From positions 1,674,001 to 1,738,000 of the forward strand of contig NZ_CAAHFH010000001.1 of NCBI RefSeq assembly GCF_900890705.1: a DNA stretch of 64,000 nt, in the 5' to 3' direction. Shown piece after piece: positions 1 to 64,000 of the stretch. The DNA is from Pontiella sulfatireligans (GTDB lineage: Bacteria > Verrucomicrobiota > Kiritimatiellia > Kiritimatiellales > Pontiellaceae). Each line of letters begins with the position of its first letter. Position 1 is the first letter of the stretch. The notes beneath the pieces were generated by a model. That model searched no databases. It was not told where the DNA came from and was given only the letters and a program-made list of their open reading frames with translations. The position numbers and the translations under genes are program-made.

Positions 1-78
1 CCACCGAAGCGCAACCAGCGTCCTAAATACTAACTGTACAATACAATTAATAGCACCATCGACTGAAAGTACTAGAGC

Positions 79-93
79 CCACTTTGCGACTCA
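79..93 (-). promoter_or_regulatory. Candidate shared operator, copy 1
   Basis: On the minus strand this reads TGAGTCGCAAAGTGG. It resembles two sites upstream of the LamG-domain genes at 4954-4966 and 24718-24730 (TGGTCGCAAARCG). No start codon of an obvious gene lies between it and the left edge, so it may serve a minus-strand gene outside the window. The rest of 1-255 is the 3' flank of the first gene, and I see no gene or convincing terminator in it. Confidence 0.3.
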
Positions 94-255
94 TTATGAA
101 CCCCATTTGCGTCTGGGATTCCAGCTCCTCAACTTATTCTTAAAAAAGAAAAGCGGCGGCCATCGAGTAAGTTCGCATCCCCTGCAGGAGATCCTTTTAT
201 ATCATCTTTCCCCGAGGGAGGCAGGGGTCGTATTACGACTCACCATAAACCCTGT

Positions 256-3200
256 TTATTGGCGCTCAATCTTCAGACGGATGAATTCCTGATTTTCAAT
301 ATCCGTACGATTGGTCACCGATTTATAGTTGCCGGCCGAAGGGGACTCGCCTACGAACTCAACGCCACCGACGGTCCAGTTTGAAGAAGACGCAAGGTCG
401 GTGCCTGTTTCGACCCTATAGGTCAGGCTTCCATCATCCGTGCGTTGATTATGGACATGGTAAAACCAGTGGCTTGCATTTCCATCGGAGCCGATGAACA
501 TCAATGCTCCGGCGGCGGCATCCAAAGGATCGCCATCCACGGCATACTCCATCAGGTTATCGTTTCCGTCCCCGTCCGGATCGGCGGTTAGCGCGTCGTT
601 TACCCCATTGGCCAACCCATTCTCAACACTCCAAAACTCGTAAGGAGTGACGGGCACTCCAACGATGGGAACAACAATACTCATGTTGTTTCCAATACGG
701 ATTTCATCCACATAACCAATATTCGCGCCTAGGCCGAATCCGAAATGCGTAATCGGCGAAAAGGTGGCGCCTGTCGAGTCGATCGTATGGGAGGCGCTGC
801 CCGCCACGTCGGACAAGTTGGTCGGATCGAAATAGGTCGTCATCGTACCGGTATCGAGATTAATCGCGGAAACGACAAAATGAAGCCCGGCGGTCGTGGG
901 ACCGCCAACGTCGTTAATACCGCTCGGGTTTCCATAGTTGCCCCATCCACTGGACGTCGCGCGAACCATGGCTTGCATCACTGAACCCATGCTGCTGGAG
1001 GCCCCTACCGCCCCGCTTAAAAGCCCTACATAAAAGCCGTTTGTGGCGTTATTTGCATCGAACAGGAAGCTCATATAAACGGTTCCAGTACTGATCGGAC
1101 CGCCTGTGAGTTCCAGTTGCAGGTTTTTGGTGCCACCTATCACCGCGTCCAGCCCCCCGTATTGGCCTTCCACATCCAAGGTGTTTCCGTTGCCATCCAG
1201 ATAGGAAAGACCCGCGGAGTCGTAGGTTCTCATCCTATAGTTGGTGAGGGTTGGATTGTTGGTAAAGCCCACGCCGCCGGGCATCTTCTGGAGCCGGACA
1301 TTCCCAACCGCATCGAACCCTTCGTAGGCCAATAACCCGTCGTAGACCCTAATCGTCAGTCCAGCGGTGGCGGTGCCGCCAAAGGCATCAGAAACCTGCA
1401 CCCTGAACAAATTCAATCCGTCATCCAAACTCGCGGGTATTCCGCCAAGAGTTCCATCCGATGCCACGCTAAGCCATGAGGGGCCCGCCACCTTGCTGTA
1501 AGTGAGCAGATGCCCCGCATCGGTATCCACGGCACTGCCTGCGAGGGTTGCTACGTAGGCTTTGCCTGGAATCGCGAATATCCGGCTCATGGGATCTTCG
1601 ACAAAGACAGGATCTGAGTTTACACCGGCATTCACCGTGATTGTCATTTCAGCGTTATCCGTCCCTCCCTGCCCGTCGGAGACCTGAACGGTAAAACTGT
1701 TCAGGCCGGCATCGACGGAGGCTGGCATGCCGCCAAGCGTGCCGTCGGGAGCGATGGTCAACCAGGCCGGGCCGCTGGTCTTTGAATAGACGAGCGCATC
1801 CAGATCGGCGTCCATTGCCGTGTCGCGGATGCTTCCGCTGTAAAACTGAAACCCAGAGGTCTCGGCCATCGTGAAGGGATCGACGGTAAATACAGGGGGA
1901 CGGTTGGAGACGCTAGCGGGCAGGAACTCGGTCTGGCTCTGAATCGTGTTCAGCAGCGCCACCGTATTCGTCTGTCCGGCGGCATCAACCACCTCGATGG
2001 ATCCGCCCAGCGCACCGGTTTTATCCAGCTGGATCGTATAGTGGTTCCCAGCGTAGTCCAGGCTCACCGTTGCAGAGCCCGCATCTTCTGATAAGGCATA
2101 AGGAATCAATTCTTCCAAATGCTCATCCCCGAGCTGCAGCAGGTGCAGGAAATAGTCGCGCTCCGTGGCCACCTTAGGGGTGACATCGATCCGCCATTTT
2201 CCCTGAACCGCTTTCTGGGCATCGGTAAGTCCATCCCAATCCAACAAGGGATATTCCGTTGCATCATTCCGTTTAAATCCTTCTATGATCGTGGTATCAA
2301 CGGCTGCAGGTAACAGGGTCTTACCATACAAGCGACCTCCACCATTCCATCCGGAAAAACTATTGTCATCGGTCGACACGGTCGGTGGTTGACCGAAATG
2401 CAGCAACCAGTCCTTGCGGAAGCTGGCTTCATCGGCCTCGACCCGATCGAACACCAGGAACAGGCTCGGATAGATATGCAGGAACTGACGGCTCACCTCA
2501 TTGACCCGGTTGCTATCGTAGCAATCCGTTCCATTGCCCGCCATATAGCTAAAGTTATCGTTCCACACAAACGACTCCAGCGTGGAATCCCCATGGGTTC
2601 CCGCAAGTTGTCCGCCATATTCATTCCCGCTCGGGAGAGTATGCACCAGCACCATATTGTGCGCCACGCTTCTCTGGGCATACCGAGTCCAATGGTAGGT
2701 GTCGGAATAACCCGGTCGATTCCCCGAATCAAGCGCCTGAAACCCTTCTTTATACAAGGTGAAGTGCAGGCTATCCCGGTGCCGGTGGGCCGTCATTTCT
2801 CCGCCGCACATGAACATGGCATACGTGCCATTGGAGGCATAAGCGCTTTTGGAAAAGAGCTGCCCCATGGTTTTGAAATAAAACGCCTTGGGAAGTGTAT
2901 CGGAATCCGAAGTCGACTCAAAAATATCATTGGTATTGCCGAATAGGGAATAGTAGGGATGGTTGATATGGTCCTCAAAAATTCCCCGAACATAGTTCAT
3001 GGAATCCTTTTGCTCCGGACTGGCCACCGCACCGTAGAGGGCGAGATAGTTTTTCATGTGCAGAGCCATCTGACCTCCGGGAAACTCGTTTTCACTTCGC
3101 TGGAGATCGCCGGATCCATATTGGTAAATTTCTTCATCAACCCCCATGATCATATTCCATATCACATAGTACGATAGCCCCAGAAGCTCGGGGGTGATCG

Positions 3201-4842
3201 ATACAAAATCCTGACCCCAGGCCGAGCGAGAAGCATGCATAAAATTAATCAGGCTATAGGGATAAGCCGAAAATGAATATGATAGCGTGGTTGCACTCGC
3301 CCCGCCGAATTCTCCGCGGCTTTGCGCCCGGTAATAGATGAATTTTAGATAATTTTCATATTCTACGTCCAGCCAGGGACGAAGTGTATCGCTTTTAAAC
3401 GTCTCGGTGATAAACGATTTATCGAGAGCCATCAGCGGAATATAATACCGCAGAAATCCGGCTCCATAGTTCCCTAGTTCAACATTGGTTCTGGACTCAC
3501 GTGGTACTTCGGTCGAAGTAAAACTATTGGCCATGAAGAAGTCCATGGCGGAAATATAGCGATTGAGCAAATCCTCCTGTGCCCCGGCAGAGAGCCCGTT
3601 ATAGACCAAATCATAGGCTATGAGCCACTCCAGCCGGGTAAACCCGGCCCAGGCAAAAGCATAGCCCAAATTGACCCGTTTCTCATAACTCAGCAACGAT
3701 ACGTTCATGAGCCATTCCGCATAGTCGGCAAACTGCTGGTCGCCGGTCGCCAGGTAGACCACGGCCGACTTAATGGCATGCTGGTTGGGTTCAAAAGAGT
3801 TCGCTCCACCTGCCACTAATTTATCTGCCTCCAAGGCCGTCTCATACTGCATCCAATAATTCGAAGCGGTCACATTGGTCCAATCATCGGCCAGCATGCG
3901 GGCCTCGATGTCGGCTTTAAAATCATTGGTGATCATACCCGCCTTGGCGGCATCCAGCATGATCTCGTCAAATCGGTCCGGGGTAAGAAACAGACGCGGA
4001 TGTCCCGCGATCAAGGATCCTTCGATATCCAGATTCAAGAAGGTGTCCAAAAACTCCTGTTCGGTATATTCAAGAATGGTTTTCACGGTCGATAACGGAA
4101 CAACATCGCCAAGCGAGTCTCCGATTCGGATTTCGTCTACGAGGGCCTCGCCACCCGTTAGTACACCGAGCGCAACCGCGATAAAATCCGGAAAAGCGGC
4201 GGTCCCGACAGCAGACAAACTCCCTTCGGCTGTGCCGACTACGTCGGTCAGATCCGAAGGGTTCCAGTAAACGCTCAATGAGTGGGCCGATCGGTCAACC
4301 TTCAGAATCACCAACGTCGGGCCCGTTGTTTCAGTCGCCCCCGCAATCTTCACGCCATTGGGTGCATAGATCTGTCGTTTAAAAGAAGTGTCTAACCGGC
4401 TGACCGCCCCGGCATGAGCATTTCCATAACTCACGTCAGAGCCAGCGACAGCCTGGCCAAACCCCATTGACGTCCAGGCATCCAGCACGACGTAATCGAT
4501 GAGAAAACTCATGTAGTAGGTGTCGGTATCGGCAATTGGATTCGCCAACACGAGCTGGAGGTTCCGATGGGACGCCGCCGCAGAACTGAGTCCAGCGGAC
4601 CGGCCCATATTTACCAGCTGGTTGCCTTGCGAATCGGTATAGCTAAGCCCCGCCTGAAGATCCATATCGGCGTGGGTTTCGGTATAGCCGCTGAATCCAG
4701 TTCCGGTAAGCCCCGCCGCGGTAACATCGGTTCCGATCGGATTAATCGTATCGAATCCTTCATAGGCCAGCAGCGCGGCCTGCGTACTTAGGCAGGAAAC
4801 CACGAAAGCCAGCCCGATCACCTTTGCCATTGCATTTTTCAT
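256..4842 (-). CDS. Secreted multidomain heparinase II/III-family protein with two LamG-like domains
   Basis: Predicted secreted polysaccharide lyase of 1,528 residues. I chose the ATG at 4842 because AAGGGAACT precedes it and it begins a clear signal peptide (MKNAMAKVIG, hydrophobic core, cut near TQA-ALLAY). Domains in order: LamG-like jelly roll (about 20-250); alpha/alpha-toroid and C-terminal sheet of the heparinase II/III type (about 280-990), with the conserved block AHRHRDSLHFTLY and GFQALDSGNRPG; two cadherin/He_PIG-like Ig repeats (about 1000-1180, 'DGTLGG.PAS.D.GLN.F.VQVSD'); a second LamG-like domain (about 1185-1400); and a tail with a calcium-type motif DPDGDGNDNLMEYAVDGDP. The catalytic half is paralogous to the two 753-residue proteins at 8.0-12.7 kb. 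The exact substrate cannot be read from sequence; alginate, GAG-like or other uronate polymers are possible. Confidence 0.85.
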   Translation of the reverse strand: MKNAMAKVIGLAFVVSCLSTQAALLAYEGFDTINPIGTDVTAAGLTGTGFSGYTETHADMDLQAGLSYTDSQGNQLVNMGRSAGLSSAAASHRNLQLVLANPIADTDTYYMSFLIDYVVLDAWTSMGFGQAVAGSDVSYGNAHAGAVSRLDTSFKRQIYAPNGVKIAGATETTGPTLVILKVDRSAHSLSVYWNPSDLTDVVGTAEGSLSAVGTAAFPDFIAVALGVLTGGEALVDEIRIGDSLGDVVPLSTVKTILEYTEQEFLDTFLNLDIEGSLIAGHPRLFLTPDRFDEIMLDAAKAGMITNDFKADIEARMLADDWTNVTASNYWMQYETALEADKLVAGGANSFEPNQHAIKSAVVYLATGDQQFADYAEWLMNVSLLSYEKRVNLGYAFAWAGFTRLEWLIAYDLVYNGLSAGAQEDLLNRYISAMDFFMANSFTSTEVPRESRTNVELGNYGAGFLRYYIPLMALDKSFITETFKSDTLRPWLDVEYENYLKFIYYRAQSRGEFGGASATTLSYSFSAYPYSLINFMHASRSAWGQDFVSITPELLGLSYYVIWNMIMGVDEEIYQYGSGDLQRSENEFPGGQMALHMKNYLALYGAVASPEQKDSMNYVRGIFEDHINHPYYSLFGNTNDIFESTSDSDTLPKAFYFKTMGQLFSKSAYASNGTYAMFMCGGEMTAHRHRDSLHFTLYKEGFQALDSGNRPGYSDTYHWTRYAQRSVAHNMVLVHTLPSGNEYGGQLAGTHGDSTLESFVWNDNFSYMAGNGTDCYDSNRVNEVSRQFLHIYPSLFLVFDRVEADEASFRKDWLLHFGQPPTVSTDDNSFSGWNGGGRLYGKTLLPAAVDTTIIEGFKRNDATEYPLLDWDGLTDAQKAVQGKWRIDVTPKVATERDYFLHLLQLGDEHLEELIPYALSEDAGSATVSLDYAGNHYTIQLDKTGALGGSIEVVDAAGQTNTVALLNTIQSQTEFLPASVSNRPPVFTVDPFTMAETSGFQFYSGSIRDTAMDADLDALVYSKTSGPAWLTIAPDGTLGGMPASVDAGLNSFTVQVSDGQGGTDNAEMTITVNAGVNSDPVFVEDPMSRIFAIPGKAYVATLAGSAVDTDAGHLLTYSKVAGPSWLSVASDGTLGGIPASLDDGLNLFRVQVSDAFGGTATAGLTIRVYDGLLAYEGFDAVGNVRLQKMPGGVGFTNNPTLTNYRMRTYDSAGLSYLDGNGNTLDVEGQYGGLDAVIGGTKNLQLELTGGPISTGTVYMSFLFDANNATNGFYVGLLSGAVGASSSMGSVMQAMVRATSSGWGNYGNPSGINDVGGPTTAGLHFVVSAINLDTGTMTTYFDPTNLSDVAGSASHTIDSTGATFSPITHFGFGLGANIGYVDEIRIGNNMSIVVPIVGVPVTPYEFWSVENGLANGVNDALTADPDGDGNDNLMEYAVDGDPLDAAAGALMFIGSDGNASHWFYHVHNQRTDDGSLTYRVETGTDLASSSNWTVGGVEFVGESPSAGNYKSVTNRTDIENQEFIRLKIERQ

Positions 4843-4953
4843 AGTTCCCTTGATTTTGTTGATCGAACACACATCGACCCATCTAAGCTCATTTCAACCG
4901 GCAAGCTCAGAGTGACGCTATTTATAACCCCATTCACAGATTTTTAACAGGTA

Positions 4954-4966
4954 CGCTTTGCGACCA
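4954..4966 (-). promoter_or_regulatory. Candidate operator TGGTCGCAAAGCG
   Basis: The site lies about 115 bp upstream of the start of the large heparinase-like gene. The same 13-mer with one change (TGGTCGCAAAACG) lies about 135 bp upstream of the PEP-CTERM gene at 24584, in the same orientation. A shared regulator is an inference from three sites only. Confidence 0.35.
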
Positions 4967-5006
4967 ACTTGGATCCGATTTACGAATGAAATTCGAAACC
5001 TCATTC

Positions 5007-5174
5007 TCATACGTTGAAAACAAACAAGCCCCGACCAGTGATGGCGCCATCATCAGCGATGGGTTCAGCCTGCTCAAGGATCCAACCACGATCTGCATCA
5101 AGCAGGGAGTTCAGATCGGTGACGGGCTCTCTGGGGTCCCCAAACAACCGCCAGCAGATTGCTGGAAGAATCGA
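5007..5174 (-). pseudogene. In-frame coding remnant behind the metallopeptidase stop
   Basis: After the TGA of the metallopeptidase (5175-5177) the same frame stays open for 55 codons and ends at TGA 5007-5009. The peptide contains GDPREPVTDLNSLLDADRGW and ends ITGRGLFVFNV. This resembles C-terminal segments of extracellular HAF-type repeat proteins ('DLNSLLD..GW.L..A..I.D.G.I.G.G'). It is either the former C-terminus of the peptidase cut off by a nonsense mutation, or the tail of another gene joined here. The rest of 4843-5006 is the promoter region of the first gene. Confidence 0.5.
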
Positions 5175-6308
5175 TCAGAGATGGCGAAACTCCACATGGA
5201 TGCGGACCCCGTTTCTCGAATGGGATAGTTGGCGAATAACGAGCCCGCGTTCAGCATCTCTAAATATCTCCTGATCCTTCAGGGTGCAAATCAGATACGA
5301 CGCCTTGCCCTTTTTCCGGCCTCGGTGAATGCTCACGCCTCCAACGAACGCACTCTTCAGGTTCGTGTCAACTCCTGCCGATTCACGAAACGAAAGATAA
5401 TAGAACTCTCCATCTGCTGACTTCCTCGGAAGTTTGATCACTTGAGTCCCCGGCTCCCGATAGGGATCGCGACCGAGCGGCAACAGCACCCTTTCAGTCA
5501 CAAGCGGCTTATTTAAAAGGACCAAGGTTCCGGCGGGAAGGTGGTCATACCAGCCGGCCTGATCCGCATGAACTGAATTAAACCCCTTGGGTCCGGTGGT
5601 CGACCCCATAATACACGATCCATCCCCATAGCGACGATCCGAGGGTTCGTCTTCGTTGAAGCCGTTGTTGTTACGATCGGACTTTGCATGGTTAAATCCC
5701 ACGTTATGTCCCATCTCGTGAGCAATAGTAAATACCGAATGGACTTTAGCCCATGCTGCTTTCGATGACTCCACACCATGAGACCCAACCTGCCCGGCCG
5801 CAGTAAACAAGCACTCCGACTTTGTCGTTTTTCCACTCGGAAAGATGAAAAAACGGTGTTGGTAATCATAGGCCTCGATACCGAGCTCCGACCGAAGTAC
5901 CTCCATGGCCCGAATACGGTAATCCTTCTTTGGGCACCCCTCATAGGGTTCGACTGTAATCGGTTCCGGAGTCCGTACGTTCTCCTCAAGGAACCGAGTC
6001 TGCCCAAACGATGATTGGTTATAGATTGCATCGACTGACATCCCTTCGGAAAAAAGATGCTCGCGCAATTCCTGCACATGCTGCTTCGTGTAGTGATGGT
6101 CCGCTTTGTCCCGGATATTGATAAAAACAAAGATCGCGCGACGCTCATCCACCTCCAGGCCTTCGCGCTCCGCGATGCTTTGTTCCGCACCGACGGACCC
6201 TGTAGATAGGCCCATCGTCACCACCACGAGGAAAAGTCGATAGCGCCCTGCTCCAACAGGCTTATCTGGGCGATTCGCAACGCGCGATTTTTTTAAGAAG
6301 AATGCCAT
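5175..6308 (-). CDS. Secreted zinc metallopeptidase, M11 gametolysin-like
   Basis: Predicted secreted endopeptidase of 377 residues. The ATG at 6308 is preceded by GAGGAG at 10 bp; a lysine/arginine-rich n-region and the core YRLFLVVVTMGLSTGSVGA form the signal peptide. The zinc motif HEMGHNVGFNH (H197, H201, H207, catalytic E198) is complete, and a met-turn-like CIMG follows about 35 residues later. That arrangement fits metzincins of the M11/M6-like type. Its role in a glycan locus could be removal of protein from proteoglycan or maturation of secreted enzymes (inference). Its 5' end (codons for LKKxRVANRPDK) also appears in a chimeric remnant at 10404-10449. A 55-codon in-frame tail follows the stop codon, so the present C-terminus may be shortened. 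Confidence 0.75.
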   Translation of the reverse strand: MAFFLKKSRVANRPDKPVGAGRYRLFLVVVTMGLSTGSVGAEQSIAEREGLEVDERRAIFVFINIRDKADHHYTKQHVQELREHLFSEGMSVDAIYNQSSFGQTRFLEENVRTPEPITVEPYEGCPKKDYRIRAMEVLRSELGIEAYDYQHRFFIFPSGKTTKSECLFTAAGQVGSHGVESSKAAWAKVHSVFTIAHEMGHNVGFNHAKSDRNNNGFNEDEPSDRRYGDGSCIMGSTTGPKGFNSVHADQAGWYDHLPAGTLVLLNKPLVTERVLLPLGRDPYREPGTQVIKLPRKSADGEFYYLSFRESAGVDTNLKSAFVGGVSIHRGRKKGKASYLICTLKDQEIFRDAERGLVIRQLSHSRNGVRIHVEFRHL

Positions 6309-6345
6309 ATGGATACAGCTCCTCGTTTTCTCCAAAAACCAGACA

Positions 6346-7878
6346 TCATTGCAATAGCCCTTCGACGGCGAGTCTTCGCGCAAGCTGGGCCTCATGCAGG
6401 TTCTGCGGCTCCAGCTTCAACGGATCGATCGCTTCAAACCATTTTCCATCGCGTTTTTTAACCGAGGGTTGTTCGGTCTTGATCGCTACCAGATTCATGG
6501 ACGAGGGACCGAATTGGCTGTCGGGGTAGCATTGCGGCTGCTCGGCTCGGATATTCCAGAAGGTCTCGCGCGCGCCGCATTGCTTTCCCAGCAATCCTCC
6601 GCCGCCGCAATGCCACATCCGAGTCCCTTGTCCAACATCAATATGGGTGAATAGATTTTCGTATGGCGCGCGTTTATGATGGTCAAAGTTTAGGTCCTCG
6701 CCCCTTCCATTCGAGAATACACTGCCCGCAAAGTTGACTGAAACGCCTAGATCGTGGACGAAGCGCATATTAAAATTGAACGCGGTGAAGAGATTGTCGG
6801 TTCCGCCAAGGAGAATACCATGGTGCCCAAGGATACCGTTTTTGGACTCTCGTTCCGATTCGAACGTCACATCGGTAATGGTACAGAACTTGGCACCAAT
6901 AAATATTCCGCTATCGGCGTTTATAATGCGTACATTACGCACCCAGCAGTCCGCCACGGCAGACATGGAAATTGCATTGTAGCCGTGCTCGGTAAAGTGT
7001 CCGTCATATTGGCCCCGAGGAAACTCAACCCCCAGATCCTCAATACCCACCTCGCTGACGGTTGGGTTGAAGCTCCTGATCTGAGGCTTCCAGCCAAGCT
7101 TGATGTCGAACCGCAGCGGGCGGTCGAAGACAATCTGATTGCTGGTTAATGCGGTAAGTGTAACGACAAACGACCCCGTGGATCCTTTGAAATTTTGAAG
7201 ATCTCCAGAATCTTCGGAATAAAGGTGAGACGTCAAGGTCTTCTGAGCGTCATCCTGCACAAAGACTTCGACGCGCTGGCCGACCTTTAAACCCATCGTT
7301 GATGAAACCGTTAATGTCTTGTCGCCACGTTTCGCACGGGCGGTCACCTCGGCAAGTTTAACGGTTTGAAAGTCCCCATTAATTTGTAGCAACCCACCAG
7401 ACCAAGAATACCTACTGATTTTCTTTCCCTTGGGCGTCGTAAACCAAACTGGATTGATCTCATTCAGCGGCACCGGAAAGAACAGGATGCTTTTTTCGGG
7501 CCCGCCCCCCCGGAGCACCACATTGCTTTTCTGAATATTAAGGATATTCGTAATTTTATATCGTCCGGGAGGCACATAGATCGCTCCGTTTTTGTTGGCG
7601 GAAATGGCATCCATAAAGGCCTGCAAGTCATCGTGCACGCCGTCCCCTTTGGCCCCAAAAGATTTAACATTGGAAACCTGAGGCACACGGGGTATAGGGG
7701 CCCCACCACAATGATAGCCCGCATAGGAAAAATCAGGGAGTCGCCCGGCCGGAGACCACGTCTCCCCCGCCTTGCCCCACAGCTCGGAATAGGTCTGCGC
7801 GCAGACCGTACTCCCGATGCTCAAACCGCCAATCAAACCCGTTATCAAGACCACTGCAGTTACGAACTGTTTCCTCAT
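6346..7878 (-). CDS. Secreted pectate-lyase-3-type parallel beta-helix protein
   Basis: Protein of 510 residues; the ATG at 7878 follows AAGGAATCTT and starts a signal peptide (MRKQFVTAVVLITG, cut near VCAQTY). Residues about 60-130 carry the hallmark of the Pectate_lyase_3 / GH28-like family: VKSFGAKGDGVHDDLQAF, then GAIYVPPGRYKI and VVLRGGG. The rest reads as right-handed beta-helix rungs. This fold hosts polysaccharide lyases and hydrolases acting on uronic-acid polymers, but I cannot assign a lyase family or the catalytic residues. It lies 37 bp upstream of the metallopeptidase gene and probably shares its transcript. Confidence 0.75.
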   Translation of the reverse strand: MRKQFVTAVVLITGLIGGLSIGSTVCAQTYSELWGKAGETWSPAGRLPDFSYAGYHCGGAPIPRVPQVSNVKSFGAKGDGVHDDLQAFMDAISANKNGAIYVPPGRYKITNILNIQKSNVVLRGGGPEKSILFFPVPLNEINPVWFTTPKGKKISRYSWSGGLLQINGDFQTVKLAEVTARAKRGDKTLTVSSTMGLKVGQRVEVFVQDDAQKTLTSHLYSEDSGDLQNFKGSTGSFVVTLTALTSNQIVFDRPLRFDIKLGWKPQIRSFNPTVSEVGIEDLGVEFPRGQYDGHFTEHGYNAISMSAVADCWVRNVRIINADSGIFIGAKFCTITDVTFESERESKNGILGHHGILLGGTDNLFTAFNFNMRFVHDLGVSVNFAGSVFSNGRGEDLNFDHHKRAPYENLFTHIDVGQGTRMWHCGGGGLLGKQCGARETFWNIRAEQPQCYPDSQFGPSSMNLVAIKTEQPSVKKRDGKWFEAIDPLKLEPQNLHEAQLARRLAVEGLLQ

Positions 7879-8043
7879 AAGATTCCTTGCTCCAATGTTA
7901 CGTGCTGTTTTTTGTGCCCCTCTAGCGTCCTTCATCATGAGTAGCCTCTAACTTGATTGACTTGTTTTTGGATAGAGAAGAGCTCCACTTCAAATACCTA
8001 CACACGGGATGTACGCCACTCTCGGGAGCTACTAGTTTTCCTT

Positions 8044-10305
8044 TTAATTCAAAAACTGGGCCTGATCCTGAATCATGTTTTTCAGTTCAACCTTGGATGT
8101 CGTGTTACTCTCCACATCAAGGATTTCAATGCTGCCGCCAAGTTCTCCGGTTTTATTCAGAAGAATGGTATACAGCTTGTCGTTATACGAAATGCGAACC
8201 GCAGCAGTACCCTCTTTTTCAACCACTTTATGAGGAACTATTTTTGCAAGCGACGCATCACCCACCTGAAGCAGATGCAGGAAAACATCTTTTTCTTGCG
8301 CTGTCTCAGGCGTCACTTCCACTCGCCACTTGCCTTGATTGGCCTGCTCGGCTGCCGAAAACTTATCCCAGGATTTAATCGGGAATTCGGTATCTTCATC
8401 CCACTTAAATCCGTTAACGATTTTGGTTTTTACGTTTTTTGGCAACAAGGTTTTTCCGAGCAATCGACCGCTTCCATTTGCGCTGACAAAACTATTATCC
8501 GGAAGCACGAGCGGCTCGTCCGCAAAATGCAAAAGCCAATCTTTGCGATAGCCAGCCTTCTGGCTCTCAATCCGGTCGAAGACCAAAAATAGATCCGGAT
8601 AAATATGCACAAACTGTCGGGTCACCTCACGCGCCGAATCTTCGGAATAACTCCCCGTCGCATCGCCAGCAGTATATGTAAAATCTTCATTCGACAGGTA
8701 TGATTTTACTTCGGAATTCAACCGCTGATTAGAAATTTGTCCGCCATAGAGTGAAGCACCCCTGCCGCCCTTTTGGATGCCCTCATCTCCATGAATCAGC
8801 ACCACATTGTGTGCAACACTTTGCTGACTATAGTACTTCCAGTGGTCGTTATCGGATAACCCGGGCCGGTTCCCCGAGTCCAGGGCCTGGAATCCATTTT
8901 TATATAGGGTAAAATGAAGATTATCCGCATGGCGGTGGGCACCCATTTTCCCACCACACTGGAACATGGCATACGTAGCATTGGTGGAAAAAGCACTGCG
9001 GGAAAAAATCTGCCCCATTACCGGGAAATAAAAAGCCTTGGGCAGTATGCTTACATCAAATTCGGCGCTCGCCTCACCTTGACGATCACGTAGAAGCGAA
9101 TAATAGAGATGTCCCCCTTTCACCGGAAACTTATCCCGCATGAATCGCATAAGATCCATAGAATTAGGATCGGCGTTGGGATAAAGCGCAATGAAATTTC
9201 CCACATGTTGATTGAGGTTTCCGCCAGGGAATTTGCTTTCACGCCGCTGAAGATCGCCCGATCCATATTGATACAACACCTCGTTTTCTCCCAGAATCAT
9301 GTTCCAGATCAGATAATAGGGAAGGCCGAGCAGATCCGGACTGATGGCTGCAAAATCCAAATTGAGAGCCGATTTGGAAACATATAAAAAATTAAATATT
9401 GTTTTCGGATAGGCCCCGATTGAATACGTCAAGGTCGTGCTGCTGCACCCGCCGAATTCCCCGCGACTTTGCGTTCGATAATACAATAATTCCAACAGCT
9501 CGTGATATCCCTTCTTCAGCCAAGGCCGCAACAGGTTTGCTTTCATCTCTTCAGGAATAAAGGGCTTATCCAAGGCAACAATCGGGATATAAAACTTAAG
9601 GAACCCCGGCCCGTACGCCCCCAGTTCCTTCCCGTTTCCTGCTTCATTATACGAACCCATCTTTTTCTTGCCGGTCACATAAGGCGCCATGGCAGTGACA
9701 TAGCGCGGAAGCAAATCAGAGCGGCTACTTTCCGACATTCCATTATAAATCCAGTCATAGGCCATAATCCACTGCAAGCGGGAAAATCCATACCAGTCGA
9801 TCGTATAGTACAGCTCCGCACGCAACTCATAGGTTAGCAGCGAAACCGACAACAACCATTCCGCGTATTCACAAAACCGTTGATCGCCGGTCCAGAGATA
9901 GACCCATGCGGATTTAAGTGCATCATTGGTCGGATCAAACCGCGATCTCCCACGGCTTTCTAATCTACTATCCTCACTTAGCTTCTCCTTAAACGGCTTC
10001 CAACGCTCCGCAGGGCTAATCGTCGTATAATTGACCCGCTCCATTTGCGCTTCCACTTGTTCCTTGTATGAAGCCAGGATTGCGCACTTCTCGGGGTCCT
10101 CTTTAATTTCAGCGATCAAACTCTTCGTCAAGAAGAGCCGAGGAGTCTCTTTTGTAATCCGGGCCTCCAGATCTTCATTGGCATAGGCCGCCAGAAAATC
10201 CGCTTCCGTCGGATACTTTTCCAGCAAACGGGGTGCGGAAGGAACGGCAACCGCCGAGCCAACAACCCATACACTTGTGAGTAATGCTATAACCCTCTTT
10301 TTCAT
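8044..10305 (-). CDS. Secreted heparinase II/III-family lyase, copy A
   Basis: Protein of 753 residues. The start is set by GGGAG five bases before ATG and by the signal peptide MKKRVIALLTSVWVVGSAVAVPSAP. The N-terminal two thirds form an alpha/alpha-toroid; the C-terminal heparinase II/III domain has the conserved AHRHADNLHFTLYKNGFQA and GNRPG. It is a close paralog of the gene at 10452-12713; the last ~440 bp of the two are almost identical in DNA while central parts differ more. It also resembles the catalytic half of the first gene. By family it would cleave uronate-containing polysaccharide by beta-elimination in the periplasm or outside the cell; the substrate is not known. Confidence 0.85.
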   Translation of the reverse strand: MKKRVIALLTSVWVVGSAVAVPSAPRLLEKYPTEADFLAAYANEDLEARITKETPRLFLTKSLIAEIKEDPEKCAILASYKEQVEAQMERVNYTTISPAERWKPFKEKLSEDSRLESRGRSRFDPTNDALKSAWVYLWTGDQRFCEYAEWLLSVSLLTYELRAELYYTIDWYGFSRLQWIMAYDWIYNGMSESSRSDLLPRYVTAMAPYVTGKKKMGSYNEAGNGKELGAYGPGFLKFYIPIVALDKPFIPEEMKANLLRPWLKKGYHELLELLYYRTQSRGEFGGCSSTTLTYSIGAYPKTIFNFLYVSKSALNLDFAAISPDLLGLPYYLIWNMILGENEVLYQYGSGDLQRRESKFPGGNLNQHVGNFIALYPNADPNSMDLMRFMRDKFPVKGGHLYYSLLRDRQGEASAEFDVSILPKAFYFPVMGQIFSRSAFSTNATYAMFQCGGKMGAHRHADNLHFTLYKNGFQALDSGNRPGLSDNDHWKYYSQQSVAHNVVLIHGDEGIQKGGRGASLYGGQISNQRLNSEVKSYLSNEDFTYTAGDATGSYSEDSAREVTRQFVHIYPDLFLVFDRIESQKAGYRKDWLLHFADEPLVLPDNSFVSANGSGRLLGKTLLPKNVKTKIVNGFKWDEDTEFPIKSWDKFSAAEQANQGKWRVEVTPETAQEKDVFLHLLQVGDASLAKIVPHKVVEKEGTAAVRISYNDKLYTILLNKTGELGGSIEILDVESNTTSKVELKNMIQDQAQFLN

Positions 10306-10336
10306 CCTTGCTCCCGTCCTTCTCAGAATTTATTTT

Positions 10337-10449
10337 TTACTTTTTCAAATACCCAAGCGAAACGAGGAAATCGTCCATCGCCTTATTCATTTCATTAAAT
10401 ATTTATCTGGGCGATTCGCAACGCGCGGTTTTTTCAGGGAAAACCCCAT
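10337..10449 (-). pseudogene. Deletion scar: metallopeptidase 5' end joined to esterase 3' end
   Basis: Read on the minus strand, an ATG at 10449 opens MGFSLKKPRVANRPDK, matching the start of the metallopeptidase (MAFFLKKSRVANRPDK). At GATAA this switches to the last codons of the esterase at 12746 (DKYFNExNxAMDxFLVSLGYLK), with one base missing so that the esterase part is out of frame. It ends at TAA 10337-10339. The region is therefore the stump left when a duplicated block containing both genes was deleted down to its outer ends. Confidence 0.75.
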
Positions 10450-10451
10450 AT

Positions 10452-12713
10452 TTAGTCAAGAAACGGGACCTGATCCTGAACGATATTTTTCAGTTTAACC
10501 TTGGATGTCGTGTTACTCTCCACATCAAGGATTTCAATGCTGCCGCCAAGTTCTCCGGTTTTATTCAGAAGAATGGTATACAGCTTGTCGTTATACGAAA
10601 TGCGAACCGCAGCAGTACCCTCTTTTTCAACCACTTTATGAGGAACTATTTTTGCAAGCGACGCATCACCCACCTGAAGCAGATGCAGGAAAACATCTTT
10701 TTCTTGCGCTTTCCCAGGCGTCACTTCCACTCGCCACTTGCCTTGATTGGCCTGCTCGGCGGCCGAAAACTTATCCCAGTAATGAATCGGGAATTCGGTA
10801 TCTTCATCCCACTTAAATCCGTTAACGATTTTGGTTTTTACGTTTTTTGGCAACAAGGTTTTTCCGAGCAATCGACCGCTTCCATTTGCGCTGACAAAAC
10901 TATTATCCGGAAGCACGAGCGGCTCGTCCGCAAAATGCAAAAGCCAATCTTTACGAAAGGCGGCCTTTTTACTCTCAATCCGGTCGAAGACCAAGAATAG
11001 GTCCGGATAAATATGAAAAAACTGTCGGGTCACTTCATTGACATGATTCGATGAATAACTCCCCGTCGCATCGCCAGCAATATACGCAAAATCTTCATTC
11101 GACAGGAATGATTTCACCTCGGAATTCAACCGCTGATTAAAAATCTGTCCGCCATAGAATGAATCATTTCTATTGCCCCTTTTCTTATCGCCATCTCCAT
11201 GAATCAAAACCACATTGTGCGCAACACTTTGCTGATAATAATACTTCGAGTGGTCGCCATCGGAATATCTGGGCCGATTACCGGAATCAAGGGCCTGGAA
11301 TCCATTTTTATATAGGGTAAAATGAAGATTGTCCGCATGGCGGTGGGCAATCATTTTTCCACCGCACTGGAACATGGCATACGTGCCATTGGTGGCAAAA
11401 GCATTACGGGAAAAGGTCTGCCCCATTACCGGGAAATAAAAAGCCTTTGGCAATATGCTTTCATCAAATTCCGCTCTCGTCTCATCTTGACTCTCACGTA
11501 GAAGCGAATAATAGAGATGATCCTCTTCCGCCGGAAACTTATCCCTTATGAATCGCATAAGATCGGTAGAATTAGGGTCGGCGTTGGGGTAGAGCGAAAT
11601 GAAAGCTTCCATATAGTGATCGAGGTTTTGACCAGGGAATTTGCTTTCGCGCTTCTGCAGATCGCCCGATCCATATTGATACAACACCTCGTTTTCTCCC
11701 AAAATCATGTTCCAGATCAGATAATATGGAAGGCCGAGCAGATCTGGACTGATGGCGGCGAAATCCAAATTGAGAGCCGATCTAGAAACATATAAAAAAT
11801 TAAATATTGTTTTCGGATAGGCCCCGATTGAATACGTCAAGGTCGTGCTGCTGCACCCGCCGAATTCCCCGCGACTTTGCGTGCGATAATACAATAATTC
11901 CAACAGCTCGTGGTATCCCTTCTGCAGCCAAGGCCGCAACAGGTTTGCTTTCATCTCTTCAGGAATAAAGGGCTTATCCAAGGCAACAATCGGAATATAA
12001 AACTTAAGGAACCCCGGTCCGTACGCCCCCATCTCCTTACCATTTCCTGCTTCATTATACGAACCCATCTTTTTCTTGCCGGTCACATAAGGCGCCATGG
12101 CATTGACATAGCGCGGAAGCAAATCAGAGCGGCTACTTTCCGGCATATCATTATAAATCCAGTCATAGGTCATAACCCATTTCAAGCGGGACCAACCATA
12201 CCAGTCGATCGTATAGTATAGCTCTGCACGCAACTCATAGGTTAGCAGCGAAACCGACAACAGCCATTCCGCGTACTCAGAAAATCGTTGATCGCCGGTC
12301 CATAAATAGACCCATGCGGCTTTAAGCGCATCATCGGTCGGATCAAACCGTGATCTCCCTCGGCTTACTAATCTGCTATCCTCACTTAGTATCTCCTTAA
12401 ACTGCGCCCAATACTCGACCGGGCTGATCGCCGGATAATTATACTCCTCCATTTGCGCTTCAATATGTTCTTTGTATGAAGCAATGAGTGCGCACTTCTC
12501 GGGGTCCTTCTTAAATTCATCAACCCTACTTTTCGTCAAGAAGAGCCGAGGAGTCTCTTTTGTAATCCGGGCCTCCAGATCTTCATCGGCATAGGCCGCC
12601 AGAAAGTCCGCTTCCGTCGGATACTTTTCCAGCAGGCGGGGTGCGGAAGGAACGGCAACCGCCGAGCCAACAACCCATACACTTGTGAGTAATGCTATAA
12701 TCCCATTTTTCAT
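10452..12713 (-). CDS. Secreted heparinase II/III-family lyase, copy B
   Basis: Tandem paralog of the gene at 8044-10305 and also 753 residues long when started at ATG 12713 (GGAG five bases upstream; signal peptide MKNGIIALLTSVWVVGSAVA). Same layout: helical toroid, then a heparinase II/III C-terminal domain with AHRHADNLHFTLY, GFQALDSGNRPR and a SVAHNVVLIHGD block. Differences from copy A cluster in the middle (about residues 350-560), which might alter specificity. The esterase gene begins 33 bp upstream and is probably co-transcribed. Confidence 0.85.
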   Translation of the reverse strand: MKNGIIALLTSVWVVGSAVAVPSAPRLLEKYPTEADFLAAYADEDLEARITKETPRLFLTKSRVDEFKKDPEKCALIASYKEHIEAQMEEYNYPAISPVEYWAQFKEILSEDSRLVSRGRSRFDPTDDALKAAWVYLWTGDQRFSEYAEWLLSVSLLTYELRAELYYTIDWYGWSRLKWVMTYDWIYNDMPESSRSDLLPRYVNAMAPYVTGKKKMGSYNEAGNGKEMGAYGPGFLKFYIPIVALDKPFIPEEMKANLLRPWLQKGYHELLELLYYRTQSRGEFGGCSSTTLTYSIGAYPKTIFNFLYVSRSALNLDFAAISPDLLGLPYYLIWNMILGENEVLYQYGSGDLQKRESKFPGQNLDHYMEAFISLYPNADPNSTDLMRFIRDKFPAEEDHLYYSLLRESQDETRAEFDESILPKAFYFPVMGQTFSRNAFATNGTYAMFQCGGKMIAHRHADNLHFTLYKNGFQALDSGNRPRYSDGDHSKYYYQQSVAHNVVLIHGDGDKKRGNRNDSFYGGQIFNQRLNSEVKSFLSNEDFAYIAGDATGSYSSNHVNEVTRQFFHIYPDLFLVFDRIESKKAAFRKDWLLHFADEPLVLPDNSFVSANGSGRLLGKTLLPKNVKTKIVNGFKWDEDTEFPIHYWDKFSAAEQANQGKWRVEVTPGKAQEKDVFLHLLQVGDASLAKIVPHKVVEKEGTAAVRISYNDKLYTILLNKTGELGGSIEILDVESNTTSKVKLKNIVQDQVPFLD

Positions 12714-12745
12714 CCTTGCTCCTATCATTTTGAATTCATTTTTAA

Positions 12746-13585
12746 CTATTTCAAATACCCCAGCGAGACGAGGAAATTATCCATCGCCTGGTTCGTTTCA
12801 TTAAAATATTTGTCGTCATCTTTCCCTTGGTTGAAAAAGCCATGCCCAACACCGTCCCAAACCCGAATCTCGCACCGCCCGCCCTTGGACTTAACCAATT
12901 TCTGGAAGGGTTTGGCCTTTTTGGCATGCGCATCCTGCTCCCCGAAAAACAGGATGCTCGGAACCGTGCGTTCGCTCACATGGGCATACGGTGAATAGTC
13001 CAGCGAGAAGCCTTCCCACGGCTTCTTTCCTAGACTCACGGGGTTGAACAGCACCATGGCGTTGGCTAAATAAGGGATCGACTGGTCTGCATCCCCATTA
13101 TCAATGCCGGGAATAACCCCGACACAAGCAGCGACGGTCCCCCCGGCAGAAGCCCCGGACGCCACAATTCGGGCGGGATCAATTCCCAGCTCGACGGCAT
13201 GCGTCCGAATATAGCGCATGGCCGATATCCCATCATTCACACAATCGACCCGAGTGGAGTTGTGGCGAGAAGACACCCGATAGTCGGCCGTGATGGCGAC
13301 CATCCCCCGCTCAGCCAAATAGTTGCACTGCGGCTGAAACTGGGCAGGCGTACCTTTAGAAAATCCACCCCCAAAGAAAAATACGATGGCTGGCACCTTA
13401 TCCGTTTTCTTATGCCCCTTGGGAGCGAGCAGGTAGAGCTTGAGTTCAACGTCATCAATCGTCTTGTAAACGATCTCTTTCGCCTCAGGAAATTCAGGCG
13501 GATAAACCGACATGTCATATTGTGCAAACGCACCCGAAGCCAACATGCAGACCAAACCCAACTTAAAAACCAATTTACCACTCAT
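12746..13585 (-). CDS. Secreted alpha/beta-hydrolase, BD-FAE-like carbohydrate esterase
   Basis: Protein of 279 residues with a signal peptide (MSGKLVFKLGLVCMLASGAFA) and GGAG upstream. It has the esterase/lipase layout: oxyanion-hole motif FFFGGGFSKGT, nucleophile elbow GASAGG (Ser146), an acidic residue in FFGEQDAH and catalytic His in GVGHGFF. The family removes acetyl or feruloyl groups from polysaccharides, so it likely exposes the backbone for the lyases next to it. The last 22 codons are also found, degenerate, in the scar at 10337-10403, showing that this gene was once duplicated together with a heparinase gene. Confidence 0.8.
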   Translation of the reverse strand: MSGKLVFKLGLVCMLASGAFAQYDMSVYPPEFPEAKEIVYKTIDDVELKLYLLAPKGHKKTDKVPAIVFFFGGGFSKGTPAQFQPQCNYLAERGMVAITADYRVSSRHNSTRVDCVNDGISAMRYIRTHAVELGIDPARIVASGASAGGTVAACVGVIPGIDNGDADQSIPYLANAMVLFNPVSLGKKPWEGFSLDYSPYAHVSERTVPSILFFGEQDAHAKKAKPFQKLVKSKGGRCEIRVWDGVGHGFFNQGKDDDKYFNETNQAMDNFLVSLGYLK

Positions 13586-13633
13586 AACGACTCGTCTCCT
13601 AGTTCAAGATCTCTTTGTGAATCCGCTCTTCCG

Positions 13634-15394
13634 TTATTCAACCCGGGTCAGAACTAATTTTCGAACCTTGACCGACTCCGATGTCAAATCTTTTTGCAGC
13701 GCAAAGTGGATTGCACAATTCGGTGAAAAAACTTTTACGCTACCTAGACGTTTAGTAACAAATTTCCCATCCGTTCCTTCAACCACACGAATCAGTTCGG
13801 AGGTCTCGGTATTTTGGTTGTCCCACTCACTGCGGCGGCTAGATACAACATAACGGCTCCCAGCCTTATCATTTTCGCAGGCATATTCAATATCCACCAA
13901 ATATTCTCCTTCTTCATTCGGAAGGTTAATCCAACTCAGTTGATTGAGATTATGCGCCAAAATAAAATTATCAACGGACTGAGTTTCCCAATCATAAACT
14001 AAATCTGGCCCCCGCAGTCTTGCTTCCCATGCATACAGGTTCCAGACGGCAGGAATAGTCTCATAGCCAAAGTCGGGTATAACCACCGCTTGCTCATCCT
14101 CAATATCCAGCACAATAACCGTATTAATCTGATCAGGTGCAGTCTGGGGAAGTACTAAAGAAAGACGTTTCTTAGTTTGGTTGAATTGAATGGATGGTCC
14201 TCCATCCAAAAAACGGGCGGTCTTCACACGGCTGCTCAGTCCATCGAGATCGAGTGATTCGCCCGGCCAGTTCAGTATGTGCAGATAGAGCTTACCCGGC
14301 TTCGCCGTACAGCGCCATGTGATGCCATTGATGTTGAACGGGCTGTGCGAGGTGTCATAAATGGATTCGCCGTTCACGGCCATCCATCGCCCAACCTCCC
14401 TTAAAATCCGTTGACTGTCCTCCGGGATAACACCGGTGGCATCGGGACCCACATTCAACAGATAATTCCCGCCCTTGCTAACAATATCAACCAGCTTGCA
14501 GATGAGATCTTTCGGACTCTTCCAATTGTGGTCATTCTTTTTGTATCCCCAGGTACGGTTCAATGTGGCCGGAACCTCCCACACATTGGATGTATAAACC
14601 TGGGTCGGGATGGTATTGTCTTCTGTTTGATCATAATCGCCTTGATCGTGGCCAATGCGGCTGTTCACTAGACAACTTGGTTGTTTTTCTTTCACTAGAT
14701 TACGCAACTCGATCACTTGATCCTTGTTCATTAATCTTGGGGTGTCGAACCAGATCATGGATAGATCACCATAGCCCTCCAACAATTCTTCTACCTGCGG
14801 TAATACCTTATTTTGGATGTAGATTTCAGGATCGCGTTTCCCCGAAAAATCCCATGTATTCCCGAAAGCATTTGGTTCATGCCAATCATGTGCCTGGGAA
14901 TAATAGAACCCAAACTTGAGATCACGCTCCGCACAGGCCGCCGAAAGCGCCGTCATCGGATCTTTCCCATACGGAGTTGCATCCACAATATTATATGTGC
15001 TGGCCTTCGAACCATACATGGCGAAGCCATCGTGGTGCTTCGCGGTGATGACCATGTATTTCATCCCCGCATCCTTCGCCAAATCGGCCCACTCATTGGC
15101 ATTGAACTCTACCGGATTGAATGTAGCGGCCAGTGGTTCATATTCGGATACAGGAATCTTTTCTCGATTCATGATCCATTCGCCGATGCCCGGAACCTCT
15201 TTTCCCTTCCACTCGCCCGCCGGAACGGCGTAGAGCCCCCAATGGATGAACATACCGAATTTCATCTGCTGAAAACGCTGAAGAGCGGGATCTGTTTCTA
15301 CGGATGCGGGGAGATTCTTCGAAGAACCTCCCTGGCAAACAAACGCGATACAGCCCAATGCAAAAAAAAGACTCAAACCCCATTTACGATTCAT
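13634..15394 (-). CDS. Secreted alpha-L-fucosidase, GH29
   Basis: Protein of 586 residues with a signal peptide (MNRKWGLSLFFALGCIAFVCQG). GH29 signatures are clear: KFGMFIHWGLYAVPAGEW near residue 45, YMVITAKHHDGFAMY, FGFYYSQAHDWHEP and the retaining nucleophile in MIWFDTP (Asp217). GGNYLLNVGPDATGVIP is also typical. A beta-sandwich domain follows from about residue 350. It releases alpha-L-fucose from oligosaccharides. Its start overlaps the stop of a predicted 52-residue ORF upstream (ATGA). The acid/base residue could not be assigned with certainty. Confidence 0.9.
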   Translation of the reverse strand: MNRKWGLSLFFALGCIAFVCQGGSSKNLPASVETDPALQRFQQMKFGMFIHWGLYAVPAGEWKGKEVPGIGEWIMNREKIPVSEYEPLAATFNPVEFNANEWADLAKDAGMKYMVITAKHHDGFAMYGSKASTYNIVDATPYGKDPMTALSAACAERDLKFGFYYSQAHDWHEPNAFGNTWDFSGKRDPEIYIQNKVLPQVEELLEGYGDLSMIWFDTPRLMNKDQVIELRNLVKEKQPSCLVNSRIGHDQGDYDQTEDNTIPTQVYTSNVWEVPATLNRTWGYKKNDHNWKSPKDLICKLVDIVSKGGNYLLNVGPDATGVIPEDSQRILREVGRWMAVNGESIYDTSHSPFNINGITWRCTAKPGKLYLHILNWPGESLDLDGLSSRVKTARFLDGGPSIQFNQTKKRLSLVLPQTAPDQINTVIVLDIEDEQAVVIPDFGYETIPAVWNLYAWEARLRGPDLVYDWETQSVDNFILAHNLNQLSWINLPNEEGEYLVDIEYACENDKAGSRYVVSSRRSEWDNQNTETSELIRVVEGTDGKFVTKRLGSVKVFSPNCAIHFALQKDLTSESVKVRKLVLTRVE

Positions 15395-15549
15395 AGCGAC
15401 TCTCCTTCATTTTCATATTCGATTTGTGAATCCGCGTTAACGCCCCGGCGGTCCTTCTTCGATCGGCCAATCATTCGTATGAAAAGGCGCCGAAGAAGTC
15501 CCCGTTCCGCCAACGAAACCATGCCCGTCAGCAGAACAACCAAAGTCAC
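15391..15549 (-). CDS. Predicted 52-residue small membrane-anchored protein
   Basis: A GTG at 15549 overlaps the TAG stop of the upstream esterase gene (TAGTG), and the frame runs without interruption to a TGA that overlaps the fucosidase start (ATGA). The peptide begins VTLVVLLTGMVSLAERGLLR, one hydrophobic stretch, then a basic segment (RRLFIRMIGRSKKDRR) and an acidic tail. Overlaps at both ends suggest translational coupling. It may instead be decayed sequence: there is no homology I recognise and the start codon is weak. Confidence 0.35.
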   Translation of the reverse strand: MTLVVLLTGMVSLAERGLLRRLFIRMIGRSKKDRRGVNADSQIEYENEGESL

Positions 15550-17825
15550 TAATCCTCTACTCCCTTTGAGGTAAGCTCAATAACGCTTCCTCGGCCTAGT
15601 TTTTCAGCCCTCTTCAACGCATCTGCCCACTCACCACGGGTTCCACCATTCAGATAGACCCTCGCCTTCAAGGCGGCCATAACGACTGCATCCGGCATGC
15701 CCATATAGCGGTTTACAGCCAGAAAATAAGGGCCCTGCCGATGCGTTGCGGGGAGATCGCATAAATGTAGCGCTTCGATGCCGTCTTCAAACAAAGAGGC
15801 ATAAAGTGCCACGCCCGCGCTCGTTCCCCGAGCTCGGAGATCAACCGTCGTCGCCTGCGTTCCGACCTCTTTCAGAACTTGAATGGCCCGACGCACATCC
15901 CACACCCGCATGCCATCAACGGTTTGTCCCAGTTCAACAAATTGCCGATAAATGCGACGGGTGTATTTTAGATCGACCTCCCACTCGTACGGATTGTTTC
16001 CGTTTTCACGTGCCAAAAATCCAATCAAATGATGCTGATAGGGATTCCACGCCGTTGGACCGACCCCACGCGGGGCAAAAACGGCAACGGCACGATGACC
16101 TCCCCGAACTTGATTCATAAGATCGGCAAACCCAGCAACGTCATCCGCAACCGGATCCCGCTCCTCGGCAAGAACCCCGGGGAAACGAGGCTTCATCTTT
16201 GCAAGAAAGCCGTCCCAACCTTGCTCGTCCACCACATCCAGCACGACGTGATCCATGGTTTTTGCATCCGCTGCCCGGATCAAGTACATCGTCAAATCAA
16301 TGTTTTCCTGCGAAGTGAAGCGATACGATGAAAAACGAACTCCATCCCTGACGACCGAGAGCCCTTCCTTAACATTCAAGTCGGAGGGATCGTTCGGCCA
16401 AGAGCGAAACGTTTTCTGCTTAAGCAATTCCATGTTCCGGTCATACCGACCCTGGATTTCACTCGCCGTTGCATCTGGGGATAGCGGGACATATCGCGGA
16501 ACAAACAATTCATCGATTTGGGTATTGATCTGATCCCCGGGCACCCGTCCGGTCATTTTATACGGCGGTTTATCGGAGCGTTGCGGCCCCGGATTGATCA
16601 TCCAATCCGTTTTTTCACTTTCCGGAATATCCCCAAACAGAGAAAGCTCCTCGATATCGAAAACTTTTTCGGCCGCAATCGTGATCAACGAATTGTCATT
16701 TTTCAGGTATTTATTAAACCAATGAAATGTAGGAATGCGCATTTCCTGCGTGCTTTTATGTCCCCCCGGAACAATGTTCAGACTAAGGGAATCTTCCGCA
16801 TCATATAGCTTATAGATCTCCAAGGTTTTTTGATAAACGCGAACAATCCCATCCAGCGGATAATAGTCATCCTTATCGGAACCCCCTAATAATACCGGTC
16901 GGGGCGCAATAAGCGCCATGGTTTTTGCCGTATCGTGCTGGTACATGTTGATGGCATGGGCACAATCGCAGCTAAGATCCATCGTATTTTCTTCAATCAG
17001 CATTCTTATATCTGATGTTTTTCCGGCAATAGGAACTGCAGCGGCGATACGCTCATCCACCGCAGCGAGCCAAACACTGTCGATCCCCCCACCGCTTCGG
17101 CCCGTCACACCAATACGGGCGGCATCGACTTCGTTCCGCGTCTCCAAATAATCCAACGCCCGGATTCCGTTCCAGGTCTCGACCCCGGCAGGCGTGTAGC
17201 CCCGGTTATGCCACCAAAACCGCTGCGCCTTGCTGGTTCCGCGATGGATACCGGAAATTTCGCCCTCATCCAATGTATCGATAATCAGGCAGGCATATCC
17301 GTTGCGCGCATACCAAACCCCATGATAGTGATATCTTGTTTTCGCCCCATGCGTCACACCATCCCTGTAAGATCCGGCATGTCCGCATAAATACAGGATC
17401 GTCGGCAAGGGCTTTTCAACCGACTTCGGCAGATAGAAATTAGCCGTCACATACAATTTAGGCATCGATTCAAACAGTATCTTTTCCACGATAAAATCGC
17501 CGTGGTCAATCCGGCTAACCACGCGGACATTTAGATCCGTCTTTTCAGGTAGCGGATCCAGCCCCAGCGAGTCCAGCACTTGCCGGCGAATTTCCGGGCG
17601 GGCCTTTTCCCAGTCGGCCAATTCGTCCATCCCCGCAAAGGTTTCTTTTTCGATCGACTCAATCTGGCCGTGCATATACTCGCGGACCATTTCATCCCCG
17701 CGACGGGTATCAACGGCCCGCCCTTCGCATGTTAAGGGGGTATAGACCGCATGAGGGTCAAGCTCCGCATTCATGATGGAAGGCCATGCCATTAACCCGA
17801 CTAACCCAATCTGTAAATAGTTCAT
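15549..17825 (-). CDS. Secreted two-domain carbohydrate esterase (tandem alpha/beta-hydrolase)
   Basis: Protein of 758 residues. Two adjacent ATGs (17828 and 17825) follow AAAGGAG; I prefer 17825 for spacing. The signal peptide is MNYLQIGLVGLMAWPSIMNA. Domain 1 (about 50-390) is acetyl-xylan-esterase-like, with LYLCGHAGSYRDG, nucleophile elbow GRSGGG (Ser244), an acid in GGSDKDDYYP and a His in VPGGHKS. Domain 2 (about 430-750) is a second alpha/beta-hydrolase-like fold with GTSAGV (Ser669). Such proteins deacylate polysaccharides; whether domain 2 is catalytic is unclear. The gene starts only 10 bp after the PL6-like gene ends, so the two are surely one operon. Confidence 0.75.
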   Translation of the reverse strand: MNYLQIGLVGLMAWPSIMNAELDPHAVYTPLTCEGRAVDTRRGDEMVREYMHGQIESIEKETFAGMDELADWEKARPEIRRQVLDSLGLDPLPEKTDLNVRVVSRIDHGDFIVEKILFESMPKLYVTANFYLPKSVEKPLPTILYLCGHAGSYRDGVTHGAKTRYHYHGVWYARNGYACLIIDTLDEGEISGIHRGTSKAQRFWWHNRGYTPAGVETWNGIRALDYLETRNEVDAARIGVTGRSGGGIDSVWLAAVDERIAAAVPIAGKTSDIRMLIEENTMDLSCDCAHAINMYQHDTAKTMALIAPRPVLLGGSDKDDYYPLDGIVRVYQKTLEIYKLYDAEDSLSLNIVPGGHKSTQEMRIPTFHWFNKYLKNDNSLITIAAEKVFDIEELSLFGDIPESEKTDWMINPGPQRSDKPPYKMTGRVPGDQINTQIDELFVPRYVPLSPDATASEIQGRYDRNMELLKQKTFRSWPNDPSDLNVKEGLSVVRDGVRFSSYRFTSQENIDLTMYLIRAADAKTMDHVVLDVVDEQGWDGFLAKMKPRFPGVLAEERDPVADDVAGFADLMNQVRGGHRAVAVFAPRGVGPTAWNPYQHHLIGFLARENGNNPYEWEVDLKYTRRIYRQFVELGQTVDGMRVWDVRRAIQVLKEVGTQATTVDLRARGTSAGVALYASLFEDGIEALHLCDLPATHRQGPYFLAVNRYMGMPDAVVMAALKARVYLNGGTRGEWADALKRAEKLGRGSVIELTSKGVED

Positions 17826-17835
17826 CATTTCTCCT

Positions 17836-19752
17836 TTAATTCCTCAGCCAGACCGGCCCGACCGAATCCCCTGTTAACATGGGCATTAAAACCAGTGAAG
17901 AGCCGCGCCCTTCAGCACACTTATCTTTCATATCATCTCTGATCAATTCATCGTTCGTCACATCTTCATTCAACTCCGGAAGGTGCTCAAAACAGTTGCC
18001 TTTAAAGCGCACCGGTTCCTTATACTCCAGGGTAACCAGCAACGCTTCATCCGTCCCCATCATCACATTGTTTTCGGCTCGAATATCATACGCTAGAACA
18101 GTTCGCTTTTTAATATCCGTTTCAGGAAAAACGTCTTCCACCACGACAACGGTCTGCCGCGCCACAATCGTGTTCCGCCGGATCAGCGTATCACTGGCCG
18201 GCGCATAATGCCGCGGCAGTACTGCAGGGCGCCCCGGCTCTTGGAAGCCTTCCGGAGAGCCGCTTCTCAGCCTGATGGCTGATGCATAACCCTCAAAATA
18301 ATTATGTTCTACCAGATGTCCCGACTCACGGATGCTGATGCCACACGTGAGGGCATGGCCTTTTCGCTCTTCGGGCCAGAAATCATGATTTTCTCTGTCC
18401 TGCACAAAATAATTCCCATACACGTGGGCACGACGTCCTTGGCGTAACGACATCGCGCCCGCTGAATTAAAGAAAGCGTTGTAGCGCGTTACATTGCCTG
18501 TGGTCTTATCCGAAATAATCTCACCCACACAGTTCTCGAAAACATTATATTCGATGAGAGTGTGCGATTCGTTTGTTGCCACCCAGCCGCTTCCGACCAT
18601 GATGGGATGCGTTTTGCCCGGGTAAAGATTAAAGTAGTTGTTGTCAATGCGATCCCATGATTCAGGAAGCCCGCCGGTTGGAAGGAGGTTATTCCCCGAT
18701 CGCTTCCCAATAAATGAACAATGATCCACCCGGTTATGTTCTCCGGGCATTCTCACCCACTTGAACTCTTTTTTCTTAAACGCGGAATCACGGTCAAAAT
18801 TATCAACCACGCAACCCGTCAAACGGTTATAGGCCCCATCAAGAGTAACCAACGGCGGAACCGAATCACCGTCCGGGGCGATCCCCTCCGTGAAAACAAT
18901 ATCCTTCACCGTAATGTAGGACCCTTTAATTCCAATCGCCGGGGTCCCGCAAAAAACCACCTGCCCGGGATTTTTTGCACGTATAATGACGCGGCTGTTA
19001 GCGGCACCGGAATTGGATATCTCCAATTGCACATCTTCATATCGGCCATCCGCCAGCAGGATTTCATCCCCGGCCTTGGCCTGACCCACGGCACGTAGCA
19101 GACCGTTAAGATCCCGTACCTCCACGGTCCGTTTTAAAGCAGGCACCAAAAACGGATTCCGCACCAAACTGGACACCTTAACATTTGATCGGAGTGATTC
19201 GGCACCCATCGTCACATAGAGGTCGTTCGACAACACCTGAGCCTCGTCATCCGCCTCCGTATAATCCATCTGGAGCTGTCCATCCAAATACAGCTGAAAC
19301 CGGTTCGCCCATTTCAACAGACGGTAGCGGTACAATCGATCTGGAGCCAGCACCGCGAAATCCTGCATCTGCTTCAAGACGGCTCCACCGGGCATCTTCT
19401 CCAAGGATGAAATCCCGCTATGGAGATTATACGTGGAGAGAATATATCCCGCCCCCTCAGCTCCCGCTTTTCGAGATGACATGCGAATTTCCAATGCGGC
19501 ATCCAACTCGCTCGGCTTTAGATCAAACTCCGCCATAAAATTCCTGCGCAGAGAAATCTCCCCTCCAAGAAGTGACGACTGCGCACCGCTGACAGGTTCG
19601 GCATGAAAGAGCTCCGCCTTGTCTGAGCCCTTGGGATCGCCAAGCAACAGCGCACGAATCGATTCGCCCGACGTCAGGGTTGACGCTTGCAGCACTTGTG
19701 CCGAGCAAATAAAAGTACAAATCAGATTTACTATAGTTCTCATCATTTCCAT
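17836..19752 (-). CDS. Secreted PL6-type (alginate lyase / chondroitinase B) beta-helix lyase
   Basis: About 638 residues. The start is uncertain: ATGs at 19752, 19746 and 19743 precede the signal peptide RTIVNLICTFICSAQVLQA, and no strong ribosome site is visible. Residues about 30-200 look like a LamG/concanavalin-like module. From about 205 the chondroitinase-B/PL6 pattern begins (VRDLNGLLRAVGQAKAGDEI, LLADGRYEDVQLEISNSG, VIIRAKNPG), followed by beta-helix rungs (DHCSFIGKRSGNN, HTLIEYNVFENCVGE). PL6 enzymes cleave alginate or dermatan-type uronic acid linkages with Ca2+. It is the first gene of the esterase operon. Confidence 0.8.
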   Translation of the reverse strand: MEMMRTIVNLICTFICSAQVLQASTLTSGESIRALLLGDPKGSDKAELFHAEPVSGAQSSLLGGEISLRRNFMAEFDLKPSELDAALEIRMSSRKAGAEGAGYILSTYNLHSGISSLEKMPGGAVLKQMQDFAVLAPDRLYRYRLLKWANRFQLYLDGQLQMDYTEADDEAQVLSNDLYVTMGAESLRSNVKVSSLVRNPFLVPALKRTVEVRDLNGLLRAVGQAKAGDEILLADGRYEDVQLEISNSGAANSRVIIRAKNPGQVVFCGTPAIGIKGSYITVKDIVFTEGIAPDGDSVPPLVTLDGAYNRLTGCVVDNFDRDSAFKKKEFKWVRMPGEHNRVDHCSFIGKRSGNNLLPTGGLPESWDRIDNNYFNLYPGKTHPIMVGSGWVATNESHTLIEYNVFENCVGEIISDKTTGNVTRYNAFFNSAGAMSLRQGRRAHVYGNYFVQDRENHDFWPEERKGHALTCGISIRESGHLVEHNYFEGYASAIRLRSGSPEGFQEPGRPAVLPRHYAPASDTLIRRNTIVARQTVVVVEDVFPETDIKKRTVLAYDIRAENNVMMGTDEALLVTLEYKEPVRFKGNCFEHLPELNEDVTNDELIRDDMKDKCAEGRGSSLVLMPMLTGDSVGPVWLRN

Positions 19753-19843
19753 TGATTCCAATCAATGTGTATCCATTCAGGACGAAGAGGCCGTTGCCCG
19801 AACCTGTGAACATTTCAGGATTCCCAATTTACCTTTTCTACTC

Positions 19844-19872
19844 GTAAAATTGGAACGTCCAGATTGCGTCAA
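19844..19872 (-). promoter_or_regulatory. Candidate promoter of the PL6-esterase-fucosidase operon
   Basis: On the minus strand TTGACG (19867-19872) is followed after 17 bases by TTTTAC (19844-19849), about 90-100 bp before the possible starts of the PL6-like gene. The -35 match is good and the -10 is poor. This is a pattern match only. Confidence 0.25.
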
Positions 19873-19946
19873 CAAACGTCCCTATTTACGACTTCATTGC
19901 CACCTTATCCGCGCGGGCTTCTAACAGTAGCGTCAACTAAGAATAC

Positions 19947-21185
19947 CTATGCGACTGCCGTAGGCACAACAGCCAGCAAGCAGACGTCGTCCTCAAAATC
20001 TTCAGAGGTGGAAAAGCACCGGACATCATGGAGGAGTTCGTCCATCAGAAGCTCGGAGGCCAGATCAAGGTGCTGCTTAATGAAAGCCATCAGCCGTTCT
20101 TCACCGTAGATTTCGTTATTGGCATCGTACGCTTCAAACACGCCATCGGTATAAAGCAGCAAAGCTTCGCCGGCGGTCAGGCAATATTTTTGCGTTGTGT
20201 ATGCATACCCCTCCACAATGCCCAGTGCAGGCTCGGGGGTCTGATCAGGAGACTCCAGTTTCGCAACCACTTGATTTGCCGGTTGAAGACATAACGGAGC
20301 AGGATGCCCAGCATTGGAAAACTGTATCATGCCAGTAGACACATCGAGCACCAAATAACACGCCGTGGCAAAAAGCAGAGAATCGGACTGACCGAAAACC
20401 TCTTTGAGACTTCGGTTTATTTTTCCAAGCAAGGCCCCGGGGTCGTCGCCCTGCGGCACAAGTTCCTCAATCAAGCCTCGCAAAAAGGTAGTCAGCAGTG
20501 CGGCTCGCACACCATGCCCAATAACATCACAGAAAAAGATCCCGACTTCATGTTCGGACAAAGGCAGAATCTCAAAAAAATCACCGGCCAGAGTCGAGGC
20601 AGGGATATAACGATGCGAAAAATTCGCACGTACCTTTTCGTTCATAACATCCAGAGGAAATTGCTTCAGCTGCCCGGAAACAAGGGCATGCTGAACCTCG
20701 CGAGCCAAGGCCAGGTCAGCTTCTATCTCCCGATTCCTCAAGCACAGCGTCTCTGCCAAATCTGCCATCTTTTTTTCTGCATCTTTACGTTCCGTAATAT
20801 CCTGAAGGACGCCGAGAGTACCAAAGCAGTCCCCCGACTCGTCGCGCAGAACCGTTGACATATCGCTCACCCAGCGCGTTTGCCCTGAGCGGGTTCGGAT
20901 TTGCATATCCGCCTGCCAGCGGTCCACCTGCCCAGAGCGATTCATACGGAAGCACTCCTCCTTCGACAATCCAGAGAGCTCGCCTTTCTGTTCAACATGA
21001 AGGACGAGGCTATCCCACATCTCCGGAGTGAGTTCTTCAGGAGCATAACCCGTAATCTCTTCAATATAGCCGCCCATGTATTCATAAGTCACCGAAACAA
21101 AGTTCCGGCGATACACAGCCGCATATCCCTGCTCAAGCGCTCTACTGAAATCTTCGATACTTCTCTGCATTCCTTTCGTTCGCAT
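19947..21185 (-). CDS. PAS domain-PP2C (RsbU/SpoIIE-type) serine phosphatase
   Basis: Protein of 412 residues with GGGAG seven bases before ATG. An N-terminal PAS domain (about 10-135, ending with the PAC motif GTLGVLQDITERKDAE) is followed by a coiled linker with LALAREVQHALV, then a PP2C-like phosphatase (about 170-405). Metal-binding acids are visible in AGDFFEI, GIFFCDVIGHG and LLYTDGVFEA, and CLLAVV near the end is typical. Such proteins dephosphorylate anti-anti-sigma factors in partner-switching pathways. No partner gene lies nearby, so the target is unknown. No membrane segment is seen. Confidence 0.85.
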   Translation of the reverse strand: MRTKGMQRSIEDFSRALEQGYAAVYRRNFVSVTYEYMGGYIEEITGYAPEELTPEMWDSLVLHVEQKGELSGLSKEECFRMNRSGQVDRWQADMQIRTRSGQTRWVSDMSTVLRDESGDCFGTLGVLQDITERKDAEKKMADLAETLCLRNREIEADLALAREVQHALVSGQLKQFPLDVMNEKVRANFSHRYIPASTLAGDFFEILPLSEHEVGIFFCDVIGHGVRAALLTTFLRGLIEELVPQGDDPGALLGKINRSLKEVFGQSDSLLFATACYLVLDVSTGMIQFSNAGHPAPLCLQPANQVVAKLESPDQTPEPALGIVEGYAYTTQKYCLTAGEALLLYTDGVFEAYDANNEIYGEERLMAFIKQHLDLASELLMDELLHDVRCFSTSEDFEDDVCLLAVVPTAVA

Positions 21186-21282
21186 ATTGCGCTCCCAACG
21201 GGGTCAATATTCCCTTGAGCAGGTCGATGAGACTATCAGATTGGAGGGTAAAACACAACGTTCGCCCCTCCGACCATTAGAA

Positions 21283-23571
<2,289 letters not shown>

Positions 23572-23699
23572 GATATTCCCCTGAGAGTTTATGTTTATAG
23601 CGATTTATCAAGATGCCACCCGCATCCCGGACGCCATAGAAACCGTGTTGCTTGAGCGCATTGAAAGGTTTTTTCAATGTGCGCATTCCGAAACGGTGT

Positions 23700-23727
23700 A
23701 AAAAAAACATCCCGCAAGGGCGGGACG
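23700..23727 (-). terminator. Intrinsic terminator after the PEP-CTERM gene
   Basis: On the minus strand GTCCCGC-CCTT-GCGGGAT forms a seven-pair stem followed by eight T residues. It lies about 30 bp after the stop of the PEP-CTERM gene and upstream of the pyrophosphatase start, separating the two transcription units. Confidence 0.8.
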
Positions 23728-23756
23728 TTTTATTTCTATCGATGTGTGATGGGAAT

Positions 23757-24584
23757 TTAGATCATAAAGCATCTGCGAATGAAAAGAATCGCACCGCCAA
23801 ATGCACTGATTAAACCCAAAGTCGCCGGTTCCGGGATGGGCGTAACATCACCGATCGTCTCACCGATCCGGATTTCGTCCACATAGCCAATATTAGCGCC
23901 TAGGGTGAGCCCGAAATGCGTAATCGGCGAAAAGGTGGCTCCCGTCGAGGCGATCGTATGGGAGGCGCTCCCAGCCACATCGGTCAGATCGGTTGGATCA
24001 AAGTAAGTCGTCATCGTGCCGGCATCGAGATTTACCTCGGAAACGACGAAATGAAGCCCGGCGGTCGTGGGGCCGTCAACATCGTCAATACCGCTCGGGA
24101 CTCCAAAGTTGCCCCATCCTGTGGACGTCGCGCGAACCATGGCCTGCATAACCGGACCCATGGTGCTGGAGGCTCCCACCGCCCCGCTCAAAAGCCCTGC
24201 GGTGAAGCCGGTTGTGGCGTTATCGGCATCGAACAGGTAACTCATATAAACGGTTCCACTACTGATCGCACCGTCGGTCAGTTCCAATTGCAGGTTTTTG
24301 GTGCCGGCGATCAGTACATCCATCCCCCCATACTGCCCCTCTACCTCCAACGAGTTTCCCTGGCCGTCGGTGTAGGATAGCCCCGCTGAGTCGTAGGTTC
24401 TCATCCGATAGTTGGTGAGCGTCGCATTGTTGGTGAAGCCCATGCCGCCCGGCATAGCCCTGACCCGGATATTCCCAACCGCGTCGAATCCTTCATAGGC
24501 CAGCAACGTGGCCTGCGCGCTCATGCTGGAGACCGCCAACAACGCCACGGCCATCATTATCCGTTTTCCTTTTGTATATTTCAT
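23757..24584 (-). CDS. PEP-CTERM protein with one LamG-like domain
   Basis: Protein of 275 residues starting at ATG 24584 (AAAGG upstream). Signal peptide MKYTKGKRIMMAVALLAVSSMSAQA; LamG-like domain about 25-240; C-terminal sorting tail IPEPATLGLISAFGGAILF followed by RR. PEP-CTERM tails direct export, proteolytic removal and sometimes cell-surface or EPS association through an exosortase, which is not in this window. The LamG-like domain is about 80% identical by eye to the second LamG-like domain of the large protein at 256-4842, including YVDEIRIG and AGLHFVVS blocks, so one was copied from the other. Confidence 0.85.
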   Translation of the reverse strand: MKYTKGKRIMMAVALLAVSSMSAQATLLAYEGFDAVGNIRVRAMPGGMGFTNNATLTNYRMRTYDSAGLSYTDGQGNSLEVEGQYGGMDVLIAGTKNLQLELTDGAISSGTVYMSYLFDADNATTGFTAGLLSGAVGASSTMGPVMQAMVRATSTGWGNFGVPSGIDDVDGPTTAGLHFVVSEVNLDAGTMTTYFDPTDLTDVAGSASHTIASTGATFSPITHFGLTLGANIGYVDEIRIGETIGDVTPIPEPATLGLISAFGGAILFIRRCFMI

Positions 24585-24717
24585 AATTACCTTTCCTTTT
24601 CCGTTATGCATCCAGTCGCCTCGTTGCTTCCAGATACTTCTTATCTCTCGGAGTCGATCTATACTACAGACTCTTGAGATTTAATTTATATCACCTTCAT
24701 ACGGAGGATGTGTGATT

Positions 24718-24730
24718 CGTTTTGCGACCA
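24718..24730 (-). promoter_or_regulatory. Candidate operator TGGTCGCAAAACG
   Basis: This is the third copy of the motif described at 79-93 and 4954-4966. It lies about 135 bp upstream of the PEP-CTERM start and has the same orientation relative to the gene. Confidence 0.35.
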
Positions 24731-24836
24731 GGAAAGGGTCCAGTTTGCGAACGGCTCTCCGGAACCGCACTCACCTGAAAAAATACGACAGCGTGCCGAA
24801 GCTCGCTCTGAATCGGATCCTATATCCGCATGATGG

Positions 24837-24914
24837 TTGTTCAATTTTTAGGCGAATGAACTGCTGCTCTGCAGCGTCCACATTGATGCGGTTGGTGATC
24901 GCATTGAACTCGTC
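24837..24914 (-). pseudogene. C-terminal fragment of a LamG/heparinase-type secreted protein
   Basis: The minus-strand peptide DEFNAITNRINVDAAEQQF followed by IRLKIEQ matches the end of the first protein in the window (SVTNRTDIENQEF then IRLKIERQ). Outside these 26 codons the similarity stops and no start is present. The surrounding 24585-25543 is about 960 bp without an intact gene. Confidence 0.6.
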
Positions 24915-25010
24915 GTTCACCCCCCTAGTAATGGGGCGGAGGTTAAGCCTTTTTAGCCTGACCTCATCTCTCTGCATTCCGAGGTAAAAACCCGTGGTTC
25001 AGGACATTTG

Positions 25011-25038
25011 GGCAGAATAATTAGGCGGCAGAATAATT
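25011..25038 (+). repeat. GGCAGAATRATT tandem-pair repeat, chromosomal copy
   Basis: GGCAGAATAATT occurs twice here, separated by AGGC. The same two-unit structure appears inside the integrated element at 57815-57842 and, degenerate, at 62430-62456. It lies in gene debris and has no coding role. Confidence 0.6.
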
Positions 25039-25258
25039 TTTGGGATAGTAGGAAGTAGCGCCTGGCCTCAGCGAGAAACGAGCGTGGGCCCGGCTGGCCC
25101 GTACGAAATGGATTCAATGTTCTACAACCATTCACTCGGTCATTAGAGGTTCACTTCGTTCGTGAGTTAAGCCTACGGTTTGAGAAGAGATTTTATGGTG
25201 CTATAAAATTATATTCTGCGAGCGACAAACCTGTTTTCACCGACAATTAGGGGCTTAA

Positions 25259-25408
25259 CCTCCAACCCATTACCCCGCCGCCCGTACCGAGGACTTCGCA
25301 GCCCGCATGGGTCCATGGTTCGAAGATGAGACCCTCAAAACCACTCCAAGCCACCTACACAAGGAGAAATGCAAAGTTCTAGACGAGTTGAACCGGGAAG
25401 AAACTTAG
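25259..25408 (+). pseudogene. Possible 3' fragment of an unidentified gene
   Basis: A 49-codon open frame without a proper start ends at TAG 25406-25408 and reads as protein (TEDFAARMGPWFEDETLK, then a lysine-rich HLHKEKCKVLDELNREE). I do not recognise the family. Position among other debris suggests the tail of a deleted gene; a chance open frame is also possible. Confidence 0.25.
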
Positions 25409-25543
25409 CAAGGGGGTACATGCCAATAAGATCTAGTACCATCACGGTGCTATTGTCCATTTAGTTCGGGATACCATCCATGGCAATTGCGCCTGCCACT
25501 ACGTAGATTGAGTCCCATTAAGAACTTAATCAGGAGATTTAAT

Positions 25544-26512
25544 ATGAAAGCGACAGATAAGCCTAGATGGTACAAATGCGACGTACCGAAAAACGAAATG
25601 AAAGCACTCATGCAAAAGAGCGATGCCGTCGGTATTACGCACACCGCGCTTTATTTGACCCTGCTGATCGGGTTGGGAGTGCTCGCCTACCGCGCCATCG
25701 GCACTCCCTGGGTGATTCCGGCATTCTTTGCGTATGGCACCGTCTACTGTTTTTTCAACCACATGATGCACGAAACATTTCACGGTACGCCCTTCAAAAA
25801 TAAAAACCTGAACGGGTTCTGGTGCTGGGTCGCATCATTCTTTAACGGGGTGGAAATGGTGCACAACCGCTACGGACACATGCAGCACCACAATTTCACC
25901 TATTATGAAGAGGATGATCCGGAAATTGAAATCCAACGCCCCGTTTCCATCTGGAAAATGATTCCTAAGTTTTTTGCTGTCGGCCTTTTTAATCCGCTCC
26001 CCATTATCCGGCATGCGCTGGGCAATATCAGCGATGATGCCAAACAGATCGTTCCTAAAAATGAGTGGAATAAAATGATCTGGAGCTCCCGGCTTTGGTT
26101 GATTGGCCACGGATGTGTCATTGCATCCTGTTTTGTGTTCAACACATGGCTGCCGGTGGTTTACACCCTGTTCGCGCGTTTTTACGGCGCACCGCTGGGC
26201 CGCTCGCTTGATCTTATTCAGCATACCGGCATGGAAGTAAATGTGCGCGATCACCGACTCTGCTCACGCACCATCTACCTTAATCCGTTCACGCGTTTCC
26301 TGTACTGGAACATGAATTACCACATCGAGCACCACATGTTCCCGGCCATCCCGTTCCATGCCCTGCCAAAGCTGCATGAAAAAATCAAAGATCAGCTTCC
26401 GGAAACCCATCCCAGCTGGTTCGCGGCCTATCGCGAAATTATTCCGACCGTCCTTAAGCAGCAGAAAGATCCGAACTATTGCTTCACTCCCACCATCCCG
26501 GAGAAGGCGTAA
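25544..26512 (+). CDS. Membrane fatty-acid-desaturase-family diiron protein
   Basis: Protein of 322 residues; CAGGAG precedes ATG 25544. Four or so membrane helices and the three histidine boxes of the desaturase/hydroxylase family are present: HETFH (box 1), HMQHH (box 2) and HIEHH (box 3). Family members use O2 and two irons to desaturate or hydroxylate lipid chains or other hydrophobic substrates. Its stop overlaps the next start by one base (TAATG), coupling it to a sugar-isomerase-like gene rather than to lipid genes, so the substrate may not be a fatty acid. Confidence 0.8.
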   Translation: MKATDKPRWYKCDVPKNEMKALMQKSDAVGITHTALYLTLLIGLGVLAYRAIGTPWVIPAFFAYGTVYCFFNHMMHETFHGTPFKNKNLNGFWCWVASFFNGVEMVHNRYGHMQHHNFTYYEEDDPEIEIQRPVSIWKMIPKFFAVGLFNPLPIIRHALGNISDDAKQIVPKNEWNKMIWSSRLWLIGHGCVIASCFVFNTWLPVVYTLFARFYGAPLGRSLDLIQHTGMEVNVRDHRLCSRTIYLNPFTRFLYWNMNYHIEHHMFPAIPFHALPKLHEKIKDQLPETHPSWFAAYREIIPTVLKQQKDPNYCFTPTIPEKA

Positions 26513-27324
26513 TGGAAATTAAATTCTTCACCCCGCACTGGGGTTATGAACATCGGGATTTCAAAACGTATTGTCACGATGTCGCAAAAGCCGGCTTTGA
26601 CGGCATTGAGCTCAACCTCAGCACCGATCCAGCTGAGACAGTAGTGCAATTGGACCTGCTTAAAGAAAATGGACTCGAATACGTGGCTCAGCATTCCGGC
26701 ACATGCGCGCATGACTTTGAGGAACACAAAGCGCATTACCGCGAAAATCTTGAACGCATCACGGCACTCAAACCACAGAAACTGAATTGCCATACGGGAA
26801 TTGATTTCTTCACATTTGAGCAAAATCTGGAGATCGTCGACATTGCACTGGAGGTCGGCGCATCCTGTGGTGTTCCGATTGTGCATGAAACGCATAGGGG
26901 TCGCTTTCCGTATCACGCCGCTCTGACTTTCCAATATCTGGAAGCGCGGACGGAACTTCGGCTCACCGCGGATTTCTCCCATTGGTGTTGTGTTTCTGAA
27001 TCACTGTTGGAAGGACAGGAAGCATTCGTCGATATGGCCATAGAAAGGGCGGATCACATCCATTCCCGCGTTGGCTATGATCAGGGGCCGCAAATCAACG
27101 ATCCTCGTGCGCCTGAAAACGCATATATTGTTGAACGCTTTCTTAGTTGGTGGGACCGAATTGTTGAAATACACCAAGCCAAGGATTCAGAAACCCTAAC
27201 CATAACGACCGAGTTCGGCCCTTGGCCCTATACCGCTTCACTGCCCCTTACGCAGCAAGCGATTTCCAGCCAGTGGGACATCAATATTTATATGATGCAT
27301 CTATTGCGCAAGCGCTATCGATAG
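26512..27324 (+). CDS. Xylose-isomerase-like TIM-barrel sugar isomerase/epimerase
   Basis: Protein of 270 residues beginning MEIKFFTPHWGYEH at 26512, with GGAG just upstream inside the desaturase end. It shows the AP-endonuclease-2 / sugar phosphate isomerase pattern: AKAGFDGIELNL, LNCHTGIDFF, VPIVHETHRGR, LTADFSHWC and ITTEFGPWPY, where Glu, Asp, His and Glu normally bind the metal. It likely isomerises or epimerises a sugar or cyclitol. The 3' end overlaps the convergent AraC gene by 10 bp. Confidence 0.8.
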   Translation: MEIKFFTPHWGYEHRDFKTYCHDVAKAGFDGIELNLSTDPAETVVQLDLLKENGLEYVAQHSGTCAHDFEEHKAHYRENLERITALKPQKLNCHTGIDFFTFEQNLEIVDIALEVGASCGVPIVHETHRGRFPYHAALTFQYLEARTELRLTADFSHWCCVSESLLEGQEAFVDMAIERADHIHSRVGYDQGPQINDPRAPENAYIVERFLSWWDRIVEIHQAKDSETLTITTEFGPWPYTASLPLTQQAISSQWDINIYMMHLLRKRYR

Positions 27325-28325
27325 TCGCGCGGCGAGATGCCCATGATCTTTTTGAAGATCCGGGAAAAGTAGTATGGATCGGGGAAGCCGAGTTGCTCAC
27401 CCACTTCACTGATGCGCATTCCCGTTGTGGTCAACAGCTCGCAGGCACGCTGAATCTTGAGTCGATTGAAATAGTCGATCGGCGTGCTGTAGTAGCGCTT
27501 GCTGAAAAGCACGCCGTAGTGGTTCAGGCTCATGCCGGCAATGTTGGCCAGTTCCTTCAGGGGCAATTTGCGCGCAAGATTGCGGTGCATGAACTCGACG
27601 GTCTTGTCGATGTTTTCATCAGCGGTGCGGCTACGCTGTTCGGATGACCTCATGCGCAGCTGGATGACACCAAGCAGCTGGCTCAGTGCGCCGGTCGCGG
27701 CAACTAGCGTGGAGTAGGTATGTACCTTGCTCATGAACTGATAGAGCTGTTCAATGCAGGCAGCCATTTCCTGATGCTGTGGCAGATGTATGACCGGGCT
27801 TCCTGTAGAGGGAAAAACCAGCTCACAGAATTCCGCGGCCTGTTTCCCCTGGAAGTGCACCCAATGGTTGGACCATGGTTGCCCCGGATTGGCACCGTAT
27901 TTATGCGGAACGTGTGCGGGCACGAGAAAGGCGCTGTGTTTTTCCACCGTCCATTCATTACCATCGAGTTCGAGCCAGCCTTGTCCGTCGTCGCAATAGA
28001 TCAGGATATAGTCATAGCTTCCGATCGGTCGGGGTATGTAGTGCGCTGGCGACGCTCCCTGAAAACCGACGCGCGTGCAGAGCAGATCGCCCGTAATCGG
28101 CTTTTGCAGAAACTCATCGCGCAAAGCTGACGCAAGATGCGCCATACGCATATCCGGGAACGCGCCGCGCTGGGCACGGCGGATGTCAGGAAGAGGGATA
28201 TCCGAAAAATCCGAAAACTTAAGCCCTGCTTGTTTGAGCAGTTTGCTTACTTCTGTTTCACTCCTCTGTTGCATTGAGCTCTGATACATCGGGATATTGT
28301 CCATTATTTCCAAAATCCTGTCCAT
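27315..28325 (-). CDS. AraC-family transcriptional regulator
   Basis: Protein of up to 336 residues; ATG 28325 or ATG 28304 could start it, and neither has a strong ribosome site. An N-terminal cupin-like sensor (about 60-190) has the arabinose-binding pattern (VPAHVPHKYGANPGQPWSNHW). The C-terminal double HTH (about 235-336) is clear: LKELANIAGMSLNHYGVLF and ISEVGEQLGFPDPYYFSRIFKK, ending GISPRDYR. It is divergent from the glycyl radical gene with only about 56 bp between starts, so it probably controls that operon in response to its substrate. Confidence 0.9.
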   Translation of the reverse strand: MDRILEIMDNIPMYQSSMQQRSETEVSKLLKQAGLKFSDFSDIPLPDIRRAQRGAFPDMRMAHLASALRDEFLQKPITGDLLCTRVGFQGASPAHYIPRPIGSYDYILIYCDDGQGWLELDGNEWTVEKHSAFLVPAHVPHKYGANPGQPWSNHWVHFQGKQAAEFCELVFPSTGSPVIHLPQHQEMAACIEQLYQFMSKVHTYSTLVAATGALSQLLGVIQLRMRSSEQRSRTADENIDKTVEFMHRNLARKLPLKELANIAGMSLNHYGVLFSKRYYSTPIDYFNRLKIQRACELLTTTGMRISEVGEQLGFPDPYYFSRIFKKIMGISPRDYR

Positions 28326-28381
28326 GGAAAAATATGAGGAAAAGCGGAATAACTAAGACACCAATTCACGAGGATAAAATT

Positions 28382-30697
28382 ATGAAAACCTTTGACTATA
28401 CAGACACCGAGCGCATCTATGCGGCAGATCTGCACAACAGCAACTTTAAACCCAATAATCGCATCAAGCGACTGATTGATCGCCGCGACTGGCTGGCTAA
28501 AAACCATAAAAAAGATATCTACTGCGACAACGCGGAGTTCCTGATCTATCACTGGTCCGGGAAAGCGGAAACCTTTGCGGCGGCAACCGGTGAGCAGGCC
28601 GCTTCCGAAGACGAGCGCATCAATATCGGCGACCACACCGCGCGTGTCGATGTCGGCGGTCCGTTCCCGTATGCGGCGCAGATGCCTTCCAAGGTCAATG
28701 GCTATGAGCCGACCGTCACCAACTGGGCGGACGATTATGCCTTCTTCCTTCGTCACTCCGAAGCGGAGGTGCATCCATACGAGCAGATCGTCGGTGAATT
28801 TCACTGGCAGTTAGACGAAGCGCGCTACTACAAATATCCGAAATCCCACGCCGACTTGGGGCTGGTTGCCCGCGAATTGGGCGCCGGTGGATTTAGTCTA
28901 GCGCATTGCTGTCCGGATCTTTCCATCGGTCTTAAACTCGGCTGGGGTGGACTGCTGGAAAAAATTCGTAAAAACCGCAATAAGCATGCGACGTATGGTA
29001 ACGAAAAATCTGTGACCTATCTGGATGCCAGTGAACAGGTCGTTCTGTCTGTCATCGACTTTGTGCAGCGCCATGGCGAAAAGGCCGCTAAGCTGGCCGA
29101 AACCGAAATGGATCCGGTAAAAAAAGAGTCCTACGAACTCGTCGCGAAAAATTGCGCAAACATTTCCTATGAACCGCCGAAGACGTACCACGAGGCGTTG
29201 CAGTGGATTATGCTCTACATGATTGTAGAGCGCGTCAATGGGCACGGAAACGGCTATGGCCGTTTTGACCAGTTGCTGATACCGTTCTATAAGGCCGACA
29301 AAGCCGCAGGACGTATCGACCGCGAACGCGCTCGCGAACTGCTGGGAGAATGGTATTTAAAATATGGCCCTCATCTTTCGTATGGCGGACGGAACGAAGA
29401 TGGTTCCGATGCCACCAACGAAATGAGTTGGATCGGGCTGGAAGCCTACGATTTGGTCGGCGGATACAACCAATTTGGCGTACAATGGCACAAGGATATG
29501 GATCCAGACTTTTTTAAATATTCATGTGATGTCGTCGGCCGTCATGGCTGCGGGGTGCCAGCGCTCGTCAACTCCGATGTCCTCGTTGCCAGCCAGTTGC
29601 GTACCGGTTTCGATGAAAAGCATGCGATGAACACGTCGTACAGCGGATGCCAGTGGTACTGTATTCCGGGCCGCGAATATCAGGATCAGGATGTAAACTG
29701 TATTGTCCTCATCTCTCCGATGCAACGCGCTATCGATATGGCCATTGAACAGGGCATTGAAGGGTGGGACGGCTTCTGGAACCTCTACTGTGAAGAGGTG
29801 GATAAAAGCGGCGAAGCCTTAGTGAATTTTAAAAACGAAGCGTACAAATATCACGCTCAACTGTGGCCGGAAATGATCACCTCGTTGGTTTCTTATGGCC
29901 CAATTGAAAAAGGGCGCGACATTACCGACTTTGATTCCGTGGACTATAACTATCCGTCTGTAAATGTTCTGGGCGTTCCGAACGTGGTGGATTCCATGTA
30001 TGCGCTGAAAAAGGCCGTGTTCGAAGACAGGAAGTTTTCGCTCAAGCAGGTTCGCGATGCCTGCGAATGCGACTGGACTGGCGAAGGCGAGGAAATTATA
30101 CGCCAGGTGTTGTTGAATCTTCCAAAGTTTGGAAATGACGAGGATGGCGTCGATGCCATGGCCATACAGATCTCTGAACAGGTCCGTGAAGTTATGGAAG
30201 CGAAGCGCAGCATTAAGGGCGGCCACTTCCGTACATCGCTTTTCCAATATCAGGGACACACGGTCGCGGGGCCATACCTTGGCGCAACACCGGATGGCCG
30301 TAAACGCAAGGAACCACTCGCACACGGCATGAACCCGATGCATGGCCGCAATCGTGCCGGCATGACCGCCACGGCAAATTCCTTCTGCAAGCTGGACTTT
30401 GCCAAGTATCAGGGCGGTTCGTTCCAAATAGAGTTGCATCCGAGCTATTTCGCGGAAGATGCCGACCGTGGTGAGCTGGTCGATCAGTTTGCTCAGACGT
30501 TCTTTGAAAAAGGCGGCGTGCAGATCAATCTGAACGTTTTCGATCTGGAAGATCTAAAGGATGCCTATGACCATCCGGAGAAAGATGAATACGACGATAT
30601 CGTTGTGAAAGTTACTGGCTATTCTGCCCACTTCACCAAGATGGATCGTCAGTTCCAGAAGGAATTCATCACCCGCGTGAACTACAAGTCATTGTAA
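28382..30697 (+). CDS. Glycyl radical enzyme of unassigned subfamily
   Basis: Protein of 771 residues (GAGGAT before ATG 28382) with the pyruvate-formate-lyase / dehydratase fold. The C-terminal radical motif is VKVTGYSAHF (Gly746). The active-site loop reads SGCQWYCIPGREY: Cys423 is followed by Gln424 and Trp425, not by the Cys-x-Glu found in glycerol, propanediol, choline and hydroxyproline enzymes, nor by the Cys-Cys of pyruvate formate-lyase; a second Cys sits at 427. The reaction cannot be assigned. Neighbouring activase, sugar porter, isomerase and URO-D-fold genes suggest a sugar-, polyol- or methoxylated-polyol-type substrate (inference). Confidence 0.85.
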   Translation: MKTFDYTDTERIYAADLHNSNFKPNNRIKRLIDRRDWLAKNHKKDIYCDNAEFLIYHWSGKAETFAAATGEQAASEDERINIGDHTARVDVGGPFPYAAQMPSKVNGYEPTVTNWADDYAFFLRHSEAEVHPYEQIVGEFHWQLDEARYYKYPKSHADLGLVARELGAGGFSLAHCCPDLSIGLKLGWGGLLEKIRKNRNKHATYGNEKSVTYLDASEQVVLSVIDFVQRHGEKAAKLAETEMDPVKKESYELVAKNCANISYEPPKTYHEALQWIMLYMIVERVNGHGNGYGRFDQLLIPFYKADKAAGRIDRERARELLGEWYLKYGPHLSYGGRNEDGSDATNEMSWIGLEAYDLVGGYNQFGVQWHKDMDPDFFKYSCDVVGRHGCGVPALVNSDVLVASQLRTGFDEKHAMNTSYSGCQWYCIPGREYQDQDVNCIVLISPMQRAIDMAIEQGIEGWDGFWNLYCEEVDKSGEALVNFKNEAYKYHAQLWPEMITSLVSYGPIEKGRDITDFDSVDYNYPSVNVLGVPNVVDSMYALKKAVFEDRKFSLKQVRDACECDWTGEGEEIIRQVLLNLPKFGNDEDGVDAMAIQISEQVREVMEAKRSIKGGHFRTSLFQYQGHTVAGPYLGATPDGRKRKEPLAHGMNPMHGRNRAGMTATANSFCKLDFAKYQGGSFQIELHPSYFAEDADRGELVDQFAQTFFEKGGVQINLNVFDLEDLKDAYDHPEKDEYDDIVVKVTGYSAHFTKMDRQFQKEFITRVNYKSL

Positions 30698-30705
30698 AAA
30701 AATAG

Positions 30706-30756
30706 AACCACGAATTACGCAAAAATAGAATTGAAGCGTTCGTGTAGTTTGTGGTT
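30706..30756 (+). repeat. Imperfect inverted repeat AACCACGAATTACGC ... GTTTGTGGTT
   Basis: This lies between the glycyl radical enzyme and its activase. The left arm AACCACGAATTACGC pairs imperfectly with GCGTTCGTGTAGTTTGTGGTT. The sequence belongs to the ACCACGAAATACACGAA type that recurs in the integrated element (50434, 57770, 62524, 62676). It could fold in the mRNA and modulate expression of the downstream gene. Confidence 0.5.
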
Positions 30757-30764
30757 AATCAATT

Positions 30765-31685
30765 ATGAGTAAACAGGGCCATACATTTAGCGTAAAACGG
30801 ATGCAGACGCATGATGGGCCGGGGCTGCGCACCACGGTCTTTATGAAAGGCTGTTCACTGCGCTGTGCCTGGTGCCACAATCCGGAAAGCCTTTCCGGCA
30901 AGGCGGAGCTTTGGCGTAATGAACCGCGCTGCATTGGTTGCGGCATCTGTGCGCTGGATGATGGCTCGCTTACGGATCATGATAATTGGAACGGCGATCC
31001 GGCCGTCATTGAAAACTGTCCCGCCAAGGCACTGGAGCCGTTGCGGAAGGATTGGTCGGTGGAAGCATTGCTGGCCGATCTGGAACGCGATGCCGCGTTT
31101 TTTACTAAAAACGGAGGCATCACGGTTAGTGGCGGTGAACCCGCAATGCAGTGGCCGTTTGTGGCTGAGTTGCTGAAAGGCTGTCGGGAGCGGGAGTGGC
31201 ATACGGCGCTTGATACCTGTGGCGCCGCTCCGGCTGAAGCACTCGATGTACTGTTGCCGCTTTGCGACCTCGTGCTGTTTGACCTCAAGATCATGAATTC
31301 TTCCAATCATAGGAAGTGGACCGGGCAGGGGAATGAGCAGATTCTGGATAATTTTTGCAAAACCATGGCCTACGCCACAGAACATCCAGAATTAAAGATA
31401 TGGATCCGAACGCCGCTGATTCCCGGTGCCACCGATGGTACAGAAAATATTGAGGCGATTGGGCATTTTCTTTCCAATCATTGGACGGATCAGATCGAGC
31501 GCTGGGATCTCTGTGCCTTTAATAATCTGGCCGTTGAAAAATACCAAAAAATGAATATGGAGTGGGAATTTGCTGAAACACCGCTCATGGAACGGAAGCA
31601 TGGAGAAGAGTTGCTCCAAACCGCTATCGGAGCCCTCGGACCGGAAAAATACGACCGGGTTTATTTAAAAGGACGTATGATATGA
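30765..31685 (+). CDS. Glycyl radical enzyme activase (radical SAM)
   Basis: Protein of 306 residues. The radical-SAM cluster motif CSLRCAWC is at residues 30-37 (C30, C34, C37). An inserted ferredoxin-like segment has only C56, C59, C62 and C85, i.e. ligands for one auxiliary cluster, whereas most activases of this group carry two. SAM-binding glycines are in ITVSGGEPAMQ, and LDTCGAAP is conserved. It generates the glycyl radical on the enzyme encoded directly upstream. The next gene starts within its stop (ATGA). Confidence 0.9.
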   Translation: MSKQGHTFSVKRMQTHDGPGLRTTVFMKGCSLRCAWCHNPESLSGKAELWRNEPRCIGCGICALDDGSLTDHDNWNGDPAVIENCPAKALEPLRKDWSVEALLADLERDAAFFTKNGGITVSGGEPAMQWPFVAELLKGCREREWHTALDTCGAAPAEALDVLLPLCDLVLFDLKIMNSSNHRKWTGQGNEQILDNFCKTMAYATEHPELKIWIRTPLIPGATDGTENIEAIGHFLSNHWTDQIERWDLCAFNNLAVEKYQKMNMEWEFAETPLMERKHGEELLQTAIGALGPEKYDRVYLKGRMI

Positions 31686-32050
31686 AGATTTTTTTGATTG
31701 TGTTGGTGGCGGCGATTTCGAACATCGGAACCGTTCTCTGTTTAAAAAAGGCCAAGTTTGCCTTGGTTAGCGGTTGTCCCGCAACGGGCTGGCTGGCCGG
31801 GATTGCTCTGACCATTGTGACGACTCAATATCTGATGTGCTGGGCGGATGTGTGGGGGGCGTCGTTGGGATTCGTTATGTCCTTCATCATTGTTCTGGTG
31901 ATGCTGTCCGCTGTACTGGTGAATGTGCAGGTGCCTTCCGGACGGTTAGAGCTGTTGTCGCCCGCAGGGCTTCCGGTGCTTGAATCAATCGGCTATGGCC
32001 TCGCCGTTGTCGGTATTTTTTTGGTCGGGATTTCCAAAAACCTGGCCTGA
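31682..32050 (+). CDS. Small four-helix membrane protein
   Basis: Protein of 122 residues overlapping the activase stop by four bases. Four hydrophobic helices are visible (MKIFLIVLVAAISNIGTVL; WLAGIALTIVTTQYLMCW; LGFVMSFIIVLVMLSAVLV; IGYGLAVVGIFLVGI). Length and topology resemble half-size transporters of the drug/metabolite superfamily, but key SMR residues such as the early Glu are not evident. Its coupling to the radical-enzyme genes suggests a substrate or product transport or accessory role. Function not assigned. Confidence 0.6.
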   Translation: MKIFLIVLVAAISNIGTVLCLKKAKFALVSGCPATGWLAGIALTIVTTQYLMCWADVWGASLGFVMSFIIVLVMLSAVLVNVQVPSGRLELLSPAGLPVLESIGYGLAVVGIFLVGISKNLA

Positions 32051-32176
32051 TTGTGTAAAGACCGGAAAGGGAATGAAAAGCGTAGGATATAATCCATCTT
32101 TTTCACTTCTTCGTCCATGTCCAAAACCCGGTAAATATGTATTAAATATAATGATTAACTGAAAGAAGGCAAATCT

Positions 32177-33583
32177 ATGGAAAGTAAGACGGAAAGCGGT
32201 TCAATGGGATATTTGTGGTTTATCTGCCTCGTGGCAGCCTGTGGCGGATTACTGTTTGGCTACGACGCTGTGGTGGTGTCCGGGACGAACTCGCAAGTTA
32301 CAGCTCTGTTTGATTTCAGCCCGAGGCAACTGGGCTTCTATGTCAGTTGTGTTCTTTGGGGTTGCGCCATCGGATCGGCCTTTGCCGGACCGATCTCCGA
32401 CGCCTTCGGTCGTAAGAAAACACTAATGATCGCTGCGATCATGATCTTTATTTCCGCCACCTGGAGTGGACTTTCCGACGGTCCGGCGCATCTGATCATG
32501 GCACGCCTGTTGGGCGGTTTTGGGATTGGTGCCTCCACGATGGTCTGCCCGCTCTATATCTCCGAAATCTCCCCCGAAAAACACCGCGGTCGTATGGTGA
32601 CACTGTTCCAGTTCACCATCACCATCGGAATCGTGATGTGTGTCTTTTCCAACTTTGGGATTATTAAATTTGCCGAAGCCAATGCCGCCTCTGAAACGCT
32701 CGCCCCCTTCTGGAAATGGTTTGCAGTCGATCAAAGCTGGCGTGCCATGTATTTCGCCGAAGCCCTGCCAGGCATTCTTTTCCTCGTCTGCGCTTTCTTC
32801 ATTCCTGAAAGCCCTCGCTGGCTGGTTAAAAATCAGCGGACGGACGAAGCGAAAAAAATTCTAAAACGCATCAACGGGGATAAAAAGGCTGCGGCGGTCT
32901 GCGCGGAAATCGAAACCGCGGTAAACGAAGAAAGCGACGTCCGTTTCTTTGATCTCTTTACCCGCAAGCTGAGCAGGCCACTGATTCTCTGCCTGTTGCT
33001 TTGCTTCTTTGCCGAAGCCTGCGGAGTTTCGGTGGTTTTCTACTACGGTCCGCAGATCTTCGAAGCGGCAGGCTTCAGTCTGGCCGGATCGCTCGGAGGC
33101 TTCGGCACCATTGCTCTGGTAAACATGGTCGCCACCATCTTTGCCTTAATGTTTGTTGATACCGCCGGCCGCCGAAAACTACTCGCCGTCGGCACCATCG
33201 GAGGAGTCATTGCCCATCTTGTTATCGGCAGCCTCTTCCTTAAGGGTGCTACCGGATGGGCCATCGTAGTCGCGATCAATGCCTTTGTGGCTTTCTTTGC
33301 CTGCGCCATCGGCCCGGTCAAGTTTATACTGATTTCGGAAGTCTTTCCGAACCGCATCCGCGGGAAGGCGATTTCCATCGCCACGGTCTGCATCTGGCTG
33401 ACCAGTGCTGGAGTGGCCCAGCTTTTCCCAATCATGCAGGACGCCATGCCGACCGGTTTTATTTTCTACTGCTTTGCCGGCGTGCTGGCTCTCTCCCTGT
33501 TTGTCATTAAGTTCCTTATGCCCGAAACCAAAGGACGCACCATTGAAGAAATCGAGCGTTCCTGGCTCAAACACGAGGACTAG
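32177..33583 (+). CDS. MFS sugar/H+ symporter (sugar porter family)
   Basis: Protein of 468 residues with 12 membrane helices; GAAGG lies upstream of the ATG. Signatures of the sugar porter family are present: [14 protein letters not shown] in helix 1, DAFGRKKT in loop 2-3, [31 protein letters not shown] and the C-terminal [12 protein letters not shown]. It imports a monosaccharide or cyclitol by proton symport. Position between the radical-enzyme genes and the URO-D-like gene suggests that it feeds that pathway. Confidence 0.9.
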
Positions 33584-33586
33584 ACC

Positions 33587-34885
33587 ATGCTGCACGATCC
33601 CAGCCACTACACCCCCATGGCAACCGACGAGAAGATCGAGGTTTCCTCAACCGACCGCGATACCCTGCGCGGCCTCGCGGAACAGAAGGCCGCTGCCGGA
33701 ACCGAATCCTCGCAAAAGGAAAAGGCTCGCCTGTGGACGGCTCTCAACGACTTAAAGTCCGAGCGTCCCATGGTTTGGATCAATGAGATCCCCTGGAATG
33801 AAATGGACGTCAATGACGAGCTGAAGCTCCAGTGTGAGGGTGGGTGGGCGCGTGAGCAGGAAGTGCTGCTGCGCAAGGAACTCTACCAGTGGAACCACCT
33901 GCCTGCCGACATGGTCGTGAGCCCATGGATCGAGTGCCCGAAGGCGGTTCACAGCACCGACTTCGGCATTGTTGAAGATACCAATATCTCTGAAACCGAT
34001 CATTCCAACGATGTGGTTTCCCGCCACTTCAACATCCAGATTGAAGAACTGGCCGATATTGAAAAGATCCAGATGCCGGTTGTTACCCACAATGAGGAGC
34101 AGACCGCACTGCGCGAGCAGATCTTCAACGACGTGTTCGGCGGCATCCTTCCGGTGAGGGTGGTTGGGCAAAGCCACATTTGGTTTACGCCTTGGGACTT
34201 CCTGATCCGCTGGACGGGTATCGAAAATGCGCTGATCGGCCTTTATGACGATCCCGATCTCTACCACGCCATCGTCAACCGCCTTGTCGGTGCCTGGATG
34301 GTGGAGCTCGACCAGTTTGATGAACTCAACGTGCTAGAACTCGACAATTCCAACGTACGCGTCGGCTCCGGCGGCTATGGATATATCTCCAAACTTCCAA
34401 GCCTTGGGAATGCACAAACACACGTGACGCCCAAAGACATGTGGGGCTGTTCCAACGCGCAGATATTCTCGGAAGTTTCTCCCGACATGCACTGGGAATT
34501 TGCGATCGAGCATGAGCTGCGCTGGATGGAGCGCTGGGGCATGAACTACTACGGCTGCTGCGAACCGCTGCACAACAAGACCGAGATCCTAAAGAAGATC
34601 CCCAATCTTCGAAAGGTCTCCACCAGTGCCTGGTGCGATGTCGAAAAAATCACCGAGGGCCTAGGTCAAGACATGGTCTACAGCATCAAACCCAGCCCGG
34701 CCATTCTCGCGGGGGACGACTGGCATCCCGAACGCGCCCGCGCCGAAATCCGCCGTGTGCTGGACATCGCCCAAGGTGCGCATCTGGAATTCATCATGAA
34801 AGACATCTCCACCGTGCGCTACAAACCTGAGCGCCTCTGGGAATGGTCCGCAATCGCGATGGAAGAAGTCGGAAAACCCAAATAA
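33587..34885 (+). CDS. Uroporphyrinogen-decarboxylase-fold (URO-D/MtaA-like) protein
   Basis: Protein of 432 residues; GAGGA lies eight bases before the ATG, inside the porter's end. The C-terminal two thirds match the URO-D superfamily, which includes true decarboxylases and Zn-dependent methyltransferases (MtaA/CmuA). The segment WGMNYYGCCEPLHNK corresponds to the metal-binding region and STSAWCDVEKI follows. Heme function is unlikely here. A methyl-transfer or demethylation role fits a cluster with a porter and a radical enzyme, but this is inference. Confidence 0.75.
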   Translation: MLHDPSHYTPMATDEKIEVSSTDRDTLRGLAEQKAAAGTESSQKEKARLWTALNDLKSERPMVWINEIPWNEMDVNDELKLQCEGGWAREQEVLLRKELYQWNHLPADMVVSPWIECPKAVHSTDFGIVEDTNISETDHSNDVVSRHFNIQIEELADIEKIQMPVVTHNEEQTALREQIFNDVFGGILPVRVVGQSHIWFTPWDFLIRWTGIENALIGLYDDPDLYHAIVNRLVGAWMVELDQFDELNVLELDNSNVRVGSGGYGYISKLPSLGNAQTHVTPKDMWGCSNAQIFSEVSPDMHWEFAIEHELRWMERWGMNYYGCCEPLHNKTEILKKIPNLRKVSTSAWCDVEKITEGLGQDMVYSIKPSPAILAGDDWHPERARAEIRRVLDIAQGAHLEFIMKDISTVRYKPERLWEWSAIAMEEVGKPK

Positions 34886-35074
34886 GCAACGGCCCAAGAT
34901 ATGGCTATCGCTTCAGGGTACCGCCATGCGCGGCCATCAATATCAAAACAGGTATCATTATGCCCCACGTTTGCTTTCAACCAACGCCGCTGACGGGCGT
35001 TGCCCCCTGCTATCCCACCGATAGGGAGTCAGCCATTTAAATCGGCAGTCCTCCCTCTATAGTGGTGATAACAA

Positions 35075-35683
35075 ATGTCAACTAGAGGATTAATCGGATT
35101 CAGGTGCAACGACACCGACAAGCTCATTTACAACCACGCAGACTCTCATCCGGATACACTCGGGCTAAAGGTTCTGCGGGAACTAAGAGAAGTTGATAAC
35201 TGGAACGTAATTTTGGACCGCATAGAAAGTCTCGTTCCAATTCCTGAACAGCGAAAACTGGGCGAACATTCAAGCATGGCGGAAGCAGAGATTCGAAGAG
35301 CGTTTCCCGATCTTGAGTACAGGGGTTCTCCTCAGAATTTTTATGATCTCTATCAACCGCTGCAGGGCACATTGAAACCCTACTTGGACGGAAAACTAAT
35401 GTTCATGCCGGACGCATCGGATTTCATACACAACAGCCTCCATTGCGAGCGGGCGTACATCGCCAACCTAGATGACAAAAAATTTGAGGTATGGAAAGGA
35501 CTCCAGAGCGAACCGGACTCAGAAAATGAGCGCTATCCTCAAGAAGCTGCCCGCACCGGATATTATCTCTGCACCATGTTGAGATCCTATGATTTGGAAA
35601 AACTTCCCGAGCAAGGAACCTACCTGTCGGACTACTTTTTCTTCAGGGATCTTACCTCATCGCGACCAGAGGACAGACCATGA
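35075..35683 (+). CDS. Conserved hypothetical protein, tandem paralog 1
   Basis: Protein of 202 residues beginning MSTRGLIGFRCNDTDKLIYN. It shares with the next gene the blocks RGLIGFR/QGLIGFR, D-KL-YN, LG-LKVL-EL, FPDLEY, LQGTL-PYLDGKL, FMPDASDFI, HCE-AYI-NLD and FEVWKG. N-terminal 'TRG.IGF' proteins of this size occur in many bacteria without known function; an Ntn-like fold could be suspected from the beginning, but nothing proves it. No signal peptide or membrane segment. The preceding 188 bp after the URO-D gene holds a short GC hairpin (AACGCC/GGCGTT) but no clear terminator. Confidence 0.7.
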   Translation: MSTRGLIGFRCNDTDKLIYNHADSHPDTLGLKVLRELREVDNWNVILDRIESLVPIPEQRKLGEHSSMAEAEIRRAFPDLEYRGSPQNFYDLYQPLQGTLKPYLDGKLMFMPDASDFIHNSLHCERAYIANLDDKKFEVWKGLQSEPDSENERYPQEAARTGYYLCTMLRSYDLEKLPEQGTYLSDYFFFRDLTSSRPEDRP

Positions 35684-36300
35684 GCGATCAAGGTTTGATC
35701 GGGTTCCGATACCGCGACATTGATAAACTCGACTACAACCGTTCCGGTTCTGCGCCGAATAAACTCGGCCTCCAGATCCTTCACGAACTACGGGCAGTCG
35801 ATGACTGGGATCCTTTCAAAAAGCGAATAGCAGAACTCACTCCGGTGGCTGAGACGCATAGAATTGACTATTTCGACGGCTATCCTGTCGCCGAAATACG
35901 AAGGCATTTTCCTCATCTGGAATACGACAGCGCACCGACCGACTACCATGAATTATTTGCGCCGTTGCAGGGCACACTGGCCCCCTACCTCGACGGTAAG
36001 CTCAGCTTCATGCCGGACGCATCCGATTTCATTCGAGACAGTCAGCATTGTGAATGGGCCTACATTACCAATCTTGACACCAATCAATTTGAAGTTTGGA
36101 AAGGGAACCAGCTCGAACCCGACCACGAGGACAACCGAATGGTTGAAGAAGATAACCGCTACGGTAAGGATATGGATCGCATGGGTTACTATCCATGCGC
36201 CATGGTTAGAAGCTACGACTTTGAAGAACTTCCCAACCCCGGACTCTTTCTAACGTATTATTCCTTCTCAGGGGATCTTACCGACGGAAACAGAGAGTAG
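35680..36300 (+). CDS. Conserved hypothetical protein, tandem paralog 2
   Basis: Protein of 206 residues whose ATG overlaps the TGA of the preceding paralog (ATGA), so they are translationally coupled. It has the same architecture and about 50% identity by eye (MSDQGLIGFRYRDIDKL; LQGTLAPYLDGKL; FMPDASDFIRDSQHCEWAYI). The Thr-Arg after Ser2 in paralog 1 is Asp-Gln here, so if the N-terminus were catalytic the two copies would differ. Two retained, coupled copies suggest a hetero-oligomer. The following 36301-36543 holds nothing I can identify. Confidence 0.7.
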   Translation: MSDQGLIGFRYRDIDKLDYNRSGSAPNKLGLQILHELRAVDDWDPFKKRIAELTPVAETHRIDYFDGYPVAEIRRHFPHLEYDSAPTDYHELFAPLQGTLAPYLDGKLSFMPDASDFIRDSQHCEWAYITNLDTNQFEVWKGNQLEPDHEDNRMVEEDNRYGKDMDRMGYYPCAMVRSYDFEELPNPGLFLTYYSFSGDLTDGNRE

Positions 36301-36543
36301 ACTCTGATCAAGGAACTCCGCATCGGAACGATGCTAGAATAAGCCACAAATATAGGGCCCAAAGGGAATATGGAGGGCGCCCTACCGAGATCCGACCGCA
36401 AGCCAAACAAAACGGTTCGACAAGCACCCGTGGGTTATTGTGGTATTAACTCGGCTTTCACAGTTGGATCTGAAGAGAACTGATAAAAACATTTTCAAAC
36501 AGTCCGAAGACATAGTGCTCAATCATAATGCCATAAAAGGTAA

Positions 36544-36605
36544 TGGTGCCGGAGGTGGGACTCGAACCCACATGACCGAAGTCGCGGGATTTTGAATCCC
36601 GTGCA
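36544..36605 (-). other. Attachment site: duplicated 3' half of tRNA-Leu(CAA)
   Basis: On the minus strand this is the tRNA from the anticodon arm to the encoded CCA: an anticodon stem-loop with TTCAAAA loop (CAA at 36592-36594), a GAC-TTCG-GTC variable arm, a GTGGG-TTCGAGT-CCCAC T arm and CTCCGGCACCA. The D arm and 5' acceptor strand are missing to the right, where unrelated sequence begins. A 3' half of this kind is what integrase-mediated insertion into a tRNA gene leaves at one element end. The orientation puts the element to the right; the intact gene should lie beyond the window. Confidence 0.85.
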
Positions 36606-36711
36606 ATTTGATTCAAATCTGCTCAGACATTCTCATAACCTGAAGAGCTTCCGGAGGGAAAGGCATGGATTTGTTTGCCGGCAAACACGGGAATGGCGGA
36701 ACAAGCAGGCG

Positions 36712-37029
36712 CTATTTCTTGGCCCGTACGTAGCGCCGGTTGAGGAACTTCTCGATGTCGCTGCGGTAGAAGCGACGTAGCCCCCCAACCCGGATGTGAG
36801 GGATCTCCCACCGCCAAAGCGTGCTCAGCGAGATACCAAGCCAGTCGCATACCTCGCGGGCGCTCAGCAGATTATCCAAAGAAACCTCAGCGCATCGTTC
36901 CCACTCTTGCAGTGCATAGAACGCCCGATCTATTGCTTCGTCGTCATGTCCAGCCGCACGCAAGAGTGTTCGCGCTGCCGACAGGTTCGGGTCGTCCAAT
37001 ATCTGAATATCCATCGCGTCGGCTTTCAC
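36712..37029 (-). CDS. HTH (MerR/excisionase-type) DNA-binding protein
   Basis: Protein of 105 residues. I chose GTG 37029 because AGGAG lies seven bases upstream and the GTG overlaps the TGA of the primase gene (GTGA). The C-terminal half is a winged HTH of the excisionase kind: LLSAREVCDWLGISLSTLWRW, then HIRVGGLRRFYRSDIEKFL. It is the last gene of the operon and sits directly beside the attachment site, which fits a recombination directionality factor or a repressor. No integrase is found next to it. Confidence 0.75.
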   Translation of the reverse strand: MKADAMDIQILDDPNLSAARTLLRAAGHDDEAIDRAFYALQEWERCAEVSLDNLLSAREVCDWLGISLSTLWRWEIPHIRVGGLRRFYRSDIEKFLNRRYVRAKK

Positions 37030-38018
37030 TGTGGCACTCCTACGGAATGACTCACCTTGAGCGGGCACGACGAATCACAGAACGGCATAACAGCAGGATC
37101 CTCGCATCCCATGCCGCGATAGCTCCCCTTATACGCACAATGTGCCTGGGCATGGATTTCAGAATCCCGGATAATAGGCTTACCCGAATTAGGGCGATTT
37201 CGGCGGGCCCAGGCATTCAGGATTCCAAGTGCTTGGCCATAAGCATAGCCGGCCAGCTTCAACTGCACCGCCAGACGGAAGCAGGCAACGCGTTGGTAGT
37301 CGGTGACTCCCTCGGCGAGCATCCTTTCCGCACAGGGCTTCAGCCCATACTTCCTACCATCGGCAACTGTCCGCAGGTTGACAGATGCAGTGCGAGTGGA
37401 ATAGGACGGCTCCTTCCTCGCGATATGGAGCAGAGCATTTCGGGACACTGGCTGAATACTTGCCAGCACAGCCCATTGATCCTCAAAAGGCTTCATGTGT
37501 TCGTTCAGGAACGCCGTACGCCCCTGCAAAACATGCCGCCCAAAAAGAGGCAGGTTGATGAAATTGCCATACTGTTTCCGCGTAAGAAGACGATCCTGCT
37601 TAGGAAATATCTCCGTCGATGGCGCGCCGATCTTTTGCAGCAAGACCCGCATGGCGATGCGCATCAGCCGGGCCTCTACACCGCCATCTTCGGCAAACCA
37701 CCAGCAATGATATCCCTTGGACTTGCTGCGCTCAATATAGGTGCTAATGCCAGCATCCAGGGAAACTGAACGGAAAGCCGTCGGCATACCTTTGTCGTGC
37801 GAGTCGAAGTCCACCACAGCAAAAAAAACTTTCTCGCCGACAAGCGGATAAACGCCTAACGGCTGAACACCGGAAAGATGACGGTTGGCAACATCAATGG
37901 TCACCGGCTTCTTCACCTGCCAGCTTCGTCCGCTTTCGGAGTCATACGTTCCGTACACGTCCGTACGACCGGCGAAGCGGCTGCCAAAAAGCTCAACTTG
38001 TTTCTGCGTAAAGTGCAT
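37026..38018 (-). CDS. Archaeo-eukaryotic-type (AEP) primase-like protein
   Basis: Protein of 330 residues; AAAGGAT lies upstream of the ATG. The AEP pattern is visible: FFAVVDFDSHDK supplies the metal-binding DxD (Asp70, Asp72), then SKSKGYHCWWFAEDG, matching the 'S..G.H.W.F' motif, and EIFPKQDRL with YGNFINLPLFG. A C-terminal region with C..(9)..C...C (MGCEDPAVMPFCDSSCPLK) may bind metal or FeS. It could make primers for element replication or act in an AEP-based defence pathway. Fourth from the end of a compact operon. Confidence 0.7.
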   Translation of the reverse strand: MHFTQKQVELFGSRFAGRTDVYGTYDSESGRSWQVKKPVTIDVANRHLSGVQPLGVYPLVGEKVFFAVVDFDSHDKGMPTAFRSVSLDAGISTYIERSKSKGYHCWWFAEDGGVEARLMRIAMRVLLQKIGAPSTEIFPKQDRLLTRKQYGNFINLPLFGRHVLQGRTAFLNEHMKPFEDQWAVLASIQPVSRNALLHIARKEPSYSTRTASVNLRTVADGRKYGLKPCAERMLAEGVTDYQRVACFRLAVQLKLAGYAYGQALGILNAWARRNRPNSGKPIIRDSEIHAQAHCAYKGSYRGMGCEDPAVMPFCDSSCPLKVSHSVGVPQ

Positions 38019-38091
38019 TCCAGCAACTATCCTTTCGATGCAAACGATGTTCAGAAGATGAATCTCTTCACAAGGATAGCGGCAGATGCGA

Positions 38092-38694
38092 TCAGGTCAT
38101 TTCAGATAGAGTCAAAGCCCCCGGCATTTCTTCAGCCGCCCAATGACTTTGTAGTAAAGCGGCAACATGATTCGCGAGGGCATGCAGTTCCAGTCCCGAA
38201 AACACCGCAACGTCGCCGAACTCATATCGGGATTGGATTTCCTCTGCGAGCTGCATTCTGGAATTCCAATCGAGTCCATGGAGAAAGCTATCCAGAACAC
38301 ACGACGTATGTCGGGCCAGCACTTGCTCCTTCAGTGCTTCCGCGAGCCATTGAAGAATTGTACTGATTTCGGTGGCACCGTCTTCAAGGACTTCAATGAT
38401 CGCCAATGCATATCCTCCCATGGATTTCTGGGAATAGGCGCTCTCCAGAACATCAACACTTAATGCGTAAGCCTCAGAATCCGAAATGCGTTGGGAAGGT
38501 ATCATTCCGTTCTGGAACAGGTGGCGTGTGAAGCGGATGATCTCGGATTCAAATTCAGCCAATGATGCCGGGGCATCTGCGGCCGGCACGTAGTCGGCGG
38601 CGGCATCATCAAATCCACACACGCAAGCCGCTCCGGCCAGATCAATTTCCAGACGGTGCAAAATTGAGGCAGGACTTGCGTTAGCATTCTTCAT
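38092..38694 (-). CDS. Hypothetical acidic, helix-rich protein
   Basis: Protein of 200 residues; ATG 38694 follows AGGAGG at nine bases and overlaps the end of the ATPase gene by 14 bp. No family recognised. The sequence is rich in Glu, Leu and Ala, with predicted helices (LAEFESEIIRFTRHLF; STILQWLAEALKEQVLARH). One Cys pair (ACVCGF) lies near the N-terminus. Tight overlap suggests that it works with the ATPase, perhaps as an adaptor (inference). Confidence 0.6.
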   Translation of the reverse strand: MKNANASPASILHRLEIDLAGAACVCGFDDAAADYVPAADAPASLAEFESEIIRFTRHLFQNGMIPSQRISDSEAYALSVDVLESAYSQKSMGGYALAIIEVLEDGATEISTILQWLAEALKEQVLARHTSCVLDSFLHGLDWNSRMQLAEEIQSRYEFGDVAVFSGLELHALANHVAALLQSHWAAEEMPGALTLSEMT

Positions 38695-41149
38695 AGGCCA
38701 GATCCTCCTCACTGAAGCTCCACCCCATCTCATCGGCGGATAAATCCCTGAACGGAGAGTTCCATCGCTCGGAGCGCCGGGCCAGGCCTTTCCGAACGGC
38801 ATCGACCGGCAAACAGTAGTTCCGATGTGTATTTTCCAGAATCGACCCTACATCCCCTCCCTCGACTTCAGGGGGTGGCCTGGTTACCATTCGCACGACC
38901 TCCTTTCCGATCCTTGCAATCATCTCATACTTTTCCAGCTTCATGATTTCCTTCGGATCAACAAGATCCTGCATGTCTTTTGCAAAGAATTGGCTATCTC
39001 GCTTATCGACTTTCCCCAGGATTGTAGTCCCTGCGGTAGACAAAGCGTCCACCTGGCGCGTGCCGAACTGGGACAGATACTGGTGAGCCAGACAAAGGTT
39101 GATCCCGAACTTGCGCGCCTGGACAATGATGTTTTCTATGGCATTCGCGGCAACAAACCGATGTGCCTCATCCGCAAAGATCGAAAACCGTTTTCGTTGA
39201 TCTATTGGAGTATCGCTGCGGCCCATGGCCGCGTTAAGAAACAGGGAAAGAATGAGGGCTCCGAGAATCTCCCCCGCGTCATTGCCCACGGACGACAGGT
39301 CGACGAGAAGAATCATGCCCTCATCCATAATCCGTCGGAAACTGATACGGTTCTCGGGCTGTGAAAGCATGAGCGACACATTTCCGGCGGCCACCAGCTT
39401 CGACAGCTTGTGCTTGGGGGCCTGCAGATCCGATTTGCGATAGTCCTTCAGGAAATCCTGCTGCCAGAATTTTTTGACGGGTTCGTCCAAGGCGGCCTCC
39501 ACGATCATCTGCCTCAACTCTTCGCTTTCCGGACTTCCCTGCCGAACGAGGCTGTAGAGATCAAGAAGCGATGCGTGCTTCAGATATGACAGCCCAATGA
39601 GCCCGTTCCTTATGACATGCTCCAACCGATCACCCCAATCCGAAAACACCCGCCGGAGGGCTCCAACTATGTCGTCTGCCCTTCTGTAGATATTTTCTCC
39701 CGGATCCAGAGTCAACGGATTCCACAGTGGAACAAAATTTGGATCACCGGGATTTAAATAGATGGTACGAGAGCGTAGCCCTTCCGGAATGATGGTCAGG
39801 GCCTGCTTAACAGCATCCCCGTGAATATCGATGAACACGGCCCCGCTACCCTCTTCAATGTCCTGGCGGAACATGTTTAGCAAGACCGTGCTCTTCCCCA
39901 TCCCTGCTGAGGAAAGAATATGGGTGCTGCGGGAGCGGACATCTTCAGGGATGCAAACAGGCTGGATCTCACCAGCATAAGGACTGTCGCCGATATGCGT
40001 CCCGTTGTGGAGAGATTTATCCCTGACCGGCAACGTCTCCAGCGCGGCAAGGGGGAGTCGGCGCTGCTCGACGAGCTTTGCGTGAAACGGATGGGCCAGC
40101 CCGACAAGCTCGCGGGAATTCACAAGAAAGCCTGGCCGGTAAACCGTTCCCCGCTGAATCATCCGAATCAAGTCCGAGTCTCTGAACATTTTCCGGTACT
40201 CCCCATCTCCTATTTGGCGCAACGGCCGTCCTCCGTGTTGATAAAGGTTCATGAAGGCCGTCAAGGCTTGCAACGATGGCGGTGGATGAGGCTTTTCGGT
40301 AATCATACCAACTCTTGCCGCCGCATTGAAGAAAGGGCGGTCATTGTGGGCTTTCAGTTCGACATCGCTTGCCATGTTCCGGAGATCGCCTGAAGGAGCC
40401 TGCTGCATGTAGCGCCGTCCTAGGCTGTAGAGTCCATGAAGATTGATTTCATATTCCAGATCCAGCAAGCGCTTCACATTTCGATGCCAGTCGTTGGTCG
40501 CTGCGACCGGCTGGAATACACACTGGTAGAAGCCTATGTCGGCGTCGGGAACTTGCGACAACGCTTGGACAAGGGACATAAACGCCGGTGAATTCAGTTC
40601 CTCGTACGATGTCAGCAAATGGGAGTACGGCGGATCAGGATAGTAGTCTGCCAGATAGACGCGCGTATCCCGCCCCCAATCGACACGTTCCAGTCGCGGC
40701 TCACGATCGACCGTGACCTCAGAGCATTCAAACAGCCCACGAAATATGGTAGTAAGCACATAGGCATCTGCTCGATGCACAAGCAGGCCAATGGTGATGG
40801 ACTGGATATTTCCGGAAATTTCAAATGCGACACGGTGGGACAGGCCGGCCATGGATTTCAACAGAGTCTCAGACCGGGTCCAGTCGCATTTCTGGTCAGG
40901 CGACACCCAGATGCGCAACCGAAGCCACTCACCGGGTTCAGTGGGCACTTCTGGAATCGCCGCTGCCTGTTCAGCATCATCCTCCACACCGAACAGCGCG
41001 TAGCGTGGCTCCAACCGCACGGGTTCCCTCTCTATCCTGGGCGAACAGCCTTTGGCTATTTCCATCGACAAGAGGGCCATGAGCTTTTTCGCCGCCATCC
41101 TCGGAGCGGCGCGCTCCAGTCTCACCTGATCTATCGTAGCAATCTGCAT
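38681..41149 (-). CDS. VirD4/TraG/HerA-like DNA-translocating ATPase
   Basis: Protein of 822 residues. The N-terminal half (1-380) is unassigned, without an obvious membrane anchor. The ATPase core runs from about residue 395: the P-loop reads LSSAGMGKST (Lys419), with Ser where Gly/Ala is usual at the first position, followed by VFIDIHGDAVKQ. Walker B is MILLVDLSS, and FADEAHRFVA, ARKFGINLCLAHQYLSQ complete the coupling-protein/HerA pattern. It could move DNA in conjugation, pump DNA, or act as the motor of a defence complex. No relaxase or VirB genes are seen nearby. Confidence 0.8.
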   Translation of the reverse strand: MQIATIDQVRLERAAPRMAAKKLMALLSMEIAKGCSPRIEREPVRLEPRYALFGVEDDAEQAAAIPEVPTEPGEWLRLRIWVSPDQKCDWTRSETLLKSMAGLSHRVAFEISGNIQSITIGLLVHRADAYVLTTIFRGLFECSEVTVDREPRLERVDWGRDTRVYLADYYPDPPYSHLLTSYEELNSPAFMSLVQALSQVPDADIGFYQCVFQPVAATNDWHRNVKRLLDLEYEINLHGLYSLGRRYMQQAPSGDLRNMASDVELKAHNDRPFFNAAARVGMITEKPHPPPSLQALTAFMNLYQHGGRPLRQIGDGEYRKMFRDSDLIRMIQRGTVYRPGFLVNSRELVGLAHPFHAKLVEQRRLPLAALETLPVRDKSLHNGTHIGDSPYAGEIQPVCIPEDVRSRSTHILSSAGMGKSTVLLNMFRQDIEEGSGAVFIDIHGDAVKQALTIIPEGLRSRTIYLNPGDPNFVPLWNPLTLDPGENIYRRADDIVGALRRVFSDWGDRLEHVIRNGLIGLSYLKHASLLDLYSLVRQGSPESEELRQMIVEAALDEPVKKFWQQDFLKDYRKSDLQAPKHKLSKLVAAGNVSLMLSQPENRISFRRIMDEGMILLVDLSSVGNDAGEILGALILSLFLNAAMGRSDTPIDQRKRFSIFADEAHRFVAANAIENIIVQARKFGINLCLAHQYLSQFGTRQVDALSTAGTTILGKVDKRDSQFFAKDMQDLVDPKEIMKLEKYEMIARIGKEVVRMVTRPPPEVEGGDVGSILENTHRNYCLPVDAVRKGLARRSERWNSPFRDLSADEMGWSFSEEDLAYEEC

Positions 41150-41204
41150 ATCTCTACTCAGATAGTGGCAGCGCAGGTGGCAGTGTTGCAGCCTGCGCAG
41201 ACCT

Positions 41205-41780
41205 TTAGTGCATAGACGTTCTGCGAAGACGCCGCATCAGATATGGATGTTGCTTGAGAGCCTTGCGAAAACCGGAATGGATGCGCGCCCCGGTTCCCTC
41301 GGTGATCTCCGGTGGAAGAATCTGATGGTATGTCGCCATGTATTCTTTTGCATCGGCCATCAACTGTTCGACGCTTCGGTGTGAAAAATACGATTCCACC
41401 GTGACGGAGATCAGATTGCGCGAGTATTCCGCACCGTACTCCAATGCCAGGATGCGCAATACGCCGCGCAGCCCTCCGCCGCTTCCGGTCCTCACCTCTT
41501 CAAAGGCCGCCTGTGCCGCGCTGTCCCCATATTTCCGCTTCAACAGATGCCAACATCGGTTTGAGCAAAACTGAATATCGACAGGGCCGGGATTGATTCC
41601 CAGCAAGGTTGCCTCCACATGGGACAAGCACCGGGCGAGGCATTCGCAGTACGAATCCCAGTCCGTGAGAATGGCCGTCTTTACTGCAAAGCCATTCAGG
41701 GCCGCATCGACTTTTTGATCGATGCAGCTGGGAATACCCTCGATATTGGCCAGCAGGCGCTGGAGTCTGCTTGCTGTCAT
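41205..41780 (-). CDS. Domain-X protein 1 (unknown)
   Basis: Protein of 191 residues; ATG 41780 has AGGAAGGGGG just upstream (an earlier ATG at 41795 contains that site). The central part (GSGGGLRGVLRILALEYGAE) aligns with blocks in the neighbouring protein (GTNGGMRKILDIIADACKTE) and in the C-terminus of the Lon-like protein (ATRGGLRHVLDRMADEYKRR). It is thus one of three copies of an unnamed helical domain. Function unknown. Confidence 0.6.
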   Translation of the reverse strand: MTASRLQRLLANIEGIPSCIDQKVDAALNGFAVKTAILTDWDSYCECLARCLSHVEATLLGINPGPVDIQFCSNRCWHLLKRKYGDSAAQAAFEEVRTGSGGGLRGVLRILALEYGAEYSRNLISVTVESYFSHRSVEQLMADAKEYMATYHQILPPEITEGTGARIHSGFRKALKQHPYLMRRLRRTSMH

Positions 41781-41796
41781 AACCCCCTTCCTCATT

Positions 41797-42378
41797 TTAG
41801 AGTCGCCGGAACATCGATGATGTCTGGCGCAGCCCCTGGACAAAAGCGTCGATGAGATCCCGGTAGTTTTGTGCATATCGCTCCGGCTGGTCCCTGCGTA
41901 CGTTTGAAGGGATGCTGGCATCGAAGTGCCGCATGAACTGCCGGATAATTTCCACCTTGTCCTCCCATGAATTAGGAGCGACATAGCTGTCGAATATGGA
42001 ACGTACGTAGTGCTGAACCGCCTCTGTCTTGCAGGCGTCGGCAATGATATCGAGGATTTTTCGCATACCGCCATTCGTTCCGTCATGGGCATCATTGTAG
42101 GCCGAGACGATGTCGCCGTTGTTCCGGCGATATTCCCGTTCGATCATTTCTTTCGCCCTGCCTTGGGCCTGCCCGGCCGACATACGACCGCCGTTTGTAA
42201 TGCAGGTTGCCGTGTGATGATTGAGGTAATCGCCTGTTACCGAGGCGAACGCCTCGAACGAACCTACCGTATTGCTCGACAAAGGATACCGCATACGAGC
42301 CTCGTCATGCGGAATACCGATATTACGAGCAATGCTCCGCTCTTCCAGAGCATCCATTATCTGTTGAATTGCCGTCAT
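41797..42378 (-). CDS. Domain-X protein 2 (unknown)
   Basis: Protein of 193 residues with AAGGAG upstream. Throughout its length it resembles the last ~175 residues of the Lon-like protein: IGIPHDEARMRYPLSS / IGLPIDRARAGYALYS, GGMRKILDIIAD / GGLRHVLDRMAD, and QPERYAQNYRDLIDAFVQGL / PPERFADRYDVIVRSFVDSM. It begins 17 bp after the Lon-like gene, so the two are made together. I do not know the family. Confidence 0.65.
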   Translation of the reverse strand: MTAIQQIMDALEERSIARNIGIPHDEARMRYPLSSNTVGSFEAFASVTGDYLNHHTATCITNGGRMSAGQAQGRAKEMIEREYRRNNGDIVSAYNDAHDGTNGGMRKILDIIADACKTEAVQHYVRSIFDSYVAPNSWEDKVEIIRQFMRHFDASIPSNVRRDQPERYAQNYRDLIDAFVQGLRQTSSMFRRL

Positions 42379-42395
42379 TGTTTTGTCTCCTTATC

Positions 42396-44099
42396 TTATA
42401 GAGTGCCAACCACTCGTTTTACTTGCTCCATCGAATCCACAAAGGACCGCACGATCACATCATACCGGTCAGCGAACCGTTCCGGCGGCTCGGAGGCAAG
42501 GTGCGGCGGCAGCGACTCCGGGTGCAGCTTCAGAAAGTCGCCCATAAATGCAACTCGAGCCCGGTAGTCTTCGCGGTCAAAAGCCGTAGCGAGGACAAGT
42601 TGGATATATTCCTCCTGTCTTCGCCGTTTATACTCATCAGCCATTCGGTCCAATACGTGCCTCAGTCCACCCCGCGTGGCATCCCTTGCCTCTGCGTAGG
42701 CCGCAGGTTCCCCGCCTTCCCGGGCGAAGGCTTCCCCCATCAGCGCGTGAGCCTCCGGCATGACTTCCTCAGCAGTAACATGCTCACCGGTGCGGCCTGT
42801 AGCCTGGGCCATATGAAGGTAAAAGGCCGCCGCCACACCCAATGTTTCGGCCTGGGATTCCGATGTGACACTGTAAAGAGCGTATCCGGCACGCGCCCGG
42901 TCGATAGGAAGGCCTATTCTCTCTGCCAGGTTTTCCGGCTGCAACTCGGCTGTGACGATTGCAAGCGTACTGGACACCGGACCATCGACCGAAGACGGAT
43001 GGAGGTGGGCGTAATGTATTGGTCGGCGTCGCGTTGCCGCATCGTAGAGCGCAACGACATCGTTGCCATCGGAAGCGGCGGCATATTGGCTTAGGCGTAT
43101 GCACGTGCTGACCGGAACCAGGGGATATTCAAGTCCTCGCTGGGTCTCAAGAGGGATCGCACTCAACAACTCCCTCAGGCGGGTTCCGAATCCCTGGGGA
43201 TAATGGTTGCGCCGCAGGTGTGCATCCGCCCACTCGGAAAGGAAGGGTTTTATCTCTTTGGGATGCCCCGTGGCTACCACGGCTTTAAGAATCGCATAGA
43301 ACCGATCCTCAATCCGGCCACCTAATCGCTGGATTGTGCACTCGACTGGACCTTCCCCGCAGGAAGCGGTGTCTTCCGACTGCCCAAACCCAGTTCGCAA
43401 GGCCGACCGTACGATGTCCTCTTCCTGAAACACCGCAGGGATGATGTCTTCAATCGTGCGTACCGCCGTAATGCGTATGTACCGCCGCGCTTTTTGGATT
43501 GCCGCAGCCAGGATTTCGCGCTCATCTTCCGGAAGAAATCGATTGGAGTTGTCCGCATCAATTTCAGGACAGAGAAACTCTTCGATTTCAGAATCTTCGA
43601 TCGCAGCCTGCAGCTTTGCCGGAATATGCCGCACCAGGCGGATATCGCCGGAAACCGATGCCATGTGCCCCGTCAACACGACATCCTGGGCCAAGGGAAT
43701 GTCCAGCGCGGCAGACAACATGGCTGCGAAAATCGGCGTGTCCGCGGAAAAGCCGGAAACATCTATTCCGACATCGGAGCTTGATGCTGCGGACAGGTTG
43801 ACGCCTGACAGTTCAAATCCAAACGGGCCTATATCCGGAAGCAATGAAATCCCCTTGGCAAGTAATCCCAGAAAAGCGCTTGAATTGGAGGAAATCTCAT
43901 CAGGAGGCGATGCGTCAGCATCCTCAGCACACTGGCCACCAAAGCTCTTGCCTGGGGATAACACCTCGCTCCCTAACAATCGTTCTTGTATAGGGCTCAT
44001 ACCGAAAAGAGCAAGCAGTTCAACAGGCACAGGTTTAATCAAGTGCTCCTGTCTGTATATGTATGCATTGACGGTTACTTTACCCTCGGACGGACTCAT
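42396..44099 (-). CDS. Lon-like (S16) Ser/Lys protease domain fused to domain X
   Basis: Protein of 567 residues. Residues about 5-230 resemble the proteolytic domain of Lon without an AAA+ part: GFSADTPIFAAMLSAALDIP contains a candidate nucleophile Ser118, VVLTGHMASVSGDI matches 'TGE..L.G.V', and HIPAKLQAAIED supplies Lys162; the 44-residue spacing is nearly that of Lon Ser679-Lys722. A middle region (about 240-390) is unassigned, and the C-terminal 175 residues are the domain shared with the next two genes. First gene of the operon. It may cleave a regulator or toxin on a signal; the canonical Gly-Pro-Ser is Gly-Phe-Ser here, so activity is unproven. Confidence 0.7.
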   Translation of the reverse strand: MSPSEGKVTVNAYIYRQEHLIKPVPVELLALFGMSPIQERLLGSEVLSPGKSFGGQCAEDADASPPDEISSNSSAFLGLLAKGISLLPDIGPFGFELSGVNLSAASSSDVGIDVSGFSADTPIFAAMLSAALDIPLAQDVVLTGHMASVSGDIRLVRHIPAKLQAAIEDSEIEEFLCPEIDADNSNRFLPEDEREILAAAIQKARRYIRITAVRTIEDIIPAVFQEEDIVRSALRTGFGQSEDTASCGEGPVECTIQRLGGRIEDRFYAILKAVVATGHPKEIKPFLSEWADAHLRRNHYPQGFGTRLRELLSAIPLETQRGLEYPLVPVSTCIRLSQYAAASDGNDVVALYDAATRRRPIHYAHLHPSSVDGPVSSTLAIVTAELQPENLAERIGLPIDRARAGYALYSVTSESQAETLGVAAAFYLHMAQATGRTGEHVTAEEVMPEAHALMGEAFAREGGEPAAYAEARDATRGGLRHVLDRMADEYKRRRQEEYIQLVLATAFDREDYRARVAFMGDFLKLHPESLPPHLASEPPERFADRYDVIVRSFVDSMEQVKRVVGTL

Positions 44100-44236
44100 A
44101 GTGGTGATCAGCTCGACAAAGGTCGATAACGGAGTGTCAGCTCCCGTTTTTGTTAAGGTTTCTGATGTTTAGTTTATTTAGTCGATTCCGATTTTTTGTT
44201 GAAGAGTAATGATGATTCCCCGTTTTAAACAGTTGG

Positions 44237-45561
44237 CTGTCCCACAGCATTTAGATGAACCCCGGCAGATACGCCTGTTCCGGTGCTCCTCGGATGCGAC
44301 CGGGTGGTTTGGCTGTCCCATAGGATTCCAGCAAGGCGGGCAGGTTCCAGCGACGCCAAAGCGAGACCCTTACGACGGTGAACAGGCGCTTGAAGCTGTG
44401 ATCCCATCCGTGCATGAATTTGAGACAGCGCATCAGCAGATGGACGAGCAGCCCGGTCCATACCTGCCAGCGTACGGCATTAGCGCTGTAGCCGAGAAAG
44501 TCGGAGAGCTGGAGCGTCTGTTTGATTTCCTTAAAGAACACCTCGATATCCCACCGGCAGCGGTAGAGCTCCGCGACCGTCCACGCGCTCCACTCCAGAT
44601 GGTTGGTCAGGAAGACCATTTCGACATCCTTGCCGTTGATCTCCACGAGGGCTACAACGCGGCGCAACTCGCACGGGTAGGCCTTCTTCGATTTTTCGAG
44701 CATCAGCTCGATGACTTCGTCGCGAAGGATGCGCTTGTTTTTAGTCGTTTCGAGGGAGCGCATCACCGTGTACTGCATGTTGTCTTTCGCTCGACCCGCC
44801 CAATTAATGCCGCGCTCCGTTAGCTCAAAGAGATGCTTGAATTTGATATAAGCCTTGTCGAATACAACGATTTCTCCGGCTTCAAGGTCGGCACACAAGC
44901 TCAAGGTCTTGCGGCTGTCATGGTGTTTTGCAGTGTCGACAATGGCACATCGTGGAAGGAAGCTTTGCAGGTCCAGACGCATGTGGCACTTCGCGGCGGC
45001 CTTGCGGCGGCGGTGCTTTGCCCAGTCCATGCTATTGGCCACCAGCTGTATCGTGGTCGAATCGAGCGCATGGATCGCCTTGCTGAAGCGACGGAGGTAT
45101 CCACTACGCACCTTTCCCTTCGCAAAACCAGGCACCGTGTCCATCAGATGCTTCATCATGCTCCAATAAAGCTCTTCGGCCATGTTCGCGTCGCGCACTT
45201 GATTCGCATGGCTCAGGTTGTTGCGGGACGGTGGAACCGCACCGCGGATGGTGGAGAGCGCCGCCGCATTCATCTGGAGCGCGTCGCATACATCGTTAAG
45301 CCCGAGCGCATGAGCAAAGTGGGCATAAAGCAGCGAAACCACATGGCTCCATGGCGTGTACGTCCGGCTTCGGGCATCGACGCCATGCTTCTTCGCAAGG
45401 TTCGTGACCATGTGTCCGGGAATCAGATTGCACAATTGCTTCAAGGTTGTATACCTATGTCCGGCTGGTTTGTGTTTTTGTCTCTGTTTTTTCATACCCT
45501 CCGAGTGGAGGATTTAGAGCTCACAAGCCAGCCTTTTTATTTAAAATCTATGGGATGACAG
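44237..45561. mobile_element. IS4-family insertion sequence, about 1.3 kb
   Basis: The transposase gene is flanked by imperfect inverted ends: CTGTCCCACAGCATTTAG at the left (44237) and, read inward from 45561, CTGTCATCCCATAGATTTT. The stop codon of the transposase lies 14 bp from the left end. I see no target duplication, and the sequence to the left does not continue the frame found on the right, so a deletion may have accompanied or followed insertion. Confidence 0.6.
44251..45495 (-). CDS. IS4-family DDE transposase
   Basis: Protein of 414 residues. The RNase-H-like core has the catalytic triad in HALDSTTIQL (first Asp), IVVFDKAYIK (second Asp) and the IS4 signature YRCRWDIEVFFKEIKQ (YxxRWxIE...K with Glu). 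The N-terminal 100 residues form the usual helical DNA-binding part. All motifs are intact, so it may be active. It separates the Lon-like operon from the terminase region. Confidence 0.9.
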   Translation of the reverse strand: MKKQRQKHKPAGHRYTTLKQLCNLIPGHMVTNLAKKHGVDARSRTYTPWSHVVSLLYAHFAHALGLNDVCDALQMNAAALSTIRGAVPPSRNNLSHANQVRDANMAEELYWSMMKHLMDTVPGFAKGKVRSGYLRRFSKAIHALDSTTIQLVANSMDWAKHRRRKAAAKCHMRLDLQSFLPRCAIVDTAKHHDSRKTLSLCADLEAGEIVVFDKAYIKFKHLFELTERGINWAGRAKDNMQYTVMRSLETTKNKRILRDEVIELMLEKSKKAYPCELRRVVALVEINGKDVEMVFLTNHLEWSAWTVAELYRCRWDIEVFFKEIKQTLQLSDFLGYSANAVRWQVWTGLLVHLLMRCLKFMHGWDHSFKRLFTVVRVSLWRRWNLPALLESYGTAKPPGRIRGAPEQAYLPGFI

Positions 45562-46447
45562 TGAATTAGATACTGAAGATTTCGCTGAGGGAAAGCAGTC
45601 GCTGAAGCTTATAGCGCATAAGGCAGATCCTGTAGGCGGAAACCGGTCCGCGGGACTATTTCAGGTTCTTTACCCTGTAAAAACAGGCAAACCTTATAAA
45701 GTTAGTTTCTGGTTGAAGAATCAGGGATGTACGGTTCGAGTAATAATTAAGAACGAACGAGGACATTCCCACCGAGGCCTTACTGAAGCTGAAAAAAAAG
45801 ATCGTGCTGCACATCCTCCAATTACGAAAACCTTTGGTGAAGAAGAAACGGGCACCGACACATGGCGTCAATTTGAATACATTTATGTCGTCCCGGAAAC
45901 AGACGGCACTATTCGATTCCAACTTAATGTCATAGAAGCGGGAACACTATGGATAGATGATGTCCGGATTGAAGAAGAGAAGCCTGCAAATGGCTCTTTG
46001 GCAGATGAGCCGGAAGTTACCGTATTGACCCCAAAGGCGGTAACGAACCTTGCTGCGCAGACCGATCGGTTGGCGGTTGCTGGCGACATCTATACGTTTT
46101 CACAATTGCTATCCAAAGATCTCACGGTGACCTATGCCATGTCGCCTGATCCCGATGAACTGCCGCAAGAGTACGACCGGGAGGAGTATTTGGCGATGAT
46201 GAGAGAATCGCACTGTTTCTACAGCAATCGCCTCTGCAAGACCAGCATTGGCAAGGTCGACATCTCCCCAGGTGCGCAGCAAGCGGATGTCGAGAACACC
46301 GTCGTTCAGGAATGCATCTCGCGTGGAGATGGTTCAGTCATCAGGGTGACCGTTTCTGAGAAGGTAACGTTGAGGATCGAGAATGGAAAGGTGAAGATTG
46401 CCAAGATTGCAGGAATCGTTATGAAAACGAACTTCGAACAAGACTAA
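45562..46447 (+). pseudogene. 5'-truncated CBM4/9-like protein gene next to the IS
   Basis: The frame is open from the IS edge (ELDTEDFAEGKQSLKL...) without a start codon. Residues about 1-140 form a CBM_4_9-type beta-sandwich: FQVLYPVKTGKPYKVSFWLK, DTWRQFEYIYVVPETDG, GTLWIDDVRIEE. A second part with LTPKAVTNLAAQTDRLAVAG may be an NTF2-like or unknown domain. The only plus-strand coding sequence in this part of the element; its 3' end overlaps the terminase stop by four bases. A shortened protein could start internally. Probably accessory cargo broken by the IS. Confidence 0.6.
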
Positions 46448-47715
46448 TCCAAAGAACGCGGGCGCGGGAACCATCGGGAGCGGATGCCGTGGATCGGTGG
46501 AATTGGAATTAACGGGCCGCAGGATTCGGTCTGCCAGCGGCGGTGGTTTGCCAGGGCGAGCGCAATGACGCAGTCGTCGTGGAAGCCGGATGGTGCATTG
46601 TACGACAGATGGCCGCGCGCGGATATTTCATATTCGTACCGCTGCAGTTCGTTGGTGAGCACCTTCCATTCCTCGGGCCAGCCCACTTTTTTCTGCTCGA
46701 TGGCTACAATCAAACGCTGGATCAATGCGGTCTTTGAAACCGATGTAAATTTAAACGGCTCGATGTTGCTGTAGCGTCGGGCGAGGTCGTCGTAGATGGG
46801 ATCGCCTACGCCGGTTGCATCTAGGATCAGGCGGCCGCGCCATTTGCGCGAAAAAGTAAGGATGCGATCCTTCTGCACCGGCCAGTCGAGTTGATTAAAG
46901 CGCTCCATCTCCAGGCAGCGCCCGTTGCGGGAGTTCATGGCGATCAAAACGGTGAAGTCTGTATGCTTGGCGACATCGCATCCGATCACCACCGGCCCCG
47001 CGCGGTCATCGCGGGAAATAGCCGATTCAGGAAACAGGCAGGATGATACCTTGCGGAATACCCCGGCGGAATCTTCGAGGAACTGCGCTTCGTATTCCTG
47101 CTTGAAAACATCGGAGGGAAGTGTCCGCCTGGCATCCTCCCATTCAGACGCCGGAAAATATGGACTCTCGACACTGGGGAAGCTGAACGATTCATAGTCG
47201 GACTCATGCGGGTCCTGCCCGCGCGTAAACATGTCGTAGAACCAGTTGCGCCCCTTGGGGGTGGAAATGAACACGGCCCATCCCTGGGTCTGGGCAATGG
47301 TGGGTCGCAGGATGTAGTTCCAGACATCAAGCGGCACAAGCGCTGCCTCGTCGATGACCAAGCCGCGGAAGCCGTAGCCCCGGATGTTTTCGGGGTTGTC
47401 GGCAGAAAGAAACCAGATGCGGGTCGTGCCGAAGGGGCCATCGAATTCAGCACGCGACGGAGTGCGGCCAATGAAGCGGACAAAGCCCCCGGCAATATCG
47501 CGCAGGGCTTCTTTCCCACGGTCGGCGACGTTGTAAGTCGGAGCAATCCAACCGTAATCGCCGGGAGCTAAGGCACCTCGGTCGAGGAGTTCTCCGGCAA
47601 GGCAGAGGGTTTTGCCGAAACGGCGTCCGGTACAGACAACGCGGAATCGCGTGTCGCGGGCGTCGTGGATTCGCTGCTGACCTCCGTGGGGACAGTAGTT
47701 GAGAGTGAAAGCCAT
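46444..47715 (-). CDS. terL: Phage terminase large subunit
   Basis: Protein of 423 residues. N-terminal packaging ATPase: P-loop-like VVCTGRRFGKTLCLA, Walker B and catalytic Glu in GLVIDEAA, coupling motif FISTPKG. C-terminal RNase-H-like nuclease: VIGCDVAKHTDFTVL, RLILDATGVGD and GFHDDCVIALALA supply the acidic metal ligands. It would cut and pump phage DNA into a capsid, but no portal or capsid gene follows; downstream lies a truncated CBM gene and an IS. Confidence 0.9.
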   Translation of the reverse strand: MAFTLNYCPHGGQQRIHDARDTRFRVVCTGRRFGKTLCLAGELLDRGALAPGDYGWIAPTYNVADRGKEALRDIAGGFVRFIGRTPSRAEFDGPFGTTRIWFLSADNPENIRGYGFRGLVIDEAALVPLDVWNYILRPTIAQTQGWAVFISTPKGRNWFYDMFTRGQDPHESDYESFSFPSVESPYFPASEWEDARRTLPSDVFKQEYEAQFLEDSAGVFRKVSSCLFPESAISRDDRAGPVVIGCDVAKHTDFTVLIAMNSRNGRCLEMERFNQLDWPVQKDRILTFSRKWRGRLILDATGVGDPIYDDLARRYSNIEPFKFTSVSKTALIQRLIVAIEQKKVGWPEEWKVLTNELQRYEYEISARGHLSYNAPSGFHDDCVIALALANHRRWQTESCGPLIPIPPIHGIRSRWFPRPRSLD

Positions 47716-47957
47716 TGAACGACTCCATCGTTTTCAATTTGAAGGGAAGCCTCCTTGGGAAGAAGGGGCATGATGATTCGGCGGAAGAACCAGACCGGGT
47801 CGCGTTCCAGCGACTTCTGGAGACCTTCGCGAAGCGTCTCCAGAGTGCCTGCGTCTTTGAGAATGGCGTCGAGCTCGCCGAGCGCCTGCATGCGCCCGCT
47901 CTTCTGCCCTTTGGGGCGTCCGGCTGGATTTCCTGATTGTCCGGGTTGAAACTGCAT
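47568..47957 (-). CDS. DUF5681-type protein, probable small terminase partner
   Basis: Protein of 129 residues with GAGGA upstream. The N-terminus FQPGQSGNPAGRPKG is the DUF5681 signature found beside phage terminases, and the helical region to about residue 80 is the conserved part. The frame runs on 148 bp into the terminase gene, giving a Ser/Thr/Val-rich tail of about 48 residues that is probably dispensable. The terL ribosome site must lie within this gene. Confidence 0.65.
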   Translation of the reverse strand: MQFQPGQSGNPAGRPKGQKSGRMQALGELDAILKDAGTLETLREGLQKSLERDPVWFFRRIIMPLLPKEASLQIENDGVVQWLSLSTTVPTEVSSESTTPATRDSALSVPDAVSAKPSALPENSSTEVP

Positions 47958-48649
47958 AGTGATTCCTCACTTAAAGAGCGGGAATCAAACAGACATGCCG
48001 ACGTGTGCTTCAGGCTGTTTCATGAATCTGCTTAGAGCAGAGAAAAACAGGCTCGCGCCGCTCACCCGCGGGAAAATTAGGGGGGTGCCCCTGCGGGGCG
48101 CTTCGCTTCCGTCGCTCCCGCTCCGGCCTCGCAAGCTCGCCCGTTTTTCCGTCGCGCTGCTCTGGCCTCGCCCGCTCGGCGCGAAAATTGGCCCGCAGAT
48201 AACGCTGATGGAACAGATTGAAAACAACCAAAAAGACCGGATGTTCCGGCGACGTTCCACTTGCCCCGCAGGGCAGCCGCTGGGCGGCCGTTCCGGAGCG
48301 CGATACTTTAAAAACCCGAGCGCGAGGAGCCCCGGTTCCCGGGCGGGGGCCTAGGGCGCGGACAGCGAGCCTGCGAGATGGACGCGCCATGGCCGGGTGG
48401 GCGGGGGATGCGGTGGGTGAAGGCGATAGCCGAAACCACGCGACCACGGCCGCCCCGCCCGACCGCCATAGCGTTGGCTAAGTTGAAGGACCAGGAGGAA
48501 GGGGCCGGGGCTGGCGCGGGTTGGGCGTAAGCCGAAACCGTGACCGCTATGGGGCAAGGGAGTGAGGCCGAAGGCCGAGGGGGAAGCGGGCGCCCCGCCG
48601 GGGGCTGCCCCCTGTGAGGGCGGAGTCGCCCTCCCCTAAGAAGCAAGCT

Positions 48650-48725
48650 CGCATAATGACTTGTTATGTTGGGTGGTTGAAATTTTGATTTCCAAAAACC
48701 ACTGAACATAATCATGCATTATGCG
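48650..48725. repeat. Long inverted repeat with two dif-like arms
   Basis: Arm 1 is CGCATAATGACTTGTTATG+TT (48650-48670); arm 2 (48705-48725), read on the other strand, is CGCATAATGCATGATTATG+TT. Each arm has the form CGCATAA-N7-TTATGTT, close to the Xer dif core CGCATAA-N6-TTATGTT. Pairing continues inward through GGTGG/CCACT and an inner GAAAT/ATTTC hairpin, so the whole 76 bp can fold as a single stem-loop. It may be a Xer recombination site, a packaging signal or a replication hairpin. Confidence 0.5.
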
Positions 48726-49233
48726 GGTTTGCGAGTTTGCCAACGCCTGCGCGAATGCCTGGAGCGATGCCGGTGGCAGCAGGGAAGCAAGGAGCGTGTG
48801 AGGAACGAACCGCTCATTGCTTCATACAAAGAGGGAAAACGAAGCAGGATGCTTCGCCTACATTGCCCCGCAGGGTAGGCCGTAGGCCCCCGAAGGAAGA
48901 CCGTCCCGGGCGGCTGATGCTGCGGAGGGAGTCTGCGACCGGAGAAGCATGAGCCGTTCGGATCAGCCGGGCTTCCGGAGTGTAGTTGAAGCGCTTGAGC
49001 CGAATTTGTGTGGAGCTCCCCGTAGGGCGAAGGCCGGGCAAGCGGGCGGGATCAGGCGATGATGTTTTTGAGTGCTGCGAAAATAACATCAGCGCCCCCG
49101 CCTTGGTTGGCCGGCGAGCGGAACGCAAAGACGGCTGATGCGCTGACGTGGCGGTAATAGCCGCCTCCCATACCGCGCAGACAAGGGAGAATTTGTGATG
49201 GATGGACGCGGAGCTTGCGCAGCGTACAGACAG

Positions 49234-49325
49234 CACAATTTCTTTCTTGGCTCAAAGCGCGGCGGACATCCCCCGTTGCGGGGGCTTGGGGGTCATACGA
49301 AGCAGCGCGAGGTGGCGTTTGGGAA
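49234..49325 (+). repeat. Direct repeat unit 1
   Basis: About 92 bp beginning CACAATTTCTTTCTTGGC, containing the hairpin CCCCCGTTGCGGGGG and AAGCAGCGCGAGGTG. It is repeated with a few changes at 49548-49640. The flanks also resemble each other, suggesting a ~310-bp duplicated unit. Confidence 0.6.
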
Positions 49326-49547
49326 CGGACTTCCGCCTGGCGGAATGAGGTACGAGTGGAGCCGGGGCGGAAGGGAGCGAGCAAATGCCGCCTGGCGCTG
49401 TGCCGCTGGTGGCGGGAGCAGCCGACACCCATACTGCGCCTGACAAAGGAGAATTTGTGAAGGAAGCTGAATGAGGAGACCGGGAACGGACAGCGTACTG
49501 CGTAGCTGGCCGCTGGATGCGGAAGGATGGCGGAATGAAGCTGGATG

Positions 49548-49640
49548 AACAATTTCTTCTTTGGCTCAAGGCGCGGCGTACATCCCCCCGTTGCGGGGGG
49601 CTTGGGGGGTAACACGAAGCAGCGCGAGGTGAACTTTGGG
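49548..49640 (+). repeat. Direct repeat unit 2
   Basis: Second copy of the unit at 49234-49325: it begins AACAATTTCTTCTTTGGC, has a longer hairpin (CCCCCCGTTGCGGGGGG) and the same AAGCAGCGCGAGGTG. Compensating extra C and G on both sides of the stem suggest that the hairpin itself is kept. Confidence 0.6.
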
Positions 49641-49906
49641 ACAGACGGTGAGCAAAGGGATGCAGGCCGGCCATCGTAGATGAGTTGGCCTGCTCCCGTC
49701 GCGAACCGGAAGGCACAAAGGGCGCCTGGCGCTGCGGCGTAGGTAGAGCAGGAAACGTGACAGCGTTCTGCGTAGCAGGTTCTGAGCGCGTTTGCTGCGT
49801 AAGGGATGGCGGGCGGGAAGTAGGTGAAACTTGAAATTTGAAACTGGAAACTTGAAACTTGAACCACGGACAAGAGCCGACGAACACGGCGTAGTACATA
49901 ATACTA

Positions 49907-50392
49907 CTACCGAGATTTACGGCGGGACTGCTTGGCGACCTTTTCAGGGAAAAGGGATTCGAGGGCAGGCCAGTCGCGGAGGGCGCGCTTGTGGCGCATC
50001 TCGGCGAGCTGGACGGAGGTGCCTTGGCGTTCCGCGATTTCGCGGTAGGACAAACCGAGAAAACGCAAGGCAACGATTTCACGAAGCTCGGGGTCAAGGG
50101 TAAGCAACCCTTGGAGGCAGGTGGCGAGGGTTGAGGCTGGGAGCATGGTGTCGCCGGGGAGTGAACAGCGGTCGGCGGATCCGGGATCACGGCCCTCAGC
50201 TACAGTATAGGCGGACATGGCGGGTCCGGGGTCACCGCCCCCGGCTACAACGGGCTGCTCTTCGTCGAAGGGCACGGAGTAAAAGGTATCCTCCCCCATT
50301 TTGCATTTAGCACAGGGCGTGTCTTTCCAGGGTTTGGAAGCATAGTCGCCGCGCTGGATGGAATCGTAGTGTGGGCATTTATGACAGAGCAT
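49907..50392 (-). CDS. Sigma-70 region 4-like factor with N-terminal Cys cluster
   Basis: About 161 residues if started at ATG 50392 (no strong ribosome site). The N-terminus has CHKCPHYDS and, further on, CAKCKMG, a likely zinc ribbon. The C-terminus is a sigma region 4 HTH: LLTLDPELREIVALRFLGLSYREIAER followed by HKRALRDW. Between them lie two copies of a composite repeat (50181-50251) that encode VVAGGGDPGP and EGRDPGSADR. It probably directs element transcription, perhaps of late genes; region 2 is missing, so it may act with the host polymerase as a co-factor. Confidence 0.65.
   Translation of the reverse strand: MLCHKCPHYDSIQRGDYASKPWKDTPCAKCKMGEDTFYSVPFDEEQPVVAGGGDPGPAMSAYTVAEGRDPGSADRCSLPGDTMLPASTLATCLQGLLTLDPELREIVALRFLGLSYREIAERQGTSVQLAEMRHKRALRDWPALESLFPEKVAKQSRRKSR
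50181..50251 (+). repeat. CCGGGGTC-type palindromic repeats inside the sigma-like gene
   Basis: Two copies: CCGGGATCACGGCCCTCAGC followed by TACA (50181-50204) and CCGGGGTCACCGCCCCCGGC followed by TACAAC (50226-50251). Further copies lie at 56348-56373 and 56549-56574. All have the same orientation. Here they are in frame with the coding sequence on the other strand. Confidence 0.75.
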
Positions 50393-50455
50393 AGCGGGAA
50401 CCGGTTTGGGGTTGGATGTTGGAAGTTTGGTGTAGCCACGGATCAACACGGACAA

Positions 50456-50970
50456 ACACGGATGGAGAGGCGTAACGAGTAATGCGTATTGCGTATGCTT
50501 GGCGGCGGAGCAGGCGAGACGCCCGCGGTACGGAAAGAGCGCGGAGGGGCAGGCGGGATGGCAGCGACTGTGCGGATTGGGAAAGGTTCACCACAGAGGG
50601 CACAGAGGGACACGGAGAAGCAATAAACCGAAGACACGGAAAGTGACGTAGAAACAGCGGCAGCGGAAACGGCACGGGGGATGTCACCGAGGAAAGCACT
50701 GCCCCGCGGGGCTTATGACATAATGACATTCTATGACATATATATAGTAATATAGGGAGAGAAGGACAGAACGCCGTGCGGACGCCCCCGTGAAAATACT
50801 CAGAGAGGGCTCTAGAGACTTTTTTTCTTATGATGTCACACGTCATAACGACACGAAGTAAACGTTTTGAAACGGGGTGTGCAGGTGTGGGCAGGCGAGA
50901 CGCCCGCGGTACGGCAGGACGACACGGAGGTCGTCCCTCCAGGGCACGCGAGACGCGCGCGGTACGATTA
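50456..50970. repeat. 515-bp intergenic region with several repeat families
   Basis: It contains ACACGGACAAACACGG-type repeats (50434-50466), palindromes GCAGGCGAGACGCCCGCGG+TAC at 50510-50531 and 50891-50912 with a variant at 50944-50965, CACAGAGGGCACAGAGGGA (from 50589), and the A+T-rich candidate origin at 50713-50848. No coding sequence is convincing. Confidence 0.6.
50713..50848. other. Candidate replication origin (A+T-rich, iteron-like)
   Basis: In an otherwise G+C-rich region, ATGACAT occurs three times close together (TTATGACATAATGACATTC, then TATGACATATATATAG) next to TATATATAGTAATATAG. About 85 bp away lies the inverted repeat TTATGA-N9-TCATAA (50828-50848). The site sits 120 bp past the end of the primase-helicase gene, a common place for the origin used by such a protein. 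The evidence is pattern only. Confidence 0.4.
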
Positions 50971-53202
50971 TTAAAACGGCGTTCCATCGGCGGTGTCTCC
51001 GGTAATGATTTCGTTGATGTCGATAATCCAAATGCGTTTGGCCCCGGTACGCTGCTGGGTGATGGGATAGTTCTGGGAGGCGAGCTTGGAGAGTTCGCGG
51101 CCGACCTGACGCGTGGTGTACTTGGAGGCGATGCCGGCCAGGCCGTCGGTGTCGTTGAGCATGGCCGATAGCAGCTCGGTGGCGGAACCATCCCAGGTGT
51201 CCTCCACCTGCCCCTCGAAAAACTTGAGCAGCACTTCGAGAAATGAATAGGCGCTGGATGAATGGCGCGCCGCTTCGAACAGGGAATCCTCACAATACGT
51301 TTTCACGCCATAACGCGTATCACCGACCACGTTGTCCGGTGGTTGCCAGTCGAGCAGCCAGCGCAGGAAGTACGGCAACTCAGCGGCTATGATGGATTCG
51401 ACATCGCGCGGGAAGGTAAAGGTATCGCGCTCGGCAACCCGGAAGAGATTGATTTTGTCCCGGTTGGATAAATCGACGTCGGGTAGAATACGGATAGATT
51501 CGGGATCGGTATTGCAGGTAACGACTACGCGGCCATTCCACTCAATCAACTTGTCGACCCGGTATTTCTCACGCACGGAAAAGGTGCGGTTGGCCGCCAT
51601 CTTCTTGATGAGCGCCGAGAACTTTAGGTGCGATTTGTTGTCGGTCAGCGGCACGACATCGTCGACCGCCCAGACGGCGCTGTTGAATAGGTGGCTGTTG
51701 AAACCATCCTCGCCGGAAAGAAAAGAGCTGGCATCGATGTGGCCGCCGAAGATACGGGATAGAATAACATTGGAGAGCAGTGTCTTTCCGGTATTTGGGA
51801 CGCCGGCAAAGAAAGAGGCCTGACCGGGCAGCATTCGGCCTTCAAGGGCGGAAACATACCAACGTTGCAACCAGGCATAGAAAAAATCAAGCTGCTCGGA
51901 CGGGTCGAAGAAGTTGGAGAAATAATCGTGCAGCCAGGGGAAGGCAGACGAACCGCAGAACTCCGAACATGGAACATCGAACTCTGAAGGCGGTGCGGAT
52001 GGGGCCGGCGAGACGCCGGCGGTACATGGCGGTGCGGATGGGCAAGGCAGGCTGGAAGCCTGCGATACAACAACGGCTTGGTAGTATTCTTCGTCCGTGG
52101 CGGGCTGGAGGACGGTGACGGTGGAGGTATTGAGTACGCGATTGCCGTCGATCAGGACAATGCCTTTGGGTCGATGTACCAACGGAGCGGCACAGGCAAT
52201 ATACTGTTGCTTCTGGATACGATGGATAGCCTGGTCCACCTCGCTGAAGTTTTCCCCACGAGCGGGTTGTCCGCGTAGACCACGCTCCACCTTCAGGTGA
52301 AGTGCAATGTCAGCTTTCCCATACGATTGCCATTGACCGCTGGGCAGCTGCGTCCAGTAGTCACGGCCGTCAAAATAGACATCGGTAACGCTGCCGCCAA
52401 TACGATCCGCTTCAAATTGGCTGACAAACTGACGGCCAAGAATGACCGACCATGGAACGAATGCGGTTCCACCGGTAAAACATTGCATACCCGAATCGCG
52501 TACAACAGCGGCAGTCTGGTTGTCGGACTCTGCATCCCAGAAACGTACGCCGCGCGCACCGACGTAGAATTCGCCCTGCCAGCGACCGGGAAACTGCCGC
52601 TCTACTTCCGCGGCGACAATATCCATCGGAATAACCGTACCGAGCTTGCCCCAGGCATAGTTATGCGTGGATTCGATGGCCCACTGCATGATGAAGGCCG
52701 AAGATATCTCATCGCAAGATAGTGGCTGCCAATCGGTACCAGCCTCGTAATATTTACAGGGATCTTCGAAGGCATCGGTATCTAGGCCGACCAGCAGCTT
52801 GGAGAGCTTGAGTTTCTTTTTGATGTGCCGCATGAGCTTTGCAGTGAGGTCGTTCCGGTGCAGTGGAAACGGCTCTGCGAGTTTCCATAGCAGACGGGCG
52901 CCGCCGGAAGCGGTACGACAAATATATTGCGGCCTGAAGTCGGTGCACCGTTCGAGCACGGTATCGCGCATGTGCTGGTCGATGTTGCCGTCGTAGTCGG
53001 CCACCAGCCAATGGAGCAAGACCGCTGGATTGTTTTTGGAATCAATGCGGCCCGATGCAATGAGACCTTCGTAGCCGGAATAGAATGTATGTTCCACATC
53101 CGGACGGTTCCAGCGTGTCTTGGGCGGCGCGGTGGTTTCGGTCTCCCACGGCGAGCATTCGACGGTACGGGATGAGGCGAGATTGGGGATGGCGAGCAGC
53201 AT
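50971..53202 (-). CDS. Phage/plasmid primase-helicase (AEP-like + SF3, D5/P4 type)
   Basis: Protein of 743 residues; ATG 53202 has GGAGG nine bases upstream. The N-terminal part (about 40-160) has an AEP-like active site: WLVADYDGN, CRTASGGARLLWKL. The C-terminal superfamily 3 helicase has Walker A FFAGVPNTGKTLLSN (Lys473), Walker B AVWAVDDV, motif C RVVVTCNTDPESIRI and the D5-type tail. Between them an insert of about 40 residues (SQASSLPCPSAPPCTAG...) is encoded by composite repeats at 51955-52068. It should prime and unwind the element's own origin. Confidence 0.85.
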   Translation of the reverse strand: MLLAIPNLASSRTVECSPWETETTAPPKTRWNRPDVEHTFYSGYEGLIASGRIDSKNNPAVLLHWLVADYDGNIDQHMRDTVLERCTDFRPQYICRTASGGARLLWKLAEPFPLHRNDLTAKLMRHIKKKLKLSKLLVGLDTDAFEDPCKYYEAGTDWQPLSCDEISSAFIMQWAIESTHNYAWGKLGTVIPMDIVAAEVERQFPGRWQGEFYVGARGVRFWDAESDNQTAAVVRDSGMQCFTGGTAFVPWSVILGRQFVSQFEADRIGGSVTDVYFDGRDYWTQLPSGQWQSYGKADIALHLKVERGLRGQPARGENFSEVDQAIHRIQKQQYIACAAPLVHRPKGIVLIDGNRVLNTSTVTVLQPATDEEYYQAVVVSQASSLPCPSAPPCTAGVSPAPSAPPSEFDVPCSEFCGSSAFPWLHDYFSNFFDPSEQLDFFYAWLQRWYVSALEGRMLPGQASFFAGVPNTGKTLLSNVILSRIFGGHIDASSFLSGEDGFNSHLFNSAVWAVDDVVPLTDNKSHLKFSALIKKMAANRTFSVREKYRVDKLIEWNGRVVVTCNTDPESIRILPDVDLSNRDKINLFRVAERDTFTFPRDVESIIAAELPYFLRWLLDWQPPDNVVGDTRYGVKTYCEDSLFEAARHSSSAYSFLEVLLKFFEGQVEDTWDGSATELLSAMLNDTDGLAGIASKYTTRQVGRELSKLASQNYPITQQRTGAKRIWIIDINEIITGDTADGTPF
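51955..52068 (+). repeat. Composite repeat insert inside the primase-helicase gene
   Basis: Order on the plus strand: GAACATGGAACATCGAACTC-type unit, GGTGCGGATGGGG linker, palindrome GCCGGCGAGACGCCGGCGG+TAC (52004-52025), GGTGCGGATGGGC linker, palindrome GCAGGCTGGAAGCCTGCGA+TAC (52047-52068). It interrupts no frame: the gene reads through it between the primase-like and helicase parts. Confidence 0.8.
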
Positions 53203-53405
53203 GAATAGAACCTCCGGTTCAATTGAAACTTGAGACGTGAAGCTTGAAATGTGAAAAGTCGATGCGGACGGGGGTTTGAACAACGGAATACGCAGAAGAC
53301 ACAGAAGCGGTGCGGACGGGTTTGTTGGCCGCGAAAGAACGCATAGAAAGCAAAGACGGTGCGGACGGATGCGGCTGAAAACTGGTTGTCATAAAACTTA
53401 AAACC
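53203..53405 (+). repeat. Intergenic composite repeat cluster
   Basis: The gap between polymerase and primase-helicase contains GAAACTTGAGACGTGAAGC-type units (53224-53256), several GGTGCGGACGGG linkers, an ATACGCAGAAGACACAGAAG stretch and a TTGGCCGCGAAAGAACGCA stretch. Nothing codes for protein here. The ribosome site of the primase-helicase gene lies at its left edge. Confidence 0.65.
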
Positions 53406-55520
53406 CTACTTTGTATAATGGTTGTGAATGGTGGCTTCGGCTTCGACCGGACAGCCGGAAAGCCAGTCGGGTGTGGTGGACATGATGGCGAGGAGCTGCT
53501 CTCGTGCTTGCTCTGCAATCGATAAAGGCACCTCGACGATTACTTCGTCGTGTACATGGAAGACGATGCGGCCGAAAGGGGTGGGAACCGCAGAATGATG
53601 AACAGGGAATGTCGAATTCTGAAGGGATTGCGGTGCGGATTGGGCAGGCGGGACGCCTGCGGTACATGGCGATGCGGGATCACGGGCAGAGATGCCCGTG
53701 CTACATAAGTAGCGGTGGATATTGAGAAGCTGCTCGGCAAAGACATCGCGAGCCGTGGCCTGTACGAGGTTTTCCGTAAGCAGGCCGCCGTAGAGTATAC
53801 GCTTCCGCCCTCCCCTTTCCGTCTCCGCTGTATAGTAGCCGCGTGGATTTTTGCAGACGGATAGGTAGCGCAGCTCCCGACCGGATGGCAGTTCGATGTG
53901 GTAGTCGGAACCGGCGCTGCGTTTGAAGTCGCGATCCAACCGCTGCCATAAGCGGGTGATCTTCGGGTTCTTTGAGCGGAAGTCCTGCACGGTCTGCTTG
54001 GCCTCAGAAAAGGTAATGTCAATGCCGCCCAGATTCTTGGCCACCGCCACGAACTTCTTCGGGCCGCAACCGTAGCCGAGTCCAAGCGTTCTCGCTTTGG
54101 CCAGGGAACGCATATCCGAATCCACTTCCTTTAATGGGCGTGGATCGGTGTAGCCCATAGTGGAACGCGCATGAGCTTCGTAGATATCAATGCCGCTTCG
54201 TACCAAGTCGAGAAAGGCTGCGTCGCCAATCAACCATGCCAGAATGCGCGGCTCAATCTGGCAGAGGTCGGCAATGATAAATACGTTACCGGGTGACGGA
54301 ATAAAGCAGCGGCGAAGATCGACGTCGAATAGTTCGCCGCGCGGCATGTTCTGTACGTTAAACCCAGCATCGCCGGACCAGCGGCCTGGTACCGCACCGA
54401 AATATTTCAGACTGTAGGGAAAGTGGTAAGTGCAGGCATTAGGCACTAGGCACTGGGCATTAGGGGACGGTGCGGACTGGGCAGGCGAGACGCCAGCGGT
54501 ACGGCAGGGCAGGCGAGACGCCAGCGGTACAGGAAAGGAACGGGAGCGGACGGTGTGGAAGCGTTTGAGCAGCATGTTGGTGCGACGGAATATCCGCATG
54601 GCATCTACCCAGGCATAGTCAGCACCATACTTGTCTTCCCATGCCGCGCATTCGGGATCGTCCATAGCCAGCGATGCCGGACAAGGGATGTCGGCCTTGC
54701 GGCATTCTTCCGCCAGTTTGCGGTGGGAAAGCGGCGTGTCTTCATCAAGGTCGTCAACCCATGGCAGCGCTTGCGCCGCGTTGAAGCGCTGGGTTTCCAA
54801 CGTGCGGATAGACGCTGCCAACCGTTGGGAATCGACGGCTATGCCGTGCTGCCCCCATTCAAAAGTAAGGGTGGCCAGTTCCTGCTCTTCTGCAGACCAA
54901 AGGTGGTTGAACTTGTCCCAAAGAAGATAACATAGACGGGCATCTTCCAGGGCATAGGCGGCCATTGCTTCGTTACCGAACAGATCGCCGCTGGCCTGGC
55001 CTTTGGCTTTGTCGCGCTGGGTCTTATCGACGGCAATACCGAGGAGCTGTTTACAGGCTCCCTTGAGCGACCTTGGCGCCGATAAATACACTGCGAGAGA
55101 CGCAGTGCATCGCCAGACAGGAAACTGGAAACCTGAAACCTGAGACTTGAAATCAGGAATAACACCCAATGCCTGAAGGCGCTTGAACACGAGGGAGTCG
55201 AAAGCCGCGTTGTGGGCAACTAGGGTGGCGCCAGAGAGGAGGTGCCACTGGGAGAAGTCTTTTGGATGGCCGCACCAAGAGAAGAGTTCAGAGGACGGAA
55301 GACAGAGATCAGAAGACGGTGAGGATGGGCAAGGCAGGCGGGACGCCTGCGGTACATAGCCATAGATAGACATGAGGTAGCAGTCGAATTTTGGGTGGTG
55401 GACGTAGGTCCGCGCATCCATCTTTCTTAGCGAGTAGTCGCGGTCGTAGTAGGTTTCGAAGTCCACCGCGAGAATCGCGGTGCAGTTTGGGGTTGGCAGT
55501 TTGGAGTTTGGAGCAGACAT
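53406..55520 (-). CDS. polA-like: Family A DNA polymerase with 3'-5' exonuclease domain (phage type)
   Basis: About 704 residues. The start is uncertain (ATG 55520 or 55589, no clear ribosome site at either). Exonuclease domain: VDFETYY (Asp20, Glu22), TLVAHNAAFDSL, YALEDARLCYLLWD. Polymerase: motif A ADLCQIEPRILAW (Asp418; the usual Tyr-Ser is Leu-Cys), O-helix region ARTLGLGYGCGPKKF, motif C HVHDEVIVEV (Asp658-Glu659). The key motifs are intact although the gene carries three composite-repeat inserts: at about residues 55-85, 330-365 and 605-645, the last just before motif C. It would replicate the element together with the primase-helicase. Confidence 0.85.
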   Translation of the reverse strand: MSAPNSKLPTPNCTAILAVDFETYYDRDYSLRKMDARTYVHHPKFDCYLMSIYGYVPQASRLPCPSSPSSDLCLPSSELFSWCGHPKDFSQWHLLSGATLVAHNAAFDSLVFKRLQALGVIPDFKSQVSGFQFPVWRCTASLAVYLSAPRSLKGACKQLLGIAVDKTQRDKAKGQASGDLFGNEAMAAYALEDARLCYLLWDKFNHLWSAEEQELATLTFEWGQHGIAVDSQRLAASIRTLETQRFNAAQALPWVDDLDEDTPLSHRKLAEECRKADIPCPASLAMDDPECAAWEDKYGADYAWVDAMRIFRRTNMLLKRFHTVRSRSFPVPLASRLPCRTAGVSPAQSAPSPNAQCLVPNACTYHFPYSLKYFGAVPGRWSGDAGFNVQNMPRGELFDVDLRRCFIPSPGNVFIIADLCQIEPRILAWLIGDAAFLDLVRSGIDIYEAHARSTMGYTDPRPLKEVDSDMRSLAKARTLGLGYGCGPKKFVAVAKNLGGIDITFSEAKQTVQDFRSKNPKITRLWQRLDRDFKRSAGSDYHIELPSGRELRYLSVCKNPRGYYTAETERGGRKRILYGGLLTENLVQATARDVFAEQLLNIHRYLCSTGISARDPASPCTAGVPPAQSAPQSLQNSTFPVHHSAVPTPFGRIVFHVHDEVIVEVPLSIAEQAREQLLAIMSTTPDWLSGCPVEAEATIHNHYTK
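53588..53704 (+). repeat. Composite repeat insert 3 in the DNA polymerase gene
   Basis: It contains AACAGGGAATGTCGAATTCT, GGTGCGGATTGGGC, the palindrome GCAGGCGGGACGCCTGCGG+TAC (53644-53665) and CACGGGCAGAGATGCCCGTG+CTAC (53681-53704). It encodes an Ala/Pro/Ser-rich loop (ARDPASPCTAGVPPAQSAPQ) directly before the motif C strand. Confidence 0.8.
54430..54530 (+). repeat. Composite repeat insert 2 in the DNA polymerase gene
   Basis: GCATTAGGCACTAGGCACTG-type units (54436-54465), a GGTGCGGACTGG linker, then two identical palindromes GCAGGCGAGACGCCAGCGG+TAC (54481-54502 and 54509-54530). The frame passes through as RLPCRTAGVSPAQSAPSPNA. Confidence 0.8.
55121..55153 (+). repeat. GAAACCTGAAACTTG-type repeat inside the polymerase exonuclease domain
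   Basis: GAAACTGGAAACCTGAAACC followed by TGAGACTTGAAAT. It is translated on the other strand as FKSQVSGFQFPVW. The same family occurs between genes at 49825-49864, 53224-53256 and 62391-62419. Confidence 0.65.
55289..55355 (+). repeat. Composite repeat insert 1 in the DNA polymerase gene
   Basis: GAGGACGGAAGACAGAGATC-type unit, GGTGAGGATGGGC linker and the palindrome GCAGGCGGGACGCCTGCGG+TAC (55334-55355). It encodes PQASRLPCPSSPSSDLCLPS between exonuclease motifs I and II. Confidence 0.8.
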
Positions 55521-55605
55521 AGGAAAACCGTTTAAAACGTTGAAGGTTGAAGCGAATGCCCCCAGCCTCGGTAACGAAGCTGGAAGCATCGTCTACGAAA
55601 AACCG

Positions 55606-56427
55606 CTACAGCAGGGTGGTGACGAATTCTACGAACTCGTCCGGGTGCTTGCCGTGCTGGCGCAGGCGCGGGACATAGACGAGGTTGGTGCCGAGCTTTT
55701 CCCGGCGAACCTGCAGCGTCCACTTACCCTTGTGCAGCTCCGGTTGCCCGGTCTCCTTATTGCGGAGGGCGAAACGGGCGGCGGTGTTGATCGCTTTGCC
55801 TGCCCGGCTGTAGGCCGAACCCTTGAGTGTCCAGAGCGCCAGCTCGTAGGCCTTGCCATCGATGCCCTGGATAGAGAACTCTTCGGCCAACGCATCGGAC
55901 GGGGCTTCGATGAGCAGCAGCACGGTGAGCATCGGACGCCACGGCGGCTTTTCGTCGCCCCGCCAGTCGATCCACCCGCCTCGTTCCTGAACCTCGTCAA
56001 GGGTGTCGACGGTTTCGGGCATTTCCTCCACGCCATAGTCGAGGTTTTCCTGGAACTGCTTCTTGGCGTTGAGCACCGTGACGTTAAGCGGATCGGACCA
56101 GACTTTGGGGTCGGAGCCGGGATCGAGCAGGATCAAATCCTTGTTGTAGACGATGGAGCCGGGCTCAAAGTCCTCGGACAGAGGGCCGACGGCCTGCACA
56201 ATGTTGATGCGAGGCAGGCGAAAGTCCTCTTCGGCAAAGTCGCCCTGCAGACCGCCGATGGCGGGGAGGTTGTCGGAGTGCGGAAGACAGAGGTCAGAGG
56301 GCGGGACCGTTGCGACTGCTGTATTATTTACCACAGGTGCGGACTGTCCGGGGTCGCCGCCCCCGGCTACAACTTTGGATGCGGATTTTTTGAACGATGT
56401 TTTCTTGGTTGTTTTTTTTGTGGTCAT
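55606..56427 (-). CDS. Phage replication-module protein of unknown function
   Basis: Protein of 273 residues with AAGGAAAC upstream. A basic Lys/Thr N-terminus (TTKKTTKKTSFKKSASK) is followed by a repeat-derived segment (VVAGGGDPGQSAPVV, encoded by 56348-56373) and then a compact domain (about 65-273): LPRINIVQAVGPLSEDFEPG, WSDPLNVTVLNAKKQFQENL and GKAYELALWTLKGSAY. Proteins of this shape sit beside DNA polymerase and DUF2800 genes in phages and are thought to bind DNA or to help replication; I cannot name the family. Confidence 0.6.
   Translation of the reverse strand: MTTKKTTKKTSFKKSASKVVAGGGDPGQSAPVVNNTAVATVPPSDLCLPHSDNLPAIGGLQGDFAEEDFRLPRINIVQAVGPLSEDFEPGSIVYNKDLILLDPGSDPKVWSDPLNVTVLNAKKQFQENLDYGVEEMPETVDTLDEVQERGGWIDWRGDEKPPWRPMLTVLLLIEAPSDALAEEFSIQGIDGKAYELALWTLKGSAYSRAGKAINTAARFALRNKETGQPELHKGKWTLQVRREKLGTNLVYVPRLRQHGKHPDEFVEFVTTLL
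56348..56373 (+). repeat. CCGGGGTC-type palindrome inside the 273-residue gene
   Basis: CCGGGGTCGCCGCCCCCGGC followed by TACAAC, preceded by GGTGCGGACTGT. It is translated as VVAGGGDPGQSAP near the N-terminus of the protein, where it extends a flexible segment. Confidence 0.75.
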
Positions 56428-56578
56428 GTTTTTGTTTCCTTTTGGGTTGTGGTTACTGGTTCTTAGTTCCTAGTGCTTAGTGCCTAGTGCAAGGCAGGCG
56501 GGACGCCCGCGATACAAAACAGGGCAGGCGGGACGCCCGCGGTACAGACCGGGGTCAACGCCCCCGGCTACAACTGGG
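56428..56578 (+). repeat. Intergenic composite repeat cluster with three palindromes
   Basis: TTAGTTCCTAGTGCTTAGTG units (56460-56490), GCAGGCGGGACGCCCGCGA+TAC (56494-56515), GCAGGCGGGACGCCCGCGG+TAC (56524-56545) and CCGGGGTCAACGCCCCCGGC+TACAAC (56549-56574). They abut with almost no other sequence between them, and all point the same way. Confidence 0.8.
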
Positions 56579-57646
56579 TTACCGCTCCTTGGCCAGGTAG
56601 GTGACTTCGTTGCCGGTGGTGCAGAGTCCCTCGGATGCGAGGAGCTGGTTCATGCGGCGAATGGCCGATGCACCTTTGCCGTGCTCCTGCTGATTCTTGA
56701 CGGCCTTTTCCAACGCCGTTACCGAAATGGAACAGGCGGGAAGGAAGTCGGAAAGGGACACGCAAAATTCGGAATGGATGACTTCCCATACGAGCGGGAT
56801 GTCCTTGATCGTTCGCTGGCCAGAACGAAACTTCAGGCCATAGCCGGGAACCTCCACCCCACCCTGCACCATATCCAGTGCATGCTTGCGGACGCTCTGC
56901 GCCCAGTCGGTCAAGACCGGTGCCAGCTTCAAAGCCAGAGCCATCTGCTTCGGATCGGTGATGTTGGACGGATGCATTTCATCCGGCAGCTCCAATGCAT
57001 CGGCATACTGGGCGGCGATGGCGAGCGCTTTGGATGCCAGCGCCGGGCATTCGGCCTTGCGTCCGCAATATTCGCAGTTTTCCGGATGCGGGCAGAAGGG
57101 ACTGTTTTCATCCTCCGCCTGGCGTATCACATCGGCCACCCGTGCCCGCATGCGGTCGTAGTCATGGGTACGGTGGAAGGTGTGTTCCGAAATGATGTCG
57201 CACCGCGGCTGCAGGAATACAACCGTCACCGAATCAACGGGGAAGGCTTCGAACACACCGATTGCATAGGCCCAGCCTTGCAGGTTGGTCTCGGCGGGAT
57301 CGACGGGGACGCGCCCCATCTTGTAGTCGATCAGGCAGGCCTTAGAGGAACCGACCAACACGACGTCCGCCGTGCCGAAGGTAAGCCCGCCGATCTCGAG
57401 CTTCAGCTCGTTGCGGCGAATGCAAGGCTTAAGCGCCTGCTGGCGACGCGCGACTTCGTCGATGCAGGATTCCACCTGGGCGCATTGTTCGGGATTCAGG
57501 TCTTCGAGGTTGTTCGTCTCGGCGGCCTCGTGCATACGGGTGCCTTCGTCGGCCGCCGCGGATGAGCCGGGACGGTTCTGCCAGTGGGGGCAGATTTCCT
57601 TGTTTTTGAGGGATGATGGGCCATGTTTTGCGTGAGTGGTCGGCAT
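56579..57646 (-). CDS. DUF2800 PD-(D/E)XK (Cas4/RecB-like) nuclease
   Basis: Protein of 355 residues; AGGAGG lies four bases before the ATG. The N-terminus THAKHGPSSLKNKEICPHWQ and DEGTRMHEAAE match DUF2800. The nuclease core is GTADVVLVGSSKACLIDYKMG (Asp ... Asp-x-Lys), and a Cys group CPHPENCEYCGRKAECP may hold an FeS cluster as in Cas4/AddB-type nucleases. It is usual in phage replication-recombination modules next to a family A polymerase. It probably processes DNA ends for recombination. Confidence 0.8.
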   Translation of the reverse strand: MPTTHAKHGPSSLKNKEICPHWQNRPGSSAAADEGTRMHEAAETNNLEDLNPEQCAQVESCIDEVARRQQALKPCIRRNELKLEIGGLTFGTADVVLVGSSKACLIDYKMGRVPVDPAETNLQGWAYAIGVFEAFPVDSVTVVFLQPRCDIISEHTFHRTHDYDRMRARVADVIRQAEDENSPFCPHPENCEYCGRKAECPALASKALAIAAQYADALELPDEMHPSNITDPKQMALALKLAPVLTDWAQSVRKHALDMVQGGVEVPGYGLKFRSGQRTIKDIPLVWEVIHSEFCVSLSDFLPACSISVTALEKAVKNQQEHGKGASAIRRMNQLLASEGLCTTGNEVTYLAKER

Positions 57647-57904
57647 GGTGCCTCCTGATTTAAGTTTTAAGTGTTAGGTTTTAGGGAAAGGTGCGTAGGG
57701 CTTGGTTTTTAGTTCTTAGTGCGTGGTGCTTAGTACCGGGCTACGGAGGGCGGTGCGGGCTGGGTATTGACCACAAAGATGCGAAGAAACAAAGGGCAGT
57801 GCGGTTGGAGTTCAGGCAGAATAATTTTGAGGCAGAATGATTGCGGTGCGGGATGATTTGGTTGGCCACGAAAAGGCGCAAGGAAGCACAAAGACATGAG
57901 CGAA
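57647..57904 (+). repeat. Intergenic composite repeat cluster
   Basis: It contains AAGTTTTAAGTGTTAGGTTT and TTAGTTCTTAGTGCGTGGTG units, ACCACAAAGATGCGAAGAAA (from 57770), the GGCAGAATAATT / GGCAGAATGATT pair (57815-57842), GGTGCGGG linkers and TTGGCCACGAAAAGGCGCAA (from about 57861). No gene. Confidence 0.7.
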
Positions 57905-58366
57905 TCATGAGGAGGCCTCCTGAGCTTTAAGGTCTTCGGCGCGGCGCTTGAGGATGCGGTGGACATCGCGGGCCGCCCCGAGTGCGTCACCGGAAAAGAT
58001 GACGTGTACGTCGTGGATGTATTCGAGAATAGAGAGCTGCCGATAAATGAACTGGGGCGTTACCCTGCCCCGCTTGAAACAAGAAAAATCGTAGTGCTCA
58101 ATATCTTCTCGATTGGCTTCGACCACGTAGAAGATGCGGGACATGTGGTGCACTGACCGGGCCCGGCGGATCTTTTTCAGCTCCCGGGCAAAGTTGCGTG
58201 ACATAGCCAGCGACTGGATGAGGTCGGACAGCGATTTGCGTTCGACGGCAAAGGCGTGGTGGTCACCCTCAACGGCATAGTCGAACGTAGTGATGGTGCC
58301 ACGCACGGCCCGGCACGGCTCGAAGATGAGGGGATTTTGTTCCCGAGTGTCGCAACGGATGATCAT
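57905..58366 (-). CDS. ERCC4-type nuclease
   Basis: Protein of 153 residues; its ATG overlaps the stop of the HTH gene (ATGA). The XPF/ERCC4 nuclease pattern is present: IIRCDTREQNP at the N-terminus (first Asp), then HAFAVERKSLSDLIQSL (the V-ERK-x3-D motif), ARELKKIRRA and YVVEANREDIE. It likely cuts branched or flapped DNA during element replication or recombination. No helix-hairpin-helix partner domain is present, as is common in phage homologs. Confidence 0.85.
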   Translation of the reverse strand: MIIRCDTREQNPLIFEPCRAVRGTITTFDYAVEGDHHAFAVERKSLSDLIQSLAMSRNFARELKKIRRARSVHHMSRIFYVVEANREDIEHYDFSCFKRGRVTPQFIYRQLSILEYIHDVHVIFSGDALGAARDVHRILKRRAEDLKAQEASS

Positions 58367-58950
58367 TGGGCACCGCCTTCGGCGTTGCGGTTTGGTGTTG
58401 ATGGTTGGGGGTTATTAGTTGCCGGGTCTGCGACAGCATTCTCTTGGCAAGGCAGGCAGGATGCCTGCGATACGGGGAGTGCCGGCGGTTTCATGAAATC
58501 GGGAAGCGGGTCGTGGTCGTAGGCAAATTCGAATTCCAACCAAAGGTTGGCCTTTGCGACCATGTCTCCCCCGTGAGCAAGCTGATACAGCTGCCTGAAG
58601 CGGTATTTATCACGCTTGACCTCCCGACGGTTCACGAGTTCGAGAATGTCGGAGCGGCGGAGGCGGAAGGCGTTGTGGTAGATCTCGACCTTGGACAAGC
58701 GTTGGTCGCGGATCATGCGCCAGAGCGTAGCGCGGGAGACGCCAAGGAAACGGGCGGCTTCGCCCATGCCCATGAGCAAGGGGCCGATTTCAGAGGACGG
58801 AGGTCGGAGGTCGGCTTCCGGCCCAGAGGGGCCTTCGCCCCGGAGGGATGACGGATCGGCTTCGCCTTTAAGGATGGCGAGGGCACGGGTTTTAGCTTCG
58901 TCGGCGGCCGTAAAGACGGCTTGGATAATTTCGTCGTTGGTTGCTGTCAT
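58363..58950 (-). CDS. HTH (excisionase-like) DNA-binding protein
   Basis: Protein of 195 residues; ATG 58950 has AGGAG upstream. The winged HTH is central: GMGEAARFLGVSRATLWRM, then NAFRLRRSDILELVNRR. The N-terminal third is variable (EADPSSLRGEGPSGPEADLR) and the last ~35 residues (SQASCLPCQENAVADPATNN) are encoded by repeat sequence at 58388-58473. It is coupled to the nuclease gene. Likely role: regulation or origin/att binding in the element. Confidence 0.7.
   Translation of the reverse strand: MTATNDEIIQAVFTAADEAKTRALAILKGEADPSSLRGEGPSGPEADLRPPSSEIGPLLMGMGEAARFLGVSRATLWRMIRDQRLSKVEIYHNAFRLRRSDILELVNRREVKRDKYRFRQLYQLAHGGDMVAKANLWLEFEFAYDHDPLPDFMKPPALPVSQASCLPCQENAVADPATNNPQPSTPNRNAEGGAQ
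58388..58473 (+). repeat. Composite repeats forming the C-terminal codons of the HTH gene
   Basis: GGTTTGGTGTTGATGGTTGG (from 58388) and the palindrome GCAGGCAGGATGCCTGCGA+TAC (58452-58473). They supply the 3' coding end of the gene on the other strand. Confidence 0.7.
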
Positions 58951-58991
58951 GCAGTATCTCCTGTTGATGAAGAACAAGCTGACAGAAAATG

Positions 58992-59016
58992 AAAAAGCCC
59001 GCATCGACACGGGCTA
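58992..59016 (-). terminator. Intrinsic terminator ahead of the HTH gene
   Basis: On the minus strand AGCCCG-TGTCGATG... closes with CGGGCT and is followed by TTTTTCATTTT. It would end transcription arriving from the genes on the right about 40 bp before the start of the HTH gene, or act as an attenuator. Confidence 0.6.
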
Positions 59017-59361
59017 TGGACAATACGGGGACAATACGGAGACAGTGCGGGGACAGAGGGTGAACCGCAGCTGAAAGCAACGCGATAAATAATTTGCGAA
59101 TGCAAATAGTGCGTTAGCACGTTTCATATTGAACAAAGAATCTCCAATTTCGAAGACTGTGCCGCGGGATGCTTTGCAAACGCGGGCTGCGCCGGGATAG
59201 GGGATTTTTACAACCGCTGCGCTAGAGGAGAGACAGAGGGAGACAGAGCGGTGCTGGTGCAAACGCGGGCTGCGCAGGGGCGGGCGTGACAGAGCACGCC
59301 CCTCCAGCGCCGGGATCAAACTTCGGCGAGCTCAGTCGATCCCTGAGCCCGGCTACATGAT
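59011..59361 (+). repeat. 351-bp intergenic region with an 11-bp tandem repeat
   Basis: Four degenerate 11-bp units of GGACAATACGG lie at 59019-59056. Further on are GAGAGACAGAGGGAGACAGA (from about 59228), two GCAAACGCGGGCTGCGC stretches (from about 59176 and 59258) and a GGGCGTGACAGAGCACGCCC hairpin (from about 59281). No gene is seen. Confidence 0.6.
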
Positions 59362-60327
59362 CTAGACGAGCATAAAGTAGCGGCCATTAGCCTTATCGAC
59401 CGCGTCAAAGAGACGGTCGAAATCATCGGGATGGCGCTTAAAGAGGTCTTCACGAATGCGAACACTCCTCCATTCGTGCTTCGGGTGGGCGTCATTGTAG
59501 GACTCGCGCATGACCTCCACATCGAACTCCCTGCAACCTGTATGAGCAAGCTGCTGATGGATAAACCGAACCACGGCACGGCGTATGGGGGCTCTGACCA
59601 GATTGACCCGATATCCGTCAGGAAACTTAATATACTTAAATGAATGCTCAATGAAAACGCCGGGACGGACATCTTCGACCAAGTGCGTTATTGCACCGGC
59701 CACGTCGGCAGGGCTGTGATTCAATGCTTTGAATTTCAGAAGCGGATCCGGGCAGCCCCTTTTAAGGGAAAACGAATGGGGCTCGAACTGTTCTTCGAGA
59801 GAAGAATAGCCCATTTTGTACCGAGCCGACCACTGATCCGTTTCAGGGCAGTGCATGGGGGTAATGAAAAAACAGGGGCACTGTTGGTTTTGTAAAACGT
59901 TCTGGGCCGTTTTCACGTAGTCGCCGCTTCCGCCTTTCAACAAAAAAGCCGGATAGCCCTCGGCTTTAGAACGCACCGTGCCTATGCGCACACTTTCATC
60001 CTTGAGCGTTTCGGGCTCCGGGGTCAGACGGAAAACACTGCCCAGACGTGAAGCCAGACGGGTTGGACTGAATTTCCAAAGCCCAAACGTATTCTGAGCA
60101 AAGTCACACGACTCACGGCAACAGCACGAAGAGCATTCCGGCTCGTTTCCGGCACTGCCGTCAAACTGCCGCGTTGGCTGAGCATAGGCCGGACAGAAGG
60201 ACACGGGGGACTGATCCCCGGTTGGGCGCAAATAGGGACTCAAAAGATCGTAGTCGGAATCAAAAATATGGTGCCATTGATTAAGTGTCGTGCTTTTTCC
60301 GAGATCCTTATCGATACATTCAAACAT
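59362..60327 (-). CDS. Hypothetical protein with a Cys cluster
   Basis: Protein of 321 residues with GGGGGAGG seven bases upstream, so the start is secure. An early Cys-rich stretch (FCPAYAQ ... ECSSCCCRESC, about residues 44-74) looks like a metal or FeS site. The rest is mixed alpha/beta without a motif I recognise (FFITPMHCPETDQWSARY; RVNLVRAPIRRAVVRFIHQQL). It lies in the phage-like module between the HTH gene and an HNH fragment. Function unknown. Confidence 0.6.
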   Translation of the reverse strand: MFECIDKDLGKSTTLNQWHHIFDSDYDLLSPYLRPTGDQSPVSFCPAYAQPTRQFDGSAGNEPECSSCCCRESCDFAQNTFGLWKFSPTRLASRLGSVFRLTPEPETLKDESVRIGTVRSKAEGYPAFLLKGGSGDYVKTAQNVLQNQQCPCFFITPMHCPETDQWSARYKMGYSSLEEQFEPHSFSLKRGCPDPLLKFKALNHSPADVAGAITHLVEDVRPGVFIEHSFKYIKFPDGYRVNLVRAPIRRAVVRFIHQQLAHTGCREFDVEVMRESYNDAHPKHEWRSVRIREDLFKRHPDDFDRLFDAVDKANGRYFMLV

Positions 60328-60610
60328 GGATAGCCTCCCCCGGAGGTATCCGCATTTTTGATTTCAGATAAACCGTTACTTCGTTACTATTTCCTGAACG
60401 GAAATTATCTGCGCTTCGCTTCGAGCGGGTCTGCGACAGCTTCCATTTTGGAACATACAGCAGGACGAGCACGAGCGAGAAGCATTTGGCAATGAGGTTA
60501 TGGACAATGGGTGGACAAACACCGGTTTCGGCATGGCATAGTAAAGGTTTCATTAGCAGCTCCATGTTGACACAGTCGTTACTGGATGCCTCTGGAAGCG
60601 TACTAGCCAT
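60320..60610 (-). CDS. Possible small protein (96 residues), low support
   Basis: An open frame fills the gap between the HNH gene and the Cys-cluster protein. It starts six bases after the HNH stop and overlaps the next start by eight bases, but it has no ribosome site and no recognisable motif. One hydrophobic stretch (CFSLVLVLLYVP) is present. It may be noncoding. Confidence 0.25.
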   Translation of the reverse strand: MASTLPEASSNDCVNMELLMKPLLCHAETGVCPPIVHNLIAKCFSLVLVLLYVPKWKLSQTRSKRSADNFRSGNSNEVTVYLKSKMRIPPGEAIHV

Positions 60611-60616
60611 GTTTTT

Positions 60617-61030
60617 CTACTGGAAATTCTCGGCAAATCGCAACAGATGCTCCTGCAGGTTCTTCTGGCCTGGAAAATAACGCCTATCAGCGGGAAGTTG
60701 TATCTGCTGTCCGTCGAATTGGCCGATGGAATAGGTCGATGTAACCGGCTCGGACAAACGTTTTGAAACGAGCACGGTGAAGCTTTCGGGATCGATGGCG
60801 ACCAGGCCACGGTCAAATGCCCGGTGCAGCGTTGGGCAGAGGGCGAGGCCGTTGGAGATGGTGTCGTCGTGCGACTGGCTGAAGGGCACAATGTGGCAGG
60901 CATCAATCAGCGAGGCATTGACGGAGGTTTCGACCCGCAGTCCGGAAATGCAGCAGGGAAAAGGGGTCAGTCCTATGAAATGATGTTTTCCGCATTTTCC
61001 CCACCTATGAAACCATTTCAAAAAATTCAT
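60617..61030 (-). CDS. HNH endonuclease C-terminal domain, probably 5'-truncated
   Basis: About 137 residues from ATG 61030 (AGGGTGGA upstream); the frame opens at 61084. The HNH_2-type core is clear: CCISGLRVETSVNASLIDACHIVPF, with NGLALCPTLHRAFDRGLVAID and a tail IQLPADRRYFPGQ. Full-length relatives are usually about twice as long and have a conserved segment directly before the CCxxG; here that segment is replaced by unrelated sequence (FHRWGKCGKHHFIG). It is therefore likely a remnant, though the catalytic part could still fold. Confidence 0.6.
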   Translation of the reverse strand: MNFLKWFHRWGKCGKHHFIGLTPFPCCISGLRVETSVNASLIDACHIVPFSQSHDDTISNGLALCPTLHRAFDRGLVAIDPESFTVLVSKRLSEPVTSTYSIGQFDGQQIQLPADRRYFPGQKNLQEHLLRFAENFQ

Positions 61031-61084
61031 TCCACCCTGCTCCAACGGAGGAAAACAGGGGCCAGCAACCTTCAGCCAGCTCAA

Positions 61085-61509
61085 TACGTAGTGAATCCGT
61101 AGGCGCGTGGCCTCCGGTCGCCCGGATTTCTTTGCGCCGACTCTTCAGAGTCTTATAATCCAATCCCATACCACCCTGTTCCAATCCCCCCAGACCGTAA
61201 ATGTAAGGAAAATATCGCAAACAGTGCCGCACAGCAAGCTATAACGCTTATAATACTCATCGGTTTACCAGTGTTTAGTGGTATAATTTACTAGTCCCGT
61301 GCGCACGGGGAGAGCGCAAGTGCAAGGTATAAGGGGAAAGTGCGAATTACAGGATGGAAACTCATCCCTGTTTTTTTTGCATGAAGCGCAGGTGCGGCTA
61401 TTGCGTGACGAGCTCTCGGATCTGCCGGTTTGAAGAGCCATAGCTGACGATGCCAATATCAAGGCCTGAATCTTTGATTTATACGATGGCCGTTACAGTA
61501 CCCCGTATA
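61085..61509. other. 425-bp gap with a candidate small RNA
   Basis: The left part (to about 61230) reads on the minus strand like decayed coding sequence (LDYKTLKSRRKEIRATGG, ELAEGCWPLF), which I cannot identify. The middle holds the plus-strand promoter/terminator pair described at 61282-61378. The right part shows nothing further. Confidence 0.4.
61282..61378 (+). ncRNA. Candidate small RNA, about 85 nt
   Basis: A consensus -10 box TATAAT (61282-61287) is followed by a predicted transcript with a perfect CCCGTGCGCACGGG hairpin (from about 61296) and an intrinsic terminator: ACAGGATG-GAAACT-CATCCCTGT with one bulge and eight T residues (61371-61378). It is the only plus-strand signal in this region, where all genes run the other way. 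No good -35 box is seen. It lies between the HNH remnant and a ParB-like gene, so a control or decoy role for replication or partition is conceivable. Confidence 0.45.
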
Positions 61510-62367
61510 TCATTTCGAATCCATGACGATGGCCCTCATTTCACCAAGCACTGAGGGATGCCGTTGCTCCATGAATTCACGGATTTCGGGGGTGGTGATG
61601 ACTTTGCGGACGTAGAGGGAGATTTTGAGCAGGTCGGCGGAATAGGTGCGGTAGAGCTTGGTATAAAAGTCGTGCTGCTTTTCGGCCTGCTCCAACCGTT
61701 CTACCAGGACAAGGCGCTGTTCGCGCTCGTTTTTCTTCCGGCCATATCGGGTGCCAGGGGTGTTGAGCCGAAGCTCGGGCGGCGTTTTGAGAACCAGCGC
61801 CCGGATGAACGCCGGGGTGTGATCGCCAACCCGATTCATCTCCCGGAGCATTTCGAGCTGTCGCGCCGGCTTAACGCACGACATTTCGCTGGCGGCGGTT
61901 TTTCCGATGAGATCGTTCTTGAAGGCCTGGGCCACCTGCGGATGCAACCGTTCGACAAGCTTCGGGGCAAGCCGGTGCCGGATCGTTTTCATGCCGAAGG
62001 TCTCGGCGATGGTTTTTTCGTCAACGGATTCCATGGATTTGCGGAGCATTCGCATCTCCTGAAAGCTGGAGAGGTTGTTGACCATGCGGTTGAAGGTGTA
62101 GGCTTCCTTGTCTTTGAAGACGACGCACGGGGCGGTTTCGAGCTCCAGCTCCTGAAACGCGAGCCACCGAAGATAGCCGTCGAGGATGATGTATTGCCCG
62201 TTTTCGTGGAAGACGCAGAATGGCTCGATGAGCCCGAGCGAGCGGATGCTCGCCAGAATCTTGAGGTAGCCGCGATGTTTGGCGGTGTTGATGTTTGTCC
62301 GCTCCCGCAAAGGCTTGAGGGCGGAGAGCGGTACGTCGATGCCTTCCACGTGGTAGGGTTTATTCAT
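61510..62367 (-). CDS. ParB/RepB-like protein 2
   Basis: Protein of 285 residues; ATG 62367 has GGAGG upstream. The N-terminal ParB/Srx fold: IDVPLSALKPLRERTNINTAKHRG, LGLIEPFCVFHENGQY, IILDGYLRWLAFQEL, followed by a helical region with KTIAETFGMKTIRHRLAPKL, a likely HTH. The C-terminus is coiled-coil-like (QRLVLVERLEQAEKQHDF). It lacks the GERR-type CTPase motif of chromosomal ParB; 'DGYLRWLA' replaces it, as in phage and plasmid relatives. Likely binds element DNA for partition or regulation, together with the next ParB-like protein. Confidence 0.75.
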   Translation of the reverse strand: MNKPYHVEGIDVPLSALKPLRERTNINTAKHRGYLKILASIRSLGLIEPFCVFHENGQYIILDGYLRWLAFQELELETAPCVVFKDKEAYTFNRMVNNLSSFQEMRMLRKSMESVDEKTIAETFGMKTIRHRLAPKLVERLHPQVAQAFKNDLIGKTAASEMSCVKPARQLEMLREMNRVGDHTPAFIRALVLKTPPELRLNTPGTRYGRKKNEREQRLVLVERLEQAEKQHDFYTKLYRTYSADLLKISLYVRKVITTPEIREFMEQRHPSVLGEMRAIVMDSK

Positions 62368-62778
62368 TGCTAGTCCTCCAGGGGGGTTAGAAACTGGAAA
62401 CTTGAAACCTGAAACTGGAAAGGGATTTAGGCAAAATGATTTGGAGGCAGAATGATGGCCCTGCGGACGAAACGGTGCGGCGTGATGCTGCGCAAACGCG
62501 GGCTGTGCCGGGGCGGAAGAGATAACCACGAAATATACAGAATACACGAAACGGGGCGGACGGGTTTTGTTGGCCACGAGAAGGCGCACACGCAGTGAGG
62601 CTGGCATGAAGTGACGGCAGCGAAGCGGCAACGTACACGAAGATAAAATGTGCGAGCGGTGTGGACTGAATTTTGAACCACTAAAGACACGAAATACACT
62701 AAAGATGGTTTGTTCATTGCTCTTCCTCCAAAGGAAAGTTTTCCTCCTCCGCCAATGGCAACGGCGGACAAGTAGGTT
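62368..62778 (+). repeat. 411-bp intergenic composite repeat cluster
   Basis: In order: AAACTGGAAACTTGAAACCT units (62391-62419), GGCAAAATGATT / GGCAGAATGAT pair (62430-62456), CGCAAACGCGGGCTGTGCCG (from 62491), AACCACGAAATATACAGAAT with ACACGAA (62524-62551), a GGGCGGACGGGTTTTGTTGG stretch with CCACGAGAAGGCGCACA, and AACCACTAAAGACACGAAAT (62676-62707). No gene. Confidence 0.7.
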
Positions 62779-63696
62779 TTAAGTGCCTGGTGAAGACGGC
62801 ACGGGCAGCTCGACGCCGTATTTTCCTTCGAGCGCTGGAGGAGTCGCCAGACCATGGGTCTGCATCAGAATGATTAGCTCCGAATCCTCCATCAGCGAAG
62901 AGAGGTTCATCAGCAGTTGAAGCAGGCGGTTTTCCTTCTGTTGGGTTTCGCGCACGAAATCCTCTTTATCCTTCGTGCTTTTGGCGATCTCGCGTTTCAA
63001 ATCTGCGAGGGAGTAGCCTTCAGACCGTTGGCCTCGGCTTTTGTTGCTTTTGCCATGCCTGAATCGAAGCTGAAGCAAACGGCGCACGCGTGCCACGGAC
63101 GAGCTGCTGACCACGCCGCCGTCGAAGGCGTCCATCAGCACGTTCTGAATGGTGGTGTTGTCGGACTTCGCCACCTGCATGGCGAACGACATGGGAAAGA
63201 GACCCTGTTCCACACCTGTGATCAGACGGCCCTCCCCCTGCTCGACAAGCCGGACATAGTCGCCGACGTAGGAGTCGCTCTTGCCGACGATCCGGCCAAT
63301 CTCAGAGAAATTGAATCCGCCGTCATGCATCCGCTTCATTTCTTGGGCAAACCACATGGTACCGGGCGGCACGCGCGCAATGTTTTCAACGAGCGAATAG
63401 AGCAACGCGGTTTTGCGGTCGCAGTCGATCACCTCGGCGGCGATTTCGTCCCGGCCCAGCTCTTGGTGGGCAAGGAAACGGCCTTCGCCGCAGACCAGCT
63501 CGTATTTTCCGTTACGAGAGAAGCCCCGACCGTTGACCACGATCGGCTTGCGCAGTCCGACCTCCTCGATGCTACGGATATTCTCGGCAAACTTTTGCCG
63601 GTTCCGGTTGCGGGAGTTGAGCACCACGATGGTGTCGATGGGGATCAACTGATACGTGCGATCCGCCATCAATGTAATCTGCTTCTTCTTTTTCAT
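62779..63696 (-). CDS. ParB-like protein 1
   Basis: Protein of 305 residues; GGAGG lies eight bases before ATG 63696. The ParB N-terminal domain is typical: YQLIPIDTIVVLNSRNRNRQ, VGLRKPIVVNGRG, YELVCGEGRFLAHQELGRDEI (ParB box with GEGR) and LYSLVENIAR. A KorB/ParB HTH follows (FSEIGRIVGKSDSYVGDYVRL). The C-terminus is coiled-coil-rich (KSTKDKEDFVRETQQKEN). It probably segregates or regulates the element; no ParA is visible in the window. Confidence 0.85.
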   Translation of the reverse strand: MKKKKQITLMADRTYQLIPIDTIVVLNSRNRNRQKFAENIRSIEEVGLRKPIVVNGRGFSRNGKYELVCGEGRFLAHQELGRDEIAAEVIDCDRKTALLYSLVENIARVPPGTMWFAQEMKRMHDGGFNFSEIGRIVGKSDSYVGDYVRLVEQGEGRLITGVEQGLFPMSFAMQVAKSDNTTIQNVLMDAFDGGVVSSSSVARVRRLLQLRFRHGKSNKSRGQRSEGYSLADLKREIAKSTKDKEDFVRETQQKENRLLQLLMNLSSLMEDSELIILMQTHGLATPPALEGKYGVELPVPSSPGT

Positions 63697-63899
63697 CTAG
63701 AATCCTCCGTGGAAATGTAGAAAAAGGTTCTTTTTAAAATCGATACTGCGCGGGTCGGAAGTACTTTTTATTTTCTCCATTCCCCTCCTCCGGAGTTCCG
63801 ATTTTACCCCATCTACTGCGGTTTGAGCTCCTCGGAGTAGGTTGCTACACCGTCGGAACGCATACCTTATATCTGCATCAAACTTGGAACCGGAAATCT

Positions 63900-64000
63900 T
63901 CAGCAACTTACAATGCCCTCCAGTCCTATGAGTTTTTCCAATGCCTGGGAAAGGGTGTAGGCGTGCAGGTCGAGCTTTTCCGACGTCGTGGTCGAAACCT
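63900..64000 (-). CDS. Partial CDS at the right edge (C-terminus only)
   Basis: The minus-strand frame is open from the window edge to TGA 63900-63902, giving 33 residues (TTTSEKLDLHAYTLSQALEK ... GLEGIVSC). Too short to name. Between it and the ParB-like gene, 63697-63899 contains an open frame with a TTG start that I do not trust. Confidence 0.35.
   Translation of the reverse strand, partial: VSTTTSEKLDLHAYTLSQALEKLIGLEGIVSC

Follow-up and report, generated by a model that had tools for sequence, protein, structure and literature searches.

A chimeric scar between two heparinase paralogs of Pontiella sulfatireligans is a probable join point of an old tandem duplication

Introduction

Partial gene fragments that remain between tandem paralogs are a familiar legacy of gene duplication, commonly described as duplication pseudogenes. 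In Escherichia coli, both join points with a few bases of homology and the growth of arrays by unequal crossing-over are established (PMC3161906, PMC11111574): short homology was present at 40 of 40 sequenced junctions of lac amplification (PMC3161906), and designed 9-bp borders led to tandem duplication (PMC11111574).

Here we consider a locus in a cluster of genes for polysaccharide degradation. The window, i.e. the whole stretch of DNA analysed, comprises 64,000 bases (positions 1674001-1738000 of contig C1) of a genome of 7,395,795 bases (7.4 Mb); unless a contig is named, coordinates are those of the window. An original prediction, made from the letters of the window, had noticed a short piece of DNA in which the start of a metallopeptidase gene is fused to the end of an esterase gene, and had read it as the remains of a larger duplicated block. 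Our literature search on this cluster found no report, which does not prove that none exists. We argue below that the scar is an ordinary duplication relic, if an unusually readable one.

Results

Organization of the gene cluster

In the direction of transcription, on the minus strand, the order is fucosidase, esterase, hepA, scar, hepB, pectate-lyase-like gene, metallopeptidase and hepC. The features needed for the argument are as follows:

15394-13634, minus: alpha-L-fucosidase, first gene listed in the direction of transcription
12746..13585, minus: esterase (alpha/beta hydrolase; PF07859, PF20434), intact, donor of the 3' piece of the scar
10452..12728, minus: hepA, heparinase II/III-like lyase, 758 aa (PF07940)
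10403..10451, minus: first piece of the scar, duplicating the metallopeptidase start (ATG with 2 bases before it and 15 codons after it), immediately behind the hepA stop codon, 42/49 identical to 6262-6310
10326..10402, minus: second piece of the scar, duplicating the esterase end (stop codon with the ~20 codons before it and the first spacer bases after it), 64/74 to 12732-12805 in the ungapped core
10306..10325, minus: remaining bases of the copied spacer between esterase and heparinase, including the ribosome-binding-like site for hepB, homology running into the hepB start
8044..10305, minus: hepB, tandem paralog of hepA, 753 aa, protein identity 87% (alignment, Pfam)
6346..7938, minus: pectate-lyase-like gene (PF12708), complete, now between hepB and the metallopeptidase
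6305..6341, minus: relic of heparinase coding sequence, 37 bp, before and overlapping the metallopeptidase ATG, 32/37 to hepA and 31/37 to hepB
5175..6308, minus: metallopeptidase (reprolysin/gametolysin-like; PF05548, PF13583), intact, donor of the 5' piece of the scar
4872-256, minus: hepC, third and longer heparinase-like gene, 50% identity to hepA in alignment

Pfam reports the heparinase C-terminal family in hepA and hepB and only Ig/cadherin-type domains in hepC, so that hepC is called heparinase-like on the strength of its alignment with hepA. The pectate-lyase-like gene is complete in that alignments with its relatives reach residue 524 of 530.

Several further observations concern the surroundings of these genes. 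The C-terminal part of hepC (about residues 1170-1400), which we take to be LamG-like, has 75-79% protein identity to several nearby places (G000:C1:1664246-1673355), which the N-terminal part matches more weakly, at about 30%; hepC (256-4872) and these neighbours may be mosaic multi-domain genes. A fourth heparinase-like gene, similar to hepC, lies about 40 kb before the window (L073:10708-12603, G000:C1:1632708-1634603), its 3' end cut short beside two ORFs that presumably resemble an IS21-type istA/istB pair. We considered this locus as a sister cluster and rejected it, the gene being hepC-like and without esterase or peptidase nearby. The fucosidase and esterase genes share a 61-bp leader/start stretch with 74% identity (13566-13626 and 15375-15435), the core of which, GCGGATTCACAAA, has no further occurrence in the genome; this is possibly another small local duplication. 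Elsewhere in the window, short GC-rich repeats of the GCAGGCGAGACGCCCGCGGTAC type are numerous in 50404-58474, some standing alone and others in pairs.

A scar with parts of both flanking genes

Between hepA and hepB, just where the original prediction had placed the chimera, the start of the metallopeptidase is joined to the end of the esterase. Two bases separate the hepA stop codon from the ATG at 10449, from which, on the minus strand, this ATG and 15 codons read MGFSLKKPRVANRPDK, compared with MAFFLKKSRVANRPDK at the native start at 6308. The match of 10403-10451 to 6262-6310 is 86% over 49 bp (BLAST E 6e-11 in the window and 3.6e-9 in the whole genome). All 7 mismatches fall within the first 24 bases and the last 25 bases are identical, so that the 5' half has either evolved faster or is less certainly aligned; the encoded residues there, MGFSLKKP and MAFFLKKS, still agree. 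The metallopeptidase frame meets a stop after 20 codons and is thus a dead reading frame. Since the scar copy starts at the same ATG, it favours 6308 over the upstream ATG at 6395 as the start codon of the intact metallopeptidase.

The esterase piece has an ungapped core, 10326-10399 against 12732-12805, with 64 of 74 bases identical, and a longer alignment (10300-10399 against 12708-12805) has 84% identity (BLAST E 2e-23 in the window and 1.2e-21 in the whole genome). Homology of this type does not end with the esterase but passes the stop codon into the spacer, the ribosome-binding-like site and the start of hepB, with only a 2-base gap. Because it continues through the spacer into hepB, the scar is one edge of a whole duplicated unit. 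At the seam the esterase frame (FNEMNKAMDDFLVSLGYLKK, then the stop) is one base short, which bears out the frameshift that had been described. The pentamer GATAA, said to be shared by both sources, is indeed found in the metallopeptidase and in the scar, but today's esterase has GACAA at this position (4/5 bases). Seam homology is thus imperfect today, and as the event is old the original state may have differed.

The scar differs from its sources at 17 of 123 bases (10/74 in the esterase piece, 7/49 in the peptidase piece), a Jukes-Cantor (JC) distance of about 0.15 and hence on the order of the synonymous divergence between hepA and hepB, for which overall dS is 0.20 and dN 0.074. Along the two heparinase genes (8044-12728), near-identical and diverged stretches alternate. 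By segment, dS ranges from 0.03 to 0.49 (heterogeneity chi-square 36.7, 11 df, p 1.3e-4), a spread suggestive of patchy gene conversion between the two genes; such conversion would have held parts of hepA and hepB alike.

The scar as the probable junction of two head-to-tail copies

Having described the two pieces, we can ask what arrangement would produce them. The paralogs hepA and hepB are adjacent, on the same strand and spaced 2408 bases from start to start. The first copy spans the intact esterase, hepA and the start of the metallopeptidase; in the second copy, homology sets in at the seam within the esterase tail, crosses the spacer and the ribosome-binding-like site, and continues along the heparinase as far as its stop. 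Taken together, these extents make the seam the point at which the end of one unit meets the start of the next. Moreover, the novel joint, with the downstream edge of the unit fused to the upstream edge, occurs only between the copies, both pieces stand in the order and on the strand predicted for a head-to-tail join point, and the outer esterase and peptidase are intact, as they would be because the copies ended inside them. We consider it probable, with some room for doubt, that the scar marks where the copies of a tandem duplication were joined, the duplicated unit having comprised the esterase tail, the heparinase and the metallopeptidase start.

Imagine an ancestor in which, in the direction of transcription, the esterase was followed by a heparinase and the heparinase by the metallopeptidase. 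A segment that began some 20 codons upstream of the esterase stop, took in the heparinase and ended at codon 16 of the metallopeptidase would have been copied head to tail, most likely through slippage or a template switch where a few bases are homologous (GATAA/GACAA). Where copy 1 meets copy 2, the sequence would then read peptidase start followed by esterase end, which is the arrangement found between hepA and hepB. Such a direct join needs the heparinase to have been followed immediately by the metallopeptidase in the ancestor. Two traces of this adjacency are seen: in the scar, the hepA stop is followed by the peptidase ATG, and heparinase DNA stands before the ATG of the intact peptidase.

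A heparinase relic in front of the metallopeptidase

The second of these traces, the 37-bp relic at 6305..6341, matches the interior of hepA and hepB with genome-wide E values of 2.5e-5 and 5.8e-4, respectively. Its score of 27 compares with maxima of 19 among 3000 simulated Markov sequences and 20 among 3000 real 41-bp pieces of the window, so that 0 of 3000 controls of either kind score as high; the fit is worse to hepC (score 10) and to the fourth copy outside the window (score 15). The relic supports an ancestral order of esterase, heparinase and metallopeptidase, to the extent that the present layout of the DNA can speak for an earlier one.

Exactly where the relic ends and the metallopeptidase start begins lies AATATGG, the longest string common to the heparinase interior and the seam of hepA stop and peptidase start (36-base stretches compared); in the present metallopeptidase leader one base of this repeat has changed (CCATATGG). 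The 7-bp repeats suggest a deletion between them in a further heparinase copy that would have stood before the peptidase. Since the relic comes in addition to a complete hepB, this reading calls for at least three copies of the heparinase. The leader also contains GAGGAG ten bases before the ATG, and the corresponding site in the scar, at the end of hepA, has no GAGGAG-like purine run; the heparinase relic may thus now serve as the ribosome-binding site of the metallopeptidase.

These features can be arranged, tentatively, into a longer series of short-homology rearrangements, which we regard as possible but rather short of an even chance. After the duplication, the array would have grown to at least three heparinases by unequal crossing-over. 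In the copy beside the peptidase, a deletion between two AATATGG repeats would then have taken away the 3' part, so that 37 bp of heparinase became a new peptidase leader and ribosome-binding site in place of an older start beside the heparinase stop. The pectate-lyase-like gene would have been captured later, removing the rest of the third heparinase copy. If this series is true, DNA that once coded for a now collapsed paralog has become control DNA of another gene.

Alternative histories

Three observations sit uneasily with the duplication that we favour. Today the pectate-lyase-like gene, rather than the peptidase, comes next after hepB, which calls for extra events; one breakpoint must fall no more than a base or two from the hepB stop, a coincidence that is unexplained; and at least three heparinase copies are required, yet no remnant of a second seam is found downstream of hepB, where the best match is 10 bp long. 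This match, GGTATTTGAA, was considered as a remnant of the esterase tail and rejected as chance, since 522 of 3000 simulated controls and 534 of 3000 real ones match as well.

How else might the scar have come about? One scenario, close to the original prediction, has the whole esterase, the heparinase and the whole peptidase duplicated and a later deletion between codon 16 of the peptidase and the tail of the esterase. The end sequence would be the same as from a direct join, and the patchy identity of hepA and hepB (dS 0.03-0.49, p about 1e-4) suggests that the copies have recombined. However, this history invokes two events where one is enough, and seven intergenic stretches compared with the window held no other extra remnant of esterase or peptidase. 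A duplication that included the heparinase and parts of the esterase and peptidase genes thus survives from the original prediction, while its larger block and collapse are unneeded, since one tandem duplication joined inside both flanking genes gives the same product; we consider the collapse unlikely. The present neighbourhood, with the pectate-lyase-like gene between hepB and the peptidase, might instead reflect an ancestral order of esterase, heparinase, pectate-lyase gene and peptidase, with the pectate-lyase gene duplicated and then deleted from copy 1. That deletion would by chance have had to join the hepA stop to a point 2 bases before the peptidase ATG, and the heparinase relic goes unexplained, its edge being a 7-bp repeat that arises where a heparinase meets the peptidase start directly. 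We accordingly give this order only a slim chance.

A different kind of explanation would treat LKKxRVANRPDK as a leader or signal-peptide cassette, mobile or recurrent, that landed twice, and the metallopeptidase piece does end near the signal-peptide-like region of the peptidase. Recurrence of this cassette elsewhere in the genome had been named as the finding that would speak against the chimera, and we looked for it there. Allowing up to 3 mismatches, the core pattern occurs at 3 places in the 7.4 Mb, one of them weak, and exact core copies number only two. DNA searches of the genome with the metallopeptidase leader and with the whole scar returned no significant further copy of either piece, the remaining matches, heparinase and esterase matches aside, having E values of at least 0.5, and a protein search of the genome with the N-terminal 100 residues of the metallopeptidase recovered only the two known places. 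As neither piece has further significant copies, the recurrence is not seen and the cassette is already largely refuted in this genome; it would, moreover, leave the adjoining esterase piece unexplained. We therefore regard it as highly improbable.

Search for relatives

An unduplicated relative would bear directly on the ancestral order. Heparinase matches are found in 39 of 387 genomes of a phylum sample (best other match 35% identity) and in 2 of 28 genomes of the genus, where the other one is weak; metallopeptidase matches, those outside our genome being partial, are found in 2 of 58 and 4 of 387 genomes (own genome included in all counts). No relative was confirmed by scans of genome contigs, whether with hepA alone or with hepA, hepB and hepC aligned. 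At 13 loci with wider neighbourhoods (9 from the 38 other heparinase-matching genomes, 3 with pectate lyase, 1 with peptidase) no second cluster gene appeared at E 1e-4, and among 46 loci with short flanks the esterase was present in none and heparinase and peptidase together in none. Because no relative carrying the cluster or the unduplicated order was found among the genomes searched (58, 387 and 28, own included), the ancestral order and the polarity of events rest on internal evidence: the matches, their order, their edges and their uniqueness in the genome are read directly, and from these we infer the ancestral order, the copy number, the order of events and the molecular mechanism.

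Discussion

The scar is a readable fossil of paralog gain and loss in a cluster for polysaccharide degradation, and its seam carries no insertion sequence. As tandem duplication through joints of short homology is already well known, the general picture stays as it was.

Like duplication pseudogenes, the scar consists of truncated ends of flanking genes that lie as dead sequence between paralogs. It differs from them in that it takes from both flanking genes, and in that a second relic, the heparinase piece before the peptidase, makes a second event readable.

The closer comparison is with the join points described in E. coli (PMC3161906, PMC11111574). Compared with these, our scar is old, being about 15% diverged, it lies in a polysaccharide-degradation cluster, its single-copy ancestor is unseen and its mechanism is deduced. 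In common with those join points, the copies stand head to tail, and at their novel joint the downstream end of the unit is connected to its upstream end. A few bases of homology at the joint, imperfect today, may be a further likeness, as may the growth and shrinkage of the array by recombination. The scar probably belongs to a known kind, the join points of tandem duplications of the short-homology type.

Follow-up and report, generated by a model that had tools for sequence, protein, structure and literature searches.

Which reaction does a glycyl radical enzyme (GRE) catalyse once the Glu of its active-site motif has been replaced by Trp? GRE eliminases and decarboxylases (glycerol dehydratase (GDH), HypD, CutC, HpsG, IAD and HPAD) carry a Glu two residues past the active-site Cys (C+2), giving the motif Cys-x-Glu (C-x-E). 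Within the window, the 64,000-nucleotide stretch of Pontiella sulfatireligans DNA analysed here, translation and alignment of one GRE gene revealed no Glu at this position and Trp425 in its place (Table 1). An earlier note on this DNA, made from the letters alone, had described the motif as Cys423-Gln-Trp-Tyr-Cys, and its motif, gene coordinates and residue number proved correct. The full loop reads YSG-C423-Q424-W425-Y426-C427-IPGREY. The Cys-Cys pair of formate lyases, also reported missing, is absent at the motif, which has GCQW where PflB has ACCV; a Cys176-Cys177 pair is present away from the active-site motif.

Table 1. Features of the GRE locus (positions in the window)
Feature	Position	Strand	Basis
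Xylose-isomerase-like TIM barrel, probable keto-sugar isomerase/epimerase	26509..27324	+	Orthologue over Pfam cut-off; fold; beside GRE in 5 loci
AraC-family regulator, divergent, 56 bp from GRE	27315..28325	-	AraC_binding and HTH_18
GRE, CQW subfamily, 771 aa (P0001)	28382..30697	+	Pfam PFL-like 6.7e-89, Gly_radical 1.6e-18; AlphaFold2 model
His175 codon (= GDH His164), invariant in C-x-W clade	28904..28906	+	Alignment
Active-site Cys loop YSGC423QW425YCIPGRE432Y	29639..29680	+	Translation; Trp425 on GDH Glu435
Glu432 codon, C+9 position, invariant in 47/47 C-x-W GREs; candidate relocated base	29675..29677	+	Alignment
Asp437 codon (= GDH Asp447), invariant in C-x-W clade	29690..29692	+	Alignment
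Gly746 codon, predicted glycyl radical site (KVTGYSAHF)	30617..30619	+	Translation; aligned with GDH Gly763
Radical SAM GRE activating enzyme, 306 aa	30765..31685	+	TIGR02494 254.5 bits, cut-off 174.35
Small hydrophobic protein, 122 aa, kept in both Pontiella operons	31682..32050	+	No Pfam match
Sugar porter family MFS transporter	32177..33583	+	TIGR00879 358.8 bits, cut-off 237.8
432-aa protein, family not recognised, 3 bp past porter; absent from P. agarivorans copy	33587..34885	+	No Pfam or PDB match

Pfam, alignment and an AlphaFold2 model (built on 24 relatives; mean pLDDT 89.1, pTM 0.90) agree that the window protein has the features of the superfamily, namely a C-terminal Gly radical loop (KVTG746YSAHF), an active-site Cys as thiyl residue and the GRE barrel fold. 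The best fold matches of the model were 1,2-propanediol dehydratase, glycerol dehydratase (1r8w, 5i2a and 9rco for these two dehydratases) and PflD, at a TM-score of ~0.8 and 21–23% identity, and the closest solved structures by sequence were 8id0 (E = 6e-65) and 5i2a (9e-65). Against the curated NCBIfam GRE models, the protein scored far below every cut-off (TIGR01774, 321.3 versus 678.2; best equivalog, 242.7 versus 1109).

Alignment with HypD, GDH, CutC, YbiW, PflD and PflB placed GDH His164, Cys433, Glu435, Asp447 and Gly763 on window His175, Cys423, Trp425, Asp437 and Gly746, respectively. The dehydratases thus share the radical sites with the window GRE, as well as His164 and Asp447, the leaving-group pair of eliminases, and the C+2 Glu is the only one of the aligned catalytic residues to have been lost, which bears out the earlier claim that the Glu base is missing. 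HypD (trans-4-hydroxy-L-proline dehydratase, 6vxc) has the GRE eliminase fold in common with the window protein, in which the His160 equivalent is kept; however, Glu436 of HypD (number 456 in the tagged chain) aligns with Trp425, and the window protein reaches 242 bits against a HypD cut-off of 1100. Both Glu436 and His160 are essential in HypD (PMC7077986). The PflD/YbiW 1,5-anhydrohexitol-6-phosphate enzymes (8id0, 8id7), which include the closest solved relative by sequence, are GREs that act on a sugar-like ring, but they keep C-x-E, and their substrates are phosphorylated and imported by a PTS (PMC12441222). PflB belongs to the same superfamily, undergoes radical SAM activation and likewise has no C+2 Glu, but differs in its CC motif.

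We next consider how widely the substitution is shared. All C-x-W GREs (29 CQW and 18 C[HNQ]W proteins) lay on one side of a single branch of an 85-row tree with an SH-aLRT support of 99, and each of the two groups had a support of 100; a tree built without six long rows and without the columns of the motif and the radical loop gave 98 for C-x-W, 100 for CQW and 100 for C[HNQ]W (short tree searches, support by SH-aLRT). None of the reference GREs compared (HypD, GDH, CutC, YbiW, PflD and PflB) fell inside the C-x-W clade, so among these references no characterised subfamily with the same motif groups with the window protein. Together with the scores below all NCBIfam GRE cut-offs, this supports the earlier view that its reaction is unassigned. 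The implied rarity of the motif, in contrast, was wrong, as C-x-W defines a whole clade. The CQW branch alone occurs in Verrucomicrobiota, Planctomycetota, Bacteroidota, Chlorobiota, Spirochaetota, Chloroflexota, Bacillota and WS1, and searches that started from the protein or from an alignment of three sequences returned relatives from Treponema and other spirochaetes, Phycisphaerales and Victivallales. The 24 CQW proteins scanned all matched only those GRE models that are common to the whole superfamily. In the sampled genomes the CQW branch is rare, at 3/388 in a phylum sample, 3/247 in a Bacteroidota order and 1/198 in a Planctomycetota class, each count taking in its starting genome; the motif census had the CQW motif itself among its search patterns, a bias from which the protein-based searches are free. 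At the level of sequence, the C-x-W proteins form a well-separated, multi-phylum clade with no characterised member among those compared and a conserved replacement of the catalytic Glu. In the open-access full texts searched, neither a C-x-W GRE nor any GRE that uses L-fucose or methyl sugars was described, and an earlier description may exist outside them.

In the alignment, all 47 clade members had Trp at C+2, whereas no C-x-E or PFL-type row did, which argues that Trp425 is no chance change. Cys423, Gly746, His175 and Asp437 were invariant across the clade, and Glu432, Glu497, Phe621, Asn651, Gln682, Asn716 and Thr745 were invariant in the 47 proteins while rare or absent in C-x-E enzymes, with Arg284 nearly so; given these co-fixed residues, the Trp425 change belongs to a wider remodelling of the active site. 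The CQW branch adds His288, Asn290, Tyr292, Arg337, Trp369, Cys427, Arg617 and others. The sister clade C[HNQ]W (L036-L044, L088-L091, L094, L100, L103 and L104), with ~30% identity to CQW, resembles it in having Trp at C+2, Glu432, Asp437, Glu497 and Thr745, an activase, and TIM isomerase and Gfo/Idh neighbours, and is likewise uncharacterised. At L047-L056 and L105-L112, C[HNQ]W GREs sit among TIM isomerases, Gfo/Idh/MocA dehydrogenases and UxaE-like or cupin isomerase proteins, which makes up a second uncharacterised sugar-type GRE context. As a separate observation, a CQW-like GRE split by a TGA or frame change was found at L087, L093 and L115 of one genome (G449) from the order to which the Lachnospiraceae locus L079 belongs, and may represent a decaying or misassembled gene.

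The window operon consists of the TIM-barrel gene, the divergent AraC regulator, the GRE, its activase, the small hydrophobic protein and the sugar porter, and the same gene order recurs in P. agarivorans, whose GRE orthologue is 85% identical. In nearly all CQW loci the GRE gene has a linked activase gene, and in most it has an AraC cluster beside it. Of the neighbours named in the earlier note, the porter is confirmed by its family model and the isomerase is likely, given an orthologue over the Pfam cut-off and a xylose-isomerase-like fold; the model of the TIM barrel (pLDDT 78) resembles IolE, the 3-keto-glucoside 4-epimerase YcjR and D-allulose 3-epimerase. The proposed URO-D-fold neighbour, the protein 3 bp past the porter, gave no Pfam match, to URO-D or any other profile, at E ≤ 0.01 and none in the PDB, so its sequence does not support the URO-D assignment or the argument built on it for the window gene. 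True URO-D proteins lie near the GREs of two relatives (L064 and L067).

Sugar genes around the relatives point to a substrate class. Markers of the L-fucose/L-rhamnose type (FucP, FucI, GH29, GH95, RhaT, L-fucose mutarotase and DUF5703) were found at 16/29 CQW loci versus 0/17 sister-clade loci (p = 8e-5, a value that is only indicative because the loci are not independent and the taxa differ). The methylated or deoxy sugar suggested earlier therefore stands as a family-level lead, through these 6-deoxy-L-hexose genes, but not at the window locus, where, as at its nearest relative L045, no fucose-type marker was present; a cyclitol substrate, the other suggestion, gained no support in this analysis. 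At L057, an L-fucose mutarotase-like gene (7byu, 2.4e-27) overlaps the GRE gene. A right-handed beta-helix protein with a fused L-rhamnose/L-fucose mutarotase domain (L076, 7888-9960) lies just upstream of another GRE and overlaps its start, the C-terminal mutarotase domain being its sole PDB match, and a homologous beta-helix/mutarotase pair occurs at L079 (8200). A mutarotase beside the GRE speaks for a substrate that is a reducing sugar in free form; because PF05336 is present in 62/247 genomes of the Bacteroidota order, a mutarotase at the genome level is weak evidence, and only operon position counts. FucI lies near the GRE in three loci and exceeds its curated cut-off in L073, as does FucP in L059 and L081; RhaT is encoded in L058, and GH29 enzymes accompany porphyranases in L063. 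For the GH29 from L062, the closest relatives are an alpha-L-fucosidase and an exo-alpha-L-galactosidase, which makes L-galactose and L-fucose equally compatible substrates. Several operons of marine Bacteroidota (L062, 13275-14255; L065, L067 and L074) contain a PhyH-type 2OG oxygenase alongside the O2-sensitive GRE, perhaps catalysing an aerobic counterpart or partner reaction.

We propose, with a probability of roughly 0.4 for the combined statement, that the window gene encodes a GRE with an eliminase reaction, whose substrate is a free sugar of L-galacto configuration. Taken singly, the sugar class has the odds slightly in its favour, and C–O elimination falls a little short of even odds; we assume an eliminase because of the relatives, which keep the Glu. 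The substrate, bond cleaved, residue roles and pathway order that we infer are as follows. The adjacent radical SAM enzyme would activate Gly746, from which the radical would pass to Cys423, and Cys423 would abstract a C-H hydrogen from free, unphosphorylated L-fucose or L-galactose or from a corresponding O-methyl ether. The resulting sugar radical would lose a beta oxygen substituent, with His175 and Asp437 handling the leaving group and Trp425 lining the sugar pocket. Judging from conservation, one of the clade-invariant acids, Glu432 or Glu497, may take over the base role of the lost C+2 Glu. A deoxy-keto product would then go to the TIM-barrel isomerase, whose modelled likeness to keto-sugar epimerases and isomerases fits a keto-sugar product from the GRE. 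In other bacteria, genes for fucose-type sugars are frequent neighbours of related GREs, so the O2-sensitive enzyme probably opens a new pathway by which such sugars are degraded anaerobically. The loci of bacteria from the sea, termite guts and mammalian guts suggest that the sugars are of the L-fucose type and come from fucoidan, porphyran or plant polysaccharides.

Growth of Pontiella strains bears on the substrate. The GRE is present in P. sulfatireligans (F21) and P. agarivorans NLcol2 (G027) and absent from a third genome (G005), which is probably that of P. desulfatans F1. F1 and F21 grow on L-fucose and L-rhamnose, and NLcol2 on neither (PMC10880615, PMC7356697). We therefore rejected a requirement of the GRE for L-fucose growth in Pontiella: P. 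agarivorans carries the gene and does not grow, and P. desulfatans grows with a likely genome that is without it, so that, in this genus, the GRE does not suffice for growth on L-fucose and such growth can do without it.

The best surviving alternative, unlikely but a live rival rather than the lead, is an O-methyl-sugar lyase, in which an O-methylated L-sugar, for instance 2-O-methyl-L-fucose, would release methanol (or lose formaldehyde), Trp425 would form a methyl pocket and PhyH would be the aerobic counterpart. The oxygenases in the four GRE operons mentioned above are in line with this, as is the distribution of GH139 2-O-methyl-L-fucosidases, of which five are reported in F21 and none in F1 (PMC7356697). 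DUF5703 (PF18961) gave five strong matches in the window genome (C1:1092188, 1213817, 1222264 and 1315798; C2:2234880), none in G005 and two in NLcol2, and these matching counts, on which the equation of the two families depends, suggest that DUF5703 corresponds to GH139. DUF5703 also adjoins the GRE in L064 and L065, and both Pontiella GRE carriers fall among the 10/97 relatives that have DUF5703 (p about 0.01, hypergeometric), although they are only two and not independent. In the Bacteroidota order the link was not reproduced, as just 1/3 GRE carriers has DUF5703 against a base rate of 16/247 genomes.

A radical epimerase or isomerase is less probable still. Here Cys423 would take a hydrogen from a sugar carbon and Cys427 return one on the opposite face, with no need for an acid/base Glu; the loss of the base fits such a non-elimination reaction, most CQW loci are without a recognised dedicated kinase or aldolase, and Cys427 is invariant in 29/29 CQW proteins, whereas the sister clade almost always has Ser or Ala there and C-x-E GREs seldom have a Cys. 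However, we know of no GRE epimerase, the eliminase leaving-group pair His175 and Asp437 is kept, and several loci already have a separate TIM epimerase/isomerase. That the C-x-W enzymes perform a new GRE chemistry, in which free reducing sugars react without help from the C-x-Glu base, be it methanol elimination from O-methyl sugars or Cys423/Cys427 epimerisation, is a possibility we hold tentatively; if true, it would give anaerobes a kinase-independent entry into the catabolism of fucose- and galactose-type sugars.

Cleavage of a C–C bond in a keto-sugar, in the manner of pyruvate formate-lyase, is improbable: the Glu is absent, a second Cys near the first loosely recalls the PFL Cys pair and the FucI genes near three GREs could supply L-fuculose, but the window GRE lies outside the PFL clade, lacks the CC motif and context of PflB and scores 113.8 with TIGR01255 against a cut-off of 994. 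An ordinary C-x-E eliminase with a misread motif, or a degenerate inactive copy, has nothing in its favour beyond the missing Glu and is scarcely credible, being already contradicted by conservation, with an open frame that is 85% identical to the P. agarivorans copy, a motif fixed in 47 sequences from many phyla, and Cys423, Gly746 and the activase all kept.

The Cys-x-Glu motif serves the prediction of GRE chemistry, and the C-x-W branch shows that this rule misses part of the family. A monophyletic branch across many phyla, with a fixed Trp and co-fixed residues, implies a reaction type or base placement that is missing from the GRE catalogue.

Beyond the operon, the window contains two tandem paralogues of ~200 aa (35075-36300), of which the one scanned had no Pfam match. 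On the minus strand, a further gene group (36712-41149) encodes an HTH_17 excisionase-like protein, a TOTE-type archaeo-eukaryotic primase (AEP-TOTE, 2.1e-33) and a type IV coupling-protein-like ATPase, which suggests an integrated mobile element beside the operon.
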